Positions 1 to 64,000 of a DNA stretch of 64,000 bases are shown piece by piece (the first letter of the stretch is position 1; each line of letters opens with the position of its first letter). Source of the DNA: Chloroflexi bacterium 54-19 (lineage in GTDB: Bacteria; Chloroflexota; Chloroflexia; Chloroheliales; Chloroheliaceae). The stretch is taken from contig MKTJ01000055.1 of assembly GCA_001898225.1 (NCBI GenBank), forward strand, positions 1 to 64,000. The letters run 5' to 3'. The notes beneath the pieces were generated by a model. It made no database searches, had not been told where the DNA came from, and worked only from the letters and a program-made list of their open reading frames with translations. A program made the translations under genes and the position numbers.

Positions 1-254
1 CACATAAGCAGGGCGAAGCCAACTATTAGCAGCAAGGTCACCCCAATCCCGGATACAGCCTGGACCCCGCTGATAATGGAGTCGGAAGCCTGCTTGATTT
101 TGGAAGTGTCGATAGTCTGGGCGAAAGCTGAAGCATGTGAAATGGCGAACATCGCCAGGGCACCTACCAGGTTAAGGCCCAGGGATTTGATTCGCCTTTT
201 GAAGAACCACAACAGCCACTTAATGCGATTTATACCTGGAAATTTAGCTAACAT
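1..254 (-). CDS. VirB2/TrbC-like pilin subunit, partial (3' end outside window)
   Basis: Reading the minus strand from an ATG at 254, an open frame runs off the left edge. A clear Shine-Dalgarno AAGGAGG (around 260-266) sits about 7 nt before the ATG. The product starts with a basic stretch, then a hydrophobic segment ending HASAFAQ (signal-peptide-like cleavage after A-F-A), a short polar stretch DTSKIKQASDSI, and a second hydrophobic helix GVTLLLIVGFALLM. Signal peptide plus small hydrophobic core is the layout of VirB2/TrbC conjugative pilins of type IV secretion systems. The excisionase-like gene at 1974-2231 supports an integrative conjugative element. The family call is by layout only; another small secreted membrane protein is possible. 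Confidence 0.55.
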   Translation of the reverse strand, partial: MLAKFPGINRIKWLLWFFKRRIKSLGLNLVGALAMFAISHASAFAQTIDTSKIKQASDSIISGVQAVSGIGVTLLLIVGFALLM

Positions 255-313
255 CGGAATGCCTCCTTATAAGGGTTGAAAATTGATTTAAAAGCCTGCC
301 ACAGAAACCTTTG

Positions 314-1885
314 TCATTTGTCGCTATACCGGTTATGTATGTGCTGAGAACGTGGGACTACCCCACCGCCTTCGCCGGTTGCAGGTGCCCCTGAAGGAAT
401 AATTACAGCTGGGGTAGTTTGCGCCGAGGTGTCTGCTGTAGATGGCCCACTTCCACTCGATGTCACAGCGGGTGTGTTAGCGCCTGGTGAGGTTGTCATC
501 TGAGCCGCTGGTGTGGAAGAAATTGTATTTTCAGTAGCTGCCATGGTTTGCCACACTGAAGCTGGAACATCTACTGCTGTACCGGTGGGAGTAACTTTGG
601 CCGGGGAATACATTGCCAGGACGGCCCGGTAAGCCAGTTTTTTCTGGACCAGGTAATCATCGCGAGGAGTTACCTGGTTGTTACCGGTCTGATTTGGATC
701 CACGGCCGGTAATGGTTGAGGATAGGTGACGAGGATGGTGAGGATCGCATCTTTAGTAGGAGCCAACACCCAGGCATCTTCTAAAGAGGTGGGGTCCATT
801 TCTCTCTCGGTCTGACCGCTAGCTGAAAAGGGCAGGAAGCGGTAAGTAAAAGCGTTGCCTTTGCGGTCGTAAACAATCACCTCATCATTCTGCTGTACTC
901 GGCGCAATGCACTCAGGTCCTGCTGATTTCCCATAACGAACATGTTGCCGATTTCGCCTGGATAAGCGCCAGAGTGGACCACTTCACCGGGCCGGGGCCA
1001 GGTTACAATGGCCCCTCTGTCATTCTTATTGTCCTGGGTTAAAGCCCGCTCTACCGGTGTATCAAGACCAAGTGCAGGTATTGACAAACGGCTTGGTGCT
1101 AGGAAGGCTCCATGTGGACCATTTAATCCACCCGCACTGCTCGCAGGATTACCTACCTGGCCCTGAACCTTGGCCGGGTCTGGAGTAGGGGTAGCAAATC
1201 CCTCCTGCCCTTCTGGTTGCACGGGGATATTGAGAAAATTAGCTTTCACTGGCTTGTTTAAAACCAATTTGTTAGCCTGACCGACAGCAGTTGGTGCCGG
1301 TGTTGTTATGGGTCGAACGGAACTGGAAGGAGTGGTGGTTAAACTCGGAACAGGAACGGTGGTGCCCAGTTGTCTACCTCCAATTGAACCACCGGAAATC
1401 GTGTAAAGGAGTGGACCGCCGCACCAACCCAGGATTAAAGCTACCCCAACAAGTAGCAACCAGGGCGAGGCCAATATTTTGCCTAGGGTTTTAAATTTCC
1501 CATCAGTATTCTTGTTTAGCCGTTGGTTAGCCATGATTAGTTGAACTAAAGAGGGGGCAGCCCCGCCTTTCGACAGCTCACCCCGGCCAGCCATTTCCTC
1601 ACGCAGCTCACGAATTTTCTTGAAAGAGCTATCCAGGACCGGCACCAATGGGTTTTCTATAAGGGTTTGCTTCAGGTTGCGGTCAACTGTTTTCTGGTCG
1701 TTAGCTGCGACCGATAGCGCGCCCAGGTCAATTTTCATTTGGGAAGTCCCGTCTGGACCAGTTACTGTTATCTGACCAGCCAGCAGCATCTGTCTTTCAG
1801 CTTCGACATTAGCCCGCCGATTTTCTAGTTGTGTAATTTCCTCATCGAAAATTGTTTTTTTATTAGGCGTGCTTGGCGCTGACAT
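314..1885 (-). CDS. Membrane-anchored sortase-fold protein lacking catalytic His and Cys
   Basis: I start at the ATG at 1885 (MSAPSTPNKK), preceded by AGAGAGGA; a longer frame to 1939 has no better site. The 523-residue product has a cytoplasmic coiled/charged part (about 1-135), one membrane helix (about 138-160, SPWLLLVGVALILGW), a Pro/Thr/Ser linker, a sortase-like domain (about 270-440) and a low-complexity Ser/Thr tail. The domain keeps the class D/E sortase order (RLSIPALGLDTPVE, GEIGNMFVMGN, NDEVIVYDRKG, LTILVTYP, YRAVLA). The usual Gly-His is GN and the usual TLxTC cysteine is Tyr, while the late Arg remains. It is therefore probably inactive as a transpeptidase, with a structural or binding role. 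It lies about 60 nt downstream-side of the pilin gene, same strand. Confidence 0.6.
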   Translation of the reverse strand: MSAPSTPNKKTIFDEEITQLENRRANVEAERQMLLAGQITVTGPDGTSQMKIDLGALSVAANDQKTVDRNLKQTLIENPLVPVLDSSFKKIRELREEMAGRGELSKGGAAPSLVQLIMANQRLNKNTDGKFKTLGKILASPWLLLVGVALILGWCGGPLLYTISGGSIGGRQLGTTVPVPSLTTTPSSSVRPITTPAPTAVGQANKLVLNKPVKANFLNIPVQPEGQEGFATPTPDPAKVQGQVGNPASSAGGLNGPHGAFLAPSRLSIPALGLDTPVERALTQDNKNDRGAIVTWPRPGEVVHSGAYPGEIGNMFVMGNQQDLSALRRVQQNDEVIVYDRKGNAFTYRFLPFSASGQTEREMDPTSLEDAWVLAPTKDAILTILVTYPQPLPAVDPNQTGNNQVTPRDDYLVQKKLAYRAVLAMYSPAKVTPTGTAVDVPASVWQTMAATENTISSTPAAQMTTSPGANTPAVTSSGSGPSTADTSAQTTPAVIIPSGAPATGEGGGVVPRSQHIHNRYSDK

Positions 1886-1973
1886 AAATTCCTCTCTTTT
1901 ACTTAAAATTGGCAAAACAAAATAAAGGCTACTCGACAAAGTAGTCGGATAGAATCTTGTTATTTAGAACAGT

Positions 1974-2231
1974 TTAAGGGTTACTTTCAGTAAGACTGTA
2001 ATGCAACTCTTCCATAAGTTTCATTACCGATGCTTTAGAAAACCGTAATCTTTTGTGTTTTAAGATTTTATTTCCCGCAAATTCAAGTGGTTTAAGTTTT
2101 CCTTCACTTGCTAACCTGTATATTGTCCCGCGAGAGACATCCAGCAGCTCCAGTACCTGGGCGGTTGTAAGGTATTCATCGCCATTGGAGCTTGCGAGAA
2201 CTTTATCAGCATTCTGGTTTTTACTAGTCAT
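1974..2231 (-). CDS. Excisionase-type helix-turn-helix DNA-binding protein
   Basis: An 85-residue protein starting MTSKNQ. The upstream in-frame ATG (2300) is rejected because a good minus-strand promoter (2280-2308) lies over it, so transcription would begin inside that longer frame. Residues about 19-75 form a MerR/Xis-type winged HTH: EYLTTAQVLELLDVSRGT followed by IYRLASEGKLKPLEF and a basic wing. Such proteins act as recombination directionality factors or small regulators of integrative elements. It is transcribed towards the sortase-fold and pilin genes and may control them; it is divergent from the XRE gene at 2457. No integrase is in the window, so excisionase versus plain regulator is open. 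Confidence 0.65.
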   Translation of the reverse strand: MTSKNQNADKVLASSNGDEYLTTAQVLELLDVSRGTIYRLASEGKLKPLEFAGNKILKHKRLRFSKASVMKLMEELHYSLTESNP

Positions 2232-2279
2232 AAGCAAAAGCTTAAAAAATTCAAAAGTTGAAAAGTAATTATGTTCCAA

Positions 2280-2308
2280 TATATACCGCACTTGTTTCAT
2301 TTTGTCAA
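2280..2308 (-). promoter_or_regulatory. Sigma70-type promoter for the excisionase-like gene
   Basis: On the minus strand TTGACA (2303-2308) is followed after 17 bp by TATATA (2280-2285). It fixes the start of the HTH gene at 2231 rather than 2300. Confidence 0.6.
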
Positions 2309-2354
2309 TAATTTTGTTTCAAATTTTCCAAAAACCTTGTTATTATTTCCTTTT

Positions 2355-2384
2355 TTGCAAAAATGTATCATCATGCGTTATAAT
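2355..2384 (+). promoter_or_regulatory. Sigma70-type promoter for the XRE/ImmA unit
   Basis: TTGCAA (2355-2360), an 18-bp spacer and a perfect TATAAT (2379-2384), about 70 bp before the ATG at 2457. The region between the two divergent promoters is AT-rich and would suit binding by the XRE protein. Confidence 0.55.
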
Positions 2385-2456
2385 TCCGCCATTATATGGC
2401 GTTACTTGTTTCATTAAATAAACAAATCTAGTAACTAAAGGTAAAGGTCTTTAGTA

Positions 2457-2906
2457 ATGCCTAAAAAAGAAAAGGGTGGAAAATCCCGGGGTGAAGGTCC
2501 AGATGATGAGACGATTGATAGTGAAATCGCTGAGAAGGTTCGATTTCTTCTCAATACTATCAAAAAACCAAACGGCGAGCCTTACAACTATCGTGAGGTA
2601 GAAGAGGGTACACACGGCGAGATCAACTACAGTTGGCTCTGGAAGCTGGCTAACGGCCAGGTCAATAACCCTGGTATTCAGGCTCTCAAAAGCCTGACCA
2701 CTTTTTTTGGCATTACACCTGATTTTTGGTTTAAGGATTTGAAGGAATGGGTAGCCGAACAAACGAGTGTCTCTAATGACGAGCAGGCCGGGAAAGGGGA
2801 AAACCTGGAACGCCTGGCTTTATATGCAAGAGGTTTGAGCGCCGAAGACTTAGAGATAGTAATAAATCTGGTCGAGGCATTTAAAAAACGAAATGAAAAG
2901 CAATGA
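2457..2906 (+). CDS. XRE-family transcriptional regulator
   Basis: A 149-residue protein with an N-terminal charged tail, then an atypical HTH (about 22-100): DSEIAEKVRFLLNTIKKPNG, YNYREVEEGTHGEINYSWLW, KLANGQVNNPGIQALKSLTT, FFGITPDFWF. The pattern HTH, then N-P-G-I-Q-A-L, then FFGI-P-FW is that of XRE regulators found in actinobacteria and relatives beside ImmA/IrrE genes. The C-terminal third is a predicted helical segment. Its end overlaps the next gene by 14 nt, so the two are co-translated. It probably represses its own operon and perhaps the divergent excisionase gene; the metallopeptidase next door is the likely anti-repressor (inference from ImmR/ImmA). Confidence 0.75.
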   Translation: MPKKEKGGKSRGEGPDDETIDSEIAEKVRFLLNTIKKPNGEPYNYREVEEGTHGEINYSWLWKLANGQVNNPGIQALKSLTTFFGITPDFWFKDLKEWVAEQTSVSNDEQAGKGENLERLALYARGLSAEDLEIVINLVEAFKKRNEKQ

Positions 2907-3378
2907 TGTAGTTCATGTAGTAAGCGAGAGACTTAAACTTTTCAAACTGCCCTACGCCCTAACCCTTCCTGATTTAATCAAAAAAGTCGAAACAATATGG
3001 GGACATATAGAAGTTGTTGATGAGGCATTACCGACCACTGTTGCCGGTTGCAGCTTTGCTTCGTCTAATAATGATGGTTTTGTCGTGCTGGTTAATTCTA
3101 ACCGGCAGGGTTATGCTCGGACTTGCGTAATTGTCCACGAGCTTTCCCACATTATCCGAGGGGATGCCAAAAGTCTCAAAAAACTCGAACACCAGAACGT
3201 TATAGCCTCGCTCAATAATGGCATCGTACCAGACGATCTATTGTGCAACCTAGTTTTTACGACTATTAGGAGTCCTGAAATCGAAAAAGAAGTAGGGGTT
3301 TATACGGCCCTTATCCTTGAAAAGATTGTCTCTGAAGAAGAACTTAATTTTATCAACAATACATTGGACTGGTTGTAA
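2893..3378 (+). CDS. ImmA/IrrE-type metallopeptidase
   Basis: A 161-residue protein with a zinc-peptidase motif VIVHELSHIIRGD (HELSH, about residues 82-86). In this family the two His bind zinc and the Glu is catalytic; members such as ImmA of ICEBs1 and IrrE/PprI of Deinococcus cleave a cognate XRE repressor in response to stress. The gene overlaps the XRE gene by 14 nt and is followed 5 nt later by the membrane-protein gene, so all belong to one operon. The cleavage target is inferred to be the product of 2457-2906. Start ATG at 2893 lies inside the upstream gene, consistent with coupling. Confidence 0.75.
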   Translation: MKSNDVVHVVSERLKLFKLPYALTLPDLIKKVETIWGHIEVVDEALPTTVAGCSFASSNNDGFVVLVNSNRQGYARTCVIVHELSHIIRGDAKSLKKLEHQNVIASLNNGIVPDDLLCNLVFTTIRSPEIEKEVGVYTALILEKIVSEEELNFINNTLDWL

Positions 3379-3383
3379 CTAAA

Positions 3384-4580
3384 ATGAGCAAAGATTTAGC
3401 CGCTCTACCAACCGTTATTATTACGCTGAGCTGGGTTCTATTCTTGATTTGGCGAATTATCAAGGTTCCGGACCGGGTTACCAACCGTAGTATCCGTTAC
3501 CTAACCTATATTGGTGTGCTAGTTCCGCTCTGTTTAATTACGGGGATTGTTGGTACCGTCTGGCGCAATAACTGGATTTATTACTGTGCTTCGATAACTA
3601 CCCAGGCTGTTATTTACTGCTTTTTGGCATGGTATTCGCTGAACTTCTACATGAATTCGGCGAAAAGCAATAAATTCTTTGTTCGCCCAATTTCTGCCCT
3701 TGGGTTAGCTTTTACAATGGTCTTTGAGCTTATATGCTTCTCCCTCGCTGGACCTGTTGCGTTTGATACTGTTTCGATGGCTCAACCTCTCGAATTAAAC
3801 CAGTCCCTCTGGCTCATGCTAGGGGTAGCATCCACAATGGTGTACCTGCTGGTCAATTCATTAGTCCTTACCCAGGAACTCAAGATGGGCATGGACCAGG
3901 GTGCCAGCCCTGTTTTTAGATACCGGTGTTTTTCCTTTCTCTTTATTTCGACTCTATACAGCATTTGGGCATCAGTAGCCTTAAGTGGGCTTCTTTTCTA
4001 TTACTTCAGCGGCATCCGAGTTATTGAAGATTTTGCTTCTGCCATCTGTTTCCTTGTCTTGCTTATTCTCGGAGTTATTTACGCGATAGTGCTTATTCTG
4101 GACAAGAAGGCATTTATCATCTATGAATCTAAAATTGAGCCTTTCTTTAACCGCCGTAAAATTAGAAAGCTCCAGTGGCTCTACCAGCACCTGCTGAACC
4201 TTTTTCCCAGCGAAACTTATACCAATCCATTTAATTACGCTGATGTGACCAGGGAAACGTCACCAGGTTGGATGCTAAAAGTTATAGTTCACGAACTTAT
4301 AAATTTTAGAATTCTGGTGCTTTCTACTCATTCTCTTCTGGCCGCTGGTACTCCCCTAGACCTAACTATCAATCCAGAAAAGGAGTTGCCACTTTGGAAC
4401 GACTTCATCGGCACACCCGATAAAATCGAGGTCGCTAAGGCACTTTCCCATAAAATAAGCCCGGTGGCGGTGGCACCGGCCAAGAGTAAGGCAATTAGTA
4501 TCGAACAGGAGACAGCTTTTTTTCTATGGTTGGCGGACCAGCTCAAAAAGAAATTCAAAGGTGAATATGCGGCACACTAA
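3384..4580 (+). CDS. Polytopic membrane protein, MAB_1171c-like putative transporter
   Basis: A 398-residue protein with about seven hydrophobic segments in residues 5-245 (for example VIITLSWVLFLIWRII, LVPLCLITGIVGTVW, FAMVFELICFSLAG-like) and a soluble C-terminal part of about 150 residues that includes a DVTRETSPGWMLKVIVHELI stretch. The order XRE regulator, ImmA/IrrE, polytopic protein of this size is one I associate with actinobacterial MAB_1171c-type putative transporters; the function of that family is not established. It starts 5 nt after the peptidase stop and overlaps the MpaB gene by 20 nt. The hydrophobic residues given are read from the translation; topology was not computed. Confidence 0.5.
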   Translation: MSKDLAALPTVIITLSWVLFLIWRIIKVPDRVTNRSIRYLTYIGVLVPLCLITGIVGTVWRNNWIYYCASITTQAVIYCFLAWYSLNFYMNSAKSNKFFVRPISALGLAFTMVFELICFSLAGPVAFDTVSMAQPLELNQSLWLMLGVASTMVYLLVNSLVLTQELKMGMDQGASPVFRYRCFSFLFISTLYSIWASVALSGLLFYYFSGIRVIEDFASAICFLVLLILGVIYAIVLILDKKAFIIYESKIEPFFNRRKIRKLQWLYQHLLNLFPSETYTNPFNYADVTRETSPGWMLKVIVHELINFRILVLSTHSLLAAGTPLDLTINPEKELPLWNDFIGTPDKIEVAKALSHKISPVAVAPAKSKAISIEQETAFFLWLADQLKKKFKGEYAAH

Positions 4581-5418
4581 ACATAAAGCCCTGCAGGAAG
4601 TTCTTACACTAGACCCCCGGAAGGATTACGAGCGAATCGTTTACCTGCTGGCCTGCTACGAATTTCCTTTTGATGTTGCTCGCTCTGGCGAGATGGCTTT
4701 ATTTCGGACTTTCGCGGTACCTGGTATAGCGAATTTGCTCCACCACACTGGTGAGTTTACTCACCGTACTCAGAAGCGCTACGATGATACTGACCTAATT
4801 CTGAGTACCATATTCGAGAACGGCTTCGATACCAAGGCTGGCCGGACGGCTTTTAGCCGGATGAATAAGATGCACGGCCATTACATCATTCCCAATCATG
4901 AGATGCTCTACGTACTCTCTACCTTCATCTATGTTCCAATACGCTGGATGGAACGCTTCGGCTGGCGGCCGCTGACCGAGCAGGAAAAACTTGGGCTTTT
5001 CTATTATATGAGAGAAGCTGGTCGGCGAATGAACATTAAGGAACTGCCCAACGATTATCATGAGTTCGAACAATTCAGCTTGGATTACGAGCGTGATAAT
5101 TTTGCTTATTCCGGAGCGGCCCACAAAATAGCGGATCTCAACATTGATATGTTCCTGGGGTGGTTTTTGCCGAAATTTTTACGACCACTTGGTAGGCCGT
5201 TTATCTATGCCCTTTTGGACGAACCCATGTTAAAATCTTTCGGCTTTCCTCGACCACCGAAAATTATTGTTGATTTGGTAACTGTAGCTTTAAAGTTACG
5301 TGCTAAGTTAGTCAGTTTCCTTCCAGAACGAAAAAAACCACTTTTGAGAAGTAAGGGCTCAAAAAGAAGCTATCCTCTGGGCCACAAACTTGACGAAGTT
5401 GGTACAAAACTGAGTTGA
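4561..5418 (+). CDS. Oxygenase MpaB family protein (DUF2236-like)
   Basis: A 285-residue protein starting at GTG 4561 (an ATG at 4567 is equally possible), overlapping the membrane-protein gene. The sequence follows the MpaB/DUF2236 layout: RTQKRYDDTDLI, then a segment with FSRMNKMHGHYIIPNHEM, YVLSTFIYVPIRWMERFGWR, and LTEQEKLGLFYYMREAGRRM with IKELP. This family includes heme-dependent oxygenases such as latex-clearing protein, and MpaB, which cleaves a terpenoid chain. The His residues in the GHY and PNHEM segments are candidate ligands. The C-terminal 80 residues include a hydrophobic stretch and a basic tail, suggesting membrane association. As last gene of the unit it may be the effector of the XRE/ImmA-controlled system; substrate unknown. 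Confidence 0.65.
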   Translation: MNMRHTKHKALQEVLTLDPRKDYERIVYLLACYEFPFDVARSGEMALFRTFAVPGIANLLHHTGEFTHRTQKRYDDTDLILSTIFENGFDTKAGRTAFSRMNKMHGHYIIPNHEMLYVLSTFIYVPIRWMERFGWRPLTEQEKLGLFYYMREAGRRMNIKELPNDYHEFEQFSLDYERDNFAYSGAAHKIADLNIDMFLGWFLPKFLRPLGRPFIYALLDEPMLKSFGFPRPPKIIVDLVTVALKLRAKLVSFLPERKKPLLRSKGSKRSYPLGHKLDEVGTKLS

Positions 5419-5555
5419 GATTCAATTTCCCGACTTATTGTTCTAATGTGTGCATCCTAACCCCAAGAGGTAGCGGAAGTGTTTTTGGGGCGTTACTACG
5501 GCCGTATGTGGTTGCTACCGAACCCAAACAACCAAAATTAAAAAAGTTATAAGGT

Positions 5556-5855
5556 TTATTGGTTGCTAGATTGCTGGGCTAATTCCCATGCTTGGGGAAT
5601 AGCTTCTTTAAGCCACCATTTCCAAAATTCCAGCCTCTTCTCTGGGATAAATTCTGGAGCGAAGGTTGTATTTACTAAGTTCAGTACTTTCTGAAAATCA
5701 TTAATCCCCTCGTTCACTTCATCATCAACAATATCCCAGTCAAAACTAATCCCTGAATAGGCACAAACTGCCATTGAAGCGCAATCTACAAATAATCCAA
5801 TAAACATTTCATCAGGGTATCCCTGCAATATGTCATCCTCAATTAATTGCACCAT
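5556..5855 (-). CDS. Hypothetical protein, probably N-terminally truncated; Imm5-like C-terminus possible
   Basis: A 99-residue acidic protein. Its frame stays open upstream of the ATG at 5855 into the end of the IS3 element, which suggests the original 5' part was lost when the element inserted. The C-terminus EKRLEFWKWWLKEAIPQAWE resembles the end of the Imm5 family of polymorphic-toxin immunity proteins, but I cannot confirm this by eye. The ATG overlaps a duplicate of the IS-end sequence TTGCACCA. Whether the remnant is expressed is unknown. Confidence 0.35.
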   Translation of the reverse strand: MVQLIEDDILQGYPDEMFIGLFVDCASMAVCAYSGISFDWDIVDDEVNEGINDFQKVLNLVNTTFAPEFIPEKRLEFWKWWLKEAIPQAWELAQQSSNQ

Positions 5856-5889
5856 CTCAGAACTGAGATTGCACCAGTTTTAAGGAGTG

Positions 5890-6735
5890 CTACAAGGCGA
5901 GTAAACCTGATCGTTTTTCAAAGTTTCCCGGCGAAATATACCCTAACGAAGAGTGTAACCGCTGCCGGTTGTAGAACACTTCCATATACTCGAATATTTC
6001 TGTCTTGGCCTCCTGCCAGCTCTTAAAGAGCTTTCGGTCACAAAGTTCGGCCTTCAAAGTTTCAAAGAAATTTTCAATAACAGCATTATCCCAACAATTT
6101 CCCTTCCGGCTCACCCTCAGTTCAATTCCATAATGAGCTAGAACCCCTCGGTACGACCGGCTGGTATACTGCCACCCAAAGGGTACCCGGCGGTCGCTAT
6201 GATGCAAAAGGCCACTCCCCACTGCAACTTGGCGACGGATCAAGGCCATCCATAGAGCGTCTTCAACCAACCGCTCATCCCGCAATTCACTCATGGCCCA
6301 GCCCACTACTTTACGAGAATATAAGTCTACGAGGGCCGCCAGGTACAGCCAGCCTTGATCGGTCCAAACTCCTGTGATGTCACCGACCCATTTGTGATCT
6401 GGTGCCACAGCGGTAAAACCTCTATTCAAGTGGTTAGGTGCGACTGGCTGGTTGTGGTTGGAGTCGGTCGTAACCACTTTTCGTTTCTTACGTCTCCAGC
6501 ACGACACCAGTTCCTTTTTACGCATCAACCGGGCTACCCTGCGGCGTGAGCAGCTTACGCCTTTAGAGCGTAAAGATGCATTAATGCGAGGGCTACCATA
6601 AGTCTGACGGGACTGTTCAAACACCGTTTCAAGCTGGATAGTAAGTTCTTCATCTTCCTTTTGACGGCAGCTAGGACGGCGTTTGCGCCAGGCATAGTAA
6701 CCGTTTTCGCTCACTTTGAGCACCTCACACAGCAC
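5890..6735 (-). CDS. IS3-family transposase OrfB (DDE integrase domain)
   Basis: 281 residues from the GTG at 6735, but the natural product is probably an OrfAB fusion made by -1 frameshifting at 6819-6825, since this frame is open back to that point. The rve-type core shows D119 (VGDITGVW), D181 (HHSDRR) and E221 (NAVIENFFETLKAE). Compared with the usual HSDRGxQY motif there is an insertion RRVPFGW before QYTS, stretching the D-E spacing beyond the usual 35 residues. That may impair catalysis or be a subgroup trait. The N-terminal part holds the HTH_21-type segment YGSPRINASLRSKG. Confidence 0.9.
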   Translation of the reverse strand: MLCEVLKVSENGYYAWRKRRPSCRQKEDEELTIQLETVFEQSRQTYGSPRINASLRSKGVSCSRRRVARLMRKKELVSCWRRKKRKVVTTDSNHNQPVAPNHLNRGFTAVAPDHKWVGDITGVWTDQGWLYLAALVDLYSRKVVGWAMSELRDERLVEDALWMALIRRQVAVGSGLLHHSDRRVPFGWQYTSRSYRGVLAHYGIELRVSRKGNCWDNAVIENFFETLKAELCDRKLFKSWQEAKTEIFEYMEVFYNRQRLHSSLGYISPGNFEKRSGLLAL

Positions 6736-6779
6736 TCGTGCCGGAAATTGTGAGCGCTCCTGTTCAATAAACTGGTACT

Positions 6780-7166
6780 TTACCTTTGGTCGGGCGGGAG
6801 CCTTGCGATTGCTATGGCTTTTTTTGCCCCGCAGCGGTACTCTGCGAGTAAGATGTCTCGCTCTTGACGAAGTCTTTCATTTTCGGCTCGAAGTTGACGA
6901 AGTTCTTCCTCGACTGGGGTCTGGTGGCCTTTACCCGGGAAAGCCTCTTCGCCCTGCTCAGCAAGTTGGTTGCGCCAGGTGTAAAGGCTACCATCTGAGA
7001 TGCCTAATTCCTGGGCAATTACAGCCCCGCTCTTGCCACTGGTTTCCAAAAGTCGAACGGCTTTTCGCTTGAATTTAGCCGTATATAATTTCTGTGGATA
7101 TTTGCTGCCCCTAAATTTCCTTTCCTGATAAGTATACAATCTTTTTCTCAACTTTGTATACTCCAT
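6780..7166 (-). CDS. IS3-family transposase OrfA (HTH)
   Basis: 128 residues. The core (about 25-90) is the HTH_Tnp_1 domain: YTAKFKRKAVRLLETSGKSG, VIAQELGISDGSLYTWRNQL, then EAFPGKGHQTPVEEELRQLR and a leucine-zipper stretch ENERLRQERDILL, used for multimerisation in this family. Compared with the usual RDILKKA the end reads RDILLAEYRCGAKKA, a short insertion before the slippery site. It ends 44 nt before the first usable OrfB start, but the OrfB frame overlaps it back to the A7 run. Confidence 0.88.
   Translation of the reverse strand: MEYTKLRKRLYTYQERKFRGSKYPQKLYTAKFKRKAVRLLETSGKSGAVIAQELGISDGSLYTWRNQLAEQGEEAFPGKGHQTPVEEELRQLRAENERLRQERDILLAEYRCGAKKAIAIARLPPDQR
6819..6825 (-). promoter_or_regulatory. 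Programmed -1 ribosomal frameshift site of the IS3 element
   Basis: On the coding strand the orfA frame reads GCA AAA AAA GCC. The run of seven A gives an A AAA AAA slippery heptamer, and stepping back one base enters the open orfB frame (K-K-S-H-S-N-R-K). This is the standard position and signal for making the OrfAB transposase in IS3 elements. Confidence 0.7.
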
Positions 7167-7178
7167 GGAAGTGGTGCA

Positions 7179-7566
7179 ACATCAGGTGCAGACGTTTAAG
7201 ATTATCGGTCACCCGAGCTTTGTAATAACCGACGGGCAGGATAATCTGGTAAAGCGCTGGACCGGCGTTGTCGAAGGTGAAGAACTTGAGCGGAGTTTAA
7301 AAACTGCTAGTGGGGTCCGCCTAGGGCATTCAGATGCTGACAGTCTCTGGAAAGGCAAATTCGCTAACCTTACCCTTAAGCAGATGTCTGAGCTGAAAGA
7401 GCAGGGAGGAAAAGAAGTTATTTCAGCGGCTCCTCCTAAGCCTTCTTACAACCAAAACACCAGTTCCACGTATGCCAGTGGTTACTCTCACTTACTTACT
7501 GGTTTTCTGAAACTATTACTACCGAAAATAGTACGATCATCGAATTTTATAAAAATATTAATCTAA
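7179..7566 (+). pseudogene. Thioredoxin-fold protein remnant, 5' end removed at the IS3 insertion
   Basis: Immediately right of the IS3 end, the plus strand reads QVQTFKIIGHPSFVITDGQD followed by NLVKRWTGVVEGEELERSLK. This is the cis-Pro (GHPSFV) and C-terminal half of a thioredoxin/TlpA-like domain. The part with the CxxC motif is missing. After residue about 85 the frame continues into a Ser/Tyr-rich stretch and a short hydrophobic end that do not look like the family. The nominal ATG at 7165 lies inside the IS end, so this is a fragment and not a functional gene. Confidence 0.6.
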
Positions 7567-7834
7567 GCTGGCTGATCAGGAGTATTTATTTTAAGAAATT
7601 ATCAAAATTCTACCAGGTATACCTGTTGATTTACCGGTAACGCCGCAGTTTTTGCAAAGCTTTACCGGGCGATTTCTTTATGTTTAAAGTTGTGAGTGTC
7701 TAAAAAAGTCTTGGGTTGGCTCTAAAAAAGTAGAAATGAAAATTTTAACGGATTGTACAGGCTTCTGGATCTGACCCAGCTCGACTCGATCCAACCCTAT
7801 TTGACCGGGCAAGCGGTATTGAAAGGAAGATAAC

Positions 7835-9901
7835 ATGGCGATTAAGGTAAAGGTAAAGGTTGGTAAAAGGATAACGACTGGCGTTCTACTGGCCCTGCTG
7901 GTAGCTTTTTGGGCGTTTCCCCTGACCGCAGCAGCGCACCCGCTCGGTAATTTTACGGTAAATCGGTACAGCCGTCTGGACATTGGGGCCGCTGGCATCA
8001 AAATATTTTATGTCCTGGATATGGCCGAAATCCCTACCTTTCAGGAGAAAGATTTTATCGATCTCAACGGAGACGGGCAGCTTGACGACCAGGAAAAGAC
8101 CGCTTACGCGGCCCGTAAAGCGACTGAACTTAAAGGGGGGGTAAAACTCAGCTTAAATAATAAATCGGTTGATTTGAAACTGGTTGGGCAGACCCTGGAG
8201 TTCCCACCCGGCCAGGGGGGACTTTCTCTGACGAGACTGACGGCCTATTTTGAAACCGGTCCGCTTGATGGTTTGAGTAACCCCGGTGCAGCGGATACGC
8301 TTTTCTATCAGGATAATAATTATGTGGACCGGCTGGGCTGGAAAGAGATTATAGTGAAGAACGCCAGTGGGGTGGCTATTCAAAAATCGAGCGCTCCCGA
8401 CCAGGACCAGAGCAATGAGTTGCGGACTTATCCCCAGGATATGCTTGCCAGCCCGCTGGCCGTTACCTCGGCCCAGGTCCTCTTTCAACTTGATCCGAGC
8501 GTCAAGGTTGACTCGCCTGCGCCTGGTCTGGCAAACAGTCTGGCCGCTACCCCTAAAACCAATGACCCCTTTGCCGATTTCATTAATAATAATGAAGTCA
8601 CCTTACCGGTACTGTTATTATCTCTGGTTGGCGCATTCTTTCTGGGAATTTTCCACGCTCTCTCGCCGGGGCATGGTAAGACTATAGTAGCGGCGTATCT
8701 GGTTGGCTCGAAAGGTACGGTGCGGCATGCGGCTTTACTCGGCCTGGTCGTTACGATAACCCATACCCTCGGCGTATTTGCACTCGGTTTAATAACCTTA
8801 CTGGCCTCCCAGTTTATCGTACCGGAAAAGCTTTACCCCTGGTTAGGATTGCTATCGGGTTTAATCGTTGTGTCTATGGGAATTACGCTTTTTCGTTCCC
8901 GGTTGCGGTTTGTTACGGCGGTTAGCGAGAATAGCGGCAGCGTTTCTGTCGGTGAAGGTAAAGACCTTGACAGGACGCATCCCCATCCGCACGATCATCC
9001 CCATCCGCACGGCCACGACCATATTCATAACCATCCCAACGTTCAAGATCACGATCACGATCACGCTTACACGCACCATCACGATCATGACCACCCCCAC
9101 GAATCTGCCAGGTTTGAAATTGTTCCGGCCCCGACCGCAGTCGCCTCTACCTCTGTAAAGCCCGTTGCCGGTTCAAGTCCCGCAACAGGGCAGGAGGAGG
9201 GGACCTCAGGTTCTCCTGTTGCTGGTGAAGAAGTCTTTTCAAGGACAAACCCGGTGACTCCAGCAACAATCCTTAAAAAGGAGGGGGCAGACCTGTCGGG
9301 TCTATCACCAAGTAGCTCGTTTGCAACCTCCGCCCCTGCCCTGTCGGAAAAATATCCGGTGGACGGCCTTGCACACCCGTATGCGGCTACTCACTCGCAT
9401 TCACATGACCACAATGACGGTCATTCGCACTCGCATGAGACCGACCATCACCATTCCGGTTCCCACTCGCACGCTCTCGAAGGCGGCCATAGCCACGACT
9501 CGGTTGGGCACAGCCATTCCCATAACGGTAAAACTCATTCTCACCTGCCCCCAGGAATGGATGGTACCGCCATTACGGGCAGAAAGTTAATTCTTTTTGG
9601 GATGTCGGCCGGGTTGTTACCCTGTCCTTCGGCCCTGATTGTAATGTTAAGCGCTATTGCCCTTAATAAAGTAGCCTTTGGCATCCTGCTGATTATTGTT
9701 TTTAGCTTCGGGCTGGCCGCCGCTATTACAGGCATCGGTATTTTGCTCGTTTATGCCAGGCACTTCTTATCTCGTCTCAAAGTTAAACCGTCGGGCCGGG
9801 TTCTAAAGCTGTTACCGGTTGGCAGCGCCTTTTTTGTCGCTATCCTGGGTGTGGTGATTTCTTTTGAGGCCTTAATGCAAACCGGTTTATTCAACCGGTA
9901 G
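7835..9901 (+). CDS. NicO/RcnA-type nickel-cobalt exporter with a long His-rich loop
   Basis: A 688-residue membrane protein starting at ATG 7835 with AAAGGAAG upstream. Order: signal peptide (about 1-35); an extracytoplasmic domain beginning HPLGNFTVNRYS and containing an EF-hand-like DLNGDGQLDDQEK; a first block of helices with HALSPGHGKT (about 274-283) and GLVVTITHTLGVF; a very His-rich cytoplasmic or periplasmic loop (about 382-571, many HPH, HDH and HSH repeats); and a last block with GMSAGLLPCPSALIVML. HxxxxPGHGKT and LLPCPSA are hallmarks of NicO family Ni/Co efflux proteins. The loop is unusually long and probably buffers metal. The gene stands alone and ends at a strong bidirectional terminator. 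No TACTA-type operator precedes it. Confidence 0.85.
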   Translation: MAIKVKVKVGKRITTGVLLALLVAFWAFPLTAAAHPLGNFTVNRYSRLDIGAAGIKIFYVLDMAEIPTFQEKDFIDLNGDGQLDDQEKTAYAARKATELKGGVKLSLNNKSVDLKLVGQTLEFPPGQGGLSLTRLTAYFETGPLDGLSNPGAADTLFYQDNNYVDRLGWKEIIVKNASGVAIQKSSAPDQDQSNELRTYPQDMLASPLAVTSAQVLFQLDPSVKVDSPAPGLANSLAATPKTNDPFADFINNNEVTLPVLLLSLVGAFFLGIFHALSPGHGKTIVAAYLVGSKGTVRHAALLGLVVTITHTLGVFALGLITLLASQFIVPEKLYPWLGLLSGLIVVSMGITLFRSRLRFVTAVSENSGSVSVGEGKDLDRTHPHPHDHPHPHGHDHIHNHPNVQDHDHDHAYTHHHDHDHPHESARFEIVPAPTAVASTSVKPVAGSSPATGQEEGTSGSPVAGEEVFSRTNPVTPATILKKEGADLSGLSPSSSFATSAPALSEKYPVDGLAHPYAATHSHSHDHNDGHSHSHETDHHHSGSHSHALEGGHSHDSVGHSHSHNGKTHSHLPPGMDGTAITGRKLILFGMSAGLLPCPSALIVMLSAIALNKVAFGILLIIVFSFGLAAAITGIGILLVYARHFLSRLKVKPSGRVLKLLPVGSAFFVAILGVVISFEALMQTGLFNR

Positions 9902-9921
9902 AGCGGTAGCGCGTTTAACAT

Positions 9922-9955
9922 AAAAAGAGACTGGGAAGTCCCTCAGTCTCTTTTT
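9922..9955 (+). terminator. Bidirectional intrinsic terminator
   Basis: Perfect 12-bp arms AAAAAGAGACTG / CAGTCTCTTTTT around a 10-nt loop, 20 bp after the exporter stop. The A and T runs allow termination on either strand, also serving the convergent gene at 10059-10484. Confidence 0.85.
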
Positions 9956-10058
9956 ATTTATCACGAAGACATCCTGGCGGCATCTGCCTGAACCGGAAGT
10001 TTAGCTGGAAACACTTAACTATCCGTGTGGCTCGGGTGGCTGCACCTCGTAGCCGCCT

Positions 10059-10484
10059 TTACTTTTGTCGATCGGGTTCTCCTGCGGGGTTACTTTTTAG
10101 AATAGATTCAGAGGAGGTTTCCCATCCCACAACTTTACTGACTAAGGCTTCCTGCTGGCTTTGTAAGAAGGTCACCTGGGCTTTCAGGCGATTGATCTGG
10201 GCTTTGCTGTTTTCCAATCTATTCTTGTCCTGCTCTACCATCCCTTCAACCGCACCGGCCAGACTTGTGGTCAGGTGCTGGCCGTTTGCCGCCGGGTGTT
10301 TTACTTTTATATCTTTCATCAAAATAACAATTAATATCAGCATTGAGAGAGGGCAGGCAAGCGTAAGAAGAACCGGCAGAGCCATAATTCCCAAAATGGG
10401 AACCATCACTACCAGGATGCACCCCATTAAAAGAAGCCCGCCAATAACCCGCCAGCTCACCCACCATCTTAACAAAATCATCAT
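10059..10484 (-). CDS. Small two-helix membrane protein with C-terminal coiled coil, DUF2933-like
   Basis: A 141-residue protein with two hydrophobic helices (about 10-35 and 35-58), the second containing TLACPLSMLILIV. That resembles the ACPLMM motif of DUF2933 proteins such as the one at 47889-48320. A helical region follows (about 80-115: MVEQDKNRLENSKAQINRLK and onwards), likely coiled coil. The family often lies near copper or heavy-metal genes; no activity is known. A promoter with a BlaI-type operator (10694-10727) faces it, leaving a leader of about 200 nt. SD AGGAA precedes ATGATG. Confidence 0.6.
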   Translation of the reverse strand: MMILLRWWVSWRVIGGLLLMGCILVVMVPILGIMALPVLLTLACPLSMLILIVILMKDIKVKHPAANGQHLTTSLAGAVEGMVEQDKNRLENSKAQINRLKAQVTFLQSQQEALVSKVVGWETSSESILKSNPAGEPDRQK

Positions 10485-10693
10485 CTAAATTCCTGTTCAT
10501 CCCACTCTTAAAGATTTTCAAACGTATTTTTTGTTTAGGGGATACCCTTCTTTTCTTTGAAATCCGACACCTGGCGCTTTCAAACTTATTAACTCTCCCC
10601 CTTTTAAGGGTCTTTCAGACTCACTTTAAGTTAAGTATTTGGTCTTTCCGTCCGGTATTTCTCACTCCATTTTTTGGAGGTTTTAGCTGTTTC

Positions 10694-10727
10694 ATTTTAT
10701 ATAGTATTCGTACTACTGTCAATAGTA
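10694..10727 (-). promoter_or_regulatory. BlaI-type operator A with embedded -35 element
   Basis: Operator 10711-10727; on the minus strand TACTATTGACAGTAGTA. Its centre supplies TTGACA (10717-10722), followed after exactly 17 bp by TAAAAT (10694-10699). Repressor binding would cover the -35. The operator is identical to the one in front of the blaI-like gene (36799-36815). Confidence 0.8.
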
Positions 10728-10876
10728 GATAAGTAATAACTAGTCCTAAAGCGGTAGGAATCCTGGAAATTACGATCCTGAATCATTCATTTATTGCCTG
10801 AGGTGGCAGAGAGGGCCGTCTTCCCGACCCCAGCCCACTCGACAAACCGGAAGGCTTCATTTATTATGCCTTTACC

Positions 10877-10893
10877 TACTATCAGGCATAGTA
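10877..10893. promoter_or_regulatory. BlaI-type operator B
   Basis: TACTATCAGGCATAGTA: arms TACTAT/ATAGTA kept, centre diverged. It is followed by CGAATAC, as is operator A on its minus strand. It lies about 260 bp before the L,D-transpeptidase pseudogene; I see no matching -35/-10 pair around it. Confidence 0.6.
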
Positions 10894-11155
10894 CGAATAC
10901 GAAGTTTCACAATTTGATAAGGGTGGTTTAGAAACAAGCCCTGTTTACAAATGCAGGACGGTTCGTAACTCACTTTAACTTCAGGTTTTGATTTTACTGG
11001 CTGTTACCGGTTAAAGCCGGATTGGTTGCGAAGCAGGTTTTAGGGAAAGATATGTTTTTGGCCTTTTATGCTAGAATAAAGGTTTCCATTTGAGGCCAGA
11101 GATATAAATTGTGGTTATACAAAAGACAGTCTTTGTAGGATGGTTCACTAGCACA

Positions 11156-12811
11156 ATGGGAATAATCGTCATCAGGGAGGCCAAGAATAGACCAGCCTCG
11201 GCCCTCCGGCTTAACTTTTTTCTGGTGCTGGCTGTTTTTATGTCAGTGGGGATGCTGGCTTTTTAAAGCACCCCGGCCAGCGCGGCTGCGGCCAAAGCTC
11301 CGGACTTTTCTAACTTTTGTTCCAGGCCAACTGGAACCGCACCGATAAACCTATCGCCGAGACCACGACCTCGCGGAGCTGGTACTGGGGACCGCAGCCT
11401 CTTAGCGTCGGTTTTATGGAGAATTATGCCGATTCGCCTAACGGCAAGCGGGAAGTGCAATACTTTGATAAGGCCCGAATGGAAGTTAACAATCCGAGTA
11501 ACTCCACTGTTACCAATGGACTCCTGGTGGTCGAAATGATTACCGGCCGCCGCCAGGATGGCGATAAGCTCTTTACCGGGGTCAACCCGGCCGCTATTCC
11601 AATTGCCGGTGATGCCGGTAACGCCTGGCCGACCTATGCCGGACTGGCCGGAGTCTTTCTCAAACCAGGTACCCTCAAGGTTGGTGAGGCCGTTAATCAA
11701 AGCTGGAATCCGACCGGTATTGCGCCCCTGACCTCCCACCTTGATGGTCCCAACACTAAAATTGCCGTCCAGCAGAACGGTCTGGGTATTCCGGCCGGAT
11801 TCTGGGACTTTCTAAATCGCAAGGGGCCCATCTATTCTGCCGATGATGGCACCATCAGCACCGGTACAATCAGCGACTGGCTCTATAGCACCGGTCTGCC
11901 GGTTACCGAGGCTTTCTGGACCAGCGTAAAAGTTGGTGGGGTCGAAAAGGAAGTTATGTTCCAGGCTTTCAAGCGGCGGGTGCTGACCTATACCCCGGCC
12001 AATTCGGAAGGATACAAGGTTGAAATGGGTAACGTCGGGTTGCACTATCTGACCTGGCGTTACCCGAATGGCGCTCCGGCGGTCAGTGATGTTCTGCCCA
12101 CTTCCAGGCCGCAACCGCAGCCGCCCGCTACGGTGAGCGGCCTGCCCTGGTATATCGTGACCGGGGACTCGCTTAATATTCGCACCGCGCCGAGTTCGTC
12201 CGCTCCGATTGTTGAGAGAAGCTCCGACCGGCCTTTCCTACAGCAGGCGTACAAGGGCAACCGGATCCAACCGATCCGGTCGGTTGCGGGCGAGGAGATC
12301 GAGCCGGGTAACAGTACCTGGTTCCAGATTTACGAAAACCCCAACCTCTATGTCTATAGCGGCTATACGGCTCCCTACACCGTGCCTGACTTTCCGGCTC
12401 CGCCCCGGACTTATACCGGGAAATGGGTTTCGATAAGTTTAGCCACCCAGGAGATGGCGGTCTTTAACGGTACCACCTCGTCTATAAGACCATGATAGCC
12501 AGCGGTATACCCAGCAGTGACCCTGCCAAGGACCACCGCACGCCCACCGGCACTTTCAAAATTAATGGTAGCTACCGACCGGCTTTGCAGACCATGACCG
12601 GCGGTAGCAGCGATAAAGCCTCCCCGGGTTACTACAGTCTGGAGGACATCCGTAACGTCAGCTACTTTTTTGAGGATTACGCCATTCACGGAAGTTACTG
12701 GCACGCCAGTTATGGTCTTGCCCCCAGAGTCACGGCTGTATCAACGCGACAGTCTACGATGCCGGAGTAATATTCAAGCTGCCCGCCGGAACCATAGTTG
12801 ATGTCTTTTAG
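11156..12811 (+). pseudogene. L,D-transpeptidase (YkuD) precursor gene, broken by a stop and frameshifts
   Basis: Reading from ATG 11156 (or GTG 11111, same frame) gives a signal peptide that meets TAA at 11264-11266 and then continues STPASAAAAKAPDF. The frame shifts near 11310 to one covering FQANWNRTDKPIAETTT, a domain with YFDKARMEVNN, and a bacterial SH3-like segment (SLNIRTAPSSSAP). It shifts again near 12490 to the YkuD segment (RTPTGTFKINGSY, YAIHGSYWH). The catalytic SHGCIN motif is in a further frame at about 12725-12745, ending at TAG 12809. So at least one nonsense and three frame changes interrupt an otherwise complete gene. Peptidoglycan 3-3 cross-linking would be the ancestral role. 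Confidence 0.75.
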
Positions 12812-12831
12812 AGAAATTAAATTTCTCTAAA
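12807..12831. terminator. Hairpin over the L,D-transpeptidase stop codon
   Basis: Perfect arms TTTAGAGAAAT / ATTTCTCTAAA with a 3-nt loop, starting at the stop codon. It is weak in GC and without a T run, so it may act together with the next hairpin. Confidence 0.45.
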
Positions 12832-12854
12832 TAGTCGGCTCTAGCGGCCGCAAG

Positions 12855-12890
12855 GAGCGTCCCCAGACCGGGGACGCTCTTTTGATTTTA
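12855..12890 (+). terminator. Intrinsic terminator
   Basis: GC-rich arms GAGCGTCCCC / GGGGACGCTC (12855-12864, 12870-12879), 5-nt loop, then TTTTGATTTT. It closes the L,D-transpeptidase transcription unit. Confidence 0.85.
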
Positions 12891-13240
12891 GACGCCTGTC
12901 ATATTTTCTACTCTGACTCCAGGCGTTTTCCATTTCTATAATCCGTGGGGTTTCCCCGAGTGCGAATAAGCCAGCATCCGAATTTGCTCCTTTAGTCTCT
13001 TTGGGTCGAATTCCCTGCTGCTTGCGGTGCTTCCTTATGTGGCGGGACTAGCTTTAAGAGTATTTGGTAAATACCCCGCTGCTTGCCGGAGGGGATACTT
13101 TATTAGCCGACGCCTTGACGTTTGTGCGGTAGCTGGAGCTAACCGCGCTACATTTTAATTCTCCTTCCCAATAGCTCTCCTTCTATCTCTTTAGTTCCCG
13201 TTTTCAGCGCTTTGTTATTCGGGGTTGGTTGGGCGTTGTA

Positions 13241-13294
13241 TCGACAACGGAAATCTTTTCGAGTATAATAATGCCGCTACTACTGCCAATAGTA
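13241..13294 (+). promoter_or_regulatory. Promoter followed by BlaI-type operator C
   Basis: TCGACA (13241-13246), 17-bp spacer, TATAAT (13264-13269), then the operator TACTACTGCCAATAGTA (13278-13294) starting about 8 bp after the -10, so over the start point. A repressor here would block transcription rightward into the ABC-2 permease remnant. Read on the minus strand the operator is identical to operator K at 37044-37060. Confidence 0.75.
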
Positions 13295-13471
13295 CGAAAG
13301 GTTATGATGAAGAATTCATGGTATCTGGGTGGAGGCTCCGATAAGTCAGGCGCTTTAGATGTCAGACCTGCGGCCCTGCGTCGTATGGTATGCGGGTGAA
13401 AAGCCGCAAATACTTTCGGTTGGTTAAGTCCTGCCGGGAAAATTCGGGGATGGGAGGTCGGATGAAAGCGG

Positions 13472-13519
13472 TTTTTCGTAACCGGTTTAACACCTTTTTA
13501 CGAAAAGGTGTTAAACCGG
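13472..13519. repeat. Overlapping inverted repeats with alternative pairing
   Basis: Segment 13482-13498 pairs perfectly over 17 bp with 13503-13519 (CCGGTTTAACACCTTTT and its complement). The preceding TTTTTCGTAA can instead pair with TTACGAAAA in the loop region (13499-13506). The two pairings exclude each other. It lies about 50 bp before the ABC-2 permease start. Confidence 0.6.
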
Positions 13520-13569
13520 CAATTCTGCAGGTGGTTTTGTAGCCGGAGTTAGCGCTCTGGCTTAAACGC

Positions 13570-14309
13570 ATGTCCAAATTTCGCCATAGCCTGGTAGAAA
13601 TTCTGGGAACCCTGATGACCCCCCTTCTTTGGATGCTGCTCTTTGGCGTTTGTATTCAGGGGATAATAAAGGAAACCACTCAGGGGTTGGGCTACCAGGT
13701 TTTTATCATTCCGGGAGTAATCCTCCTGACAGGTCTGACGGCGGCCGTGTTAGCCGGGGCCATTTTGTTACTGGAGCGGCTTAACGGAACAATAAAAGAG
13801 TACCTGGTTGCACCGGTCCCCCGGCTGGCGGTTTTAATCGGCTCAATGGCAAGTGGCCTGACCAAAGCCCTGCTTCAAACCGGCGTGGTACTAGTGGCCG
13901 GGTATTTTCTGGATAGGTCCTTCCGGTTGCAAGTTCTCTCGATCCTGGGGTACTCGGTGTTGTGACGGTATTTGTTCTGGGTTTTGCGGGCTTGGCCGCC
14001 GCCTTTGCCAGCCATGCAAAGAGTATGGAAAGCTATCAGAGTATTATTATGGTAATGAATCTGCCGGTTCTCTTTTTGTCCAACTCACTTTATCCCCTGG
14101 AAAAGATGCCACCGACACTGCGCGGATTAGCCCTGCTCAATCCGATTACCTATGCTGTGGATGCCTGCCGGGTGCTGCTCTATAACACCCGGGCCGAAAT
14201 AGACCTGGGTCTTGACCTTGCGGTTCTGGTAGTTTTTATGTCGGACGGTCTGGCAATGGGGTTTCATTTCTTTCAGAAAGCCATGCAGAGAACAGGAGTC
14301 GGTAGTTGA
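13570..14309 (+). pseudogene. ABC-2 type permease, split by a frameshift
   Basis: Two consecutive frames (13570-13965 and 13962-14309) together make one DrrB/NodJ-like permease: MSKFRHSLVEILGTLMTPLL, GLGYQVFIIPGVI, LLLERLNGTIKEYLVAPVPR, then after the break GFAGLAAAFASHAKSMESYQ, NLPVLFLSNSLYPLEKMPP, LLNPITYAVDACR. The break falls at TTGTGACGG, where the first frame's TGA overlaps a GTG of the second. Translational coupling of two halves is conceivable, but with a missing ATPase and other broken genes nearby, decay is likelier. Membrane exporter of drugs or lipids by family; operator C lies upstream. Confidence 0.65.
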
Positions 14310-14795
14310 TTACTTTCCGCTCAAATTTTAAGCGAGACTTGCCTGCCTGTATTTCGTCGTTTAGCGGGAAGCACCGGTCAGGGGTCGTACCGAAACCAGG
14401 GTCTTAGCTGAGGTTGATGAACCGTTGATAAAAGAGAAAAACCTGGCGATTTCGCAAAAGCCGGGTAAGAACAGGTCCCAAATAGCAAAGGAAAGTCCCT
14501 CAAAGGAGCTGCCAGTCGGCCTGATTATCTTTGCTATCGGTACCGCCGAAATTATGGGAATTGGGGTATTTCTAGTTACCTGAGATTTATGTAAGAGTAA
14601 GACCGGGTTACTGGTGCTGCTCCTGGAAATTTGGGTTATGGTCTATGGCTTAACCAGGAAGCCTTCCGAGCCTGGCACCCAGCCCCCCACTCCCAGGATA
14701 ACGAGTAAGAATAATTACAAAGCTCTCAATAACAAGCCTTAACAACATCTTTAACAAGTTTTTTGTAAACTTTATTGAAAGGGGGAGAAACTCCG
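14310..14795. other. Intergenic region with a possible decayed membrane-protein remnant
   Basis: One plus-strand frame across 14405-14720 reads KELPVGLIIFAIGTAEIMGI, then a TGA, then a second hydrophobic stretch TGLLVLLLEIWVMVYGL. It has no start codon context and may be a relic. Nothing else seen. Confidence 0.3.
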
Positions 14796-15362
14796 GTGAA
14801 CCGTTTTCATCTATGGATTTGCCGTTCGGTCCTGTGGAAAGCAGCCCTCCGGTACCGTCTGCTTCCTCGGTTACTGAATAACGTAAATCTCGGTAGCGAC
14901 TTAATCGAAGTAGGTCCCGGACCGGGTTTGACCACCGACATCCTCAGAAAGCGGTTTTCAAGGGTGACCGCTCTTGAAGTTGACCCGGTGCTGGCCCAAA
15001 AACTTAAACAGCGTCTGAGGACCACAAAAGTGCGGGTTGTCCAGGGAGACGCCACGGCCATGCCGTTTAAGGATAACACCTTTTCGGGCGCAGTCGCCCT
15101 GACAATGCTTCATCATGTGCCTTCAAGTGCGCTGCAAGATCGTTTACTGACGGAGGTTTACCGGGTTTTACAGCCTGGCGGTACTTTTGCCGGAACGGAT
15201 AATATCTCGAACTGGCTCTTAACATTAATTCACCTTAATGACACCCTGGTTGCGATAGACCCGGCCACTTTTAGCCAGCGTCTACAGGCGGCCGGTTTTG
15301 TTGGGGTTAAAGTGACAAGAACCGGCCGCCGCTTTTATTTTGTGGCAACGCGGCCATATTGA
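14796..15362 (+). CDS. Class I SAM-dependent methyltransferase
   Basis: I choose GTG 14796 because GGGGGAG lies 9 nt before it; an upstream TTG at 14775 is weaker. The 188-residue product has the Rossmann methyltransferase motifs: DLIEVGPGPGLTTDIL (motif I, SAM binding), VTALEVDPVLAQKL (acidic residue after strand 2), VVQGDATAMPFKDNTF (motif II/III) and LTMLHHVPSSALQDRL, then EVYRVLQPGGTFAG. The substrate is unknown; the closest style is the ubiquinone/menaquinone methyltransferase-like group. No operon partner. Confidence 0.8.
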   Translation: MNRFHLWICRSVLWKAALRYRLLPRLLNNVNLGSDLIEVGPGPGLTTDILRKRFSRVTALEVDPVLAQKLKQRLRTTKVRVVQGDATAMPFKDNTFSGAVALTMLHHVPSSALQDRLLTEVYRVLQPGGTFAGTDNISNWLLTLIHLNDTLVAIDPATFSQRLQAAGFVGVKVTRTGRRFYFVATRPY

Positions 15363-15809
15363 CAAAGGCGGGATCTCACACACCGGTTAGTATTCGTTAT
15401 AGCTGAAGAGCAAATGCAAACAAAAAGGAATTCTGGTTACAAGAGTCAAGCTGCCTGAACAAATCCTTGATAGCGAACCAATTTGCCATAGATTCATCTT
15501 CTCAGATTCCACCCTTGCAGATGGGTCAGACGGTTTTGTTAATACAGGAAAACAGGTCTAAACACAAAGTCGCCGTCCACCTAATTCTCTTAAAATAAAT
15601 TCACTTCCGAACGTGAACTTTAGGTCATAGAGCTGAGAAAATCAAGGCTTGGTAATTGCCAAACTCAAAATGGGCTTGATAGGATCTTACTGGCTCCTTT
15701 CTCTCTTTCTCCCGATATCATCCCCAGCTTTGTTAATAAAATATTAACCGCTTAAAGCATTCGAGCGGGCGGGTCTACAAGGGTTTCAGGGGTTACAAGT
15801 CAACGACCG
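15363..15809. other. Intergenic region, nothing recognised
   Basis: No coding frame, terminator or operator seen. The right part (about 15770-15809) is probably the end of the tnpB element, including the template of the guide RNA. Confidence 0.5.
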
Positions 15810-15826
15810 TCAGCTAAAGCAGACGG
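15807..15826 (-). ncRNA. Right-end hairpin of the tnpB element, probable omega-RNA scaffold
   Basis: On the minus strand CCGTCTGCTTTAGCTGACGG forms a hairpin over the tnpB stop codon, followed by TCGTTGAC. This form is typical of IS200/IS605 right ends. In studied TnpB systems the omega-RNA overlaps the 3' end of tnpB and continues past the element end into the guide; by that rule the guide would be read from about 15780 leftwards. Confidence 0.5.
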
Positions 15827-16976
15827 CTTGCACCTCACCCGAAGGTGGATGCGATAGGCCCATTGACTGAGGCCCACCAGCCAGAGATATACCGAGGCTG
15901 GCAAGGTGTTTATCCCGAATGTTGTAACTGGCGTTAAGGTCAGCGTTCAACTGATAAAAACACTCTTTACATAGGAACCGGCTTTGTTTAGTCCGATTAG
16001 AACGAGATTGATAACCGCACCGAGAGCAGGTTTGAGATGAATGCCGAGGGTCAATAGCTACAACCTTCATCCCAGCTTCCTCGGCCTTGTAAGTAAGGAA
16101 AGAACGGAGTTGCGCGAACGACCAGGAGTGCAACCGGCGCTGTCCTTCTCCTTTTCTAAGTCTGGCCCTGCTTCTAATCTCGGTGAGGTTTTCAATCACG
16201 ATAGTTGCGCCAGAGGCGGCACTCTGGACAATTCTTTTGGAGAGAACGTGGTCACAATCCCGGCGGAATCGCATTCTTTTACCAGCCAGCTTTCGCAGGT
16301 GGCGTTTAGCAGACTTTGTTCCTTTGGATTGTAAGACACGCTGACTGCGAAAGTAGCGGCGGTCAACTTCTTTCCAGTGGCGACTACCCAGGAACTTTCG
16401 TTTAGAAGTCACTGCCGGATGAGTAAGGCCGAGATCTATGCCAATGGTTTCACCGCTATTGAGGAAATCAAATTCAGGGACACTAACGACTACATGCAGC
16501 CAGAAACTACCCTTGCGGTAGATAAGGTCTGCCGTATCGAAAGGCAAACCAACATACTTAGTGGCGTACTTTGGGGTAGTAAAACCTATAACCAACCGGT
16601 TACCGGGGCTTGTTGCGAGATTGACACTGGTAGTTTGCCAGTTGAGTTTATAGGTGTGGAGGTTGTAACGAGCCGGACAGAGGTTAGAACGGGGCCGAGT
16701 AGCTTTCCTACCAGCTTTGTTTCTAGCAAAGGCCGACTTAAGCGCTTCGGTAGCTTTCAGCCTGGCTTGAACAATCAAGTCACTGACCAGGCCCTTACAG
16801 TGTTCTTTAACGGTGTAGTAGGTAGCATGGTGAAGTTTAACTCCGTTCTTTTCGGAATTGAGCCAGCCGTACTCACAAACAAAGTTAAAAGCTTGGGTAA
16901 ATTCACTAAGAGTATGTTTAAGGACTTCTTCTTGAGCCTGAGTAGTATTCAATTTAAGTTTAATTGTTCTCTGCAT
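15810..16976 (-). CDS. tnpB: TnpB, IS200/IS605-family RNA-guided endonuclease
   Basis: 388 residues, full length for the family. All RuvC residues are present: D181 (TIGIDLGLTH), E262 (ATIVIENLTEI) and D346 (LNADLNASYN), with the zinc ribbon C317/C320 (CSRCGYQS) and C336/C339 (CKEC). TnpB is an RNA-guided DNA nuclease related to Cas12; it helps IS200/IS605 elements persist. There is no TnpA (Y1 transposase) gene in the window, so this copy is solitary: either an IS-like non-autonomous element mobilised in trans, or a retained nuclease. The 27 C-terminal residues after NIRDKHLASL are outside the conserved domain and overlap the right-end hairpin. Confidence 0.92.
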   Translation of the reverse strand: MQRTIKLKLNTTQAQEEVLKHTLSEFTQAFNFVCEYGWLNSEKNGVKLHHATYYTVKEHCKGLVSDLIVQARLKATEALKSAFARNKAGRKATRPRSNLCPARYNLHTYKLNWQTTSVNLATSPGNRLVIGFTTPKYATKYVGLPFDTADLIYRKGSFWLHVVVSVPEFDFLNSGETIGIDLGLTHPAVTSKRKFLGSRHWKEVDRRYFRSQRVLQSKGTKSAKRHLRKLAGKRMRFRRDCDHVLSKRIVQSAASGATIVIENLTEIRSRARLRKGEGQRRLHSWSFAQLRSFLTYKAEEAGMKVVAIDPRHSSQTCSRCGYQSRSNRTKQSRFLCKECFYQLNADLNASYNIRDKHLASLGISLAGGPQSMGLSHPPSGEVQAVCFS

Positions 16977-17515
16977 AGCACATATATTTTACCATATATG
17001 TAGAGTTTAGGTAAAGGGTTTAAGGAATACCTCGCTAAGCGCGAGTAAGGAGTGCGTTTCCTCTGTCACCTAAAGGAGACAGAGGAAACGCACTAAACTA
17101 AGGCCTATTACAAGTTAAAGAAGTCTTATAGATAGTTGTAAAAGTGTCCTGAGTACTGGGGTGATAGATTTCTGCATCTGGTTTAAGACACCAGCAATAT
17201 ATAAGGGTTGAAGCCTGGAAAAAATTGGCTCAAATTCCTGGAATAAACCCTTGAGGAATTACTGTTTCCCCTCCCTGATTCAACCAGAATAGAAGGTTTT
17301 TGCTAATAGTTTCAGGCTAATGTTACGGATTAAAGCATAAAATTTAGACTGAATGAGTCGAATCCCAAACGCTTAATTCCCCGCATCATAATGGAAGAGT
17401 TGCACACGCCAAATAATTAGTCTGGTAGGTTTCAGGTCATAAGTTGATTTGAAGACTATTGACCTGGAAACAAAACTTTTGGATTTGAATTAAAGCTCAC
17501 AAATACAATATATGG
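16977..17515. other. Intergenic region with long palindrome
   Basis: Holds a short palindrome CATATATtttacCATATATG-like motif at about 16979-17000 (possible left end of the tnpB element) and the 44-bp palindrome at 17051-17094. No gene seen in 17095-17515. Confidence 0.5.
17051..17094. repeat. Long palindrome with 17-bp perfect arms
   Basis: Arms AGTGCGTTTCCTCTGTC (17051-17067) and its exact complement (17078-17094) around ACCTAAAGGA, which itself pairs CCT/AGG. No T run follows, so it is not a standard terminator. It could be a transposon-end relic or recombination site. Confidence 0.75.
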
Positions 17516-18442
17516 TCAGTGGCGCAATCTTCTTAATACCATTCGGGCAAGTGTGGTAACTACGTTTACATATTTGTTATAACGTAAAATATCATAAGTC
17601 CCAAGGAACTTAGTCCTCACTTTCCCCCGGTTTACCCTTTGGTAGACATGGAAGTAAGAAATTTTTGCGCATTTTCGAAATCCTAATCTTCTAACGTGTT
17701 TTAGGATGGGATATTGCTGGTCGTAAAAATGAGCCAGGTAAGATCTGATTTCGGGAGTTAATGGCTGATTGTCGATATTGAATACCAAATAACCTCCCGG
17801 TTGCAGGGCTTGCGCCAGACTTCTTATCGTATCAACCGCATTGGGGATGTGGACCATCACATCAAAGGCGGTAATTAGATCGAAAGTTTGGTCGGGGAGT
17901 TGTTCGCGGGAAGTGTCATAAAAGGTTGCTTTAACATTATGGCGGTTTAAGCGCCATTTGGCGAATTCTTGCATAGTATGAGAAATGTCTGCTTGATAAA
18001 CTTCCCAACCCAGCTTGTAAAAAAACAGACTGCTCGAACCAGGTCCAGCCCCGAAGTCTAGATGTTTGCCAGGATAAATATGCCCTAAACCTAACGCAAT
18101 TTCAACGCTTTCAGCTGGCATCTCCCCATAATATTGCGCTGCGTGATACCACATTGTATCAAAAATCCAACTTGTTTGATTATTATAAAAATCCTGTAAA
18201 CCTTCTGGGGTGGTGCGGTCGCCCGAATTCCATTCCTGGGCCGAGTATTCTTTCCAGTGCAGGCATTTTTCCTTTGCTTCTTCTATTGATATCTTAAAAT
18301 ATTCACTTAATTCAAGTAATACCGCCTCCCTAGGCTCAGAAACCTTACCCATCGTGAGGCTCTGTCCCCAAATCTCAATCAGGCTATCTCGAGAATAGGT
18401 ATTTAAGGTTTTTTGCCCTTTAATTAAAGGTTGATTGGCCAT
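17516..18442 (-). CDS. Class I SAM-dependent methyltransferase
   Basis: 308 residues from ATG 18442 (MANQPLI), with GAAAGGAAA upstream; a start five codons earlier is possible. The N-terminal 110 residues are helical and family-specific (EYFKISIEEAKEKCLHWKEY, SWIFDTMWYHAAQYYGEMPA). The methyltransferase core follows: KHLDFGAGPGSSSLFFYKLG, VYQADISHTMQEFAKWR, EQLPDQTFDLITAFDVMVHI, AQALQPGGYLVFNIDN. The N-terminus suggests a specialised substrate, which I do not recognise. It starts 18 nt after ccdA on the same strand and may be the last gene of the cytochrome c maturation operon. Confidence 0.75.
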   Translation of the reverse strand: MANQPLIKGQKTLNTYSRDSLIEIWGQSLTMGKVSEPREAVLLELSEYFKISIEEAKEKCLHWKEYSAQEWNSGDRTTPEGLQDFYNNQTSWIFDTMWYHAAQYYGEMPAESVEIALGLGHIYPGKHLDFGAGPGSSSLFFYKLGWEVYQADISHTMQEFAKWRLNRHNVKATFYDTSREQLPDQTFDLITAFDVMVHIPNAVDTIRSLAQALQPGGYLVFNIDNQPLTPEIRSYLAHFYDQQYPILKHVRRLGFRKCAKISYFHVYQRVNRGKVRTKFLGTYDILRYNKYVNVVTTLARMVLRRLRH

Positions 18443-18460
18443 AGGTTTTCCTTTCAAAAT

Positions 18461-19285
18461 TCAGAGCGGCAGCCAATTAAAATATTTGGGTAAAGTCTGA
18501 AAGACGTTTGTTAATATCAAGACCCCTACAATTGCGACGAAAAGGCCGCTGATAATAGATACCAGTCTTAAACCGTTTAAACTCTGGTTTAGCGACCGCA
18601 GTAACCCGTTGGCCTGACCGAGCGCCAGGGCCGTAAGCATAAAAGGCACCCCCAGCCCGAGCGAATAGGCAATCAGGAGAAATATACCCTCAATCGCCCG
18701 GGTGCTTTCGCTGGCTAATCCGATGATACTTCCCAGCACCGGTCCAATACAGGGCGTCCAGCCCGCCGCAAAGATAACCCCTGTAAAGAAGGAAGCGGGT
18801 AAGCCGGTCCGCCGGGCGGGTTTATCCTGGTTGCCGTACCCTTTGTTAAACGATCTCAGTGAATTTAAACCCAGGGACCGGTAGAGAAACGAAATTCGAA
18901 ATAAACCGGCCATATTCAGACCCAAAATAATCAGCACAACCCCGCCCAAAGGCCGCACATATCGGATATACCCCGGAAGTAACTGGCCCAGCAGCCCGAT
19001 AGAAGCCCAGAACGTCACAAATACCAGAGAGAAGCCTGTTACAAAAGCCAGAGCGTGAATAAGAGCCAGCAGCCGGGCGGTGCCCATCCCGCCGCTTTTG
19101 TTCAGGCGCGCTGCGCCACTGGCATAGATAATATAGTTCCCCTGGTCGGCTGTCTCCTGCTGAGCTGTGGTTACCCCGGCCAGATGGCCCAGATAAGCCG
19201 GAACCAGCGGCAAAACGCAGGGTGAGAGAAAAGACAGTAACCCGGCTGCAAACGCTAAAAGAATTGAAACATTGTCAGTTGTCAT
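18461..19285 (-). CDS. ccdA: Cytochrome c biogenesis protein CcdA (thiol-disulfide electron carrier)
   Basis: A 274-residue protein with about six to seven membrane helices. The two redox cysteines are in the expected motifs: C23 in LLSFLSPCVLPLVPAYLG and C179 in GVIFAAGWTPCIGPVLG. CcdA moves reducing power across the membrane to CcmG/ResA-type thioredoxins so that the CxxCH cysteines of apocytochromes stay reduced. The loop between helices 1 and 2 (about 45-70) is longer than in short CcdA forms. Its neighbours CcmG-like and CcmF in the same operon fit this role. Confidence 0.9.
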   Translation of the reverse strand: MTTDNVSILLAFAAGLLSFLSPCVLPLVPAYLGHLAGVTTAQQETADQGNYIIYASGAARLNKSGGMGTARLLALIHALAFVTGFSLVFVTFWASIGLLGQLLPGYIRYVRPLGGVVLIILGLNMAGLFRISFLYRSLGLNSLRSFNKGYGNQDKPARRTGLPASFFTGVIFAAGWTPCIGPVLGSIIGLASESTRAIEGIFLLIAYSLGLGVPFMLTALALGQANGLLRSLNQSLNGLRLVSIISGLFVAIVGVLILTNVFQTLPKYFNWLPL

Positions 19286-19359
19286 AAAATTTCCTTAAAA
19301 ATCTTCCCTGAACATACAGAACTTACAGACCCCTCCCTTACTAATCTGGCCTGGGGCGG

Positions 19360-20454
19360 CTAGTTCCCAGGCCAACTTAAGCCGCCATCCAGGCTCCGGT
19401 AAACCTCACCTCTGGTATTTACCAAAAGAATATTTTTGGGGTTTACCGGATTTACAGCCAGCGCCGCGACCGGCTGGGTGTACCCCGACCCGTTCCAGCT
19501 ACTTCCCCCATCGCTGCTTAAAAAGAGACCGTTAACAGTGCCTGCATACAGGGTATTTGAGTTTGGGTTAAAGGCCAGGGCGGCCACCTTGTTGTTGGTA
19601 TCAAGCGCGGCATTGGCATACCCGCTGGCAGCTTCCCAGCTATTTCCCCCGTCCTGGCTTCGTAAAACTCCTCGTCCCGTGACGGCGGCCCATAAAGTGT
19701 TGTTTCCCAAAGCCAGACTGACCAGACCGTTTGCCAACTGTTTTGAAACAACCTGCCAGTGCTGCCCGCTATCTTCGCTTTTCATCAGGCCCGCTCCAAC
19801 CGAAAAAATGTAAAGTCGGGCCGGGTTGGTCGGGTCAACGGCCAGGGCGTGTACGTCAGTGGCCCCGGTCCCGGCCAGCCGGTCCAGGAGGGAGCGCCAG
19901 GTTATTCCACCGTCATCACTTCGGGAGAAGACGGCGTGGCCTGAGATATAGACCGTTTTGCCGTCCCCGGCCACCCCGATGCCCATGGCATCAAGATTTG
20001 CGAGATTGGTCGGCTGCCAGCTTAAACCGTTGTCCCGACTTTTCAGAAGACCGTTATGGCTACCGAAATAGACTGTCTCCGGTTGGGCCGGGTTAAAAGC
20101 CAGCGCGTGGATGTCAGGCGTATTCAGGGTAGCGACCGGTTTTGGTTCGCTTTTGCCCCCTGAAAGGAGAAGGAAGGCGATTACCGCCCAGATTACGACT
20201 CCTGCGCCGATTACAACCAGCCAGAGCGGGAACCTTTTCTGCCTGAACTCGGCCCCCGCCTTCGCTCCCGCTCCGGCCCTGTCTGTCCCCTCTGCTTCAA
20301 ATTGCTCTGAGGGGCGGTTTAAATGCCCTGCCGCCGGTAGCTGGCTGGCCGCAGTCCCGGAAGGGATCGAAGACTTCTGGCCGCCTACCTCTAAAACTTC
20401 AGGCGATTTTTGAGGTTGCGGCCCTCTCTGCAACCGGGCAGTTTTTCTAGACAT
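19360..20454 (-). CDS. Membrane-anchored BNR/YCF48-like beta-propeller protein
   Basis: 364 residues from ATG 20454, which overlaps the previous gene's stop by 8 nt. A basic, Pro-rich cytoplasmic tail (about 1-75) precedes one membrane helix (PLWLVVIGAGVVIWAVIAFL). The rest is an extracytoplasmic propeller of BNR-type repeats: SRDNGLSWQ, SDDGGITWR, SEDSGQHWQ, SQDGGNSWE, SSDGGSSWN, SLDGGLSWP, each preceded by an ALAFNP or ALAVDP strand. Such propellers (F510_1955 or YCF48-like) often help assemble or stabilise exported redox proteins; here the link to cytochrome c assembly is by operon position only. Confidence 0.75.
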   Translation of the reverse strand: MSRKTARLQRGPQPQKSPEVLEVGGQKSSIPSGTAASQLPAAGHLNRPSEQFEAEGTDRAGAGAKAGAEFRQKRFPLWLVVIGAGVVIWAVIAFLLLSGGKSEPKPVATLNTPDIHALAFNPAQPETVYFGSHNGLLKSRDNGLSWQPTNLANLDAMGIGVAGDGKTVYISGHAVFSRSDDGGITWRSLLDRLAGTGATDVHALAVDPTNPARLYIFSVGAGLMKSEDSGQHWQVVSKQLANGLVSLALGNNTLWAAVTGRGVLRSQDGGNSWEAASGYANAALDTNNKVAALAFNPNSNTLYAGTVNGLFLSSDGGSSWNGSGYTQPVAALAVNPVNPKNILLVNTRGEVYRSLDGGLSWPGN

Positions 20455-22345
20455 TTTTTTCTTTCGCTCCTGTCTCAACCGATGGGGGCTTCGCCGGGTC
20501 AGCCGGGGAAAGCGTTACTCCCGCCCCCGGCCCTGGATCGGGAGCCGCACCCATCATCCCACTAGAAGCTGGCCCGGTCTCCGGGGTGGGTCGTTGCGAC
20601 TCCCAGATTTCGAGCAGGCGGTCCTTTAGATTGGCTCGTTTCGTGTCATAAAACGTTTCTTTACCCTTAAAGCCACCCTTTTGAAAGTCCAGGTCAAGCT
20701 GCGCTATTTTCCCGAGCATTAGCTGGCGTTCGAGCTGGTGGCTTCCGGTTGGTCCGGCCACGGTACCAGCACTGACCCCCACACCGGCCCGTGGGCCGGG
20801 GCTAGGGTTGGGGTCGTACTGAATTGCTGCCGGGCCTGTCTGAGGGGCCGGGGTAGCCTGGGTTGGCGAAGAGCCGGGGATGCCCGGTACTGGCGATGCC
20901 GTTTTAACCTTACGACCGTTCCTGACATAACCTACTAAAAACCCCAGCCCTACCAGAATCGTAATTAAGGTGCCAACTTTCAAGAAATTATCTCTAAACA
21001 GGGTGGTTCCTTTAGAGGCCGGGGGAGTTAATCCGGTCAATTCTATCTTTAGCTGGGTATCAGCCTTAAAGTCCTGACCGGATAGTGGGACCAGCTTTTG
21101 CTGACCCATTTCAATAATTTGACCGCTCCTGAGTTGAGGACTGGTGGCGGAAGGACCGCTGACCGGAGTGAAAAACCGGAAAGACGGGGTGTCATAGGCC
21201 AGCCGTTTGCTAAAACTGAAAGTGTCCGCTTGGTAGGGCAAAATATAACTGAAAACCATCTGGGTTTCGCCCGGAAGAATCGGGGCCGTCACCTCCAGCC
21301 CGTCGGTTGTCTCGATAATATCATCGGGGTTCAGCCCTGCCGCAGGGCTGATACCCTTTGCCCCGGCGGGTAGAAAAAAGCGCAAAGTCACGGAGTTTGC
21401 CGAGCCTGTATCCGGGTTAGCAGAATCCGGCGTAGTGGCCGCTGGTGAGGTAGGGATCGTTGCCGCCTCCCCGGCTGGTGATTGAGCCGGAAGTTGGTTT
21501 TGCCCGGTCGTCCCTGCGCCTCCGGGTGATCCGACCCCGGAAGTTGGTTTTGAGCTGGCGCCGGTAAAAGTCCGGTCACCTTTATTGACGATGCTGTACA
21601 TTTCCAGGATGAAAATCTGGCCGCTGTCGGGGTCAACCTGGGGTACGATGACACTGGTTCCGGCAATCGAAATTAGGCTCTGGTCGGTGCTAGGCTCATA
21701 AACTTTCAATTCGACCGCTTGTATCGGTTGGCTGGCAGTAAGGGTGAGACTTTGCGGGAGATAATAAGTTACTCCGGCATAGCGGGTGGAGAGATAGTAA
21801 GTGACGTTATCACCGGTGGTGAGATTCTGGAACGCAAAATTCCAGGCCGGATCAAGTGTTGTTTCCGCTGTATCCGAGGGAGAGGTATCGCTGCCGCTAA
21901 AGCGTTCCAGTTTTACGACTTGCCCACTCGGGTTGAGACCGGCCCCCGCCAATCCTGCTCCGGCGGTGCCGTTTACAACTCTTCCGGTGATACGGCCCGG
22001 AACCTGCTGGGTTGAACCCGGCGGATTGCCCCCCGAAGGGGTTGAACCGACCCCGTCCGTTTTGCTTACCGGAGTCGTCAAGGCCTGCGCCTGTGGCAGG
22101 GCCAGGGCCAGGGCCAGGGGCAGTTTAAAACTATAAGTAAGAAGCAATCCGAGGCTGGCTGTCAGGATAAATACCTTCAACACCATACGCAAACCCGACC
22201 GGTTTCGGCGGCGACCGCAAGTGTGCCAACGGGCCTGCCACCATTCCCGCTGGGTCTGGCGGGTGCTAAAAGGTCCCAGAGAGGTTAGCCACCCCGGGGT
22301 TTGGCCGGGATCTGGTAATTTAATTATTTTACTAAATGTCATCAT
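20447..22345 (-). CDS. Large anchored extracytoplasmic protein with carboxypeptidase-regulatory-like domain
   Basis: 632 residues. Near the start is one hydrophobic segment (about 52-80). After a Thr/Pro linker comes a domain opening VPGRITGRVVNGTAGAGLAG, which resembles the carboxypeptidase regulatory-like (beta-sandwich) fold, then further beta-rich segments, a second membrane helix at about 445-465 (FLKVGTLITILVGLGFLVGY) and a cytoplasmic tail ending in a helical part (LMLGKIAQLDLDFQKGGFKG) and a Pro-rich end. The tail LDLDFQKGGFKGKETFYDTK resembles the DLDHDFETGKISEEDY-type element of CcmI-like proteins, also seen in the gene at 22992-23654. It overlaps its neighbours on both sides, so it is part of the operon. 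Confidence 0.6.
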   Translation of the reverse strand: MMTFSKIIKLPDPGQTPGWLTSLGPFSTRQTQREWWQARWHTCGRRRNRSGLRMVLKVFILTASLGLLLTYSFKLPLALALALPQAQALTTPVSKTDGVGSTPSGGNPPGSTQQVPGRITGRVVNGTAGAGLAGAGLNPSGQVVKLERFSGSDTSPSDTAETTLDPAWNFAFQNLTTGDNVTYYLSTRYAGVTYYLPQSLTLTASQPIQAVELKVYEPSTDQSLISIAGTSVIVPQVDPDSGQIFILEMYSIVNKGDRTFTGASSKPTSGVGSPGGAGTTGQNQLPAQSPAGEAATIPTSPAATTPDSANPDTGSANSVTLRFFLPAGAKGISPAAGLNPDDIIETTDGLEVTAPILPGETQMVFSYILPYQADTFSFSKRLAYDTPSFRFFTPVSGPSATSPQLRSGQIIEMGQQKLVPLSGQDFKADTQLKIELTGLTPPASKGTTLFRDNFLKVGTLITILVGLGFLVGYVRNGRKVKTASPVPGIPGSSPTQATPAPQTGPAAIQYDPNPSPGPRAGVGVSAGTVAGPTGSHQLERQLMLGKIAQLDLDFQKGGFKGKETFYDTKRANLKDRLLEIWESQRPTPETGPASSGMMGAAPDPGPGAGVTLSPADPAKPPSVETGAKEKNV

Positions 22346-22979
22346 GGTGAGGTTGTCCCGCCGCCGCTATTTTGAGAGGTCGCCAGGAGCGGCGGCTGAA
22401 GCCCTGGACCAGCCTTTCAAAACGGGGATAAAAGAACCAGATGGTACCGGCCCCAAAAAGCAGCCCGCTGGAGCCGCGCCAGTACCACTCGCTTCCGCGC
22501 AGCCCAAAAGTCTGGCTGAACACGTCAAAAAGCATGGGCAGACTGATAAGAAGATAACTCCACCGGCTCGAAAAACGATAAGCTAGTCGCAAGCCGGGCC
22601 GGGTGGCAAACAGCAGCCCGGCCGCCACCCAGCCTGCGTTTATTGCGACCATGCGTACCTCCATACCCATCTGGTAACCGGCCAGAAAGAATGAATGGGT
22701 GGGCCGTTGCAAGCAAAGCCAGTTGTAGAACCAGTACAAACCCTGGCTGAAGACGCTCAGATGCCAGAACTTTAGCACGGGAGCCAGGAATGTACCGAAA
22801 AACAACCCGCTATTAAAGATATTAAAGCAGGCCAACCAGTGTCTGGTGGTCCAATCTCGGGCAAATTCAAGCCAGTTTACTATCCGGCCTGAAAGGTCCT
22901 GCCGCCATTCGGCTATATCCTGAAATTCGTAGGCCAGGTTTTCCCACTTCGCCCCGGGTAAGGAGGTTTTGGTTTTCAC
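22332..22979 (-). CDS. DUF2085-like membrane protein
   Basis: 215 residues with about four to five hydrophobic segments. The motif CLQRPTHSFFLAGYQMGMEV at about 89-108 matches the CHQxPxRSFxLxGxQxxVCxR pattern of DUF2085 proteins, with the later Cys replaced (MEVRMVAI). The family function is unknown; members are small membrane proteins, sometimes near redox genes. The start lies 12 nt after the CcmI-like gene, and the end overlaps the next gene by 14 nt, so it is co-transcribed. Confidence 0.6.
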   Translation of the reverse strand: MKTKTSLPGAKWENLAYEFQDIAEWRQDLSGRIVNWLEFARDWTTRHWLACFNIFNSGLFFGTFLAPVLKFWHLSVFSQGLYWFYNWLCLQRPTHSFFLAGYQMGMEVRMVAINAGWVAAGLLFATRPGLRLAYRFSSRWSYLLISLPMLFDVFSQTFGLRGSEWYWRGSSGLLFGAGTIWFFYPRFERLVQGFSRRSWRPLKIAAAGQPHHDDI

Positions 22980-22991
22980 GCTAATTCCTGC

Positions 22992-23654
22992 TCAATCCTT
23001 AAACCGGCTTAATTTCAGACCACACCGCGAGCAAAAAAGGTCGGACAACTTCGTTTCGTGGCGGCAACGCGGACAGAAACGTCCCAGGCGAAGGGTTTCT
23101 TCTTCCCCTTCAGGACCGGCCCTGTTTAAGCCCGGTAATTCTTCCCTGTCACTCCTGCCTGGCGCAGCGGTTTGAGGCGTGGTATTACCCACATTTCCCC
23201 TTGCCGCTACTGTGGGTATCCCTGGCCCCTTGCCCGCTCCAACCCCTCGGGCTTTTTTTGAAATTTGAGCCCGTGCTAGAATTTTAGCTACCGCCTGTTC
23301 AATTTCTTCTCCGGCCTGCCGTTCTCTGGCTTCCAGCCCGTCGAGTTTTAGCAGGGTTGCTAGCGCCTGCTTATTGTATTCGGCGTGCAGTTGCAAAAAA
23401 TCTTCACGGTTTAAATCGCCAGCCTTAAAATCGTGATCCACTTCTAACAGGTTGCCGTAAATCCGGTCTCGCTCTTCCCGGACCAGGATTAATTCCTTTC
23501 TTAGACCGCTTGATTCAGAAGAAATTGCCAGGGAAAGTTCCTCCTGGTTATTTTTCCGGCGGTCGGGCGCTAACGGGTAAAGCAGATAGATTGCCCCCGC
23601 TACAATCGCTACCAGGGCCAGACTTATTACCCCTAAATCTCCAAACGGCATCAC
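22992..23654 (-). CDS. CcmI-like membrane protein with C-terminal zinc ribbon
   Basis: 220 residues: one N-terminal membrane helix (SLALVAIVAGAIYLLYPLA), a helical segment with RIYGNLLEVDHDFKAGDLNR, which is the typical CcmI/CycH-type motif (ALxELDxDxxxGKxxxED), a Gly/Pro linker, and a zinc ribbon CPRCRHETKLSDLFCSRCGL at the C-terminus. CcmI-type proteins hold apocytochrome for the heme lyase. Its ATG overlaps ccmH by 4 nt, so translation is coupled. The zinc ribbon replaces the TPR part of proteobacterial CcmI. Confidence 0.7.
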   Translation of the reverse strand: MMPFGDLGVISLALVAIVAGAIYLLYPLAPDRRKNNQEELSLAISSESSGLRKELILVREERDRIYGNLLEVDHDFKAGDLNREDFLQLHAEYNKQALATLLKLDGLEARERQAGEEIEQAVAKILARAQISKKARGVGAGKGPGIPTVAARGNVGNTTPQTAAPGRSDREELPGLNRAGPEGEEETLRLGRFCPRCRHETKLSDLFCSRCGLKLSRFKD

Positions 23655-24661
23655 TCTGTCTCTTTTCCGGCCCTGACGGTTTTATTTTCTGATCCGCTCC
23701 GCGCCATTTTTTTTTCAGAGGTTGTTGTAGTATTGGCCGGACCGGTAGCGGCCGGGAGGAGGGAAGTATTTGAAAATATCCCCTCCTCTCGGTCCCGGAA
23801 GGCTGCCAGTTCTGTTTCCAGGCGTGCCTGGTACTTCTTTAAGGCTTCAGGGTCAAGCCCGCTAATATTGGCGACTTCACCAAAAGATGAAGTTCCGGTC
23901 TGGTTTTTTTCACCATCCTCAACCGGCTTGCGGGCGGTCGCCCCGGCAACCGCTCCCACCAGCGGGTCCGGTTGCCCTTGCCCCGGTTGGCCTGGAGTAG
24001 CGCCTTTCAGGCTGAGACGAGCTTTCCAGAGCCGCAGGACATAACCCACGGTGCCCGCGCCTACCAGCAGTCCGGCAACGGGGAGCAGCCAGACCAGTAA
24101 AGTAAAACCGCTTTTGGGGGGATTTGTCAGAATGCTATCGCCATAACGGTCCACGAAATACTGTAAAATTGCCTCGCTGGTTTCACCCTGCTCAAGTTTC
24201 TTTTTTATCAAAAGGCGCATCTGCTGGGCCAGCCCTGAATTGGAGAAAGCCACCGTGACCCCCTGACAGATAGGGCATTGCAACTGGTCGGCAATCTTAA
24301 AAGTGTCTGCGTCGTAGACGCTATTTTCAATCGGGGCCGGTGTCACCACCTGCCCGCTGACCGGGACCGGACTCAGGAAAGTTACCAGCCAGGCGGCCAG
24401 GACCAGCGTCACCATCAACCTAAATGTGCGGCCTGTTTCGGAGCGGGGCCGGGGCCGGGAAGGAGATTCCCCAACTCCGGCGATATTTTTAATCCGGCCC
24501 CGCTCCTTATTCCTATCCCTGGGTGTAACTCCCGCCCTGGCCCTGGCCCTGGCCCGGGTAAAGAACCATGCCAGGGCATTAGCCACTGGGAGAAGCTGCC
24601 CGGTAAGCCAGGGCCGCTCTTGTGTCAGGTAGCTGGTCTCTCTTTCTCTTTCAGGTTTCAT
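23651..24661 (-). CDS. ccmH: Cytochrome c maturation protein CcmH
   Basis: 336 residues. A long N-terminal part with a membrane helix (about 78-100, LMVTLVLAAWLVTFLSPVPV) precedes the CcmH domain: IADQLQCPICQGVTVAFSNS with C129 and C132, then EQGETSEAILQYFVDRYGDS and a second helix FTLLVWLLPVAGLLVGAG. The usual motif is LRCxxCQN; here it is LQCPICQG. CcmH reduces the apocytochrome CxxCH before heme attachment. The C-terminal 120 residues are Pro/Gly-rich with one segment DPEALKKYQARLETELAAFR. It overlaps ccmF and the CcmI-like gene by 4 nt each. Confidence 0.88.
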   Translation of the reverse strand: MKPERERETSYLTQERPWLTGQLLPVANALAWFFTRARARARAGVTPRDRNKERGRIKNIAGVGESPSRPRPRSETGRTFRLMVTLVLAAWLVTFLSPVPVSGQVVTPAPIENSVYDADTFKIADQLQCPICQGVTVAFSNSGLAQQMRLLIKKKLEQGETSEAILQYFVDRYGDSILTNPPKSGFTLLVWLLPVAGLLVGAGTVGYVLRLWKARLSLKGATPGQPGQGQPDPLVGAVAGATARKPVEDGEKNQTGTSSFGEVANISGLDPEALKKYQARLETELAAFRDREEGIFSNTSLLPAATGPANTTTTSEKKMARSGSENKTVRAGKETE

Positions 24662-26685
24662 CTTGCCACCGCTACTTCTACATCTACCGGTGTTGTGGGC
24701 GGAAGGGTTCTTACGCTAGAAACCGCGCGCGGTTCTTTCCGACCGGTTTTTGGATACCAGCTTATTACTCCACCGAACAGCAACAGACCGCCTCCCAGCC
24801 AGATCCAGATCACCATCGGGTTTACAAACACAAAGAAACTCACCGAACCATCTTCCCCCAGACTGTTAAAGACCACATACAAATCCTCGCTGGCGGTGCT
24901 GTGGATAGCTACCCCGGTGGTAGGCTGGTTTTCAAAATTAGGGTAGATCCGTTTTTCAGGCAGGATGGTTTCCGGCGTCTTATCCCCGGCCCGGAGGATG
25001 TGTAGCGGAGCCACAATTATCTGAGTGGCCCCCTCCAGACCCTGTCTGGCTCCTGGAAAAGTCAGGGTATAAGAGCCGACTGTTACACTCTCACCCGGTT
25101 TTAAGGCCACTTGCTGGTTCAGTTTGTAAACTGAAGAAGAGACCACCCCTACCGTTATCAAAATTATTCCGAGGTGTACCAGGTAGCCGCCGTAACGCGA
25201 CTGGTAGCGCCAGGGCAGGCGGATAAGGGCCAGCGGCCAGTTTTCAGAAGTCTGCATCCGGCGGACTCTGCCCCCTCGGTAGAATTCGAGGACGATTCCG
25301 GCCACTACAAAGGCGCATACCGCGTAAGCCAGCACAACGGCCGGTTCCCGCATTCCTAAAATTACCAGCACCGTCGCCGCCACTCCACCCGTCGCGACCG
25401 GCCACATCAGATTTCTTAAAAGGGTATCTCTGGAAGCTTTGCGCCAGGGAATAAGCGGACCAAGCCCCATCAGGAAGACCAGGGCCAGAAAAATAGGGCC
25501 GTTGGCCTGGTCGTAAAAGGGTTTGCCTACCGTTGCTTTATTACCTGTAACCGCCTCGCTTACCAGCGGAAAGACTGTCCCCCAGAAGGTTACAAGGGCG
25601 ATGGTTATAAGCAACATATTATTAAACAGAAAGCTCGACTCGCGCGAAAGGAGCGAATCCATGGGCCGTTCGCTTTTGAGGTGAGGAGAGCGCCAGACTA
25701 AAAGCCCCACCGGGACGATCAGGACCAGCCCCAAAAAGAAAAAGAAAAAAGGGCCGATAGCCGACAGGGAGAAAGAGTGGACCGAGGCGATCACGCCACT
25801 GCGGACCAGGAAGGTACCGAAAATCGAGAGGCCAAAACTGAGGATTACCAGCCCCATGGTCCAGATTTTAAGAACTCCACGCCGGTCCTGCACCAGGACC
25901 GAATGCAAAAGCGCCGACATAGCCAGCCAGGGCATAAAAGCCGAGTTCTCCACCGGGTCCCAGCCCCAGTATCCGCCCCAGCCCAGAACGTGATAAGCCC
26001 ACCAGCTACCCAGCAGGTTGCCCAGACTGAGGAATATCCAGGAGGCCAGAATCCAGCGGCGGCTGACTTTGATCCACTCGTTATCCAGTCGTCCACTGAG
26101 CAGGGCGGCCATGGCAAAGGCAAAGGGGATCGAGACGCTCATGTAACCGATAAGTAGCATGGGAGGATGGATCAGCATACCCCAGTCGCGTAAGATCGGG
26201 TTAAGCCCGGCCCCATCGCTGGGGGTGAAGTTAAGCCTTTCAAACGGGGTTGAGACAAAGGCCAGCAGAAATAGAAAGAAGGTTTGGATCGTCATCAGGA
26301 CCGCAATGACATAAGGCAGCAGCGCCTGATGGGTCTGGTGGTAGCGCCGCACCGCAATGGTGGAAAAGACTGCCAGCGTCAGGCTCCAGAAAAGGAGGGA
26401 ACCTTCCTGACCGCCGTAGAAAGCTGCCGCAATATAGTACCAGGGCATATCCAGGCTGGAACGTTCCGCGACATAGCGCAGCCCGAAGTCGTGCGTCAGG
26501 AAAGAAAGGATCAGGGTTAGGGCGGCCACCAGCTCCAGTGCGATTACCAGATAAACTCCGCGCCGGGCGCTGACAACCAGTTCGGCCCGCTGCCACTTTA
26601 CCCCGGCAACAGCGGCTCCCCCACTCCAAACGGCCCCGGCCAGAGCCAGGAGTATCGCAATGGTCCCTATATCGCTCAAGTACAT
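24658..26685 (-). CDS. ccmF: Heme lyase CcmF (CcmF/CycK family)
   Basis: 675 residues with many membrane helices, the usual length. The WWD heme-handling domain is present: GWGGYWGWDPVENSAFMPWL (W242, D243). Also typical are MPWYYIAAAFYGGQEGSLLF and LRDWGMLIHPPMLLIGYMS near the N-terminus (with the heme-ligand His), and YGGYLVHLGIILITVGV later. CcmF accepts heme from holo-CcmE and attaches it to reduced apocytochrome together with CcmH and CcmI. No CcmE, CcmA, CcmB or CcmC gene lies in the window; they must be elsewhere for System I to work. Confidence 0.95.
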   Translation of the reverse strand: MYLSDIGTIAILLALAGAVWSGGAAVAGVKWQRAELVVSARRGVYLVIALELVAALTLILSFLTHDFGLRYVAERSSLDMPWYYIAAAFYGGQEGSLLFWSLTLAVFSTIAVRRYHQTHQALLPYVIAVLMTIQTFFLFLLAFVSTPFERLNFTPSDGAGLNPILRDWGMLIHPPMLLIGYMSVSIPFAFAMAALLSGRLDNEWIKVSRRWILASWIFLSLGNLLGSWWAYHVLGWGGYWGWDPVENSAFMPWLAMSALLHSVLVQDRRGVLKIWTMGLVILSFGLSIFGTFLVRSGVIASVHSFSLSAIGPFFFFFLGLVLIVPVGLLVWRSPHLKSERPMDSLLSRESSFLFNNMLLITIALVTFWGTVFPLVSEAVTGNKATVGKPFYDQANGPIFLALVFLMGLGPLIPWRKASRDTLLRNLMWPVATGGVAATVLVILGMREPAVVLAYAVCAFVVAGIVLEFYRGGRVRRMQTSENWPLALIRLPWRYQSRYGGYLVHLGIILITVGVVSSSVYKLNQQVALKPGESVTVGSYTLTFPGARQGLEGATQIIVAPLHILRAGDKTPETILPEKRIYPNFENQPTTGVAIHSTASEDLYVVFNSLGEDGSVSFFVFVNPMVIWIWLGGGLLLFGGVISWYPKTGRKEPRAVSSVRTLPPTTPVDVEVAVAR

Positions 26686-26878
26686 TTAGTGTCCCCAGCT
26701 TTTTTTTTCTTTTTATTCTTCTTCTTTTTCACTATGGGTTGCGGACTTTTGCCAGTGTCGGTCGAAAGCAGAATGCCTCAGATTTCCGACTGACAGACCG
26801 CCGCGCGGGCCGGACGATCATGGTCTACCTTCAATCTTCGCTCTGCTGTGGGGTTAATATCCGGGTACCTCTCACTTC

Positions 26879-27442
26879 TCACTCATGAACCAGCACTTCC
26901 AGATAATTCCGCAGAATGGGTTCTGTCATGGGGAGCATATATTTGCGCCGGACGGTTCCGTCCGCCCCGATAAACCAGGTCTCCGGAATCCCCGTCGTAC
27001 CGAATTCAATTGAAATTTCCCCGGTTGTATCCGGTCCGTTGGGATAAGTTATGCCGTAGCGTTTCAAGAAGGCGTTTGAGTCTTCTTTGCGGTCCTGATA
27101 GGTCACCCCTAAAAATACAACCCCCTTTGGGGCATACTCCCCGTAGAGCTTTTGCAATACCGGAGCTTCGTCCCGGCAGGGGACGCACCAACTGGCCCAG
27201 AAATTTATAACCAGCGGCCGCCCTTTTACCGCGGCAGGGCTGATCAAATTTTTACCTTCCCACTCATAGCCGTCAAACAACTTTAATTCGAAAGGGGGCG
27301 GCTGGGTGAAGGGCACGCGGGCGTTTTTATTACTCTCCTGATTAAACAGGCGGTAGCCGAGTAAACCCAGCAGCGCAAATACAAATAAGAAAATAAAAAG
27401 CCAGCTAATATTACGATAGGATCTCTTTATCAGGGCTGTCAT
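26879..27442 (-). CDS. CcmG/ResA-type thioredoxin-like protein
   Basis: 187 residues: N-terminal membrane anchor (WLFIFLFVFALLGLLGYRLF), then a TlpA-like domain with the redox motif INFWASWCVPCRDEAP (C86, C89), VVFLGVTYQDRKEDSNAFLK, and the cis-Pro region GTTGIPETWFIGADG. The GIPETF/W element is typical of CcmG/DsbE. It delivers electrons from CcdA to CcmH or the apocytochrome. It is the first gene of the operon; 193 bp separate it from ccmF, with a pyrimidine-rich stretch at 26697-26730. Its promoter carries two BlaI-type operators. Confidence 0.9.
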   Translation of the reverse strand: MTALIKRSYRNISWLFIFLFVFALLGLLGYRLFNQESNKNARVPFTQPPPFELKLFDGYEWEGKNLISPAAVKGRPLVINFWASWCVPCRDEAPVLQKLYGEYAPKGVVFLGVTYQDRKEDSNAFLKRYGITYPNGPDTTGEISIEFGTTGIPETWFIGADGTVRRKYMLPMTEPILRNYLEVLVHE

Positions 27443-27580
27443 CGAATTTCCCGGTCACTCCAGAGTTAAAAGTAAAAGCCCGGCACCCCGTTAGATACCG
27501 GCGAACAGGCAACAGGCCAGGTTTTAAAAAATCGGTTCAAAGAAAATTAACAAATCATGCAATCAGAATTGATAGGGCTG

Positions 27581-27630
27581 ATTCTACCAGCCATTTAGTA
27601 CGAGTGTCAATAGTAAGAGTGCCAGTAGTA
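27581..27630 (-). promoter_or_regulatory. Promoter of the cytochrome c maturation operon with tandem BlaI-type operators (D1, D2)
   Basis: Operator D1 27599-27615 (minus strand TACTATTGACACTCGTA) contains the -35 TTGACA (27605-27610); TAGAAT (27581-27586) follows after 18 bp. Operator D2 27614-27630 (minus strand TACTACTGGCACTCTTA) overlaps D1 by 2 bp, 15 bp centre to centre. In both, the left arm as read on the minus strand is good and the other arm is degenerate. Confidence 0.75.
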
Positions 27631-27703
27631 GGAATTTTAATGTCATTCTTAACATAGCCCTAACCTGTCCCGGCCCGGCCTGGGAATCAGGTAGTGTTAA
27701 CAA

Positions 27704-27767
27704 GAAAGGGTAAGGGAAGGGTAAGGAAAGGGTAAGGGAAGGGTAAGGAAAGAGGAAGGAAAGAGGA
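27704..27767. repeat. Purine-rich tandem repeat
   Basis: Irregular copies of GGGTAAGGGAAG / GGGTAAGGAAAG in a row, about 64 bp, between ccmG-like promoter and the M23 gene's end. No coding role; a slippage-prone spacer. Confidence 0.7.
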
Positions 27768-27790
27768 CGAGTTATGCGAAACCAGTTATT

Positions 27791-29536
27791 CTATCTGGAC
27801 AGATCTTCATTGAGAAAATTTCGAGGGTCGGAAATCAACCCGTTCACGCGGACTTCCCAGTGGAGGTGGGGGCCGGTAGAACGTCCGGTACTGCCGACCA
27901 GCCCCACACTTTCACCGCCCTGCAAGGTTTGACCCACCTTTACGTCTATCTGGCTCATGTGAAAATAGTAGCTGGTTACACCCAGACCGTGGTCAACCGC
28001 CACACTCAGACCGCGCGCCTTGAGAGAGCCGGTAAAAATGACTTTGCCGGGTGCTGCCACTTGCACGTTTGCCCCGGCGGTCTCACTGTTTGGGGCCATA
28101 TCGATCCCTTCATGCAGGTAAAGGGTGTCCGTTTTGCCGTTAAAGGTTCGCTGCTGGGCAAAGTTGGTAACCTGGGTCCAGGGAACTTTAAGCGGCCACT
28201 GCCAGATCCCCTGCCACAAACAGGTTGGCGAAAACGTAGAATAGGCAGCGTTGAGCTGGGCGTTATCATAGTCATCGGCGCTGCGGTCGGCCAGGGTCGA
28301 AAGGTCACCCGCAAGATCCAGGTCTTGGCTACCATAATCGCGGGAATTTACCCTGATATTACGGGTAATGGTCCGGGCGATGCCCTGCCTGTCGATAAAA
28401 GCCAGCGTCAGGGGGTAAGTCCCCGGATTTAACGATGGTTCAATTGCCTGCAGCGCTTTGTAGCTTATTGCAGGCGAAGAATCTTTTTTAAGCGGGCTAA
28501 ATTTTAGGGTTGAAGCGGCAAACTTTCCCTGCAAGTCTACGGGTGGCTCGCTGGAAGCGGCTGACCCTTGATCTACCAATTCTACCGAAAGAATTTGTCC
28601 CTGGTTGAGCGCGAGTGGATTGTCCGGAATATTGATCTCAAGACCAAACTTCGCTGGGGCGGGCCATCCCTGTGCGGCTATCAGTAAGTCGCCGCTATTG
28701 CTATAAGCTATTTTTCTGGTGGCGGTGTTGTATTCTAACCGCCCGCGTTCAAAGTATTGAACGGTCAGGCCAGCCTGTTCCTGCGCCTGGCTGATCGGGT
28801 AGCCCAGAAACTTGAGTAATTTGTTTTCTTCCCAGAAAGTCTTAAAAGGGTTTGCCAGAGTGTGTTGGGTCTGGGGAAAGTAACTCGTGTCCGGAGAGGC
28901 ATCATCGGCTGACACCGGCCGGAAAGCCGGGGTGGCCGGAGATAGATTCTGGGCCTGCGCCAGTTGCTGCCCCAGAAAACCAAGCTGGACCTCACCGCTT
29001 TGGCCGGCCAACTCCGGGTGGTATTCGAGCAGGGCCTGTTCAAACAACTGGACCTCTTTACCGTTTTGCTGGAAGATTTCGCTGAGGGGGTTGCCAAAGA
29101 CACCTGCGGCCCCATATTTTAGCCAGTAGGCCAGGAAGGGATTTTTAATAAAATGGCCGGTTTCACCGACATACACTGTGTCCGAGTTTACAGCCAACGC
29201 CGCAAACGACAACGCCTGAGTCGGTGGAACAGGTGTACCCGGTGTGAGGCTCGGTGGCCCCGCAGGCGTAGCTGACGATTCATGGGCGACCGGATCTGGA
29301 ATTTGACTGACCGGCGGCTGACCGGTAGGCCCGGAAGGGGTGGTACCGGTCGCCGGAAAACCCGGTCTGCCGGTCGTGGAACTGCCGGTAGGGGTGGACA
29401 GCGGCAGCACGCTAACAGGCGGAGTGGCTCCGGCGGTGTTTTGGCTGGCACTACTCCCACAGGCAAGTAAGGCCAGCGGGAGTAGTACAGTTACCACCAG
29501 GAGGGTTGAGGGTTTTGCAATGGACCGGGTTTTCAA
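27791..29536 (-). CDS. M23-family metallopeptidase lipoprotein
   Basis: 581 residues from TTG 29536 with AAGGAAA upstream. A lipobox LALLAC (signal peptide about 1-26) makes it a lipoprotein. A Pro/Thr/Gly linker is followed by two related modules with HFIKNPFLAYWLKYGAAGVF, QLFEQALLEYHPEL and, later, TVQYFERGRLEYNTATRKI, and then a beta-rich part. The C-terminal M23 domain keeps its zinc and catalytic residues: H475 and D479 in HEGIDM, and HLHW with H557/H559. It probably cleaves peptidoglycan cross-bridges at the cell surface. Its promoter at 29593-29621 has the -10 within a BlaI-type operator, so it belongs to the proposed regulon. Confidence 0.85.
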   Translation of the reverse strand: MKTRSIAKPSTLLVVTVLLPLALLACGSSASQNTAGATPPVSVLPLSTPTGSSTTGRPGFPATGTTPSGPTGQPPVSQIPDPVAHESSATPAGPPSLTPGTPVPPTQALSFAALAVNSDTVYVGETGHFIKNPFLAYWLKYGAAGVFGNPLSEIFQQNGKEVQLFEQALLEYHPELAGQSGEVQLGFLGQQLAQAQNLSPATPAFRPVSADDASPDTSYFPQTQHTLANPFKTFWEENKLLKFLGYPISQAQEQAGLTVQYFERGRLEYNTATRKIAYSNSGDLLIAAQGWPAPAKFGLEINIPDNPLALNQGQILSVELVDQGSAASSEPPVDLQGKFAASTLKFSPLKKDSSPAISYKALQAIEPSLNPGTYPLTLAFIDRQGIARTITRNIRVNSRDYGSQDLDLAGDLSTLADRSADDYDNAQLNAAYSTFSPTCLWQGIWQWPLKVPWTQVTNFAQQRTFNGKTDTLYLHEGIDMAPNSETAGANVQVAAPGKVIFTGSLKARGLSVAVDHGLGVTSYYFHMSQIDVKVGQTLQGGESVGLVGSTGRSTGPHLHWEVRVNGLISDPRNFLNEDLSR

Positions 29537-29581
29537 ATAGTAAATTTCCTTGTAATTCTGGGTAAGCCTGTCATATACGGC

Positions 29582-29621
29582 TACTATCGGCTATAGTACC
29601 AAGTTTTGGTTTACGGCTCAA
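29582..29621 (-). promoter_or_regulatory. Promoter with BlaI-type operator E over the -10
   Basis: Minus strand: TTGAGC (29616-29621), 17-bp spacer, TACTAT (29593-29598). That -10 is the left arm of the operator TACTATAGCCGATAGTA (29582-29598). It lies 46 bp before the M23 peptidase start. Confidence 0.75.
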
Positions 29622-29947
29622 CTCCTTTTCTTTAAAGAAAGGTTAGGGTTCTACCACCTCTTCTCTTCCTTCCGGTCATACACTTCCGACCCTGAAAGAC
29701 CGGCTGGCCCCGGCTACGAGCTTTTCCTGATCTCCCGGCTTTCTAAATCACTTGGAGCCACTCTTTAGGATCTTTTAGCCAGCCTGTTTTCAAACCTGGT
29801 TTCCCGTCGCCTCTTTATTTTCAGAAGGTAAGGTGGCCTACCGGTCTGCCCTGTCCAAAGCTGCCGGTTCAGGCGGTTCAAGGTTTACATTTAACCGGCT
29901 TCCAAAAGAATCTAAAACCTTTCAGGGATAATAGGGACCATTTATCC
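29622..29947. other. Intergenic region, nothing recognised
   Basis: Between the divergent promoters E and F. No frame, hairpin or operator seen. Confidence 0.5.
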
Positions 29948-29987
29948 TTGTAATTCATTGTCCTTTGCAGTACTATCCATGATAGTT
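29948..29987 (+). promoter_or_regulatory. Promoter with BlaI-type operator F over the -10
   Basis: TTGTAA (29948-29953), 17-bp spacer, TACTAT (29971-29976), which opens the operator TACTATCCATGATAGTT (29971-29987). Same arrangement as promoter E. It faces the NiCoT pseudogene, leaving a leader of about 190 nt. Confidence 0.7.
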
Positions 29988-30179
29988 GCAAATGTTTGCA
30001 TCTGGGTTTGATTGTAAATGCAGCATGTCCTCAATTTTTGTAAATTTAGGCCTGCCTTTTTAAATTGTTTGTGCGACCGGCCAACCAAACGTCAGTAATG
30101 GGCGGAATCTCAGACCTTCAAAATATTGACAGGGCCGTCCTGTCGGATTGCCAATCTCACTCTTTTAGGAGAAATAGGA

Positions 30180-31240
30180 ATGCGGGGTTTAATCAGCCAT
30201 ATTTTTAATGATCGGTCCCCTCTGGTTAAGGGAAAGATAATTGGCATTCTGGCGGTGCTGACAGCTTTCAATCTGGGTCTGTGATTTCTAACTGTTGCAA
30301 TCTCGACCCAGTATGCCGTGGTGCTGGGGATCGGGTTATTAGCTTACACTTTTGGGATGCGGCACGGGGTAGATGCCGATCATATTGCGGCTATTGATAA
30401 TGTGACCCGTAAGCTGATGCAAGAAGGAAAGAAACCGGTAGCGGTCGGTTTCTTTTTCTCGCTCGGACATTCCACGGTGGTGTTTTTGTTAAGTTTTATT
30501 CTGGCCTCACCTCGGCGGTGCTTACCGACAGTATGCCTGGTTTAAAAGAGATTGGCGGGTTGATCGGCACCAGTGTTTCGGCAATTTTTCTATACCTGAT
30601 CGGTTTAATAAATTTGCTGGTCCTGGTAGACATTTACCGCATGTTCCGCCGGGTAACCTGCCAGGGCAGTTACAGAGAAGAGACCCTGGAGACGTTCCTG
30701 GCTCAACGCGGGCTGATGAACCGCTTTTTTGGCCCACTGGTCAGGGTCATTGATACCAGTTGGAAGATGTACCCACTCGGGTTTCTATTCGGGCTTGGTT
30801 TTGATACAGCCACGGAAGTTGCGTTGCTCGGTATTTCCGCTACGACTGCCGGTAATGGTATTCCAATTTATATTGTCCTGATCTTCCCCTTGTTATTTGC
30901 CGCTGGTATGAGCCTGGTGGATACGATTGACTCGATTATTATGCTGGGTGCTTACGGGTGGGCCTTTGTTAAACCCGTTCGCAAGTTATATTACAATTTG
31001 AATATAACTCTGGTTTCGGTTCTGGTTGCTCTGGTGGTTGGGACCATCGAATTGCTGAGTATTGTGTCGGATAAACTGGCCTTGAAAGGCGGTTTGTGGG
31101 ATCTGGTCGAGAATATTAATTTTGAAACTCTTGGGGTAATTATCGTGGCTATCTTTGTAGTAAGCTGGCTACTCTCGACAATTGTCTATAAGATCAAGAA
31201 ATACGATGATATTGAAGTAGAGTCGCTCAGTAACGGTTAA
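30180..31240 (+). pseudogene. NiCoT-family nickel/cobalt transporter, broken by a stop and a frameshift
   Basis: From ATG 30180 (AGGAG 10 nt before) the frame meets TGA at 30282-30284 and continues without a shift into RHGVDADHIAAIDNVTRK and FSLGHSTVVFLLSFILA. Near 30510-30540 it shifts to a frame with LGFDTATEVALLGISAT and GMSLVDTIDSIIMLGAYGW. All four NiCoT signatures (RHxxDADHI, FxxGHSTVV, LGxDTATE, GMxxxDTxD) are thus present, but over two frames with one nonsense codon. The uptake permease for Ni or Co would be non-functional unless the lesions are errors. Operator F is in the promoter. Confidence 0.8.
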
Positions 31241-31838
31241 GAAACCCTGTAGGACCGGACCGGTGCAAACGGTTTTAACAGGCCCGTCTGCCTGAATAGA
31301 GAGTCGAGCGAGAACCGGCCAGCTCGCTTCCAGACTTTATCTCCTATCTATCGGTTTTGTTACCCCCTAATACTTTTATTATTTCCCCTGAGTTCTACCG
31401 AAATTTTAAGAGCGGAACCGACCTGCCTGACCCTCTAAAATGAGTTTAGCCTGCCTGGTTCAAGGGGGTCAGGGTCTGCTGAGAGGGTTGGGTTTGAAAC
31501 CGGGGAAACTTCCCCTAGTAAAGCTCAAGAACCGTTGGGTTCAGGACCCGGTTTTAAAACGGTGGCCGGTTGGGCTGCGTAGCATTTTCCACTCTATCTT
31601 TTATCCTGGAGTTGTGCTACTAACGTAAATAGTGCGAACTAATACGTGAAATCGGTTTTTAAGAATTTTTACAAAGGCCGCGCAAATCGAGTTGTTTCGC
31701 CAATCGGCAAAGCGTTCAGTCTTTAACTTTCGCGAGTTCCCTCAAAGAAAATCTAAGAAAATACTAAAAGCGCTCCACCTCAACAAACCACCTTTTGGTT
31801 TTGGTGGATGGTAGTGGTAGTGGTGGTCAGGAGAATTT
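31241..31838. other. Intergenic region with a weak BlaI-type operator
   Basis: Contains only operator G at 31618-31634. A short plus-strand frame at 31440-31628 has no start signal or family look. Confidence 0.5.
31618..31634 (+). promoter_or_regulatory. Degenerate BlaI-type operator G
   Basis: TACTAACGTAAATAGTG: arms TACTA / TAGTG kept, centre diverged, followed by CGAACTAAT like the CGAA flank of other copies. It lies about 200 bp before the TPR pseudogene, whose decay it may share. Confidence 0.45.
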
Positions 31839-33165
31839 ATGCGGGAGTTTTTTAGACGCTTTAGAAGGGGAGTGGCGCTGGTAGGGGTAATAGTGGCAAC
31901 CCTGGTTGCTCTTTTGATAACTTTTGCCTCCTGCTTCCCCGGCCACTCCCGGGACGACGCTTGGGGAGCTTTTTGGCAACACCAACCGGGTCGCTCCGCC
32001 CAGGGTGGGCAGCACGAATCTGACTGATCAGCAAATTGCTGCTTATCAGGAAAAGGTCCGGGCCAACCCCAATAACACGGCGGACCAGGCCAAATTAGGT
32101 CTGACTTATTTACAAAAGGCCCGTGAGGTGGGTGAACCCAACTTACTATAACAAGGCCGAGGCTGTTTTTAATAAAACCCTGGGGCTTGATCCCAAAAAT
32201 GTTGAAGCAATGGGTGGGATGGATTCTCTTTATCTATCCCGTCACCAGTTTGCCAAAGGGCTGGAGTACGGCCAACAGGCCCTGGCCCTAAAACAGACGA
32301 GCTATAATTATTGAGTTATTGCCGATGGTCTGGTTGAATTAGGCCGCTATGATGAAGCAACCGCTACCTTTCAGAAAATGGTAAACCTGAGACCGGACCT
32401 GAGTTCTTACTCGCGGGTTTCATATATCAGGGAGCTTTACGGGGAATACGAAAGCACTATCGAAGCCATGAATGAGGCCGTTGATGCCGGTGCGCCAAAG
32501 ACGGAAAGCCAAGCCCATGTTACTTACCAGTTGGGTAATCTGTATTTCAACCGGGGCGAACTAAACCAGGCTGAAATGATTTACACCGAAGTGGTGACGA
32601 TGTTCCCGGACTACTTCTATGCCCAGATCGGCCTGGCTAAAGTCCAGGCGGCCAGAGGTAATCCTGCTAAAGCGATTGAGGTTTATTCAAAAGTTACCCA
32701 GCGAATGCCGTTACCGGAATTTATTATCAAGTTAAGTGATTTGTATACCTTGACCAACCAAACCGAGCAGGCCAAAAAGCAGTATGACCTGGTGCGGGCC
32801 ATCCAGAAGATTTACCGCGAGAATGGTGTAAACACCGATATGGAAATGGCCCTCTTTGAAGCCAACCATGACAACGACCTGCCTCAGGCGCTCCTGAGAG
32901 CCCGCCAGGAGTTTGCCGCCCGGCCCAGTATCAAGGCCGCCGATGAACTGACCGGCGATTACCGGCTGTTAGTGATGCGGTCCAGCAGGTTCTCAGGCTG
33001 GGTACTCTGGACCGACTGGTGTTCTTTCACGCCGATATGATTGCTGTAAAAATGGGTCAAAAGGATCAGGCCCGTCAGTTCTTGCAAAAAGCGCTAGTCA
33101 AACCGAACTTTTCTTTCCTGCACGCGGCGGAAGCCCGGACTACCCTGGCCGGTCTGGGAAACTGA
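31839..33165 (+). pseudogene. Anchored TPR-repeat protein, multiply frameshifted
   Basis: From ATG 31839 a basic N-terminus and a membrane helix (GVALVGVIVATLVALLITFA) are followed by frame changes near 31990 and 32130, an in-frame TGA at 32312, and a change near 32980. Joined, the frames give a tetratricopeptide protein: YNKAEAVFNKTLGLDPKN, YDEATATFQKMVNLRPDL, YQLGNLYFNRGELNQAEMIY, GNPAKAIEVYSKVTQRMP, and the end GQKDQARQFLQKALVKPN, stop TGA 33163-33165. Anchored TPR proteins often serve cytochrome c maturation (the CcmI/CcmH C-terminal part), which would suit this locus, but that is inference. Confidence 0.7.
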
Positions 33166-33510
33166 ATGGCTCTCAGCCCTTTAATAGCTTTTTAAGCCCG
33201 GGCGGTCCACCTTTTTACTCGCTTGAAGCTTTGTCGTGTGCGCTGTAAGACCCCTGGCTTTAGCTTATTTTTTCACGGCCCTCTCTATCTCGAAGCTCCC
33301 ATCAGCCACAAACAGCCTTTAACTTAAGGCGCAGCCCCGCCTCCTTTATATTGGGGAAGCTTGCCGCCACCCCCTCTACCGCTATCCTGCTTTCAACCGG
33401 CAGCTTGCCTATCCCTGGAATACAGCTGCTTAGGTCACCGGGCTTTTTAATGACTCTCTTCTAGAGAAGTCAGATTTGAATTCCTTTCAAGTCTCTGGTC
33501 CCTATATTGC
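33166..33510. other. Intergenic region, nothing recognised
   Basis: No frame, operator or clear terminator seen between the TPR pseudogene and operator H. Confidence 0.5.
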
Positions 33511-33527
33511 TACTACATCCAGTAGTA
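33511..33527 (+). promoter_or_regulatory. BlaI-type operator H
   Basis: TACTACATCCAGTAGTA: arms TACTAC / GTAGTA nearly perfect. It lies 92 bp upstream of operator I (start to start). No clear promoter is around it, so it may act as an auxiliary site for the DUF305 promoter. Confidence 0.7.
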
Positions 33528-33602
33528 CAAGTCTTTTAGTTGGGACAAGTACTTGATTGACCGGCCCGCTTATTTGATTATACGACCCTTTTTTTACCTC
33601 TC

Positions 33603-33636
33603 TACTATTGACTATAGTACGATATATAAGTATAAT
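33603..33636 (+). promoter_or_regulatory. DUF305 promoter with BlaI-type operator I over the -35
   Basis: Operator TACTATTGACTATAGTA (33603-33619) contains TTGACT (33608-33613); a perfect TATAAT (33631-33636) follows after 17 bp. This is the clearest promoter of the set. Confidence 0.85.
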
Positions 33637-33656
33637 CGCCGCGTTGTCGGAAGGAA

Positions 33657-33728
33657 ATGATCGCTCAAATTCGTGACAAATTGTCTTCGCCCGGCTTTCG
33701 CTTTGAATTTTCAGACTGCTTTGAATGA
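33657..33728 (+). CDS. Possible 23-residue leader peptide
   Basis: ATG 33657 follows GGAAGGAA and opens a 23-codon frame (MIAQIRDKLSS...) ending TGA 33726-33728, about 20 nt after the -10 and 70 nt before the DUF305 start. The good Shine-Dalgarno is the main support. It could be a translational leader or chance. Confidence 0.35.
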   Translation: MIAQIRDKLSSPGFRFEFSDCFE

Positions 33729-33798
33729 ATTATTTGCAGCCAGAATAATCGGGATAGGTGAAGGTTTTATAAAAGGAAGTTTAGGAGAAGGGAAGAAT

Positions 33799-34632
33799 AT
33801 GAAACGCCTCTTTAGTTTTACAATAGTTGCCTTACTGGTGACTGTTACTCTGTCGGCTTGTGGTAATAGCACCAATACCACTTCCCCCGGCAACTCGGGT
33901 GCTGCAGCCGGGGCTACCCAGGGTGGGATGGGAAGCATGCCCGGTATGACCATGCAGCCCGGCCAGTCAATGGCTCCGAGCACCGCCGCTTCAACCACGA
34001 TGGCGTCCTCAACCACTACGATGGCGGCTACCACAATGGCAGGCATGAATATGACCCCCGGTACGACAATGGCAGGTATGACCACAATGCCTGGAACTAC
34101 GGCCGCTTCCGGTACGATGGTGTCTGCGACCCCTGGCAACGATGCGATGACTCAGAGCCTCAAAAATTTAAGCGGCGCTGAATTTGAAACCAAGTTCATG
34201 CAGGAGATGATTGCCCATCATTCTTCCGCGATAGACATGGCTAAACTGGTCTCAACCAATACCAAGCGCCCGGAACTTATCAAGCTTTCGCAGGATATTA
34301 TCTCGGCGCAGGACAAAGAAATAACTGAAATGACCGGCTGGCTTGCCAGTTGGTATAGTGCCAAACCGCTGGCCGACAACATGAGCGCTCCTGGTATGAT
34401 GGATATGATGGGCCAGATGGATCAGCTTAAAAATGCCAAAGATGCTGCCTTTGATAAACTGTTCCTTTCTATGATGATTGAACATCATTCAAACGCGGTA
34501 AGTATGGCTTCCCTGGTTCCTCAAAAGACCCAGCGCCCGGAACTATTAAAGCTCAGTCAGGACATCATTAAATCTCAATCTGCCGAGATTCAAGAGATGC
34601 AGACCTGGCAGAAGACCTGGTTCCCCACCTAG
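33799..34632 (+). CDS. DUF305 lipoprotein with Met-rich linker
   Basis: 277 residues from ATG 33799 (AGGAGAAGGGAAG upstream); a longer frame to 33673 is only the leader. Signal peptide with lipobox TLSACG makes it surface-anchored. A Met/Thr/Ser-rich linker (about 35-120) has many MPGM, MAGM and TTM units, as in copper-binding periplasmic proteins. Two DUF305 repeats follow with HHSSAIDMAKLV (H140, H141) and HHSNAVSMASLV (H229, H230), each ending in KLSQDII and a helical EIxEMxxW element. DUF305 is a ferritin-like helical fold seen in metal-related operons. The promoter has two BlaI-type operators. Copper handling is inferred. Confidence 0.85.
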   Translation: MKRLFSFTIVALLVTVTLSACGNSTNTTSPGNSGAAAGATQGGMGSMPGMTMQPGQSMAPSTAASTTMASSTTTMAATTMAGMNMTPGTTMAGMTTMPGTTAASGTMVSATPGNDAMTQSLKNLSGAEFETKFMQEMIAHHSSAIDMAKLVSTNTKRPELIKLSQDIISAQDKEITEMTGWLASWYSAKPLADNMSAPGMMDMMGQMDQLKNAKDAAFDKLFLSMMIEHHSNAVSMASLVPQKTQRPELLKLSQDIIKSQSAEIQEMQTWQKTWFPT

Positions 34633-34701
34633 TTTAACCCGGTTTCGTCTTCGGGGCCTGGGTAGGCCAGCCCTGCCCCCTGAATAAAGGACTGTAAACG
34701 A

Positions 34702-34745
34702 AAAGGTGGGTCCCGTATTTCAAAACGAGGGATCCATCTTTTTTA
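34702..34745. terminator. Bidirectional terminator between DUF305 and the M56 gene
   Basis: Arms AAAGGTGGGTCCC (34702-34714) and GGGATCCATCTTT (34729-34741) pair at 11 of 13 positions, with an A run before and T run after. It serves both convergent genes. Confidence 0.75.
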
Positions 34746-34881
34746 ATATCTATTTTTAAGCGGGAAGGAGGGCAAGGGGCTGGAGTTGAAACCAGGCGAG
34801 TATCGAGGGCCTGCCAACCGGAGCGGAAACTATTTCCCTGAAGGCCGCACCCACCCCGAATGAGCAAGGAAAAACTATGTT

Positions 34882-35889
34882 CTAGCCCAGTTCGGGACAT
34901 AAAAGATGAATTATCCAGGTGCTGGCCGACCAGATAACCAGGCTGGATATAAGGGCCAAAAAGGTTTTTGACCAGAGCGGTGTCTTTCCGAAAAGAAGTT
35001 CCGCCGGTCCGGCGCTACTGAATTCTATCAACCGTGTCACTCGCTGTTCGGTGAGGGTTGGTGCATTTTCGGGGGTCAAACCGGGAGCCTGAAACCCTTT
35101 TCTAACTTTGGTCCTGGGGGAAAGCTGAGAGATTGCCAACAATTTCTCCCAAACCTTTAACAAAGCGTCCGCAAGGGCCAGGGCTCCGTTTATACCTCCA
35201 AACCTGGCAACCTTCTCGTCACAGGCAAGTTCCTGGTCTTTCTTTATAAGCTCAACCAGCGCGCGGCCACCGGGCAAATAGAAGAAAGCGGCTGCCGACC
35301 AGGTTGCAAACCAGTTGATCCAAAAATCACGCCGAATAAGATGCGCCTGCTCGTGCCATATCACCGCTTTTAGCTCGGTGTTGCTCAGGTCTCCTACCAG
35401 ACCGGTGGAGAGGATGACATATCCTTTACAGAAAGGAAGACCTGGCAGGTTATAAGCAAACGGCTGGCTACTATGCCACAACCTTACCTTCAGACCTCTT
35501 CGCCCCATGGTCTGGCTGGCAAGAGTTTCCATTCCGGGAGGTGCTGCCCAAGTGTTGCGGAAAGTACGAAGGTATAACCAGACTAAACGTACGAGGTTTG
35601 CCCCAAAGGTTACCCCAATCGGAACCGTAAGCAATGTGAAGCCAGCCACCCCCAGTAACCACTCTCGGTGTGAATTGTGGTCGGTATTGTGGTCGTACTC
35701 CGGAAAGAAAACAGACGGTGACATGGTTAAAGAAAATAAAAACATCACCAGCATAGGCATAGCGAGGGCCATTATTTGTAAACCCTGCCGGAACCACCAG
35801 CCTTTAATATTGGGAAGCAGTTTTATAAGAAGGATTTGCTCCAGGGCCACAGTTGCAAGACTGGTAATCAGAAACAGGACGTGTACCAT
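34882..35889 (-). CDS. M56-family (BlaR1-like) membrane metallopeptidase
   Basis: 335 residues with helices near 1-25, 35-60, 80-110 and at the C-terminus. The zinc motif is HEQAH (H179, E180, H183) in KAVIWHEQAHLIRRDFW, and E220 in ELACDEKVA is the third ligand. These are the M56 peptidase signatures of BlaR1/MecR1, which inactivates the BlaI repressor when induced. There is no C-terminal penicillin-binding sensor domain, so the signal is not a covalently bound beta-lactam; this resembles mycobacterial BlaR. The gene begins 11 nt after the blaI-like gene and is co-transcribed with it. Confidence 0.9.
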   Translation of the reverse strand: MVHVLFLITSLATVALEQILLIKLLPNIKGWWFRQGLQIMALAMPMLVMFLFSLTMSPSVFFPEYDHNTDHNSHREWLLGVAGFTLLTVPIGVTFGANLVRLVWLYLRTFRNTWAAPPGMETLASQTMGRRGLKVRLWHSSQPFAYNLPGLPFCKGYVILSTGLVGDLSNTELKAVIWHEQAHLIRRDFWINWFATWSAAAFFYLPGGRALVELIKKDQELACDEKVARFGGINGALALADALLKVWEKLLAISQLSPRTKVRKGFQAPGLTPENAPTLTEQRVTRLIEFSSAGPAELLFGKTPLWSKTFLALISSLVIWSASTWIIHLLCPELG

Positions 35890-35900
35890 TTCAATACCTC

Positions 35901-36623
35901 CTAATGGTCCCGGTTTCTGCTTGAAGTTGAAGACGCCAGGGGCGGGGAAGAAGGATGCCTGCCTCTCGTTTTTCTGGTCTGGCCCCCTTGTTCTGCCAGA
36001 TCGGAGGTCTCGGCGGTGGCGGTGGCCTCCTGGCGTAAATTCACCATTTTTGCTTTGAGCGCGGTTAGTCTTGAGGTTTGTTCCTCAGTGGCAACCTGGC
36101 TCAGGTAGTTTTCGGCTGAATGCGAAAAGCTCACCAGCAAGTTTTCAAGAATTTGAGTTACAAAGCTGGAGATAAATTCTTCCTTACTAAGGCTGGGTGT
36201 GTAGACATAGGCTCCGGGTATTTTCCTGGCTCGCAGAATATGTTTGCGGCCCAAACGCGCCATGGTACTCATTACCGTCGTGTACGCGATATAGCGGTGC
36301 AACCTGAAATCTTCGTAAACGTCACGCACGGTCAACCACTGCCGGTCGGGTGTTATACTTTCCCAGATATACTCCATTATATCAGCTTCCAGATCGCCCA
36401 GAACCTTGCGTACTCCATCCCGGTCAGTGCGGAAAACGGTTATATCCGGCTCTAAATCCTGCTCCTGATCCAGGTCGGTTTCAGACTCCAATACCTCCGT
36501 AAGAGGCTCACCGGCCGTTTCAAACCTTTTTTCTTTCAAGGGTAAAGCCTCGGATGCCTCCGTTTTTAAAGTGTGCTGCCTCTTCTGGTCATTTTCGAGG
36601 CCAACTTTTGATTTTCTTGGCAT
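35901..36623 (-). CDS. BlaI/MecI/CopY-family transcriptional repressor
   Basis: 240 residues, about twice the usual length. The BlaI winged HTH is at about 70-147: VRKVLGDLEADIMEYIWESI, WLTVRDVYEDF, recognition helix YIAYTTVMSTMARLGRKHIL, wing YVYTPSLSKEEF. A dimerisation helix region follows (FVTQILENLLVSFSHSAENY). The acidic N-terminal tail (1-70) and the polar C-terminal tail (about 200-240) are extra. BlaI proteins bind dyad operators as dimers and are relieved by an M56 peptidase. The operator 36799-36815 in its own promoter implies autoregulation; twelve more sites surround it. Metal-sensing (CopY-like) cysteine pairs are absent from the C-terminus. Confidence 0.9.
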   Translation of the reverse strand: MPRKSKVGLENDQKRQHTLKTEASEALPLKEKRFETAGEPLTEVLESETDLDQEQDLEPDITVFRTDRDGVRKVLGDLEADIMEYIWESITPDRQWLTVRDVYEDFRLHRYIAYTTVMSTMARLGRKHILRARKIPGAYVYTPSLSKEEFISSFVTQILENLLVSFSHSAENYLSQVATEEQTSRLTALKAKMVNLRQEATATAETSDLAEQGGQTRKTRGRHPSSPPLASSTSSRNRDH

Positions 36624-36781
36624 AATTCTGTCTTCACTTCCTCACTACAGTTACTTTTTATTTGTCGCACAACCTCACCTGGTACCCTTATACCCCGGCC
36701 CGGTTTTACAGGCGCTACCACCTGCTCTTATCCTGAATTTGCCTCGAAGGTTTGCTTTAGCCGATTTCAAAATTAGCTTTT

Positions 36782-36815
36782 AGTATAAAACCGGATGATA
36801 CTACTGTCAATAGTA
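36782..36815 (-). promoter_or_regulatory. Autoregulated promoter of the blaI-M56 operon, operator J
   Basis: Minus strand: TTGACA (36805-36810) inside operator TACTATTGACAGTAGTA (36799-36815), 17-bp spacer, TATACT (36782-36787). Leader of about 150 nt to the blaI-like ATG. Confidence 0.85.
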
Positions 36816-37043
36816 AAACCTCTGACGGACCGGACTTTATTCACATTTTAAGGTTCTCTAATTCATCAAATTATCGGTTTTAGCTAGCCTCAAATTCTAT
36901 TTGTAGGGTTCCTTTATTTGTAACCCTTCCGACCACCGTTTTGAGCCGGAGCTCTTTAGGCCGCTATAACCGGTGATCTCTGTTTTGCCTGGTGAGCGAT
37001 AGGTTTACCGGTTTCGTCATTTGACAGTTTCTTGTTAGCTTGA

Positions 37044-37078
37044 TACTATTGGCAGTAGTACGAACACATTAGTAGAAG
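37044..37078 (+). promoter_or_regulatory. Promoter with BlaI-type operator K over the -35
   Basis: Operator TACTATTGGCAGTAGTA (37044-37060) contains TTGGCA (37049-37054); TAGAAG (37073-37078) lies 18 bp on. The -10 is weak. It faces the large membrane protein at 37305. Confidence 0.65.
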
Positions 37079-37304
37079 CTGTACTGCTGGAGGATAAGGC
37101 GGGAAGAGGAATCACTTTTGCCATGCTTTTACCTGAGTTCATCAATTGAAAATTTGAAGGGGATCCGCCTCCAGACCAGGGAATTACCTTGTTCTATACG
37201 GTCTTTGACTGCTTGCCATAAGGTGCCTATCGGCTGCGCCAGGAAAAACCTATCTTTCAGTTCAAAGTCACCCATCAGGGTTAAATAAAAAAAGAAACCA
37301 GTTA

Positions 37305-39506
37305 TTGCCCGAGGCATCCCTACTTCGCCAAAGATACAGACGGAGACAATTTTTGTTAAATAGAAACCAGCTTCTCTCAGCCCTCAAAGGAACGGCCCCT
37401 TTGTTTTTCTTTCTGGTTGTGGCCCTTGCATTTACCTGGCCCTTACCCCTGAATATGTCAGATCGGGTTGTAGCCACCGGGAGTGGCGATATATGGCAGC
37501 ATCTCTGGAATATCTGGTGGGTGCGCTTTTCTCTGCTCGATTTGCATTCACTTCCCTATAATACTTCTCTGCTGTTTTATCCGACCGGGGCTAACCTGTT
37601 CTTTCACGCCCTTGACCCGCTGGACGGATATATCTCCATCCCCTTCCAGCTTATATTCGGTCTGGTAGCTGCCTTTAATCTGGTAATTCTATTTCAAATC
37701 ACGCTGGCCGGGTGGGCCACTTATTTGCTGGCTTCTTATCTGACCGGTAATCGGCGGGCCGGGCTGGTCGCCGGGATAATATATGCCTGCTCCCCGCTTG
37801 AGTCGCGCCTTATTACCCTGGGGCAACTTGAACTGACTTCAATTGAGTGGATTCCCCTCTTTATCTTTGCCTTTATCAAATCCTTTGACCGGAACCAGCC
37901 AGGAAGGGGGGTGTGGGTCTGGCGAATTCTGAGTGCACTCTGTCTGGTAGTTTTAGCCCTGGTAAGCTGGTATTACCTGCTCTATGCCTTTTTGCTGGGC
38001 GGGTTATACGGATTGTACCTCCTTTTTAGAGAACGAAAAGGCTGGCGGGAAAGATGGGCTGCCACGCTTCTGAACCTAGGCCTGGTATTTGGAGGGGCCG
38101 GTTTGCCGGTGCTGCCCCTATTAGTGGCTACCCTGAAGGCGGCCGGTTCTGGTACCACCAGCCAGCCAATTTTTACCGTTATTTACAACTCGGCTACCTT
38201 GAAAGGTTTTTTAACTCCCGGACCCTCCGCCCTCTGGGGTCTTTTTGGTTCCAGTGATAATCATGAATTTCGAGGTAATTTTCTGGGTTTTATAGCTCTG
38301 GGGTTGGCCTGGTGCGGCCTGGTTACCGGCTACAAAAAGAACTGGTTCTGGGTTCTGGTGGCGGCTGTCTTTGGTCTTCTGGCGCTTGGCCCGGTCCTTC
38401 ACCTGAGTTTTAATCCGGACTGGACACCCCAAACGATTGAAGGTGGCCCCAGTCTGCCAGGGCGACTCCTGTATAATCTGCCTTTTGGTAATATTGCCAG
38501 AGTGCCCCTCCGGTTCGGCCTGGTCACCTTTTTAGCACTGGCAGTTCTGGCGGCCTTCGGTCTGAACTGGCTGGAAAGTAAACTTTTCAGGAGACCGGTC
38601 AAGTTTTTACCCGCCAGATGGGGCGGCTGGTTACCGGCGGCTCTGGCCGGTTTGCTGGTATTTTTAGAGTTCTTCCCTGGCATCCGCCCTTTGATTGATA
38701 CCGCTGTCCCGGCGGTTTATACCCAGCTAGCGGCTGAAAGTTCCTGGAACGACTTTGCCGTCCTTGAAACACCTGACCGGGACGATGCCTCTATCATAAG
38801 TAAGGCGATGTATTACCAGACGGTCCAGGGCCACCCCATGGTAGGCGGCTATCTCTCTCGCAAACCGACTTATCCCTTCAAAAATTATTCCGGTATCCAG
38901 GAGCTGCTGGCTCTTGAGGAACGGCTCAATCAGCGCGATATTCTGGACCGGGCCAGTCTGCGAAACGTTCCGGGTGTCCTGAACTTTTACAATATTCGCT
39001 ATGTTATCGTCCATACCTCTCTCCTGTCCGACCCGGATCGTCTCTATAATGCCAACCGACTGCTTCAAACCGTATTTGGGCCTGACACAAAGCCTTACTA
39101 CCAGGACAGCCAGTTACAGGTCTGGCAAACACCCACCTTTATCGAACAAAAAGATACCTCTCCTAGGCTAGAGAAAATGCTGCCTGAGTTAGGCGAGGGG
39201 TGGGGCAAACGGCTTGATACCCCTTCGGGGCCGCAGCGTGTGGTAGCCAGCCAGGCTCGTCTGGCCTTATTCAATCCCTTCCCTTCGCCGATGTCTCTGA
39301 CGCTGCAGGTCAGGGTAGCCAGGGAGGATCAGAAGGTCAGCCTGAAGACCGCCTTGAACCAGAAAGAGATAAACTTTTCTGAAACCGCCGCTTTATCCGG
39401 GACCGTTCAAATCAAGTTGACGCTGGCTCCCGGTCCTAACGACCTGATTTTTACGACTTCAGGAAATATTTACTTTGGCAGCTTTACCTTTAGTTCTATT
39501 TCCTGA
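37305..39506 (+). CDS. Large polytopic membrane protein, glycosyltransferase (GT-C/YfhO-like)
   Basis: 733 residues with about 11-12 helices in the first 460 residues and an extracytoplasmic C-terminal part. Features of GT-C enzymes: first-loop acidic residues (VVATGSGDIWQHLWNIWW) after helix 1, and LFYPTGANLFFHALDPLDGY. The C-terminal part contains VLETPDRDDASIISKAMYYQ and ends in a beta-rich domain. Such proteins transfer sugars from polyprenyl-phosphate donors to surface polymers. The TTG at 37305 has no clear Shine-Dalgarno; an internal TTG near 37353 with CGGAG upstream is an alternative. BlaI-type operator K lies upstream. Confidence 0.6.
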   Translation: MPEASLLRQRYRRRQFLLNRNQLLSALKGTAPLFFFLVVALAFTWPLPLNMSDRVVATGSGDIWQHLWNIWWVRFSLLDLHSLPYNTSLLFYPTGANLFFHALDPLDGYISIPFQLIFGLVAAFNLVILFQITLAGWATYLLASYLTGNRRAGLVAGIIYACSPLESRLITLGQLELTSIEWIPLFIFAFIKSFDRNQPGRGVWVWRILSALCLVVLALVSWYYLLYAFLLGGLYGLYLLFRERKGWRERWAATLLNLGLVFGGAGLPVLPLLVATLKAAGSGTTSQPIFTVIYNSATLKGFLTPGPSALWGLFGSSDNHEFRGNFLGFIALGLAWCGLVTGYKKNWFWVLVAAVFGLLALGPVLHLSFNPDWTPQTIEGGPSLPGRLLYNLPFGNIARVPLRFGLVTFLALAVLAAFGLNWLESKLFRRPVKFLPARWGGWLPAALAGLLVFLEFFPGIRPLIDTAVPAVYTQLAAESSWNDFAVLETPDRDDASIISKAMYYQTVQGHPMVGGYLSRKPTYPFKNYSGIQELLALEERLNQRDILDRASLRNVPGVLNFYNIRYVIVHTSLLSDPDRLYNANRLLQTVFGPDTKPYYQDSQLQVWQTPTFIEQKDTSPRLEKMLPELGEGWGKRLDTPSGPQRVVASQARLALFNPFPSPMSLTLQVRVAREDQKVSLKTALNQKEINFSETAALSGTVQIKLTLAPGPNDLIFTTSGNIYFGSFTFSSIS

Positions 39507-39831
39507 GACCAATCTCTCTGGTGCTGTTTTTACCATGCACTGACACACCAGTTTGGATAGGTCGGCGACTGGCGCAGGTATGCCCCCACTCTGGTCGTTC
39601 TCTGATCATTCTTCATCGTAGTGAGGTTCTCCAACAATTCAAACTAAACCTTAAAATGCTTCTAAAAGAAGTGGGTTTGGCCTTTCTAATAAAATGCGGG
39701 ATCTGGTTGATGGCCTCGGGTGGCAAGCTAGCTGCCCGCCCGATATTACAGCCTTTGTAATTCGACTATTCGACCTTTTACTGGCTCAAGCTTTCGCACG
39801 AACCGGGTTACTACCTTTTAATCTCGATACG

Positions 39832-39848
39832 TACTATTTCAAATAGTA
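39832..39848. promoter_or_regulatory. BlaI-type operator L, perfect palindrome
   Basis: TACTATTTCAAATAGTA, perfect 8-bp arms. On the minus strand TTGAAA within it and TAAAAG 17 bp on could form a weak promoter, but no minus-strand gene follows. The nearest rightward gene starts 600 bp away (40450), so its target is unclear. Confidence 0.7.
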
Positions 39849-40395
39849 GAAAAAAAACAAAACGCGGTTTTTTTGCTGGTAGGGATAATACTTTTGGGAT
39901 TTTACTGAAGCCTCTCAGGTTGAACAGGGCTGTCTGGTAAACCCGCCCGGTTAAATCGGCTAAACCCGGTATCTCTAAAAGAAATCCATAATACTGGTAG
40001 AATTTTCCCTGTGGAGCGTCTTTTCAACCGGTCAGACAACGGGTAGCACTCCTCTATCAGGCAGATAACCTTTCTTTTTTCTTCTCAAGGTGGCTAACGG
40101 TTCCGGCCCTGAAGCGGTAGAAAGGGTCCAGCAAGGCCAGGGTAAATCCGGCCTGTTTGTTAGGTCTGAAACAGTGCAGGCTTGCGGCACTTCCAGTTTT
40201 ACTGGTTTACTGAATAGCTGGTGCTTAGGTTGTTAAACTCCCCAAAATAGGATTAACAGATATTCATCCTGATCAAATTCAGATTCAAACAATCTTAAAT
40301 CTCTAACCGCAATAATTAATCCAGATTTTGACTGAACGCAGCCAGGTGTTTTATTCCAGCCTTTATCAGGTTTATTGAGTTTACTGTGTGCAATA

Positions 40396-40425
40396 AATAA
40401 ACAGAAATAAACAGAAATAAACAGA
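40396..40425. repeat. Three perfect 10-bp direct repeats
   Basis: AATAAACAGA three times in a row, preceded by a partial copy, just upstream of the permease ATG at 40450. It could affect translation initiation or be a slippage site. Confidence 0.8.
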
Positions 40426-40449
40426 CTAAAAAATGGTCTGCAGGTACAA

Positions 40450-41709
40450 ATGAGAACCAAAACCCAGCTAAAACAACCTTTTGGGAAGTCGAATACGCCG
40501 CGAACCAACCAGCGCCAACCTTTCAAAGTGGAGCCGAGAATATCCACCAGGGTTCTAACTGCCAACCAGATTGACCGACCCGGCGGTTTCAAAACCATTA
40601 AACAGGTCACCTTCTTTCTGGAACACTTTGTAACCCCCTTTGCACCAATCCTACTATTGTTGGTGGTTGGGCTTCTCCCCTATTTTTTGCTGCCAGAAGG
40701 AAAAAGCCGCTGGGGTGATTTCTTAAATATCTTCCTTGGTCTTACTATTGAAGCGTTACCCTTTCTACTGATGGGGGCTTTGGTAGCGGCTACTTTAGGT
40801 GTCTGGAAGCAGCGCAATAAAAGGGTCACCGGAGTCTGGAAGAAAATAGTCGGGACTCGCGGGGGTGCCACTGCGGCGGGGATAGGTCTTGGATTTGCCT
40901 TGCCGGTTTGTGAATGCGGTACCGCCTCAATCGCCCGGCAGGTAACCCGAGAAGGGGCCCCGGTCTCGATGAGTCTGGTATTCCTGCTGGCGGCTCCGAT
41001 AATAAACCCTGTGACTATTCTCGCCACCTGGATTGCTTTTGGAGGTGATTGGAGCATTGTGCTGGGAAGAGTCGGTCTTGGACTGGTCCTCGCCACCGGA
41101 ATGGGCCTGTTATTCAGTTTTCACCCCGCGCCAGGCCAGCTTTTTAAGCCCGGCTTGATGCCTGGTGGGAAAGACAATCTTCCAGTTAATAACCCGCCCG
41201 CATCCCCGCACGCCCATTCACATTCGGCCCCTACCCAGGCTGAAGAAAAACAGGAGGTCCATGCTGCTCCGGTAGCAGACGCGGCGGCATCTCAGCCCGG
41301 TCGGTCAAAGGTAAGTGGGTTTATGCAGCAATGCTTTTTGGAATTTCTCGGAGCGACCAAAGTCGCCGTGCCAGGAATTTCGCTGGCTGCGGCCTTTCAG
41401 GCTTATATCTCCCCCGGCTTATTTTTAGGGCTGGGTCAGGGCGCGGTTCTCTCCGTAGCGATACTCATGCTGCTGGCGACCTTAATGTCGGTCTGTTCTT
41501 CAGTTGACGCCTTTGTGGCCCTGAGTTTTACCGGCCTGTTTCCGGTCGGGGCGGTCCTGGCGTTTCTGGTATTCGGACCATTAATCAACCTGAAAAGTCT
41601 TTTTCTCTTTCGCCTCGTGTTGCGACCTGCAACCATCTGGCTTCTTACAGTATTATGTTTTAGTTTCATTTTGCTTGCTGGAGTAATTATCAACCTCAGG
41701 TTGGTTTGA
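40450..41709 (+). CDS. UPF0718/ArsP-like permease (DUF318), probable metal or metalloid exporter
   Basis: 419 residues; about eight helices in two blocks. The signature GLGFALPVCECGTASIARQV, followed by REGAPVSMSLVFLLAAPIIN and PVTILATWIAF, identifies the UPF0718 permease family; the second half has FVALSFTGLFPVGAVLAFLV. A His-containing loop between the blocks (SPHAHSHSAPTQAEEKQEVH) may bind metal. The first 60 residues are basic and polar and may be partly untranslated: there is no Shine-Dalgarno before ATG 40450. The next gene (TIGR03943) is the usual partner. Related ArsP exports organoarsenicals; the substrate here is unknown. Confidence 0.8.
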   Translation: MRTKTQLKQPFGKSNTPRTNQRQPFKVEPRISTRVLTANQIDRPGGFKTIKQVTFFLEHFVTPFAPILLLLVVGLLPYFLLPEGKSRWGDFLNIFLGLTIEALPFLLMGALVAATLGVWKQRNKRVTGVWKKIVGTRGGATAAGIGLGFALPVCECGTASIARQVTREGAPVSMSLVFLLAAPIINPVTILATWIAFGGDWSIVLGRVGLGLVLATGMGLLFSFHPAPGQLFKPGLMPGGKDNLPVNNPPASPHAHSHSAPTQAEEKQEVHAAPVADAAASQPGRSKVSGFMQQCFLEFLGATKVAVPGISLAAAFQAYISPGLFLGLGQGAVLSVAILMLLATLMSVCSSVDAFVALSFTGLFPVGAVLAFLVFGPLINLKSLFLFRLVLRPATIWLLTVLCFSFILLAGVIINLRLV

Positions 41710-41872
41710 TGCCTGATGAATAAATTACTTCTCTTTGACTTTACGCCGGTTGGACCACCTTTTTGTGAGCAGAGCCAGCGCCAGCGCCGGTACGAGCGCC
41801 AGCATCTGACCCGACCCTGCCCCAGGGGTTCAGACCGACCAACTTTTAATAGAATAGAATGGTAGAACTTCT

Positions 41873-42733
41873 ATGTCTGTTGTTAACTTCTTGACCCGGA
41901 CCCTTATAAGTACCCGTTTTTGTAGCCGTAATCGTAACCGGCCAAGTACGCCAGATAAACCGGGTTTTCTGGTGGGTAAACGTCTAACTATTGAACGGCT
42001 GGGCGGTCTTACTTTGGTGGGACTGGGAAGCTGGCTTCTTTTGAGACTATGGGACGGGACTTTAACTTTTTATCTGCATCCCCGTTTTAATATTCTTATA
42101 GCCCTGACCGGCCAATTGATAATCTTTGTGGGCGGCTGGCTGGCTTTTTGGTACAGGGGTAACCCGACGGAGAAAAATTCTGGCAGGCAAGCACTGGAGG
42201 TAATCAGTGGAATAGTGTTGGCTGCGGTTATAGCGTTAGCTGGACTGTTAGTGCCGCCCCGCCCCCTCGATTATAGTCGGTTGAATTTATCATCGACAAA
42301 AAGTGGAGTGGCCGTAAGCACAGGTAGTAGCAACCGGGCGTTGGCCCAGGCCCTTCTCAATCAGGACTGGAAAGATACCGCTAAACTCGATACCGTTCGC
42401 TGGAACCTGCTCGATTGGAGTGCGGCTCTAAACGAGCCAGAACGAGCCGAAAGTCTGCTCGGCCGACCTTCTGATGTGGTTGGTTTTGTGGTCCAGCCGA
42501 AAGTTGAGAACAGCCGTTATTTCCTGCTAACCCGGTATGTAGTGGTCTGCTGTACTGCGGATAGTTCTGCCCTGAAACTGCCGGTGATCAGTGATAATGC
42601 TCAAGCTCTGGAAGACGGCCAGTGGGTTAGAGTTCGCGGTACCCTGGGTAAAAGCGCCAACGAAACCCTTGCTTTTCTGGCAAGTGGCGTTGACATCATA
42701 CCCAGGCCCGCCCAGCCTTATATTTTCCCATAA
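41873..42733 (+). CDS. TIGR03943-family putative permease subunit
   Basis: 286 residues: three hydrophobic segments at the N-terminus (about 40-62, 72-95, 110-128), then a soluble domain with LLNQDWKDTAKLDTVRWNLL, LLGRPSDVVGFVVQPK and RYVVVCCTADSSALKLPVI. The VVCCTAD stretch with paired cysteines and the following ALEDGQWVRVRGTLG OB-like element are the family features. TIGR03943 proteins are coded next to UPF0718 permeases and thought to form a complex; CC may bind the transported metal. It lies 163 bp after the permease gene. Confidence 0.8.
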   Translation: MSVVNFLTRTLISTRFCSRNRNRPSTPDKPGFLVGKRLTIERLGGLTLVGLGSWLLLRLWDGTLTFYLHPRFNILIALTGQLIIFVGGWLAFWYRGNPTEKNSGRQALEVISGIVLAAVIALAGLLVPPRPLDYSRLNLSSTKSGVAVSTGSSNRALAQALLNQDWKDTAKLDTVRWNLLDWSAALNEPERAESLLGRPSDVVGFVVQPKVENSRYFLLTRYVVVCCTADSSALKLPVISDNAQALEDGQWVRVRGTLGKSANETLAFLASGVDIIPRPAQPYIFP

Positions 42734-42868
42734 ATTAGCCCGGGGTGGGTGAGGAGCAAACTTTACAGGACTCTGAGCCACCTGATTTTAACCTTAAACG
42801 GTCTGTATAAAAGGTCTTACTCCGGACAGCCCGGTCATAAATGAGCCAGTTGAAGTGGGTATAAAAGG

Positions 42869-44386
42869 GTGTTGAAAACAGCGCGACAATTTTATTTTTT
42901 GGTCTCTGGCCTGGTCCTTGTTTCGAGCCTGGCCCTGGCCCTGGTTGTAATAAGCGGTGATGTGGCAGGCCAACCCCTAAAGGCCCAATTCAACTTTCTC
43001 GCAGAGGGGCCAAACGGATTTCCCCAGCTTGCGATTACTTTCGAGCGCTCAAAAATACCGGAAAGAGCCTCGGCGGAGGCGGCCTTTGAAGTAACCCCGG
43101 CCCTGACCGGCGATTTTGGTTGGAAAGACTCCACTCTAATTTTCAACCCTTCAGGTAAATTGGCCGGTAACACGGATTACCAGGTCCGGCTTCGCGGGGG
43201 CTTAAGACTGGTGGGCGGGGGCCGTCTGAATTACGAACAGTCGAGTTGGACCTTTCACACCCGGTCACCGCGTATTATCTATCTCAAAAAGGAAGGGCAG
43301 GCCGTAAATATCTGGCTGGCAGAGAGTGGAAAGACCTCCAACCCGGCCCCGGCCCGCCCGTTAACTTTTGAAACTCAGCGCCGGGTATTGGATTTTAGCT
43401 TCTCTCCGGGTGGAGAACGGCTGGTTTACAGTCTGGAAGAGCCCGACCAGCAGCAGGCCGGACTCTGGTTATTAAAGATACCTCAGTTAACCTCCGAAAG
43501 CCCGGTCGGGTCAGGGGCAGGAACAGGGGCAGGTGTGAACACAACCCCCGAAAATAAAGATGTACTCCCGGCGCCCATAAAATTGGTCCTTGAGGCGGGA
43601 GTAAGGGCGACCGCACCCCGCTGGTCGGCCGGGGGCGATCTGATTTCCTATGAAAGGCGGCTTATATTTAAGGGTGGGGTTTTCGGACCGGCTCAACTGT
43701 GGTTGGTTAAGTCTGACGGCACGAGTCTGCCACCCCTTTACGGTGGTTACCAGCAGTCCGGATATGATCTGCAGTGGGCGGCTGGTGGAGACAAAGCCTT
43801 TTTCTGGGAACCAAAGCTGGAGGCGATAGGTATTTTCAACTTCACCGGAGAACCAAAATGGAAAACCATGAAGGGTCTGATTTTTGGAGGTATGGCACCT
43901 TCCCCCGACGGCCAGGAAATTATCGTTTCACGCTTTGACTATAGTGGCGTCCAGCAAAAAAAGATCTTGGTAAGTCTGTCAGCGGAAAAAGGGAAGACCG
44001 CCGCCGATTGGGAACCCAGCCTGCTCCAGCCACCCAATGAGGCCGGGTTTAATTATAGCGCCCCGGTCTGGTCGCCTGATGGTCGGCTGGTCGCTTTTAG
44101 CAGACAAGAAGTGGGACCCAAAACGGAAAAGAAGGATAGTCGGATCTGGCTATATGATCCGCAAAGTGGAAGTTCCTGGCCTCTAATAAAAAACGATTCC
44201 AACTTGAAAAACTTCAGTCAGGGCACTTTTAGCTGGTCGCCGGACGGGCAAAGAATTGTTTTTGAAACTTATCAAAGTGGCGCTCTGGCTAATTCTGAAA
44301 CCACTCAGTTATGGGAAGCTCCTCTGGATAGTAAAGAAACTCCCAGGCCCCTTACAGGTGGCTTCAGTCCAAGGTGGATAATTTAA
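42869..44386 (+). CDS. Secreted TolB/WD40-like beta-propeller protein with Ig-like N-terminal domain
   Basis: 505 residues from GTG 42869 (AAAAGG close before it; TTG 42872 is an alternative). Signal peptide or anchor (FYFLVSGLVLVSSLALALVV), then a Big_5-type Ig-like domain (PQLAITFERSKIPE, FEVTPALTGDFGWKDSTLIF, YQVRLRGGLRL) and a TolB-type propeller with PD40 motifs: FSFSPGGERLVYSLE, PRWSAGGDLISYE, APSPDGQEIIVSRF, PVWSPDGRLVAFSRQ, FSWSPDGQRIVFETYQ. Probably protein-binding in the extracytoplasmic space. No catalytic residues recognised. Confidence 0.75.
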   Translation: MLKTARQFYFLVSGLVLVSSLALALVVISGDVAGQPLKAQFNFLAEGPNGFPQLAITFERSKIPERASAEAAFEVTPALTGDFGWKDSTLIFNPSGKLAGNTDYQVRLRGGLRLVGGGRLNYEQSSWTFHTRSPRIIYLKKEGQAVNIWLAESGKTSNPAPARPLTFETQRRVLDFSFSPGGERLVYSLEEPDQQQAGLWLLKIPQLTSESPVGSGAGTGAGVNTTPENKDVLPAPIKLVLEAGVRATAPRWSAGGDLISYERRLIFKGGVFGPAQLWLVKSDGTSLPPLYGGYQQSGYDLQWAAGGDKAFFWEPKLEAIGIFNFTGEPKWKTMKGLIFGGMAPSPDGQEIIVSRFDYSGVQQKKILVSLSAEKGKTAADWEPSLLQPPNEAGFNYSAPVWSPDGRLVAFSRQEVGPKTEKKDSRIWLYDPQSGSSWPLIKNDSNLKNFSQGTFSWSPDGQRIVFETYQSGALANSETTQLWEAPLDSKETPRPLTGGFSPRWII

Positions 44387-44507
44387 GTATGCCCGCCCCG
44401 GGCTGGATCCCACAGAGAGGAGCAGCCAACAGCCAGATAGCTCAAGAGAAGAAATTCTTATAAATTCGCAGATTATTCGATTGAATTAAAATTTCCTTTT
44501 AAATTTT

Positions 44508-45101
44508 ATGGTTTTATTCCAAACTCGACGCAAATTCTTGAAAAGGTTGGTCTATCTGGGTGGGTTTGTGGGAAGCCAGGGCGTCCTATTAAGCGGGTGC
44601 GGTAATACTCCTGAAGGGGTTCCACCTGCTCCAGGTCAAAATGTTGTCCCTCGGTCAAACTCACCCTATCCACCAAAGGCGGAGTTATCCTCTACCGCTG
44701 TTCCGCCACAAACTCAAACCTCACCGAACGTCGAAACCACCGGACCAGGGCCGACCTCGCCCCCGACGGGAACCGGGTTAGGGGTGCCTCCGGATTACGA
44801 ACGGGTGGGACCGGTCGAAAAGTTCGGGCCTGCGGATGACCCCTATGGAGTGACCATCCGTGGGAAGAATGTAATAATTTACAACAGTGGCAGCAGTTTC
44901 TACGTCTTTAGCGACTATTGTACCCACCAGGGTTGCCAGGTTGAGTACGCCACCCGAGCCCAGAAGTTTATTTGTCCCTGCCATGGCAGCGAGTTCACTA
45001 AAACGGGTGCGGTTACCAAAGGACCGGCCCTAACTTCCCTGGCTCGTTTTGAATTCAAAATAGTCGGAGAAATAGTTTATGCGGACCTGACCCACCTCTA
45101 A
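44508..45101 (+). CDS. Rieske [2Fe-2S] lipoprotein with Tat signal
   Basis: 197 residues. The start has a twin-arginine motif RRKFLKRLV and a lipobox LLSGCG, so it is exported folded and lipid-anchored. A Pro/Thr linker follows. The Rieske ligands are all present: C138 and H140 in CTHQGC, C156 and H159 in CPCHGSEF, with C143 and C158 able to form the disulfide of high-potential Rieske proteins. This suggests an electron-transfer subunit rather than a dioxygenase ferredoxin. No cytochrome b gene lies nearby, so its partner is elsewhere. It stands alone, 121 bp after the propeller gene. Confidence 0.88.
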   Translation: MVLFQTRRKFLKRLVYLGGFVGSQGVLLSGCGNTPEGVPPAPGQNVVPRSNSPYPPKAELSSTAVPPQTQTSPNVETTGPGPTSPPTGTGLGVPPDYERVGPVEKFGPADDPYGVTIRGKNVIIYNSGSSFYVFSDYCTHQGCQVEYATRAQKFICPCHGSEFTKTGAVTKGPALTSLARFEFKIVGEIVYADLTHL

Positions 45102-45607
45102 ACAGTTAAGTTCAAACCTCTTCAATGGTTTGAAACAGGAGACTATAAGGACATAACCATTCCCCTTTTTAAAGACTTTCTTTTCCTTTATTCGACATAA
45201 TCCGGAGTTTTCTCTTCCAGGGGAAATGTACGGGTGCGCGCCGGGGAATAGAGGCAAAAAGTTTCGGAGCTGCTTTGCCGCTGGTAGGGCAAACTCTTCC
45301 GCTCTGCTCGGTAAAGTTCGGGTATCTCGGGAAAAGACGCAGGCTTAAGCAAATAGCGCGCAAGTTACTTTCACTTAAGTTACATTCAGCTTGATGCCGT
45401 TCCCACCTGGCGGGACTAACGGGACTCAGGGCGGGTAACACACTTTCAAAAAGGAAAGGCCCAAAGCCGCCTGTAAGAGATACAGGATGCCTGCACTATC
45501 CCGTAAGGCCTTTCAAAGCTAGCCTCATTAGTTATATTGAGGCTAATGAAAGCCAGGCTTGAGCCTACAATCTATAAAAAGGGTAATTAGGAAGACCCCT
45601 ATAATCA
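45102..45607. other. Intergenic region between convergent genes
   Basis: Contains a small hairpin (TAGCCTCA ... TGAGGCTA, 45520-45545) that may end transcription. No gene recognised. Confidence 0.5.
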
Positions 45608-46369
45608 CTATATATAGGCCACTGGTTCTTTATCAAAGGCTTTCTTGCAGGCCGGGGCACAAAAATAGTAATTTCGACCGGCATAACGCGACTCAAAACG
45701 GGCGGTGGTGGAATCAACCTCCATCAGGCAGACCGGATCGATTCTGGCAAGCTCTAAAGTTTCTGGATCCTCTTCCCCATGTGGTCTCTCTTGCATCCCA
45801 GGTGTAACCGCGAGCGAAGAATCCCCGGTCCTCGTTTCTACGGGAGCTGTCAGCCCTTCTAATTCGCCTGATTGAAGCCGGTCTTCCTTTATCTGAACAG
45901 GGTTCTGGCTCGGGGCTGGGGTTGAGGCATATATTGGAGGTAGATACCGTTCGAAAACGTTCTCGGCTAAAAGGGTAGGCACGGGTGCATAAATGTCCTT
46001 TAGCAATACTTCAATAAAGTCGAATATCAGGGGTATATATTTGTCATCATTAAGATCCTTAAACCAGATTGAACGCCCTGAGAGCTGAAGGAGTGCGTTA
46101 TTTCCAACCGCACAGGGGCCAAGGCAACCGGTAAAACTCAGATGAACCCTGTTTCTAATTCGGCGGTTTTCCCACTCCTGTTCGTAAAGATTGGTGTTTA
46201 CGCTTGTCCGCCCTTTTTCGGTCCAGCCGCAACAGCAATTGCCATGAGCTTTTGAACAAACCATTAAATTACCCTGCAGTTGAACGATCCTAAAATCCTC
46301 GTCCCTGGCATGAACTTTGATCATCTTTAAGGGTTTTCGACTGATACTGAGCGATTGTGTTTCTTGCAT
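45608..46369 (-). CDS. Thioredoxin-like [2Fe-2S] ferredoxin fused to a YHS/TRASH metal-binding domain
   Basis: 253 residues. The N-terminal domain (about 15-130) has the cysteine pattern of thioredoxin-like ferredoxins: C38 and C45-C47 in VCSKAHGNCCCGW, then C82 and C86 in FTGCLGPCAVGN. A Pro-rich linker leads to a C-terminal YHS/TRASH domain with C214 (IDPVCLMEV) and C237/C241 (YFCAPACKKAF), used in metal sensing or loading in copper proteins. The fusion suggests coupling of a redox cluster with copper binding. It is transcribed from a promoter with a CsoR/CstR-like operator. I do not know a characterised protein with this architecture. Confidence 0.75.
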   Translation of the reverse strand: MQETQSLSISRKPLKMIKVHARDEDFRIVQLQGNLMVCSKAHGNCCCGWTEKGRTSVNTNLYEQEWENRRIRNRVHLSFTGCLGPCAVGNNALLQLSGRSIWFKDLNDDKYIPLIFDFIEVLLKDIYAPVPTLLAENVFERYLPPIYASTPAPSQNPVQIKEDRLQSGELEGLTAPVETRTGDSSLAVTPGMQERPHGEEDPETLELARIDPVCLMEVDSTTARFESRYAGRNYYFCAPACKKAFDKEPVAYI

Positions 46370-46579
46370 ACTTTTCTTTATAACCTTTTCTTTTTCCCCG
46401 CTATCAATGGCTGAAGGGTAAATGAACTAATGGGTAACTTTCGGTATTTCAGAAGCGGCCCCCAGGTACAGGTGAAAACTACCAGCAAAGCCCAGGCTTT
46501 GTCTGACACGTCCTCTGATTCGCCAGAAATAACAAATAAGTCCTCAAAACGCCTTGATTCGGATTTCGGATATTAACTG

Positions 46580-46617
46580 GTGGGTAATAATGTGGCAGTT
46601 ACCACATTATTACCCAC
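46580..46617 (-). repeat. Perfect 16-bp inverted repeat in the ferredoxin-YHS leader
   Basis: Left arm GTGGGTAATAATGTGG (46580-46595), 6-nt loop, right arm exact complement (46602-46617). It lies about 60 bp downstream of the -10, in the transcribed leader, and contains GGGTA/TACCC as the operators do. It could be an attenuator hairpin or a third protein site. Confidence 0.75.
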
Positions 46618-46640
46618 TAAATAAGATTCAAAATTAACCT

Positions 46641-46702
46641 GTATACCCCTACCCACTAAGGGTATACGCGAAAATTATAATACCCCTGATGGGTATAGTC
46701 AA
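46641..46702 (-). promoter_or_regulatory. Promoter with CsoR/CstR-like operators
   Basis: Minus strand: TTGACT (46697-46702), a 17-bp spacer that is exactly the dyad ATACCC-N5-GGGTAT (46680-46696), and TATAAT (46674-46679). A second dyad GTATACCC-N11-GGGTATAC (46641-46667) covers the region just after the start point. ATACCC/GGGTAT dyads are typical of CsoR-family (copper or persulfide) repressors. No such repressor gene is in the window. Confidence 0.75.
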
Positions 46703-46776
46703 TACTCAGAAGTATGATTTTGAAAGCTTTCTACTTTTCCGCTAAAGGGTACTTCCGCCAGGTTCTAAGAGGAATT

Positions 46777-46980
46777 TTATTCTGGCAACAGCTTATGGTG
46801 TTGGGAAGTAACCAGGCGGGCATAAACACTATTCTTTACCAGCAATTCCTGGTGGGTTCCGTTTTCGGCTACTCGCCCATTTTCTAAAACAATTATGCGG
46901 TCGGCGGTGCGGATCGTAGAAAGTCGGTGAGCATTCAGTAGGGTAGTGCGGCCTTTTACAAGGCGGGATAAAGCCAGGTG
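46777..46980 (-). pseudogene. C-terminal fragment of an ABC exporter ATPase
   Basis: Minus strand reads [20 protein letters not shown], then [20 protein letters not shown] and [19 protein letters not shown] to TAA at 46777-46779. This is the H-loop (AHRLST) and end of an MsbA/LmrA-type nucleotide-binding domain. Walker A, B and the signature are missing upstream, so only about 65 residues remain. Confidence 0.8.
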
Positions 46981-47008
46981 AAAGGCCTATTCGTTTTTGG
47001 TATCGAGA

Positions 47009-47591
47009 TTAGAAACCGACACCCCGCATCACCTGAGCAACCTGGCGAAGAGCCTTCGCGGCCGGTTCAGCAAGTTGGCCCTGTTTGACCATTACATCAA
47101 CTTCTCCGGCCATAACTTGACCGTGTTCGGCCATATTCTGTCCTTCGGGCACCATGGCCTGGCCGTCCCACCGGGGACCTTCTATGTTGATTGAGCCTAC
47201 ATTGGCCGGGTTATGGATCCTGGCCTTAGAGGCGGTGACCAGGATGTTCAGTTACCCTGAACGGCCAGATCGCGCTGGTTCGAGTGAAGACTGCTGGCAG
47301 CGGTGGGATCAGCCGCCTGAGCTGGCCCTGCTTGCCCATTTCCTGGCCGTCTTTGAGCCAGTGTTCGCCCTGTATTAGCAGGCTTTGGCTACCCTTTCGG
47401 CCGCCTTCCTTGACCATTTCCTGGCCGTGGCTCTGCATTGTTACGCCGGCCTGTTGCATCGCCGCTCCGCTCTCCTCCCTTGAGATCAGGTTTGGCGTCC
47501 GAACCGGGGTCATATAACCGATTACTCCCAGGACAAGTATCACCGGCAAAAAGGCTCCAAGGACTGAAATGAAAATCCCCAGCTTGTGCAT
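47009..47591 (-). pseudogene. Anchored protein with GQxM repeats, frameshifted
   Basis: From 47591 the frame gives MHKLGIFISVLGAFLPVILV (membrane anchor) and a Gln/Met-rich helical part (GAAMQQAGVTMQSHGQEMVK, LLIQGEHWLKDGQEMGKQ). It then loses sense near 47290. A second frame at 47009-47215 continues in the same style: GPRWDGQAMVPEGQNMAEHG, QVMAGEVDVMVKQGQL, ending TAA 47009-47011. Between them is at least one frame change and possibly a stop. The Met- and His-containing repeats fit the metal-rich neighbourhood, but I do not recognise the family. Confidence 0.6.
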
Positions 47592-47888
47592 AACTGTACC
47601 CTCCTTGGTTGGGAACGAACTGCTAATCCAAGCTTAACAAACAAACCGGCGCACTGGACAACCAGGGCCGGTTCACTGGGCCTTAATACCAGGAAGGCTA
47701 TTTCAAATCTGGTTATAACTGCGGCCCCTGCACCTGCAAGTGCTTTCTAAAAGGATTTTGTTGTTCTTCAGGCTCTTTTTCTTGACGCCGTTATTTATGT
47801 ATATCGGGCCGTTGTTAAAGCCTGGTTGCCCTTTAGGCCCAAAGGACCGGGTAGGGTGGGGTAAAACCCCGCCCTGTATCAGGCTTCT

Positions 47889-48320
47889 TTACCGGCTATT
47901 TTTAAAGCGTTCATCCGCTGGTTTCGCCACCGCCTCAGCCTCAAGTACTGCCGGAGTATCTAAGCGGTTGATTTCTGCGGTCAGATTGTCTTGTTTCAAT
48001 TTAAGGTCGGACAGCTGAATTTTTAACCAGGCTACTTCTTCCTCACGGGAATGAAACTCGGTCGGGGGCGGCAGAGCCGGTTGGTTTGAATGGTTGTGGT
48101 TGGCGTGCGACTGGTCGCCCTGCGAACTTCCACCATGATCATGCATTCCCGCATGCATCCCGCCGTGGTTGCCACCCATCATAAAGATCATCATGAGAGG
48201 GCAGGCCAGGAGGAATAGTAACGGTAGCCCGGTGGACCCAAGGTTAGGAACTAAAGCAAAGACGAGCACGAGCGCTACCGCCAGACCACCAATGTATAAC
48301 ATCAGATTCTCTTTTTTCAT
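47889..48320 (-). CDS. DUF2933-like small membrane protein, Met/His-rich
   Basis: 143 residues from ATG 48320, preceded by GGAGGTG; a frame to 48380 is rejected for lack of a site. Two hydrophobic segments: NLMLYIGGLAVALVLVFALV and PLLFLLACPLMMIFMMGG, the second with the ACPLMMxFMM signature of DUF2933. A His/Met-rich stretch follows (GMHAGMHDHGGSSQ) and a C-terminal helix with EEEVAWLKIQLSDLKLKQDN, likely coiled coil. The family lies near copper-resistance genes. It is 76 nt after the next listed gene on the same strand. Confidence 0.75.
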   Translation of the reverse strand: MKKENLMLYIGGLAVALVLVFALVPNLGSTGLPLLFLLACPLMMIFMMGGNHGGMHAGMHDHGGSSQGDQSHANHNHSNQPALPPPTEFHSREEEVAWLKIQLSDLKLKQDNLTAEINRLDTPAVLEAEAVAKPADERFKNSR

Positions 48321-48396
48321 TTTCGCCACCTCCAATGGCTCTGACAAAATAAAATTAGGACAAAAGGTAATAGTTTTCAACCACCGGCTTATTCAC

Positions 48397-48810
48397 TCAT
48401 CCCCGGGCGGTAGTTTTACCGGACTGCGATGTTACTGGCTCTGGCCCTGGCCCTGTTAGAAACTGAATTTCACCTTCCAGGGTTTTTTCGTCTGATTTGA
48501 GATTATTTAGCTGGGCTTTAAGGCTATCGAGTTCGTCCTCTTTGGTTAGGTGATATCCTGGCGGATAGATTGATTGCCAGGAATTAACCGGGGTGTGGTG
48601 CTGGTGCTGAGCCTGGTTAAACTTCGTATTCTCGGTATTAATCGCTAAAGCAAGCCCCCCCAGAGGTAATAAGAAGAAGATCAATAAGGGCAAGATGCTT
48701 GCAGTTAAACCGGGGAAAGCTCCCATAAAACCAATGGCTGTGAGCAGAACTACCAGGCCCAGTCCAAGGAAGATTCTTATAAAAAAGCTATAAACAACCT
48801 TGCCTTTCAT
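48397..48810 (-). CDS. Small two-helix membrane protein with coiled-coil tail
   Basis: 137 residues from ATG 48810, with a strong AAAGGAGG 8 nt before. Two helices (FLGLGLVVLLTAIGFMGAF and SILPLLIFFLLPLGGLALAI), a His/Gln stretch (QAQHQHHTPVNSW), then a predicted coiled coil (EDELDSLKAQLNNLKSDEKT). The plan is that of the DUF2933-like protein downstream, without the Cys-Pro-Leu motif. First gene of a two-gene operon, preceded by an 11-bp-phased repeat array (48918-48957). Confidence 0.65.
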   Translation of the reverse strand: MKGKVVYSFFIRIFLGLGLVVLLTAIGFMGAFPGLTASILPLLIFFLLPLGGLALAINTENTKFNQAQHQHHTPVNSWQSIYPPGYHLTKEDELDSLKAQLNNLKSDEKTLEGEIQFLTGPGPEPVTSQSGKTTARG

Positions 48811-48917
48811 GTTAATTACCTCCTTTTAGCTTTCTTAATTTTAAAAAGAATGACTTTACAATACCTGAAAGTTATTTCTTCTTATCTTAGCTGACACTTT
48901 TATTAAAGCTCATCTTT

Positions 48918-48957
48918 CTTAGCGGGGGCTGAGGAAAATCTTAGGATTGGCTGAGGA
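48918..48957 (-). promoter_or_regulatory. Four direct repeats with exact 11-bp period (CTKAGSR)
   Basis: CTTAGCG (48918), CTGAGGA (48929), CTTAGGA (48940), CTGAGGA (48951), each 11 bp apart, about 110-150 bp upstream of the start at 48810. One-turn-phased direct repeats are typical of OmpR/PhoB-type response regulators. On the gene strand an AT-rich GAGCTTTAATAAAAG follows as a possible -10 region. Confidence 0.65.
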
Positions 48958-49576
48958 CTGGTAAACGTTTTGCAAGCCCGCCGGGCTGTCCTTTTAAGTT
49001 CGTTCACCTTTGTTTACTTGCTATCACCTGGTGGTTTTCCGCCAGGTGAGATAATTAAAAGAGTGAAAGCTAAACCTACCTGGAGTTAATTACGCTGCCT
49101 GTGATAATCTAATTTCAAGGAGAAAGGTAGTTGTGGGGATGGATCTTCAAACAACCAGCAGGCTTAAGGTTTAGCCACGGTAGCCCTGGCAGCCGAGTGT
49201 TGCCCTGTTACAAACGAAAACTTCCCTGTCAGCTTGAGCTTACCTGGTGCTTAAATGTGAAAGTTTAACAACCACCCTGCCTTTAGCTTTTAGCCAGGAA
49301 ACTCTATCCTACTCAGGCTATCCGGTTTCTAATTACTTTGGGCGGTGTCTCAATTATTTTTCTGTACACCCTATTTCTTAAGAGAATCTTAAACCAACCC
49401 TCAGCTAAACCTAAGTTTAAGATGTTAGATGTTAATAGTAGGGAAGCGAATAAATATGTAACCTGCTACCTTAGAAGTAGAAGGTCTAACTTGTCCCAGC
49501 TGGTCCGGGCCTGGGGTCCCAAGCGGCTGGTTCATTTTTACTGGTAAGGAGCGGTGGGCTGAAATTAGCGGCAAAA

Positions 49577-49610
49577 TAAAATACTCCGCCGCAAGCAGCG
49601 GAGTATTTTA
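49577..49610. terminator. Hairpin, possible bidirectional terminator
   Basis: 13-bp perfect arms TAAAATACTCCGC / GCGGAGTATTTTA with an 8-nt loop. It has A and T runs at the base but no gene directly before it on either strand. Confidence 0.65.
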
Positions 49611-49775
49611 AGCGGATTTCTCTCACAAGGAAGCGCCGCACGCGGCGGGGAATTCAACCCAGAGAGATTAAATACTCATGAACTCAAACTATCCTGTTCA
49701 GCTACTTGCTGTCAGGGCCCGGTATTAAGTAAAGATAAGATCTGAAAAAGAGCAATCAAAGAATGCGAAAGAGAA

Positions 49776-51458
49776 ATGATAAAGCAGAAAAAAACAAAGA
49801 ACCTAGGCCGCTACCGGCAGATCGCAGAAGTGCTGGCCCGCCACGGTCTTGGCTTCTTAGTAGGAGTATTGGGCCTGGAAAGATTCATTCCTTTTCACAA
49901 GGGTTTATTAGGCCATCCTAGCCGGGCTGAACCTTACACCCGCCCGGAACATCTAAGAATGGCCCTGGAAGAACTCGGTCCGTCTTTTATCAAACTGGGG
50001 CAGTTACTCTCGACGCGCTCCGACCTGCTTCCACAGGATTACCTGGTCGAATTTGCCAAACTACAGGACCAGGCTCCAAGGGTGCCAGGCGAACAGATCC
50101 GGGAGATAGTTGAGGCCGAGTTAGGCCGTCCTCTTAACGATATTTTTGTCACTTTTGACCTGAATCCCTTAGCGGCCGCTTCTATCGGCCAGGCCCATGC
50201 CGCAACCCTGGTTGGGGGAGAGGCGGTAGTGGTTAAAGTGCGCCGCCCAGGTGCAGTTGAACAGGTTGAAAAAGACCTGGAAATTTTTCAAAACCTGGCC
50301 GTGGCGGCCAGCAAACGCTGGGAGGTTGCCGCCGATTACGACCTGGTGGGGTTAACCCAGGAATTCGCGGCGACCCTGCGAGCGGAACTTGACTATGTTA
50401 AAGAAGGGCACAATGCCGAACGATTTACCGCTAACTTTAAAAACGAGCCTTCAGTGCATATCCCGAAGGTGTTCTGGGCGACCTCCACTACACGGGTATT
50501 GACCCTCGAACGCCTCAGCGGGGTAAAAATAAATGATCTGGCGGCCCTTGACGCGGCGGGGATTGAGCGGGGGGCATTGGCCCGGCAGGCTACGCAGGCT
50601 GTCCTTAAGATGATTTTTGAGGATGGTTTCTTCCACGCCGACTTACACCCCGGAAACTTTTTCATTGAAATTGAAGATGGTGGGCAAATTGGCCTGATTG
50701 ACTTTGGCATGGTTGGCGTGGTGGATGAGCGGACCAAACAACAGTTGATAAGTCTTTTTCTGGCAGTAACCGGTCAGGACGCCGACCGGCTGTTGGAAGC
50801 CTTTCTTGAAATCGGGGTAACACGAGGCCAGGTTGACCGCGACTTGCTCCGGCGTGACCTGGCCCAGCTGGTCTCGCGCTATTTCGGGCTCAGCCTGCAC
50901 GAGCTGGCGCTCGGCAATTTAATTGAGGAAGCCCTGGCTGTTGTCCGGCGTCACAAACTGCAACTACCTGCCAATCTGGCGTTGCTGCTAAAAACGGCCA
51001 TTATGTGCGAAGCTCTAGGCGCCCAACTCGATCCCTCTTTTCGCCTGTCACAAGTGCTGGTCCCTTACGCCAGGCAACTGATCTGGCAGCAATACAGCCC
51101 AGGCAACTGGTTTCCTAAGCTAGGCCGGTCCGGCCTGGAAGCGGCCCAATTAAGCCTGGAGTTGCCACTGGTCTTGCGCCGCTTGCTGGGGGAGTTAGAG
51201 AGAGGCGCTCTGGAAGTCGGAATGCAACCGCGCGGTTTTGAGCCAATCGTTAACCGGTTCGAGAAACTGGCCAACCGGATTGTGCTGAGCATTCTGGTTG
51301 CGGCTTTCATTATCGGCCTGGCAATACTGCTGGCTTTTTATCACCCGCCCGGCCTGGAACAATTTGCTGGCGCTCTTTTCGTAATCGGTTTCGGGCTTGC
51401 CAGCGCCTTGGGGCTTTACCTGGCCTGGAATATCATTCGCTCCGGGAGAAGCCATTAG
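49776..51458 (+). CDS. AarF/UbiB/ABC1-family atypical kinase
   Basis: 560 residues. Family motifs: KxGQ in SFIKLGQLLSTRSDLLP, the Ala-rich nucleotide loop in LAAASIGQAHAATL, the Lys in AVVVKVRRPG, catalytic HADLHPGNF, and DFGMVG for metal. Two C-terminal hydrophobic helices (SILVAAFIIGLAILLAF and ALFVIGFGLASALGLYLA) anchor it. Such proteins are ATPases that support quinone or isoprenoid lipid metabolism. The ATG at 49776 has a weak site (GAAAGAGAA). Not in an operon; Hsp20 follows after 141 bp. Confidence 0.92.
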   Translation: MIKQKKTKNLGRYRQIAEVLARHGLGFLVGVLGLERFIPFHKGLLGHPSRAEPYTRPEHLRMALEELGPSFIKLGQLLSTRSDLLPQDYLVEFAKLQDQAPRVPGEQIREIVEAELGRPLNDIFVTFDLNPLAAASIGQAHAATLVGGEAVVVKVRRPGAVEQVEKDLEIFQNLAVAASKRWEVAADYDLVGLTQEFAATLRAELDYVKEGHNAERFTANFKNEPSVHIPKVFWATSTTRVLTLERLSGVKINDLAALDAAGIERGALARQATQAVLKMIFEDGFFHADLHPGNFFIEIEDGGQIGLIDFGMVGVVDERTKQQLISLFLAVTGQDADRLLEAFLEIGVTRGQVDRDLLRRDLAQLVSRYFGLSLHELALGNLIEEALAVVRRHKLQLPANLALLLKTAIMCEALGAQLDPSFRLSQVLVPYARQLIWQQYSPGNWFPKLGRSGLEAAQLSLELPLVLRRLLGELERGALEVGMQPRGFEPIVNRFEKLANRIVLSILVAAFIIGLAILLAFYHPPGLEQFAGALFVIGFGLASALGLYLAWNIIRSGRSH

Positions 51459-51599
51459 CCTTCCATATATAATTATCATGTATACTAATCATGGTAATGA
51501 AGACGATAAACTCCTTCCCGCTTTCTCAAGGGCCAGATGAGGCTTAAAGCCACAACCTGGGCAAGGAAAAGGAGGGGAAGGAAATTAAAAGGAGAATTT

Positions 51600-51953
51600 A
51601 TGGCCCCAGCCTACCGTAACAACTCGCCTGTTCCGGTACGTATGTATCAAACGGACGACCATCTTGTAGTTGCAGCTCCCATGCCCGGTCTTGAGCCAGA
51701 GTATATAGCGATTGTTATAAAGGTCGCCCCGGTGCAATTGACCTTGCTTGGGGATGAACGGGGACCGCGCCAGCATGAACTCGATTTACTGCTGGCCGAA
51801 TGGTCCATCGGTCCCTACTTCAGGGAATTAGACTTACCTTATCCGGTCAGTGGTCCCCTTTCCAACGCAACTTACGGTAACGGGGTGCTGGTTGTCTCAA
51901 TGCCCCGTCTTAAGGGGGTTCCGGTAGCGGCCGTACCCTCCGGGCCAGGGTAA
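51600..51953 (+). CDS. Hsp20/alpha-crystallin family small heat-shock protein
   Basis: 117 residues from ATG 51600 with AAAGGAG 8 nt before; the frame to 51537 is not needed. The alpha-crystallin domain covers nearly everything: VRMYQTDDHLVVAAPMPGLE, IVIKVAPVQLTLLGDERG, PYFRELDLPYPV, and the GVLVVSMPRL strand (the GxLxVxxPK element). N- and C-terminal extensions are short. It would act as an ATP-independent holdase. No CIRCE element is visible upstream. Confidence 0.8.
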   Translation: MAPAYRNNSPVPVRMYQTDDHLVVAAPMPGLEPEYIAIVIKVAPVQLTLLGDERGPRQHELDLLLAEWSIGPYFRELDLPYPVSGPLSNATYGNGVLVVSMPRLKGVPVAAVPSGPG

Positions 51954-51989
51954 CGACAAGATAATGCTACAACCAGCCCTTGCCGCAAC

Positions 51990-52031
51990 CCAAGCCCCAA
52001 ACCCCAACCCAAGCCCCAAACCCCAACCCTC
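51990..52031. repeat. Direct repeat of a C/A-rich unit
   Basis: Two tandem copies of CAAGCCCCAAACCCCAACC between Hsp20 and the MFS gene. Non-coding. Confidence 0.75.
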
Positions 52032-52106
52032 CCCGGTTCTTCCATACCGGTCTTTTTGGCCCACTTAGCAAGCAGCTCAAAGCGCAAATCTGAGCAGCCC
52101 TAACGA

Positions 52107-53327
52107 TTACATAATCACCGACCGCGTAGTTCCCTGAGCCGGAGTGCCGCAGGCTACCTTAACTTTTGGTGCACCCCAGGCAAATAGGGCGACTGCCACC
52201 AGCAGTATGTTCAATAAAACCGCCAGGCTAATCCGGTAGCCGATCGAGTCCACCAACCACCCGGTGAGTAGAGGGGCCAGCGTGGCCCCGGCATCCCCAA
52301 AAGTACGGTAAAGACTGATTCCAATTGGCCGGTCGCCTTCGGAAGTAAAAGCGGCCAGGTAAGCCAGGGGCGCTGGCCCCACCAGGCTACTGCCAAGACC
52401 TAACAGGCCCATTCCGGCCAGGAAAACCGGGTAATTACCGGCTACTGCTAACACCAGGAGAGCGCAGACGGTTACTAAACCGCCACCCACTATAACCGTT
52501 TTAAGACTCAGGTGGTCGGCCAACCAGCCCGCCGGGTAAAAACCAAGTAAGCCGATTACACCGATGAGGGAAAGGGCCAGCCCGAGCTGTAAACTGTTTA
52601 ACCTTAACAAAATGGTCCCAAGCAGGGGTGCGGCCAGCAGTTGTGTCCCCACACGGGCAAAAACCAGGGTTAAACTCAGCAGCCAGAGAGTTCTCAGTTT
52701 TGGGTTAACTACCTGCCGCCAGGTCAGGGCTAAATTCGTAGAATATTTCTCGCGCCGAGCCTCAGGGGCCGGAGAGGGTAGTAAATCGGGCTGCCGGTTG
52801 AGTTCGCGGCGCAGCCACCAGGCGGCAAAAGCGGCCAGTAGAGCGTAGATTACAAAAGGCAGCCGGGGGCCAAACTGAGCGGCAATGATACCGCCCAAAA
52901 GCGGCCCAACCGAGGCTCCCAGTAACCCCGCCGCCAGGTAGAGCGCCAGGGAGCGGCCGGCTCCCCGGTTTTCCCCGGCGAGGGCGGCCGTACTCACCGT
53001 TCCATAAACCGCGGCGGCCGCTCCCTCCGCTGTACAAAACAGGGCCAGGCTCCAGAAATTACCGGCCACCGCGCATAAAACCGAAGCCGGTACAATTAAG
53101 GCCGGGCTGCCTACCAGGAGGGCGCGGTAACCCAGGCGCCGGGCCAGCCAGCCGGTTGGCAGCCCTACCAGTAGCCTGGTGAAACCAAAACTTGCCAGGA
53201 ATAGACCGATCAGGGCCGCGCTTGCGCCCAGTGACGCCGCGTAGGCCGGCAGTACCGGTGTGAGCAGGCCCATTCCCAGGGCCGTAATCCCCGACCCAAA
53301 CGCTAAAATCGAGCCTTTTGAACGCAT
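52107..53327 (-). CDS. MFS transporter (drug/metabolite efflux type)
   Basis: 406 residues, 12 helices expected. N-terminal half: GMGLLTPVLPAYAASLGASA, and the loop 2-3 motif GLPTGWLARRLGYRALLVG (the GxLaDrxGrr element). C-terminal half: LGFYPAGWLADHLSLKTVIV. No substrate can be told. It starts 12 nt after the P-type ATPase gene on the same strand and is probably co-transcribed with it. Confidence 0.88.
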   Translation of the reverse strand: MRSKGSILAFGSGITALGMGLLTPVLPAYAASLGASAALIGLFLASFGFTRLLVGLPTGWLARRLGYRALLVGSPALIVPASVLCAVAGNFWSLALFCTAEGAAAAVYGTVSTAALAGENRGAGRSLALYLAAGLLGASVGPLLGGIIAAQFGPRLPFVIYALLAAFAAWWLRRELNRQPDLLPSPAPEARREKYSTNLALTWRQVVNPKLRTLWLLSLTLVFARVGTQLLAAPLLGTILLRLNSLQLGLALSLIGVIGLLGFYPAGWLADHLSLKTVIVGGGLVTVCALLVLAVAGNYPVFLAGMGLLGLGSSLVGPAPLAYLAAFTSEGDRPIGISLYRTFGDAGATLAPLLTGWLVDSIGYRISLAVLLNILLVAVALFAWGAPKVKVACGTPAQGTTRSVIM

Positions 53328-53339
53328 TAGCTGGCAGTC

Positions 53340-55970
53340 CTAAGCCGAATGAACTGGCGGGGCCGGTGGAGTGAGAGCCTGGACACCGGGGCCTGGGCGG
53401 TTGTTGTCACCGGCCGCCGCGCTGGAGCGCCAGCCGGGCAGGCGGGTCCGCTTTAACATGAGAGCATTAGTCGCAACCAGGAGTGAACTGCCAGCCATTG
53501 AGAGGGCGGCGATTTCCGGTCGTAAGAGCAAACCGAAGAACGGGTAGAACAACCCGGCCGCGATCGGAAAGGCGACCGTGTTGTACCCGACCGCCCAGAA
53601 GAGGTTCTGTTTCATTTTGCGAACGGTCGCCCGGCTGAGGGCAATTGCCCCGATCACATCGAAGGGATCGCTCTTCATCAGCACCACATCGGCAGTTTCC
53701 ATAGCCACGTCGCTACCGGCGCCTATGGCAATTCCGACATCGGCCTGGGCCAGGGCCGGGGCATCGTTAATGCCGTCGCCTACCATCGCCACCAACTTCC
53801 CCTGCTGCTGAAGCTCTTTGACCTTGGCGGCCTTCTGGTTGGGAAGCACCTCGGCCAGGACTGTTTGAATGCCTAATTCGCTGGCGATGCGTTCAGCCGT
53901 AGCCCGGTTATCCCCGCTCAACATGACTACCTGGACTCCTAGCCTCTTAAGCTCGGCTACCGCCTGCCGAGAGGTAGGCCGAATAGCATCGGCGATGGCA
54001 ATCAACCTGGCCGCCTGACCATCTACAGCCGCGTACACCACCGTTCGCCCCGCGCCTTCCAGGCTGGCAGCCGTTTCAGCTAGGGGCAAGCCGGCCAGGG
54101 TAATTCCATTGTCATTCATAAGCTTGCGGTTGCCTGCCAGCATCGCCCGGCCCTCGACAGTTGCCTTCAACCCGTGGCCGGGAATAGCCTCAAAGTCGAG
54201 CGGCTCGGCCAGGCCCAGGTTGCGAGTTTTAGCATAGTCCACTATTGCCTGGGCCAGGGGGTGTTCGCTCGATTGCTCGGCCGAGGCCACCAGGCGGGCC
54301 AGCTGGTCGGCCGAAACCGCCGGGCCGGCCACCTCTAACGACACCACGCCAGGCTGCCCAACGGTCAGGGTGCCGGTTTTGTCAAAGATGATGGTCTGGA
54401 TTTTACTGGCTTGCTCCAGGGCGGTAGCGTTTTTATAAAGAACACCATTGAGTGCCCCCAGGCCAGTGCCAACCATTACGGCGGTGGGAGTGGCAAGGCC
54501 CAGCGCGTCCGGGCAGGCGATAATCACCACGGTAATTGCCAGGGTCAGGGCAAAGACTAAGCTGGCTCCGGCCACCAAATACCAGCCTAAAAAGGTCGCC
54601 AGGCCAAAACCGACCGCCGCCGCTACCAGCCACTGGGCGGCTTTATCGGCCAGCCGCTGGGCCGGGGCTTTCGAATTCTGGGCAGTCTGGACCAGCTTGA
54701 CGATTTGGGCCAGGGCCGTATCTTTACCAACCCTGGTAGCCCGGAAGCGGAAAGTGCCGGTCTTGTTGATAGTCGCACCGATAACCGTTACCCCCGGCGC
54801 TTTTTTGACCGGTAGGCTTTCACCGGTAATCATGCTTTCGTCCACGCTGGAACTTCCTTCGATTACCAGACCGTCCACCGGAATTTTGTCACCGGGCCGG
54901 ACCAGCACAATATCGTCCAGCTGCACCTGGGCAGTGGGCACTTCGACGGGTTGGCCATCCCGGATAACGGTTGCTTTAGGCGGGGCCAGGTCGAGCAGCG
55001 CCCGAATGGCTGTGGATGCTCCCGACCGGGCCTTCATTTCCATCCAGTGGCCGAACAGCACAAAGGAAAGTAGCACCACCGAAGCCTCGTAGAAAACTTC
55101 ACCCGCGAAGAAGAAAGTAGCGACGGCGCTGAAGAGGTAACCGGCCCCGACCGAAAGAGCGACCAGCACCGACATATCCAGGATTCGGTTCTTTAAAGCG
55201 CGGTAGGCTCCTACGAAAAACATCTGGCCGCCCCAGAGGACAGCCGGAGTAGAAAGCAGGAATAGCCACAGGTTGACCGGCAGGCCAAACGGCGTGGACA
55301 ATTTCAGGCCGAAAACCTCGGTTGCCAGCGGCGAATAGAGTGAAACGACAATCGCCAGGATAAAGGTGACAATAAACCGCTTGCGCATATCAAGGACCAT
55401 CTTTTCCATGCTCATGCCTGCACCGTGGCCCATTTCATGGGCTAGCTGGGCCTGTTCGCTGGAGTTAGAGTTGGAGTTGGAGTGTGAAGCCCTCTCGCCC
55501 ACGCCCATGCTATGCTCACTATGTTCCTCACTTGCTGGGGTAGGTCCAGCGTGTTCAGGGGAAGGTTTAGCCGGACTGGTTGGTGCGGCAGGTGGGGGCA
55601 CGGTTTCGGTTTCTACTCCCATATGATCCGCCCTGTGCTCATGGGGAGGGGGAGCCACCGCTTTGCCCGCCGGGGATGGCCCCTTCGAAGCAGAAGCCGA
55701 AGCAGGGGCAGGGGTTTTATTCAACCCGTCTGGTGAGCATAAATGGCTGGGCAAAACTTCGCCCTGGCAGTGGTAGCCACATTGCTCAATAAGCTGCCCT
55801 ATTTCGGGTGGGGAAATTACGGTTTCGTCATAGCCGACCGTAACCGTACTACTCATATAGTTAGCTTCAGCCAGTTGAATGCCAGGATGGCGGCGCAAAA
55901 AAGTTTCCAGGGCGGGGCCGGAACTGCCTTGCAGCATTCCCCCGGCCTCTAATACAATTTCTTTACTCAT
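53340..55970 (-). CDS. P1B-type heavy-metal ATPase with CPD motif and degenerate HMA domain
   Basis: 876 residues. The N-terminus is an HMA fold (about 1-70) in which the CxxC is lost (GGMLQGSSG). A His-rich linker follows ([32 protein letters not shown]). The core is complete: TGESLPVKK (actuator), C486-P487-D488 in [15 protein letters not shown] (membrane metal site), D530 in DKTGTLT (phosphorylation), [10 protein letters not shown] (P1B-specific HP), [10 protein letters not shown]. Cu(I) pumps usually have CPC and Cu(II)-type CopB pumps CPH; CPD suggests altered selectivity. It lies between cfa and the MFS gene. Confidence 0.9.
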
Positions 55971-56039
55971 TTTGTTCTCCTAATTTTTGTTCTTTTGGTC
56001 AGCCGTGTTTCGCCTCTTTGCCTGCTTCGCCTGCGCCGG

Positions 56040-57335
56040 TCAAATATACCAATCTTGCCGGGTAAAGGGCAGGTAGGACTGGCCCGCTGCCCCGGGTTTA
56101 ATCAGTAAGGTCTGGTAAACACTAAGCTGGTTAGTTTTAAAACCGTATGCCGCGGCCGCCATGTAAAGCCGCCAGATGCGGTATGTCGGTTCGTCCACAA
56201 TTTTTAGGACCTCGGCGTGCGACGCCTCCAGCCGTTGCACCCACTGCCGCAGGGTCAGCAGGTAGTGTTCGCGCAGGCTTTCCAGGTCTCGCGCTTCTAA
56301 ACCGGCCTGTTCGGCCTCGTGCAGTATCGTGCTGATGGGCACAAGTTCCCCATCCGGGAAGACATAGTTCTCAATCAGGCCTGGGCCACTTATTTCTGGC
56401 TGGGCCAACCCGGTAGCGATGCCGTGATTTAGAAAGACGCCGCCCGACCTGAGCAGACGGTAAGCCTGCTTGAAATAAGTGGGCAACATTTTATGGCCGA
56501 CATGTTCGACCATTCCCACGCTAACCAGGGCATCGTAGCTTTCAGGTTCAGGTAGCTCCCGGTAGTCTTTTACCTGAACCCGCGCCCGCTCGGAAAGGCC
56601 GGCCAGGGCAATTTGGGCGTTGGCGTAATCTGCCTGGGGTTGGCTGAGGGTAATGCCGGTTACATCCACCCCGAAATGGCTGGCCGCGTACAACGCCAGG
56701 CTGCCCCAGCCGCACCCCAGGTCCAGCAGTTTCTGGCCGGGCCGGAGCCGTAACTTGCGGCAGATATAATCCAGCTTGTTAGTCTGGGCCGTGTCCAGGT
56801 CTTCCCGGTCGTTGTGATAATAGGCGCAGGAATAGACCATTTGCCGGTCCAGCCAGAGCCGGTAAAAGTCGGTTGAAACGTTATAGTGGTAAGTTACAGC
56901 CTCCCGGTCCCGTTCAAGAGAATGAGGTTGGCCTTTAAGCCGGGCCGGCGGGCGCCCGCCAATTCGCTCATTTTTTAAGTCGGGCAGATGCCGGAGCTCG
57001 TTTAAGTGATATAGCTTGCGGTGCCAGCCCAGTGTAACTTGCCGCAGGGTATCGTCCAGTTCAAAAATTTCTTCCAGATTACCTTCCAAGTCAAAATCGT
57101 TGTAGAGGTAGGCTTCGGCTAAAGCCACTTCGGTACCCGGCAGCAACATGGCCCGCAATGCCCCCGGATGGTTGAGCACCAATGTAAGGTCAAATTGCCC
57201 TTCGTGCGGCCAATAACTTTTGTCCCACAGGCGCACCCCCACTCCCTGGGGCAATTTCGAGCCAAACAACTGGTCTAGCAACCGTAACGTCAACTGCCTG
57301 GCCGTCGGGCTTTCCGGTACAATTTCTGTAATCAC
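56040..57335 (-). CDS. cfa: Cyclopropane-fatty-acyl-phospholipid synthase family protein
   Basis: 431 residues, full length. N-terminal domain (1-130) has GVRLWDKSYWPHEGQFDLTL. The methyltransferase part has YHYNVSTDFYRLWLDRQMVY, YSCAYYHNDREDLDTAQTNK, the SAM loop LLDLGCGWGSLALYAASHFG, ITLSQPQADYANAQ, DALVSVGMVEHVGHKMLPTY, GGVFLNHGI. These are the Cfa hallmarks (substrate-binding Y-S-C-A-Y, and VGMxEHVG). It adds a methylene to unsaturated acyl chains of membrane phospholipids. It follows the YhgE/Pip gene by 81 bp and precedes the ATPase by 69 bp. Confidence 0.93.
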   Translation of the reverse strand: MITEIVPESPTARQLTLRLLDQLFGSKLPQGVGVRLWDKSYWPHEGQFDLTLVLNHPGALRAMLLPGTEVALAEAYLYNDFDLEGNLEEIFELDDTLRQVTLGWHRKLYHLNELRHLPDLKNERIGGRPPARLKGQPHSLERDREAVTYHYNVSTDFYRLWLDRQMVYSCAYYHNDREDLDTAQTNKLDYICRKLRLRPGQKLLDLGCGWGSLALYAASHFGVDVTGITLSQPQADYANAQIALAGLSERARVQVKDYRELPEPESYDALVSVGMVEHVGHKMLPTYFKQAYRLLRSGGVFLNHGIATGLAQPEISGPGLIENYVFPDGELVPISTILHEAEQAGLEARDLESLREHYLLTLRQWVQRLEASHAEVLKIVDEPTYRIWRLYMAAAAYGFKTNQLSVYQTLLIKPGAAGQSYLPFTRQDWYI

Positions 57336-57416
57336 TGCTAATCTCCTTTCCTTCTCTGCTTCTTAAGGTTAAATTGATTAAAATCAAAATAATAAGCTTA
57401 CTTTATTTATTTACAA

Positions 57417-58754
57417 TTAAGCTTTGACCTGTTCCACTCGTTCGGTTGTTACCGGCGAAAGCCTGGCGCTGTTAGCGGCCAGCCGGTTACGCCGGGTAAG
57501 GCCAAAGCTGATCAGCCAACCGAATACCAGGCTACCTAGCAGGTAGCCTCCCAGTACCAGCAGGGCCAGCCCCAGGCCACTTTCCAGATTGCCGTTCATA
57601 AATAGCAGGGCGCGCATACCTTCGGTAATATGGCCTGCAGGCAGCCACAGGTGCAGGAACTGCCACAGGCCGGGCACCATTTCCAGGGAATAAGGCCCCC
57701 CGGAAGCCGGGACACCCAGAATGGTAAAGAAGAAGAGGCCAATCACCAGGCTCAGGTGATAACCAAATACAGTCTGGAAAAAGAGGGCCAGGAAGTTGAT
57801 AGTCAGCATACTGAAGACTGCGAACAGGCTCAGGCTAACCCAATCCGGTGCATCCATACCGAGCAGGCCGACCGCCACCCAGGTATCGAGCAGCCCCACG
57901 CCTACCGCCATCAGGCCGTACAGGGCGGCTTTGGTGTAGAAAACGCTCAGGGCCGAAAGCTGCGGCTCGATCAGGTTTTGCTGCTTTTCAATGTAGTGGT
58001 CAACTTGCTGTCCCAGGTCAAGAACGTTCAGGCGTTTATTTAACTTGCGCCGCTTCTCAGTGTAGCTGTCTACCAGAATACTTAACAGGTTCGTACCAAC
58101 AAAGCCGCTTAAAATAAGCATTAAGGCGAAGTAGAAAGGCGAGAGTCCACGGGCGCTGTTTTCGCCCACCGGCATACTCAGTACGAACCTGGCCTGGACC
58201 GGGTCATTAAGCAGCCCCGCCACTTCCGCCGGAACTTTAGCCGCACTGGCCTGAAGTTTTTGTTTAAGCTGGTCACCGGTAGTCGTCGATATGTTTGTTA
58301 CAACTGCCTGAATAATGCCCCTGGCCGCCGAGTCGGCCAGCGGTCCGGCTGCCTGGTTGGTCAGAACCTCAAGCTGTATCGGCCTGGTCGCCTTCAGGCT
58401 GCCCAGGGCCGCCAGGCTTCCGGAATAATCCGGCGGGATTATCAGGGCAGCGTAGTAGTTAACCTTGTTAAGTTCACTGACGGCGGCTTCACGGGAGGGC
58501 AGCACGGTCCAGCGGAAAGACTGGTTGGGTTGAGAGGCCATGAGACGGTCCACCACCTGCTGGCCGTAGTTAAGTTTCTGGCCCGCCAGTTCCAGGCCCT
58601 GGTCAGCATTAATCACGGCCAGAGGTAAATCGCGGGTGTTAGAGGCCGGGCTTAAAAAAGCGCCCAGGTAGCTAAAAGTAATCAAAGAACCCAGCAACAC
58701 GGTTACTCCTAATGCCAGCCAGGTGAGCCGATCTTTTAGCAGGTGCTTAAACAT
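57417..58754 (-). CDS. YhgE/Pip-like ABC-2 membrane protein
   Basis: 445 residues from ATG 58754 (TTTGGAGG 8 nt before); a frame five codons longer exists. N-terminal helix LTWLALGVTVLLGSLITFSY, then a large external domain (LPLAVINADQGLELAGQKLN, SREAAVSELNKVNYYAALII) and five to six helices at the C-terminus (YFALMLILSGFVGTNLLSIL, VIGLFFFTILGVPASGGPYS). The order is that of YhgE/Pip and SNG1-like proteins, related to ABC-2 permeases and type VII secretion accessory proteins. A four-repeat array (58897-58936) lies upstream, so it is probably the first gene of the unit YhgE, Cfa, ATPase, MFS. Confidence 0.75.
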   Translation of the reverse strand: MFKHLLKDRLTWLALGVTVLLGSLITFSYLGAFLSPASNTRDLPLAVINADQGLELAGQKLNYGQQVVDRLMASQPNQSFRWTVLPSREAAVSELNKVNYYAALIIPPDYSGSLAALGSLKATRPIQLEVLTNQAAGPLADSAARGIIQAVVTNISTTTGDQLKQKLQASAAKVPAEVAGLLNDPVQARFVLSMPVGENSARGLSPFYFALMLILSGFVGTNLLSILVDSYTEKRRKLNKRLNVLDLGQQVDHYIEKQQNLIEPQLSALSVFYTKAALYGLMAVGVGLLDTWVAVGLLGMDAPDWVSLSLFAVFSMLTINFLALFFQTVFGYHLSLVIGLFFFTILGVPASGGPYSLEMVPGLWQFLHLWLPAGHITEGMRALLFMNGNLESGLGLALLVLGGYLLGSLVFGWLISFGLTRRNRLAANSARLSPVTTERVEQVKA

Positions 58755-58896
58755 TGGTTTGTCCTCCAAATTTTAGTAGATTTACTGTTACTGGATAGGC
58801 AGAAATTAATCACTAACAAACTAACTTACAGGAAAAGGCCGCCGTATCCAGCTCTTAATAAAAAGTAAGTGTACATAGAAAGGATAGAATGATTTA

Positions 58897-58936
58897 CTTA
58901 GGAGAAACTTAGGAGGAGTTGAGCATTAGCTGAGGA
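58897..58936 (-). promoter_or_regulatory. Four direct repeats with exact 11-bp period (CTKAGGA)
   Basis: CTTAGGA (58897), CTTAGGA (58908), TTGAGCA (58919), CTGAGGA (58930), same unit, period and copy number as the array at 48918-48957, and about 140-180 bp before the start at 58754. Confidence 0.7.
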
Positions 58937-58992
58937 TCAGGCCGGTAAGTTAATTAAATTAGACCCTTACCGGGCTTTCCTTACCTTTAGCT

Positions 58993-59961
58993 TTACATTA
59001 CCTGTTTATTGGAGCCTGACATTGAAATTACCAGGCCGGAAATTATCACGACAATTCCGGCAACTTCCAGCCAGCTAAGACTTTCCCCGAAAAATACAAA
59101 GGCCAGTCCAAGCCCGAAGCCCGGCACCAAAAAGAAAAAGAGGCTCAACCGGCCCACTTCGGCCCGCTGTATCAACCAGTACCACAGGGCGGTAGTAAGC
59201 GAGGTACCGGCCAGGGCCAGGAAAATCAGTTCGCCCGCAAATGCCCAGGTCCAGTTGAAGGCGGTTTGTTGCTCGGTCAAGGTTGAAAAGGCCAGAAGGG
59301 GTAGGCTGCCCAGAATTAATTGCCAGGCCGTAACGGCCAGCAGGCTATTTTCGGGATGCATTCGCTTGATAACAACGTTGCCAATGGCGGCCCCGAGCGA
59401 GGAAGCCAGCGCTGTCACCGTACCGAGAAAGCCAAAAAAATCGGAGGAAAGTAGCACCGGCCCGGAAATTAAGCCTATCCCGGCCAGGCCCAATCCCAGG
59501 GCAGCCATTTTAAGGCGGGTAACCGGCTCGCCTAAAAACAGCCCGGCCAGGAGCAGGGTAAACAAGGCCTGGGTATTTCCCAGCACGGAGGCGATCCCGG
59601 CCCCGGTACGCCCCGGGCTGAGAAACATCCCGCCAAAGGTCAGGGTGGTCGCACTGAGCGCCAATACCACAAGCCAGGGCCAGCTTTGGCGAGCCGGAAT
59701 TAAGGGCTTGCGCCAGATGACGACCAGCAGGAGAAGGGCTATCCCGGCGATTAAAGCTCTCAGCCAGCCGAAGCTCAGAGGTGGCGCGAAGGCCAGCCCG
59801 GCCTTGATCACCACAAAGCAGGTGGCGTATATCAGAGTAATAGCGGTCATAACAAAAAGTTGCTGCCGAGTTGATACACCGGTAGCGGGGCCAGGCGGCC
59901 CAGGGTTAGCTTGAGTTAATAAGCTAACACTACGGCCGCCTGGCCGGTCGAGATGATTCAT
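58993..59961 (-). CDS. EamA-family (DMT superfamily) transporter
   Basis: 322 residues with ten expected helices in two EamA halves. First half: IYATCFVVIKAGLAFAPPLS and SFGWLRALIAGIALLLLVV. Between them SVLGNTQALFTLLLAGLFLG. Second half: IGNVVIKRMHPENSLLAVTA, AGTSLTTALWYWLIQRAEVG, FFLVPGFGLGLAFVFFGESL. Substrate unknown. No operon partner: 238 bp to the YhgE gene, 120 bp to DoxX. Confidence 0.85.
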   Translation of the reverse strand: MNHLDRPGGRSVSLLTQANPGPPGPATGVSTRQQLFVMTAITLIYATCFVVIKAGLAFAPPLSFGWLRALIAGIALLLLVVIWRKPLIPARQSWPWLVVLALSATTLTFGGMFLSPGRTGAGIASVLGNTQALFTLLLAGLFLGEPVTRLKMAALGLGLAGIGLISGPVLLSSDFFGFLGTVTALASSLGAAIGNVVIKRMHPENSLLAVTAWQLILGSLPLLAFSTLTEQQTAFNWTWAFAGELIFLALAGTSLTTALWYWLIQRAEVGRLSLFFFLVPGFGLGLAFVFFGESLSWLEVAGIVVIISGLVISMSGSNKQVM

Positions 59962-60081
59962 AGTTAATTAACTTTCATTGCTTCCCAACTCAACAGCTTT
60001 GCTCAAAACGCAAGAAGTCGGTTTACCTGGCGCAAGGCTATTACTTTTCAGGCATACTCCTGACGAAACCTTTGCCGGAAT

Positions 60082-60651
60082 TCATGCGGCTTCGGCTCCG
60101 GTTTCTGCTCCCGCTGATTGCTTCTTACTCCAGTGGCCCGAAGCCAGCAGACCCCAGCGGCCCAACCGTGGTGTAAGATAGCGGTCTAAACCGTAGTAAT
60201 AACCGGCCGAGACCAGGAATAGCCCAACGAATACGAGGGCATAGATGATCGCCGAACCGATGTCGGTTGAACCCGCCTGGTAAGGCCCGCCAAAGCCTTC
60301 CGCCGTCGCCCAGATAACTACCGAAAGCAAAATACCGGTAATATTGGTGAGATTACTGAATACGCCCAGGATTAAACCAAATGCCACGGCGGTCTCACCC
60401 ACCGCTACCAGGTAAGCAAAGACGTGCGGGTTTACGTTTACCACGTCAATCCAGAAACCAATCCAGCCTTGCACCAGGGGGGGCTGGCCATCCTGAGAGC
60501 CGCTCAAATAGTTCTCAAAATTGTGGATGAAGTCGGGTTGCCACTTGAACCAGGCATCAACGGCCCAGATCAGGCCAAAAAATATCCTCAATAGGCCGAA
60601 CCCCTTTAACCGCCAGTTTGGCAGCGGGTTAGGGGCAAATGGTTGTTTCAT
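60082..60651 (-). CDS. DoxX-family membrane protein
   Basis: 189 residues, four helices. Features: LLRIFFGLIWAVDAWFKWQP, VAVGETAVAFGLILGVFSNL, and SAIIYALVFVGLFLVSAGYY with LDRYLTPR after the last helix. DoxX proteins are four-helix subunits linked to thiosulfate:quinone oxidoreductase or to unknown redox roles. The Ala/Glu-rich tail (KKQSAGAETGAEAA) is extra. AGGAGG lies in front of the start (GAGGATATTACG ATG). Confidence 0.8.
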   Translation of the reverse strand: MKQPFAPNPLPNWRLKGFGLLRIFFGLIWAVDAWFKWQPDFIHNFENYLSGSQDGQPPLVQGWIGFWIDVVNVNPHVFAYLVAVGETAVAFGLILGVFSNLTNITGILLSVVIWATAEGFGGPYQAGSTDIGSAIIYALVFVGLFLVSAGYYYGLDRYLTPRLGRWGLLASGHWSKKQSAGAETGAEAA

Positions 60652-61243
60652 CGTAATATCCTCCTACCGATGTTAAATAAGCCACTTTAAACCGCGTATA
60701 AATATCCATCTACAAGCCAGTTGTTCTTTTCCGGTTAAGACCAGGACTCCTTTTAATCTAACCCGTTTGGGTCTGCCTGTACTTTCCTTTCCTTTCTTAA
60801 CCTTCATTACTAGTATGCCCTTCAAAACTTAGTTTGCACTGAGTTAATCCTGATGAAATGCTGAATAAAAAAAAGCCTTGAAGAATTACTGGAATAGCAT
60901 CAAGATCGGTTAAGGACGGGGGCTCTAATTCTCGTTCTTGAGAAGGTGGAGATGGGTTAGATCGAGGAGTAGGTAATCGGGTCAGAGCAGTTTTTGGACA
61001 ATTTTGGGATTTCCCGCAATTTTAGTGGTGAACTTATTTGAAGCACTCTTTCGTATATACTTGAAGCAAGACATTTCTTCCATTGGTCTTTGCTATTTGT
61101 TGCAAATAATCAAATCACCAGCTCTTTTAAGAGTATCCTTACCTTGTCTTTGTTCGATATTTTATTGCCCGATGTGTCAGGGCTTGTTTCGTCTAAAATC
61201 TATTACGGCTCTCAACGGCTTCTACTTTTTACGGCCAGCCTTT
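60652..61243. other. Intergenic region, nothing recognised
   Basis: No gene or operator seen. The right part (about 61180-61243) may be the other side of the transposase remnant that the IS5 element split. Confidence 0.5.
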
Positions 61244-61247
61244 CTAG

Positions 61248-62093
61248 AAAGTGTTATGAACTACGACCAGTAAGGTGCACCAAGTTAGCTAGCATCAGAA
61301 TGGCAAAAGCTACGAAATGTAACCCGCCCAGTGTTTGTGCCAGTCGTTCGTAGTCTCTCGCCAACCGCCTAAACCGTGACATCCAGGCAAAACTGCGCTC
61401 CACGACCCACCGCTTCGGCAACAGCACAAACCCGTGCTTGGCCTCGGATAGCTTGACTACCTCAAGCTTGATGCCTTCGCTAGCGGCGGCTTCCAAAGCA
61501 TCTTGTCCGGTGTAGCCCTGGTCCACATAGGCTATCTCAACACTCTCGCCAGTGGCTTCTTGGACCTTTCGGCTTAACTCGGCTACCTGAGCGCGTTCCT
61601 GTTCGTTTGCTGGTGTGACGTGTAAAGCTAACAGATGTCCCAAAGTATCTACTGCCAGATGGACCTTGCTACCTTTGCGCCGTTTATGACCGTCGTAACC
61701 TGCTCTCCCTCCGCTTTCAGGGGTTGATTGGAGGGTGCGGCCATCATAAATCGCAGCACTTGGTTCAGCCTCACGAGAAGCTGCCAACCGCAGCAACTCT
61801 CGCAGGTCGTGAACAATATCTTCGAAGACCCCGGCTTTGAACCACCTTTGGGTTTGCTGAAAAACGGTGTAATAAGGTGGCAAATCGTGGGGCATCATGC
61901 GCCAGGAGGCTCCGGCCCGCACTATCCAGCGCAAGCCATTAAAGACTTCGCGCAAAGGATAGTCACGTTGTGGAGCTTCTTCTATCATTAGAGCGAGATA
62001 AGGGGCGACGAAGGCCCGCTCACATGGTTTGGGTATATTTTGCGTGCCATATCAAAATATACGCTTTATCTTGCTAAAAGTTCATAACACTTT
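61248..62093 (-). mobile_element. IS5-family element with 15-bp terminal repeats and CTAG target duplication
   Basis: The ends match as AAAGTGTTATGAACT (61248-61262) and its complement (62079-62093), both flanked by CTAG (61244-61247, 62094-62097), the YTAR-type target of many IS5 elements. It carries one transposase gene and lies inside an older transposase remnant. Confidence 0.85.
61254..61988 (-). pseudogene. IS5-family transposase, probably frameshifted at its 5' end
   Basis: From 61988 the frame gives 244 residues with the DDE_Tnp_1 core: [20 protein letters not shown] (first D), [38 protein letters not shown] (second D), [20 protein letters not shown] (E). The normal N-terminus is in another frame just upstream: ATG at about 62050 reads [11 protein letters not shown], and the later frame is open as [13 protein letters not shown]. 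Loss of a few bases between them would explain it. Translation from the internal ATG would lack about 20 residues. Confidence 0.75.
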
Positions 62094-62640
62094 CTAGAGG
62101 GAAAAATGAGCAATTGCCAATTTACCCACCGCCAGTTCTAATAAAAGTTGAACATGCCCGCTATATAACCCATTCGGGCCGTCAAATACTTCTCGGCCCG
62201 GTGAAATATTTTTGAAATGATTGACAACCATTATCAAACTGAATATTCGCTCGACAATCATCCGGTTTTTTCGCTCTCCGTGATGGCAAAACCGCCAGTT
62301 GAGTGTTTGTTCTCCTCGCTTGCGAAAGCCCAGAACCGATAGTGCCTCTGTTTAGTCAGCCAAATCATTGCGAAATCGCAGAATTTCTGGTCGTATTCCT
62401 TGACCGTTTCCCAGCCCCTCAATTACCTGGCCCTGGGGTGTAATCAGCCAGCACACTTTTATACCGACAAGCCAGTTATGGTTACTCTTGCCTTTCTTAC
62501 CCGCCCGGGCGGGGCTGCGCCCTAGTTGGATAGGATGAATGAGTTCGATGCCGTAACTGTCAATGATGCTTTCAGCCTCGGGTGTAACCAGCATTCGGCC
62601 GGTCAAAACCTCGGACCTGATGGGAGAAGGAAAAGAACCA
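62094..62640 (-). pseudogene. Transposase remnant (IS982-like), with stop codon and IS5 insertion
   Basis: Minus strand: VLTGRMLVTPEAESIIDSYG, IELIHPIQLGRSPARAGKKG, KSNHNWLVGIKVCWLITPQG, an in-frame TAA at 62352-62354, then the same frame goes on EALSVLGFRKRGEQTLNWRF, CHHGERKNRMIVERIFSLIM, GREVFDGPNGLYSGHVQLLL. The end at CTAG is where the IS5 element interrupts it; the 5' part is missing. The D-S-Y and R-KN-R-IVERIFS elements fit IS982-type transposases; the family call is tentative. Confidence 0.65.
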
Positions 62641-62737
62641 CCTCACCTGCATGCTTCCCCTCCCTCAGCCTGTCCGGTTTTTAACAACTCGAGCAGGTAT
62701 AATCTTTCCTTCCCGATGATCATTCAGGAGATCGAAT

Positions 62738-64000
62738 TTAATTTTTACCGGCAGCCAAACTTGCTGTTCGGCTGCGGGTTACCCCGAATTTTCTTTTAGC
62801 TAATTTTGGGGGCTGTTCTTCTTCCGCTGTCTTGCTGCTGGTAATCCCGATAAAGATTTCTCCGGGGTTGCAACAAAGCTCCTGACCGGTGCAGCCAGGG
62901 TGGGTGCAATGGAAAATAAAGCGTAATTCCTGAGATTGTGGCGGGAAAGGCCCCAGGGTTAGCTGGTAGCGCTGTACGCCGGCCATCACTCCGCCGACCG
63001 CGTACATATTTGCTTCCTGGGAAGGCTTTCCATCCAACCGCCAATTCAATGTACCAGGGCAGTTAGTAACGATCACTAACCGGTCTCCGGGCTGAATTGT
63101 CTCTATGGGCCGGGTGAAAGTCCACACAACTCCATGCGATACAAGATGCTCATCAAGGCTGGCCGGCGGTGCGGTCTTTAAGGCCCGGTAAATGTTTTTA
63201 AGATGCAGCCGGAAGAGATCGTCAAATTCAGCGTCGTTCCCGGAGTCCTGGTCTTCGCCAAACCACCAGAACCAGTCGCTACCTTCGGCTATATACAGTG
63301 ACTGGTAGGCTTCTGGAGCATTCTGGGGAGTGGCCTTCTTATCGTTCATGAATTCTCGGGTCTGCTTCAGTAGCTCCCAGGCCCGGTTTTCCTCAACCTC
63401 GCCGATCCAGGTACCGAGATCTACTCCCGGTAACGAACCATTCTCATCAATCCAGGAACCGCTAAATAGTTCATGAACCCTGGTTTGTTCCTTCAGAGGA
63501 TGGGGCGGTATCGCTCGCGGCGGATTTCCTTCAATATACTCACTGAAGGTAACAGTTTCCAATTCGGTTTCCTGCTCTAACTGATGGTAGAGGGCGTGCA
63601 GGAAAGGCCGGGCATCCTCGGGATAGGCTCCCCAGGCGTTCTCGCCATCTAGCACAACCGTCAGTAAGCAATCTGCTTCCACCGAAACTCGCCGGACAAA
63701 GTTCCGCCGGATTTGACAGATAAAATTTTTCGCCGCCAGGTCGTAATCGGTATAATCCTGGTAATGAAATCCGATTTCATCTGAGAGAGCGGTGTCGCGG
63801 AAGAAGATGCTGAGCGAATTTTCGCCTTCTTCAGCCCGGTAGGCTCTGCAAAGAACATCTGCATCTGCCACCCGATACCCCCAGCGCCCGGAACGGGCCA
63901 GGACACCCCGGTCGCTGGCAATCCACTTAATATTATGTCGGGAAAAAAAAGGTATCACCGACTGGCTCACCGCCCCTTCAGCCGGCCACATGCCGCCTGG
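62738..64000 (-). CDS. Glycoside hydrolase family 57 protein, partial (5' end outside window)
   Basis: The frame is open to the right edge; the ATG at 63991 is internal. The visible 420 residues start PPGGMWPAEGAVSQSVIPFF (GH57 GxWPSEGS motif), include WIASDRGVLARSG, LLTVVLDGENAWGAYPEDAR (GH57 DGENAWxxY motif, with the acidic residue region), and FLHALYHQLEQETELETVTF. GH57 enzymes act on alpha-glucans (amylase, branching, amylopullulanase). The C-terminal 150 residues form a further domain with WTFTRPIETIQPGDRLVIVT. Upstream neighbours are outside the window. Confidence 0.85.
   Translation of the reverse strand, partial: PGGMWPAEGAVSQSVIPFFSRHNIKWIASDRGVLARSGRWGYRVADADVLCRAYRAEEGENSLSIFFRDTALSDEIGFHYQDYTDYDLAAKNFICQIRRNFVRRVSVEADCLLTVVLDGENAWGAYPEDARPFLHALYHQLEQETELETVTFSEYIEGNPPRAIPPHPLKEQTRVHELFSGSWIDENGSLPGVDLGTWIGEVEENRAWELLKQTREFMNDKKATPQNAPEAYQSLYIAEGSDWFWWFGEDQDSGNDAEFDDLFRLHLKNIYRALKTAPPASLDEHLVSHGVVWTFTRPIETIQPGDRLVIVTNCPGTLNWRLDGKPSQEANMYAVGGVMAGVQRYQLTLGPFPPQSQELRFIFHCTHPGCTGQELCCNPGEIFIGITSSKTAEEEQPPKLAKRKFGVTRSRTASLAAGKN

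Follow-up and report, generated by a model that had tools for sequence, protein, structure and literature searches.

A putative BlaI-M56 regulatory circuit linked to copper-handling genes in Chloroflexi bacterium 54-19

The pairing of a BlaI repressor with a membrane protease is best known from penicillin resistance; here such a pair lies among copper genes, surrounded by copies of a 17-letter palindrome. Which regulator acts at these sites, and in response to what? We analyzed a window of 64,000 nt from Chloroflexi bacterium 54-19 (Chloroflexota; Chloroflexia; Chloroheliales; Chloroheliaceae in GTDB), comprising positions 1-64,000 of the forward strand of contig MKTJ01000055.1 (assembly GCA_001898225.1). 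The site precedes some twelve genes for metal handling and the cell envelope, and often overlaps a promoter. A preliminary description had listed eight sites, read them as repressor operators and proposed that promoter elements are embedded in them in three geometries; it did not name the regulator. All eight sites were found where it had placed them, with each quoted -35 and -10 element re-read there.

Defined as TACTAY-N5-RTAGTA (17 bp), exact-arm operators number 10 in the window, where about 0 are expected and none occurred in 60 simulated windows. The arms are separated by five bases in all 10, and 11 other spacings yielded no palindrome. Four of these sites (7517, 10877, 33511 and 39832) are additions to the eight; by arms alone, two of the original eight, 27599 (two mismatches) and 29971 (one mismatch), are weaker. 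Genome-wide, 15 exact-arm sites were detected versus one for a reversed-pattern control, and 14 of the 15 fall on the three contigs that bear BlaI-family genes, which make up 2.8% of the genome (P = 2e-21). Scanning the genome with one mismatch allowed in the arms gave only background (139 matches versus 220 for the control). Likewise, mere presence of the long operator pattern across 400 genomes (3 versus 4 for its reversed control) is uninformative, so weight rests on where the matches lie. In a relative of the same genus (L036), the operator precedes both the blaI and the DUF305 genes, in each case with its centre as the -35 of a promoter. Among the 12 best BlaI loci of relatives in other families, five carry a total of seven exact-arm sites, with none at 11 other spacings, and seven lack an exact-arm site; a multicopper oxidase gene lies near one of the seven sites, in a distant relative. 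Searches of four sources against Rfam returned no match at the gathering score, and no structure signal came from local folding of the sequence that follows the TGA in the redoxin gene of L036 (z 0.03).

The firmest promoter arrangement is the one in which the operator centre serves as the -35 and a TATAAT-like box follows 17-18 bp on. Requiring at least five of six TATAAT positions at that distance, we found the box at 12 of 13 TTGAC-cored operators in this genome and its relatives, including eight of the nine absent from the preliminary description. The chance background is about 1% per site. Of control TTGACs outside these operators, the box follows one among 101 in the window and three among 49 in AT-rich sequence. 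Four window operators proposed to have this arrangement do so, and it predicts sites not seen before. On the minus strand, the operator of the BlaI-M56 operon (36799-36815) has TTGACA at 36805-36810 and, with 17 bp spacing, TATACT at 36782-36787. The operator of the CopM/DUF305 gene (33603-33619, plus strand) has TTGACT at 33608-33613 and TATAAT at 33631-33636. The remaining two, both on the minus strand, are 27599-27615, with TTGACA at 27605-27610 and TAGAAT at 27581-27586 (18 bp), and 10711-10727, with TTGACA at 10717-10722 and TAAAAT at 10694-10699. The agreement of promoter and operator had been described as independent; this holds for the -10 box only, and the argument is circular in part, since TTGAC belongs to the operator consensus. 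The clustering with three BlaI genes, the recurrence of the operator beside homologues of BlaI in further families and the out-of-sample promoter overlap strongly support the view that these are repressor operators. None of this evidence was available when the sites were first described.

The other two geometries are less firm. In one, the left arm TACTAT doubles as the -10, with a TTG 17 bp before. The elements exist at 29582-29598 (minus strand, TTGAGC at 29616-29621) and 29971-29987 (plus strand, TTGTAA at 29948-29953), but the -35s are poor and the arrangement is statistically weak and not established: TTG stands 17 bp before the arm in five of the 60 operator strands, where 75 offsets give a mean of 1.08, another offset also reaches five, and leaving out these two sites gives three of 56 (P = 0.08). 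Operator 37044-37060 (plus strand), previously taken as a weak case of the centre serving as -35, scores better in this class, with TTGACA at 37021-37026 and its left arm, 17 bp on, as a possible -10. In the third geometry, the operator starts 8-9 bp after a promoter. This is present, as proposed, at 13278-13294 (plus strand), 8 bp after TCGACA (13241)-17-TATAAT (13264), and again at 10877-10893 (plus strand), 9 bp after TCGACA (10839)-17-TATTAT (10862), two cases that carry no statistics.

The genes linked to these operators include CopM-type (DUF305) metallochaperones, Cu-ATPases beside CsoR, ArsP and NicO permeases, and thioredoxins. In the window, a DUF305 lipoprotein of the CopM metallochaperone family (33799-34632, plus strand; Pfam E = 1.5e-53; NCBIfam CopM 112.5 bits, cut-off 90) is preceded by its promoter-overlapping operator and by a second exact-arm one (33511-33527, plus strand) within which no promoter was seen. 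Further exact-arm sites on the plus strand precede a His-rich NicO and DsbD_2 metal transporter of 688 aa (site 7517-7533; gene 7835-9901) and lie about 0.6 kb upstream of an ArsP-family permease (39832-39848; 40450-41709), whose closest NCBIfam model is the Cu/Zn efflux protein SO_0444, below cut-off. Operator 29971 is followed by a NicO-type metal permease gene (30180-31240, plus strand) with a frame broken by a TGA and a frameshift. Downstream of 27599 is a TlpA/AhpC-type thioredoxin-fold protein by Pfam (26879-27442, minus strand), and downstream of 10711 a small membrane protein (10059-10484, minus strand) with no Pfam match of its own that resembles the DUF2933 protein of the cluster on contig C62 (BLASTP E = 8e-6). 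Over the linked genes, CopM exceeds its cut-off twice, one Cu-ATPase exceeds that of TIGR01511, and CsoR is recognized twice by Pfam. Not all targets are copper genes: an M23 peptidase (Pfam; 27791-29536, minus strand) lies downstream of operator 29582, an SH3/L,D-transpeptidase (YkuD) gene in two ORFs (11317-12770, plus strand) downstream of 10877, an ABC-2 permease gene in two ORFs (13570-14309, plus strand) downstream of 13278, and a large protein with a weak, below-cut-off match to the membrane-protein family DUF2079 (37305-39506, plus strand) downstream of 37044.

A candidate regulator is encoded in the midst of these sites. The gene at 35901-36623 (minus strand) specifies a 240-aa BlaI/MecI/CopY-family repressor with a Penicillinase_R winged-helix domain (PF03965, E = 4.4e-17, above cut-off) and an N-terminal extension of about 70 aa. 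Two further BlaI-family genes, on contigs C62 and C14, encode proteins 50-52% identical to it with near-identical recognition regions, and all three genes have the palindrome upstream with its centre as the -35. Directly after blaI lies the gene for a 335-aa BlaR1-type M56 membrane metalloprotease (34882-35889, minus strand; PF05569, E = 2.8e-12, 46.8 bits, cut-off 31) bearing the zinc-protease motif HExxH, as HEQAH, and ELACD. It is the only M56 protein above cut-off in the genome, and the other two blaI genes have no adjoining M56. M56 adjoins BlaI at seven loci of relatives as well (L036, L037, L086, L087, L088, L090 and L093). Structure predictions from three-row alignments were unusable (pLDDT 48 for BlaI, 40 for M56). 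The repressor acting at these operators is likely of the BlaI type, paired with a membrane protease.

What the pair responds to can be weighed against its neighbors. A classical cell-wall-stress circuit, with BlaI and M56 responding to beta-lactams or a damaged wall and the metal genes as bystanders, would accommodate the operator-linked M23 peptidase and L,D-transpeptidase and fits the known role of BlaI/BlaR1 (PMC9834060). We consider it unlikely: the M56 protein has only M56/M48 Pfam matches, with no penicillin-binding sensor domain found, and reaches 23.6 bits against an NCBIfam blaR1 cut-off of 400; no beta-lactamase is present among the operator-linked proteins scanned; and CopM, Cu-ATPase, NicO and ArsP genes predominate, joined by the multicopper oxidase in a relative. 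It is more improbable still that the operators are those of CsoR or of some other regulator, with BlaI linked by position only. CsoR genes do adjoin three sites (two by Pfam, the third by ORF likeness), and these three, before Cu-ATPase operons, differ in look from the rest. Yet none of the scanned window proteins is a CsoR, although most of the sites lie in the window; the operator is found with BlaI again in other families; and its spacing is that of a measured BlaI motif (PMC8457756). Least credence goes to direct copper sensing by BlaI in the manner of CopY, with M56 incidental. The Pfam family is common to CopY (PMC7253601) and copper genes are in the regulon, but the protein scores 23.9 bits against a CopY_TcrY equivalog cut-off of 121.95, and the operator is unlike the CopY consensus RNYKACANNTGTMRNY. 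A CopY-type metal site was rejected: with no cysteine in 240 aa, there is no C-terminal CxC site as defined in PMC7253601.

We favor, as somewhat probable from the analysis as a whole, a PetRP-like BlaI-M56 circuit aimed at metal homeostasis that represses the operator-linked genes. BlaI dimers, supplied by the window gene and its paralogues on C62 and C14, would occupy TACTAY-N5-RTAGTA. At the strong promoters (those of the blaI operon, CopM/DUF305, TlpA and the gene at 10059-10484), BlaI may cover the -35 and exclude RNA polymerase; at others, it may instead lie over a candidate -10 or around the start. Copper, or envelope stress caused by copper, at the outer face would probably switch on the sensor-less M56, which would then cleave BlaI. 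Loss of BlaI would free genes for copper sequestration and export, thiol-redox functions and cell-wall maintenance. We speculate, more tentatively, that one sensor-less M56 reads copper through outer-face His/Cys residues and clears all three BlaI paralogues, and that wiring through the -35, the -10 or positions downstream of the start gives graded release. Were this so, the BlaI/BlaR1 system known from penicillin resistance would be a single application of a broader design that senses metals and the envelope. Candidate residues lie in the loop between hydrophobic segments 2 and 3 and at a cysteine near the M56 C-terminus that is present in eight of eight aligned proteins.

Among known systems, staphylococcal BlaI/BlaR1 and MecI/MecR1 share the repressor family, the M56 zinc-protease motifs and adjoining genes with the present pair, and their operator likewise sits in the promoter. 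Differences include the absence here of a penicillin-binding sensor and of a TACA/TGTA operator, and linkage to metal genes rather than blaZ or mecA. The solved structure closest in sequence to the window BlaI is PDB 2g9w (E = 1.6e-12), the BlaI of Mycobacterium tuberculosis (Rv1846c); the recognition region is similar in the alignment. The regulon predicted for that protein differs in including ATP synthase genes (PMC7924339). Clostridium thermocellum BlaI_0696 (Clo1313_0696) binds inverted GTCTAT hexamers that, like the arms here, are separated by five bases and span 17 bp, and its operon has BlaR1 genes; unlike the TACTAT-armed sites here, its sites are paired, serve three operons and are interpreted as part of a beta-lactam response (PMC8457756). 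CopY/CopR matches in repressor family and copper targets, and differs in having a cysteine metal site, another operator and no adjoining protease.

A close parallel is PetR/PetP of Synechocystis, with its copper-activated protease of the BlaR1 family. There a BlaI-like regulator adjoins a BlaR1-like protease, and the pair is tied to copper instead of beta-lactams (PMC7896320, PMC13421787 and PMC10141476); here, too, blaI adjoins a gene for a sensor-less M56. PetRP targets are plastocyanin and cytochrome c6, whereas the genes linked here serve copper homeostasis, and one review states that PetRP has no copper-homeostasis response. The present system also sets three repressors to one protease. 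Among open-licence PMC papers, we found none linking BlaI with DUF305 and, by title and abstract, no description of such a circuit in Chloroflexota. A passage of PMC10141476 notes that the role of the BlaR family in surveyed heterotrophic marine bacteria is still to be elucidated; the operator defined here, along with the repressor, the sensor-less protease and the set of copper-linked targets, makes questions of that kind directly testable.

The eight operator sites of the preliminary description all lie where it placed them, and each of its −35 and −10 elements was confirmed by re-reading at exact coordinates; the palindrome observation is sound and larger than first described. The window contains 10 copies of the 17-bp operator TACTAY-N5-RTAGTA that are exact in both arms, compared with none in 60 simulated windows matched to it in dinucleotide make-up. 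The gap is five bases in all 10, and no palindrome was found at 11 other gaps tried. Across the entire 9.25-Mb genome we counted 15 exact operators vs one match to a reversed control pattern, and 14 of these 15 fall on the window contig (C55) and contigs C62 and C14, together 2.8% of the genome (P 2e-21). With one mismatch allowed the genome shows no enrichment (pattern TACTA-N7-TAGTA, 139 vs 220 for the control); because this signal drowns, the analysis was restricted to exact or otherwise supported sites. The resulting own-genome set of 20 comprises the 15 exact sites and five that deviate from the pattern at one or two positions (window 27599 and 29971, C62:15156, C62:27652, and C14:47286).

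The regulator of this operator is very probably BlaI. Three BlaI-family genes (PF03965) were identified in the genome, on the same three contigs, and all carry an operator shortly upstream of the start codon (window 36799, C62:15156, and C14:47286). Sequence identity to the window BlaI (35901-36623, minus strand) is 52% for the C62 protein and 50% for the C14 protein, with the recognition region almost unchanged. The window protein sequence contains no cysteine. Its gene is followed by one for an M56 protease (34882-35889, minus strand) of 335 residues with the motifs HEQAH and ELACD, in which no penicillin-binding domain was found. This is the only M56 protein of the genome above cut-off; a second match, on contig C47, falls below it.

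The association recurs in some other genomes. In the congeneric Chloroflexi MAG RYN_336 (record L036), the BlaI and M56 sequences match those of genome G001 exactly, the gene order is BlaI, M56, thioredoxin, DUF305, and the operator centre serves as −35 before both blaI (TTGACG-18-TATAAT) and DUF305 (TTGACA-17-TATAAT). A long exact form of the pattern occurs in three of 400 genomes of the phylum, own genome included (reversed control, 4/400). The other two, G133 and G197, carry pattern and BlaI homologue on shared contigs, and a separate search (301 genomes, 54 with a homologue) placed these homologues near the top of those outside the genus. Within the 12 best outside-genus BlaI loci (109,443 bases), five contain a total of seven exact-arm sites; shuffled sequences and other spacings gave none. 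In L086 the operator separates a multicopper oxidase gene from a gene cluster (BNR, cytochrome c, redoxin, BlaI, M56); in L087 it is upstream of a BNR gene whose cluster includes BlaI, M56 and DsbD_2, and in L088 it falls inside the early part of the BNR ORF, followed by BlaI, M56 and DsbD_2. In a Bacillota MAG (L037), two exact-arm sites occur around the BlaI-M56 pair.

The preliminary description proposed three geometries of promoter overlap, one of which is firmly established: the operator centre as −35. Among 31 pooled operators (20 own-genome, 11 from relatives), 13 strands have TTGAC at the centre, and 12 of these show at least five of six TATAAT letters 17-18 bp downstream. Other offsets around the same sites give such a box in about 1% of cases, and control TTGACs in 1/101 (window) and 3/49 (AT-rich sequence). 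Eight of the nine strands on which the proposal had not drawn fit as well, these nine being not entirely independent because some are paralogous or orthologous promoters. The sole misfit, L086:4993, is a perfect palindrome with TTGTCA-17-TATAAT on the opposite strand. Two C62 operators, before an ArsP permease gene and a DUF305 gene, are perfect consensus promoters (TTGACA-17-TATAAT). Support for the second geometry, the left arm as −10, is weaker: TTG precedes the arm by 17 bp in 5/60 operator strands (mean 1.08 over offsets), a different offset likewise scores 5, and P is 0.08 once the two sites behind the proposal are excluded. Its best case is 37044 (TTGACA-17-TACTAT), which the preliminary description had assigned, as a weak example, to the first geometry. 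Two sites, 13278 and 10877, show the third arrangement, in which the operator begins just past the −10; TCGACA serves as the −35 in each. That the geometries confer graded repression, as the preliminary description suggested, is a hypothesis.

We took as operator-linked the nearest gene in correct orientation, from reading ORF lists. In the window, these encode a His-rich NicO/DsbD_2 transporter, a DUF2933-like membrane protein, an L,D-transpeptidase, an ABC-2 permease, a TlpA-type thioredoxin, an M23 peptidase, a second NicO, a CopM/DUF305 protein, BlaI-M56, a large membrane protein and an ArsP permease. Those on C62 and C14 include additional CopM/DUF305 and ArsP genes, CsoR genes and Cu-type P-ATPases. 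Three candidate sites between CsoR and Cu-ATPase genes (L025:4795, L026:7652, and L027:9813) share the operator arms followed by an extra conserved TAGTA (TTTnATnGTAGTAAT) block and may be bound by either BlaI or CsoR; no clear promoter was seen at these three, and their architecture is unlike that of other operators. A cytochrome c maturation cluster (CcmF, CcmH, DsbD-type, BNR/YCF48-like; 17516-26685) adjoins operator-bearing genes and contains no exact operator itself. The NicO gene at 30180-31240, behind operator 29971, carries an internal TGA (codon 35) and, further on, a frameshift, reflecting either decay or assembly error. A repeat-containing lipoprotein-like gene (31840-33165), read by eye, is apparently broken by several frameshifts or stops. 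An IS3-type transposase gene (5890-6735, minus strand) lies close to an apparent C-terminal fragment of a thioredoxin gene (7165 onward, plus strand; region to 7566), which by eye resembles the L036 thioredoxin.

Redoxin genes in two BlaI-M56 clusters, L036:4628-5152 (plus strand) and L086:1734-2471 (minus strand), have an in-frame TGA at the position expected for the first active-site cysteine (U-IPC and U-QLC), which suggests that these two different redoxins are selenoproteins. SelB was above cut-off in the own genome, G001 and G197; SECIS support sought for these two redoxins was not found.

When bound at its operator, a BlaI dimer would occupy the −35 element and keep RNA polymerase out, and on a signal the M56 protease would cleave BlaI. 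We infer copper as that signal because of the regulon content and the parallel with PetR/PetP (PMC7896320). Each of the eight M56 proteins in the alignment carries His or Cys in the stretch linking the second hydrophobic segment to the third, together with one Cys close to its C-terminus; by analogy with BlaR1, both should face outward, which would suit a putative outside copper sensor. In Staphylococcus aureus, BlaR1 cleaves BlaI directly (PMC9834060); the system described here is a putative new form of BlaI/M56, directed at copper homeostasis.

Follow-up and report, generated by a model that had tools for sequence, protein, structure and literature searches.

The window analysed here, a 64-kb stretch of DNA that is part of contig C55, carries the gene of a ferredoxin-YHS fusion protein (Fd-YHS), and the region at 46641-46702 upstream of it raises the question of which signal controls this gene. 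An earlier note on the same DNA had proposed a ferredoxin induced by copper or persulfide through a CsoR- or CstR-like repressor. Copper attacks exposed Fe-S clusters, so a copper-induced iron-sulfur protein would be unexpected. Our analysis nevertheless predicts that the region is very probably a promoter through which CsoR represses the Fd-YHS gene and copper induces it. This prediction is supported by the identity of the operator, the geometry of the promoter, the recurrence of the operator before csoR and copZ genes, the copper-type ligands of the CsoR-family proteins and the operon linkage of Fd-YHS homologues.

Promoter, predicted operators and leader

Read directly on the minus strand, 46702-46674 is TTGACT-ATACCCATCAGGGGTAT-TATAAT, followed by TTTCGC and then by GTATACCCTTAGTGGGTAGGGGTATAC at 46667-46641. 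A consensus promoter scan gave this promoter a score of 11/12 with a 17-bp spacer, and the dyad that the earlier note had placed in the spacer does fill it, true to the base. The dyad, ATACCC-N5-GGGTAT, corresponds to positions 3-8 and 14-19 of the type-2 CsoR consensus of streptomycetes (ATATACCCCTNAGGGGTATAT), the most conserved positions around N5 (PMC3902906). The second dyad reported after the -10 is also present, with an outer form GTATACCC-N11-GGGTATAC (11-bp gap). This predicted operator fits the CsoR register better, as ATACCCTTAGTGGGTAG at 46649-46665 with one mismatch, 31 bp or about three helical turns from operator 1. Dual CsoR sites are frequent in Firmicutes of the gut (PMC4938975). 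The features are listed in Table 1.

Table 1. Mapped features of the window, exact dyads in the genome, and neighbourhoods of the Fd-YHS homologues
Feature	Position	Strand	Remarks
-35 hexamer, TTGACT	46697-46702	minus	direct reading and promoter scan
CsoR operator 1 (predicted), ATACCCATCAGGGGTAT, 17 bp	46680-46696	minus	direct reading; type-2 CsoR consensus, PMC3902906
-10 hexamer, TATAAT	46674-46679	minus	direct reading and promoter scan
CsoR operator 2 (predicted), GTATACCCTTAGTGGGTAGGGGTATAC	46641-46667	minus	overlaps expected start site
Fd-YHS leader, ~298 nt	46370-46667	minus	presumed transcription start, placed from the -10
Leader hairpin, perfect, 17 bp, GTGGGTAATAATGTGG/CCACATTATTACCCAC	46579-46617	minus	arms reach 46563-46634
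Fd-YHS gene, 253 aa	45608-46369	minus	Fd domain ~15-145; C-terminal YHS domain 210-252
Exact dyad, window site	C55		upstream of Fd-YHS gene
Exact dyad	C14:47387		upstream of CsoR-family gene starting 47502
Exact dyad	C62:4375		upstream of CsoR-family gene starting 4491
Exact dyad	C62:27224		upstream of CsoR-family gene starting 27339
Exact dyad	C58:506600		upstream of copZ-type HMA gene
Exact dyad	C32:12269		between response regulator/kinase pair and MFS gene
Homologue	L140		csoR-copA-copZ-FdYHS; G-tract dyad before csoR
Homologue	L143		csoR-copA-copZ-FdYHS; G-tract dyad before csoR
Homologue	L142		csoR-copA-YHS-FdYHS
Homologue	L144		copA-copZ-YHS-FdYHS; no csoR identified on 11.6-kb contig
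Homologue	L016		copZ-FdYHS divergent from csoR-copA; G-tract dyad before copZ
Homologue	L015		few kb from 3' part of copA, DUF326 Cys-rich protein and DUF305 protein
Homologue	L141 (7642-11229)		after CbiM-type cobalt/nickel transporter cluster; the only homologue lacking copper neighbours

Several other elements were seen around the locus. Immediately upstream of the promoter, a minus-strand frame at ~46716-46990 encodes the decayed C-terminus of an ABC-transporter ATPase, and two small membrane proteins, one of them Met/His-rich (MMGGNHGGMHAGMHDHGG), lie at 47889-48810, upstream of the Fd-YHS gene. A P1B-type ATPase with a His-rich N-terminus and a CPD motif, a second metal pump of the window, was assigned by eye at 53340-55970.

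The window contains a single perfect N5 dyad. As the number of dyads there with at most two mismatches is near chance (~2 expected), the window alone is indecisive and the genome counts decide. Exact-pattern searches of the 9.25-Mb genome (93 contigs) found six copies of ATACCC-N5-GGGTAT where a first-order Markov model predicts 0.50, with no exact match to the reversed control pattern; for the dyad with an attached -10, three were found against 1.1e-4 expected. Four of the six copies precede csoR (n = 3) or copZ-type (n = 1) genes, so the search for the same dyad before copper genes that had been proposed gave a positive answer, extended by csoR and copZ sites in three related genomes.

The register is conserved as well. 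The csoR1 and csoR2 promoters, TTGACA-ATACCCCTACAGGGTAT-TACAAT and TTGACA-ATACCCTATAGGGGTAT-TATAAT, hold the dyad in the spacer as at the window site, and both genes are the first of csoR-YHS-copA-copZ clusters. Upstream of csoR3 the dyad is followed by TATAAT, without a clear -35, and on C58 the operator sits just past the -10 of copZ. The third csoR copy (L055:4375-5200) is surrounded by transposase-like ORFs and has a frameshifted YHS gene and no adjoining copA. A double layout like that of the window was found at C32:12239-12285, where a weaker spacer dyad, ATACCCCCATCCCGTAT, is followed 30 bp further by the exact one. This site (L057:12239-12285) has an MFS transporter on one side and, on the other, a paired response regulator and sensor kinase, the latter with a Met-rich loop; the site is a possible link between cytosolic and envelope copper responses.

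Among related genomes, the sole csoR of G001, from the same genus, is preceded by the double-dyad layout TTGACA-ATACCCCCGGTGGGTAT-TATAAT-ATACCCCCGGTGGGTAT, and that of G002 by ATACCCCTGCAGGGTAT-TATAAT. In G003, a copZ has an exact dyad, again as an operator just past the -10. G003 contains two more exact dyads, both within open reading frames, and G005 has one that does not adjoin its csoR; chance copies therefore occur, at about the expected rate. A comparison of 12 sites showed hardly any variation in the outer arms of six bases and free variation at the five central bases. The lineage appears to be the family Candidatus Chloroheliaceae, as the YHS match of relative G004 begins at the coordinate, and on the strand, of a plasmid hit in Candidatus Chlorohelix allophototropha.

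What could be said for a chance palindrome upstream of Fd-YHS is the number of imperfect dyads expected in the window. However, the copy here is exact and in the exact spacer register, most of its genomic counterparts stand before csoR or copZ, and a related genome has the matching layout, which leaves chance a negligible probability. The dyads could also act not as DNA operators but as RNA hairpins, in a terminator or attenuator. Indeed, a loose terminator scan picked up both, and the fold of the leader is stronger than those of its shuffled versions (RNA fold, z = -2.6). The spacer dyad, however, lies upstream of the expected start and would not be transcribed from its own promoter; moreover, the dyads before the csoR genes keep the identical register, and no Rfam family reaches threshold in the 64-kb window. 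We regard the RNA reading as extremely unlikely, and the dyads as predicted CsoR operators.

The leader itself, on which the earlier note is silent, is long, the Fd-YHS gene starting ~300 nt downstream of the promoter. Its hairpin is unique in the genome, which ruled out a repeat family, and has TACCCACTAA in common with operator 2. A riboswitch, suspected because Fd-YHS shares its ferredoxin (Fd) domain with CobN cobaltochelatases, was rejected: the leader gave no Rfam match at threshold, and the hairpin gave chance-level matches only.

The Fd-YHS protein and its homologues

The C-terminal domain of Fd-YHS scores 47.5 bits against the Pfam YHS model (cut-off 30.3). Its ligand positions D211, C214, C237 and C241 are invariant in all eight proteins compared, namely the window protein and seven further full-length homologues from other Chloroflexota; no full-length relative was found on plasmids. 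When a YHS domain was tested with an adenylyl cyclase, the response was copper-specific, and an Asp and three Cys were proposed as the copper ligands (PMC4626032).

The N-terminal domain shows weak similarity to [2Fe-2S] ferredoxin models. Six cysteines are kept in 8/8 proteins, with C38/C45-47/C82/C86 invariant and 82/86 forming a C-x3-C. The full-length AlphaFold model (pLDDT 57) was set aside as too poor, and the Fd domain was modelled on its own (pLDDT 87); the top matches of this model in a fold search were the thioredoxin-like [2Fe-2S] ferredoxins 5abr and 1f37, with a probability of 1.0 but otherwise moderate scores (TM ~0.5, E ~2e-3). We infer that the domain is a thioredoxin-like ferredoxin, presumably of the [2Fe-2S] type. 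Fd-YHS gave no match to an HMA domain and so does not have the HMA with CxxC of a CopZ-type chaperone. The same Fd domain forms the N-terminus of CobN in other Chloroflexota and of annotated CobN on Deinococcus plasmids (33-46% identity to CobN domains).

Five of the seven homologues are encoded directly with csoR, copA or copZ genes (Table 1). The operator is not the only tie between Fd-YHS and copper: homologues stand in copper operons, and the Asp and three Cys of the YHS domain are conserved. A search of the four nearest relatives (G001-G004) did not find the Fd-YHS gene. Literature searches of limited extent found no paper combining CsoR, a YHS domain and copper, and Fd-YHS is apparently an undescribed, recurrent partner of copper-export genes in Chloroflexota.

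Copper, persulfide or another metal as the signal

The genome encodes four CsoR-family proteins, three of them near-identical, so the gene on whose presence the earlier proposal depended exists. Two Cys and one His are the Cu(I) ligands in CsoR (PMC7558416), and these Cys-His-Cys positions are kept in all four (e.g., KYCVDI...EDHMRHCV); the closest solved relative of CsoR1 is the CsoR 4m1p (E 6e-28), with Cys-His-Cys aligned.

For a persulfide signal, the ferredoxin would have to be under a CstR-type paralogue that responds to sulfane sulfur and has two Cys but not the copper-binding His. CstR is in the same family as CsoR, and in Thermus sulfur oxidation is under a CsoR-family protein (PMC10318464). 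Persulfide control is nonetheless very unlikely here because no CstR-type protein was found among the four. In addition, the dyads are located at csoR, copA and copZ genes, no sulfur-oxidation gene cluster was seen beside them, and the operator of the Thermus sulfur regulator, TACNNTACNNNNGTANNGTA, is without G-tracts (PMC10318464). Control by another metal-responsive repressor, either a nickel/cobalt sensor or one of the BlaI/CopY type, with a role for Fd-YHS in the handling of cobalt or nickel, would fit the kinship with CobN, the homologue L141 that comes after CbiM, and the BlaI-type repressor gene adjoining csoR1. Against this, the dyad is of the CsoR type and tracks csoR, no CobN match was found in the genome, and most homologues are tied to the copper genes. 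We consider this alternative improbable. The earlier proposal thus stands for copper, given the ligands, the csoR-YHS-copA-copZ operons and the homologues inside csoR-copA-copZ operons, and falls for persulfide.

Two further repressor genes were noted. The one next to csoR1 encodes a Penicillinase_R repressor (L054:4521-5126), is divergent from csoR1 and has a TACTA-type dyad near its promoter. A BlaI/CopY-like repressor with an M56-type peptidase was assigned by eye at 34882-36623 of the window.

Under the preferred reading, CsoR control by copper, apo-CsoR tetramers would bind ATACCC-N5-GGGTAT between the -35 and -10, as well as operator 2 over the start site, and would exclude RNA polymerase. 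Cu(I) bound at Cys-His-Cys would release CsoR, and Fd-YHS would then be made along with the other products of the copper regulon (the csoR-YHS-copA-copZ operons and the lone copZ). The protein would join cytosolic copper handling, its copper-binding YHS domain (Asp and three Cys) tethered to a putative [2Fe-2S] electron carrier and keeping Cu(I) for CopZ/CopA. This role, in which Fd-YHS would bind copper and act as a redox partner that keeps Cu(I) at the disposal of CopZ/CopA, is a tentative assignment; the protein might instead buffer copper or be a protective Fe-S protein. The cobalt-linked homologue L141 and the kinship with CobN would also fit a broader role in metal handling.

These results identify a CsoR regulon for a barely studied Chloroflexota lineage, in which a promoter design is conserved: the operator fills the spacer exactly and is often doubled. 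For the ferredoxin-YHS fusion, itself uncharacterised, two lines of evidence that do not depend on each other point to copper stress: the operator at this locus and the place in operons of other genomes.

Comparison with known systems

The operator itself is of an ordinary, known kind, and the novelty is the regulated Fd-YHS gene. The type-2 CsoR operators of Streptomyces lividans (csoR, copZA1, copZA2) have the same ATACCC-N5-GGGTAT core, TAC/GTA ends and G-tracts, and likewise stand before csoR and copZA. In contrast to these, the operator here occupies the whole -35/-10 spacer, its register is conserved, a second site commonly lies ~22-33 bp off, and one of its targets is a ferredoxin-YHS gene.

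For the protein, the FeSI/Shethna-type ferredoxin 5abr, a top fold match of the Fd domain, has the thioredoxin-like [2Fe-2S] fold predicted for that domain. The CobN-fused domains of Chloroflexota and Deinococcus are the same domain, with the invariant C38/C45-47/C82/C86, whereas Fd-YHS has no chelatase and is fused to YHS. The small YHS proteins of csoR-YHS-copA-copZ operons, also present in this genome, have a YHS domain with Asp and Cys ligands but no ferredoxin domain. Archaeoglobus fulgidus CopZ, a [2Fe-2S] and Zn copper chaperone (Sazinsky 2007, cited in PMC7558416), resembles the predicted make-up of Fd-YHS in joining iron-sulfur and copper-binding domains in a copper-export pathway. 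Fd-YHS has a predicted thioredoxin-like ferredoxin and a YHS domain where the archaeal protein has Zn/Fe-S and HMA domains; the likeness is one of analogy, not homology. By this analogy, Fd-YHS might be the counterpart of the Archaeoglobus Fe-S chaperone: a fourth component of Chloroflexota csoR-copA-copZ operons, and a [2Fe-2S] redox protein, induced by copper and bearing a copper site of its own, that possibly reduces or holds Cu(I) and passes it to CopZ/CopA.
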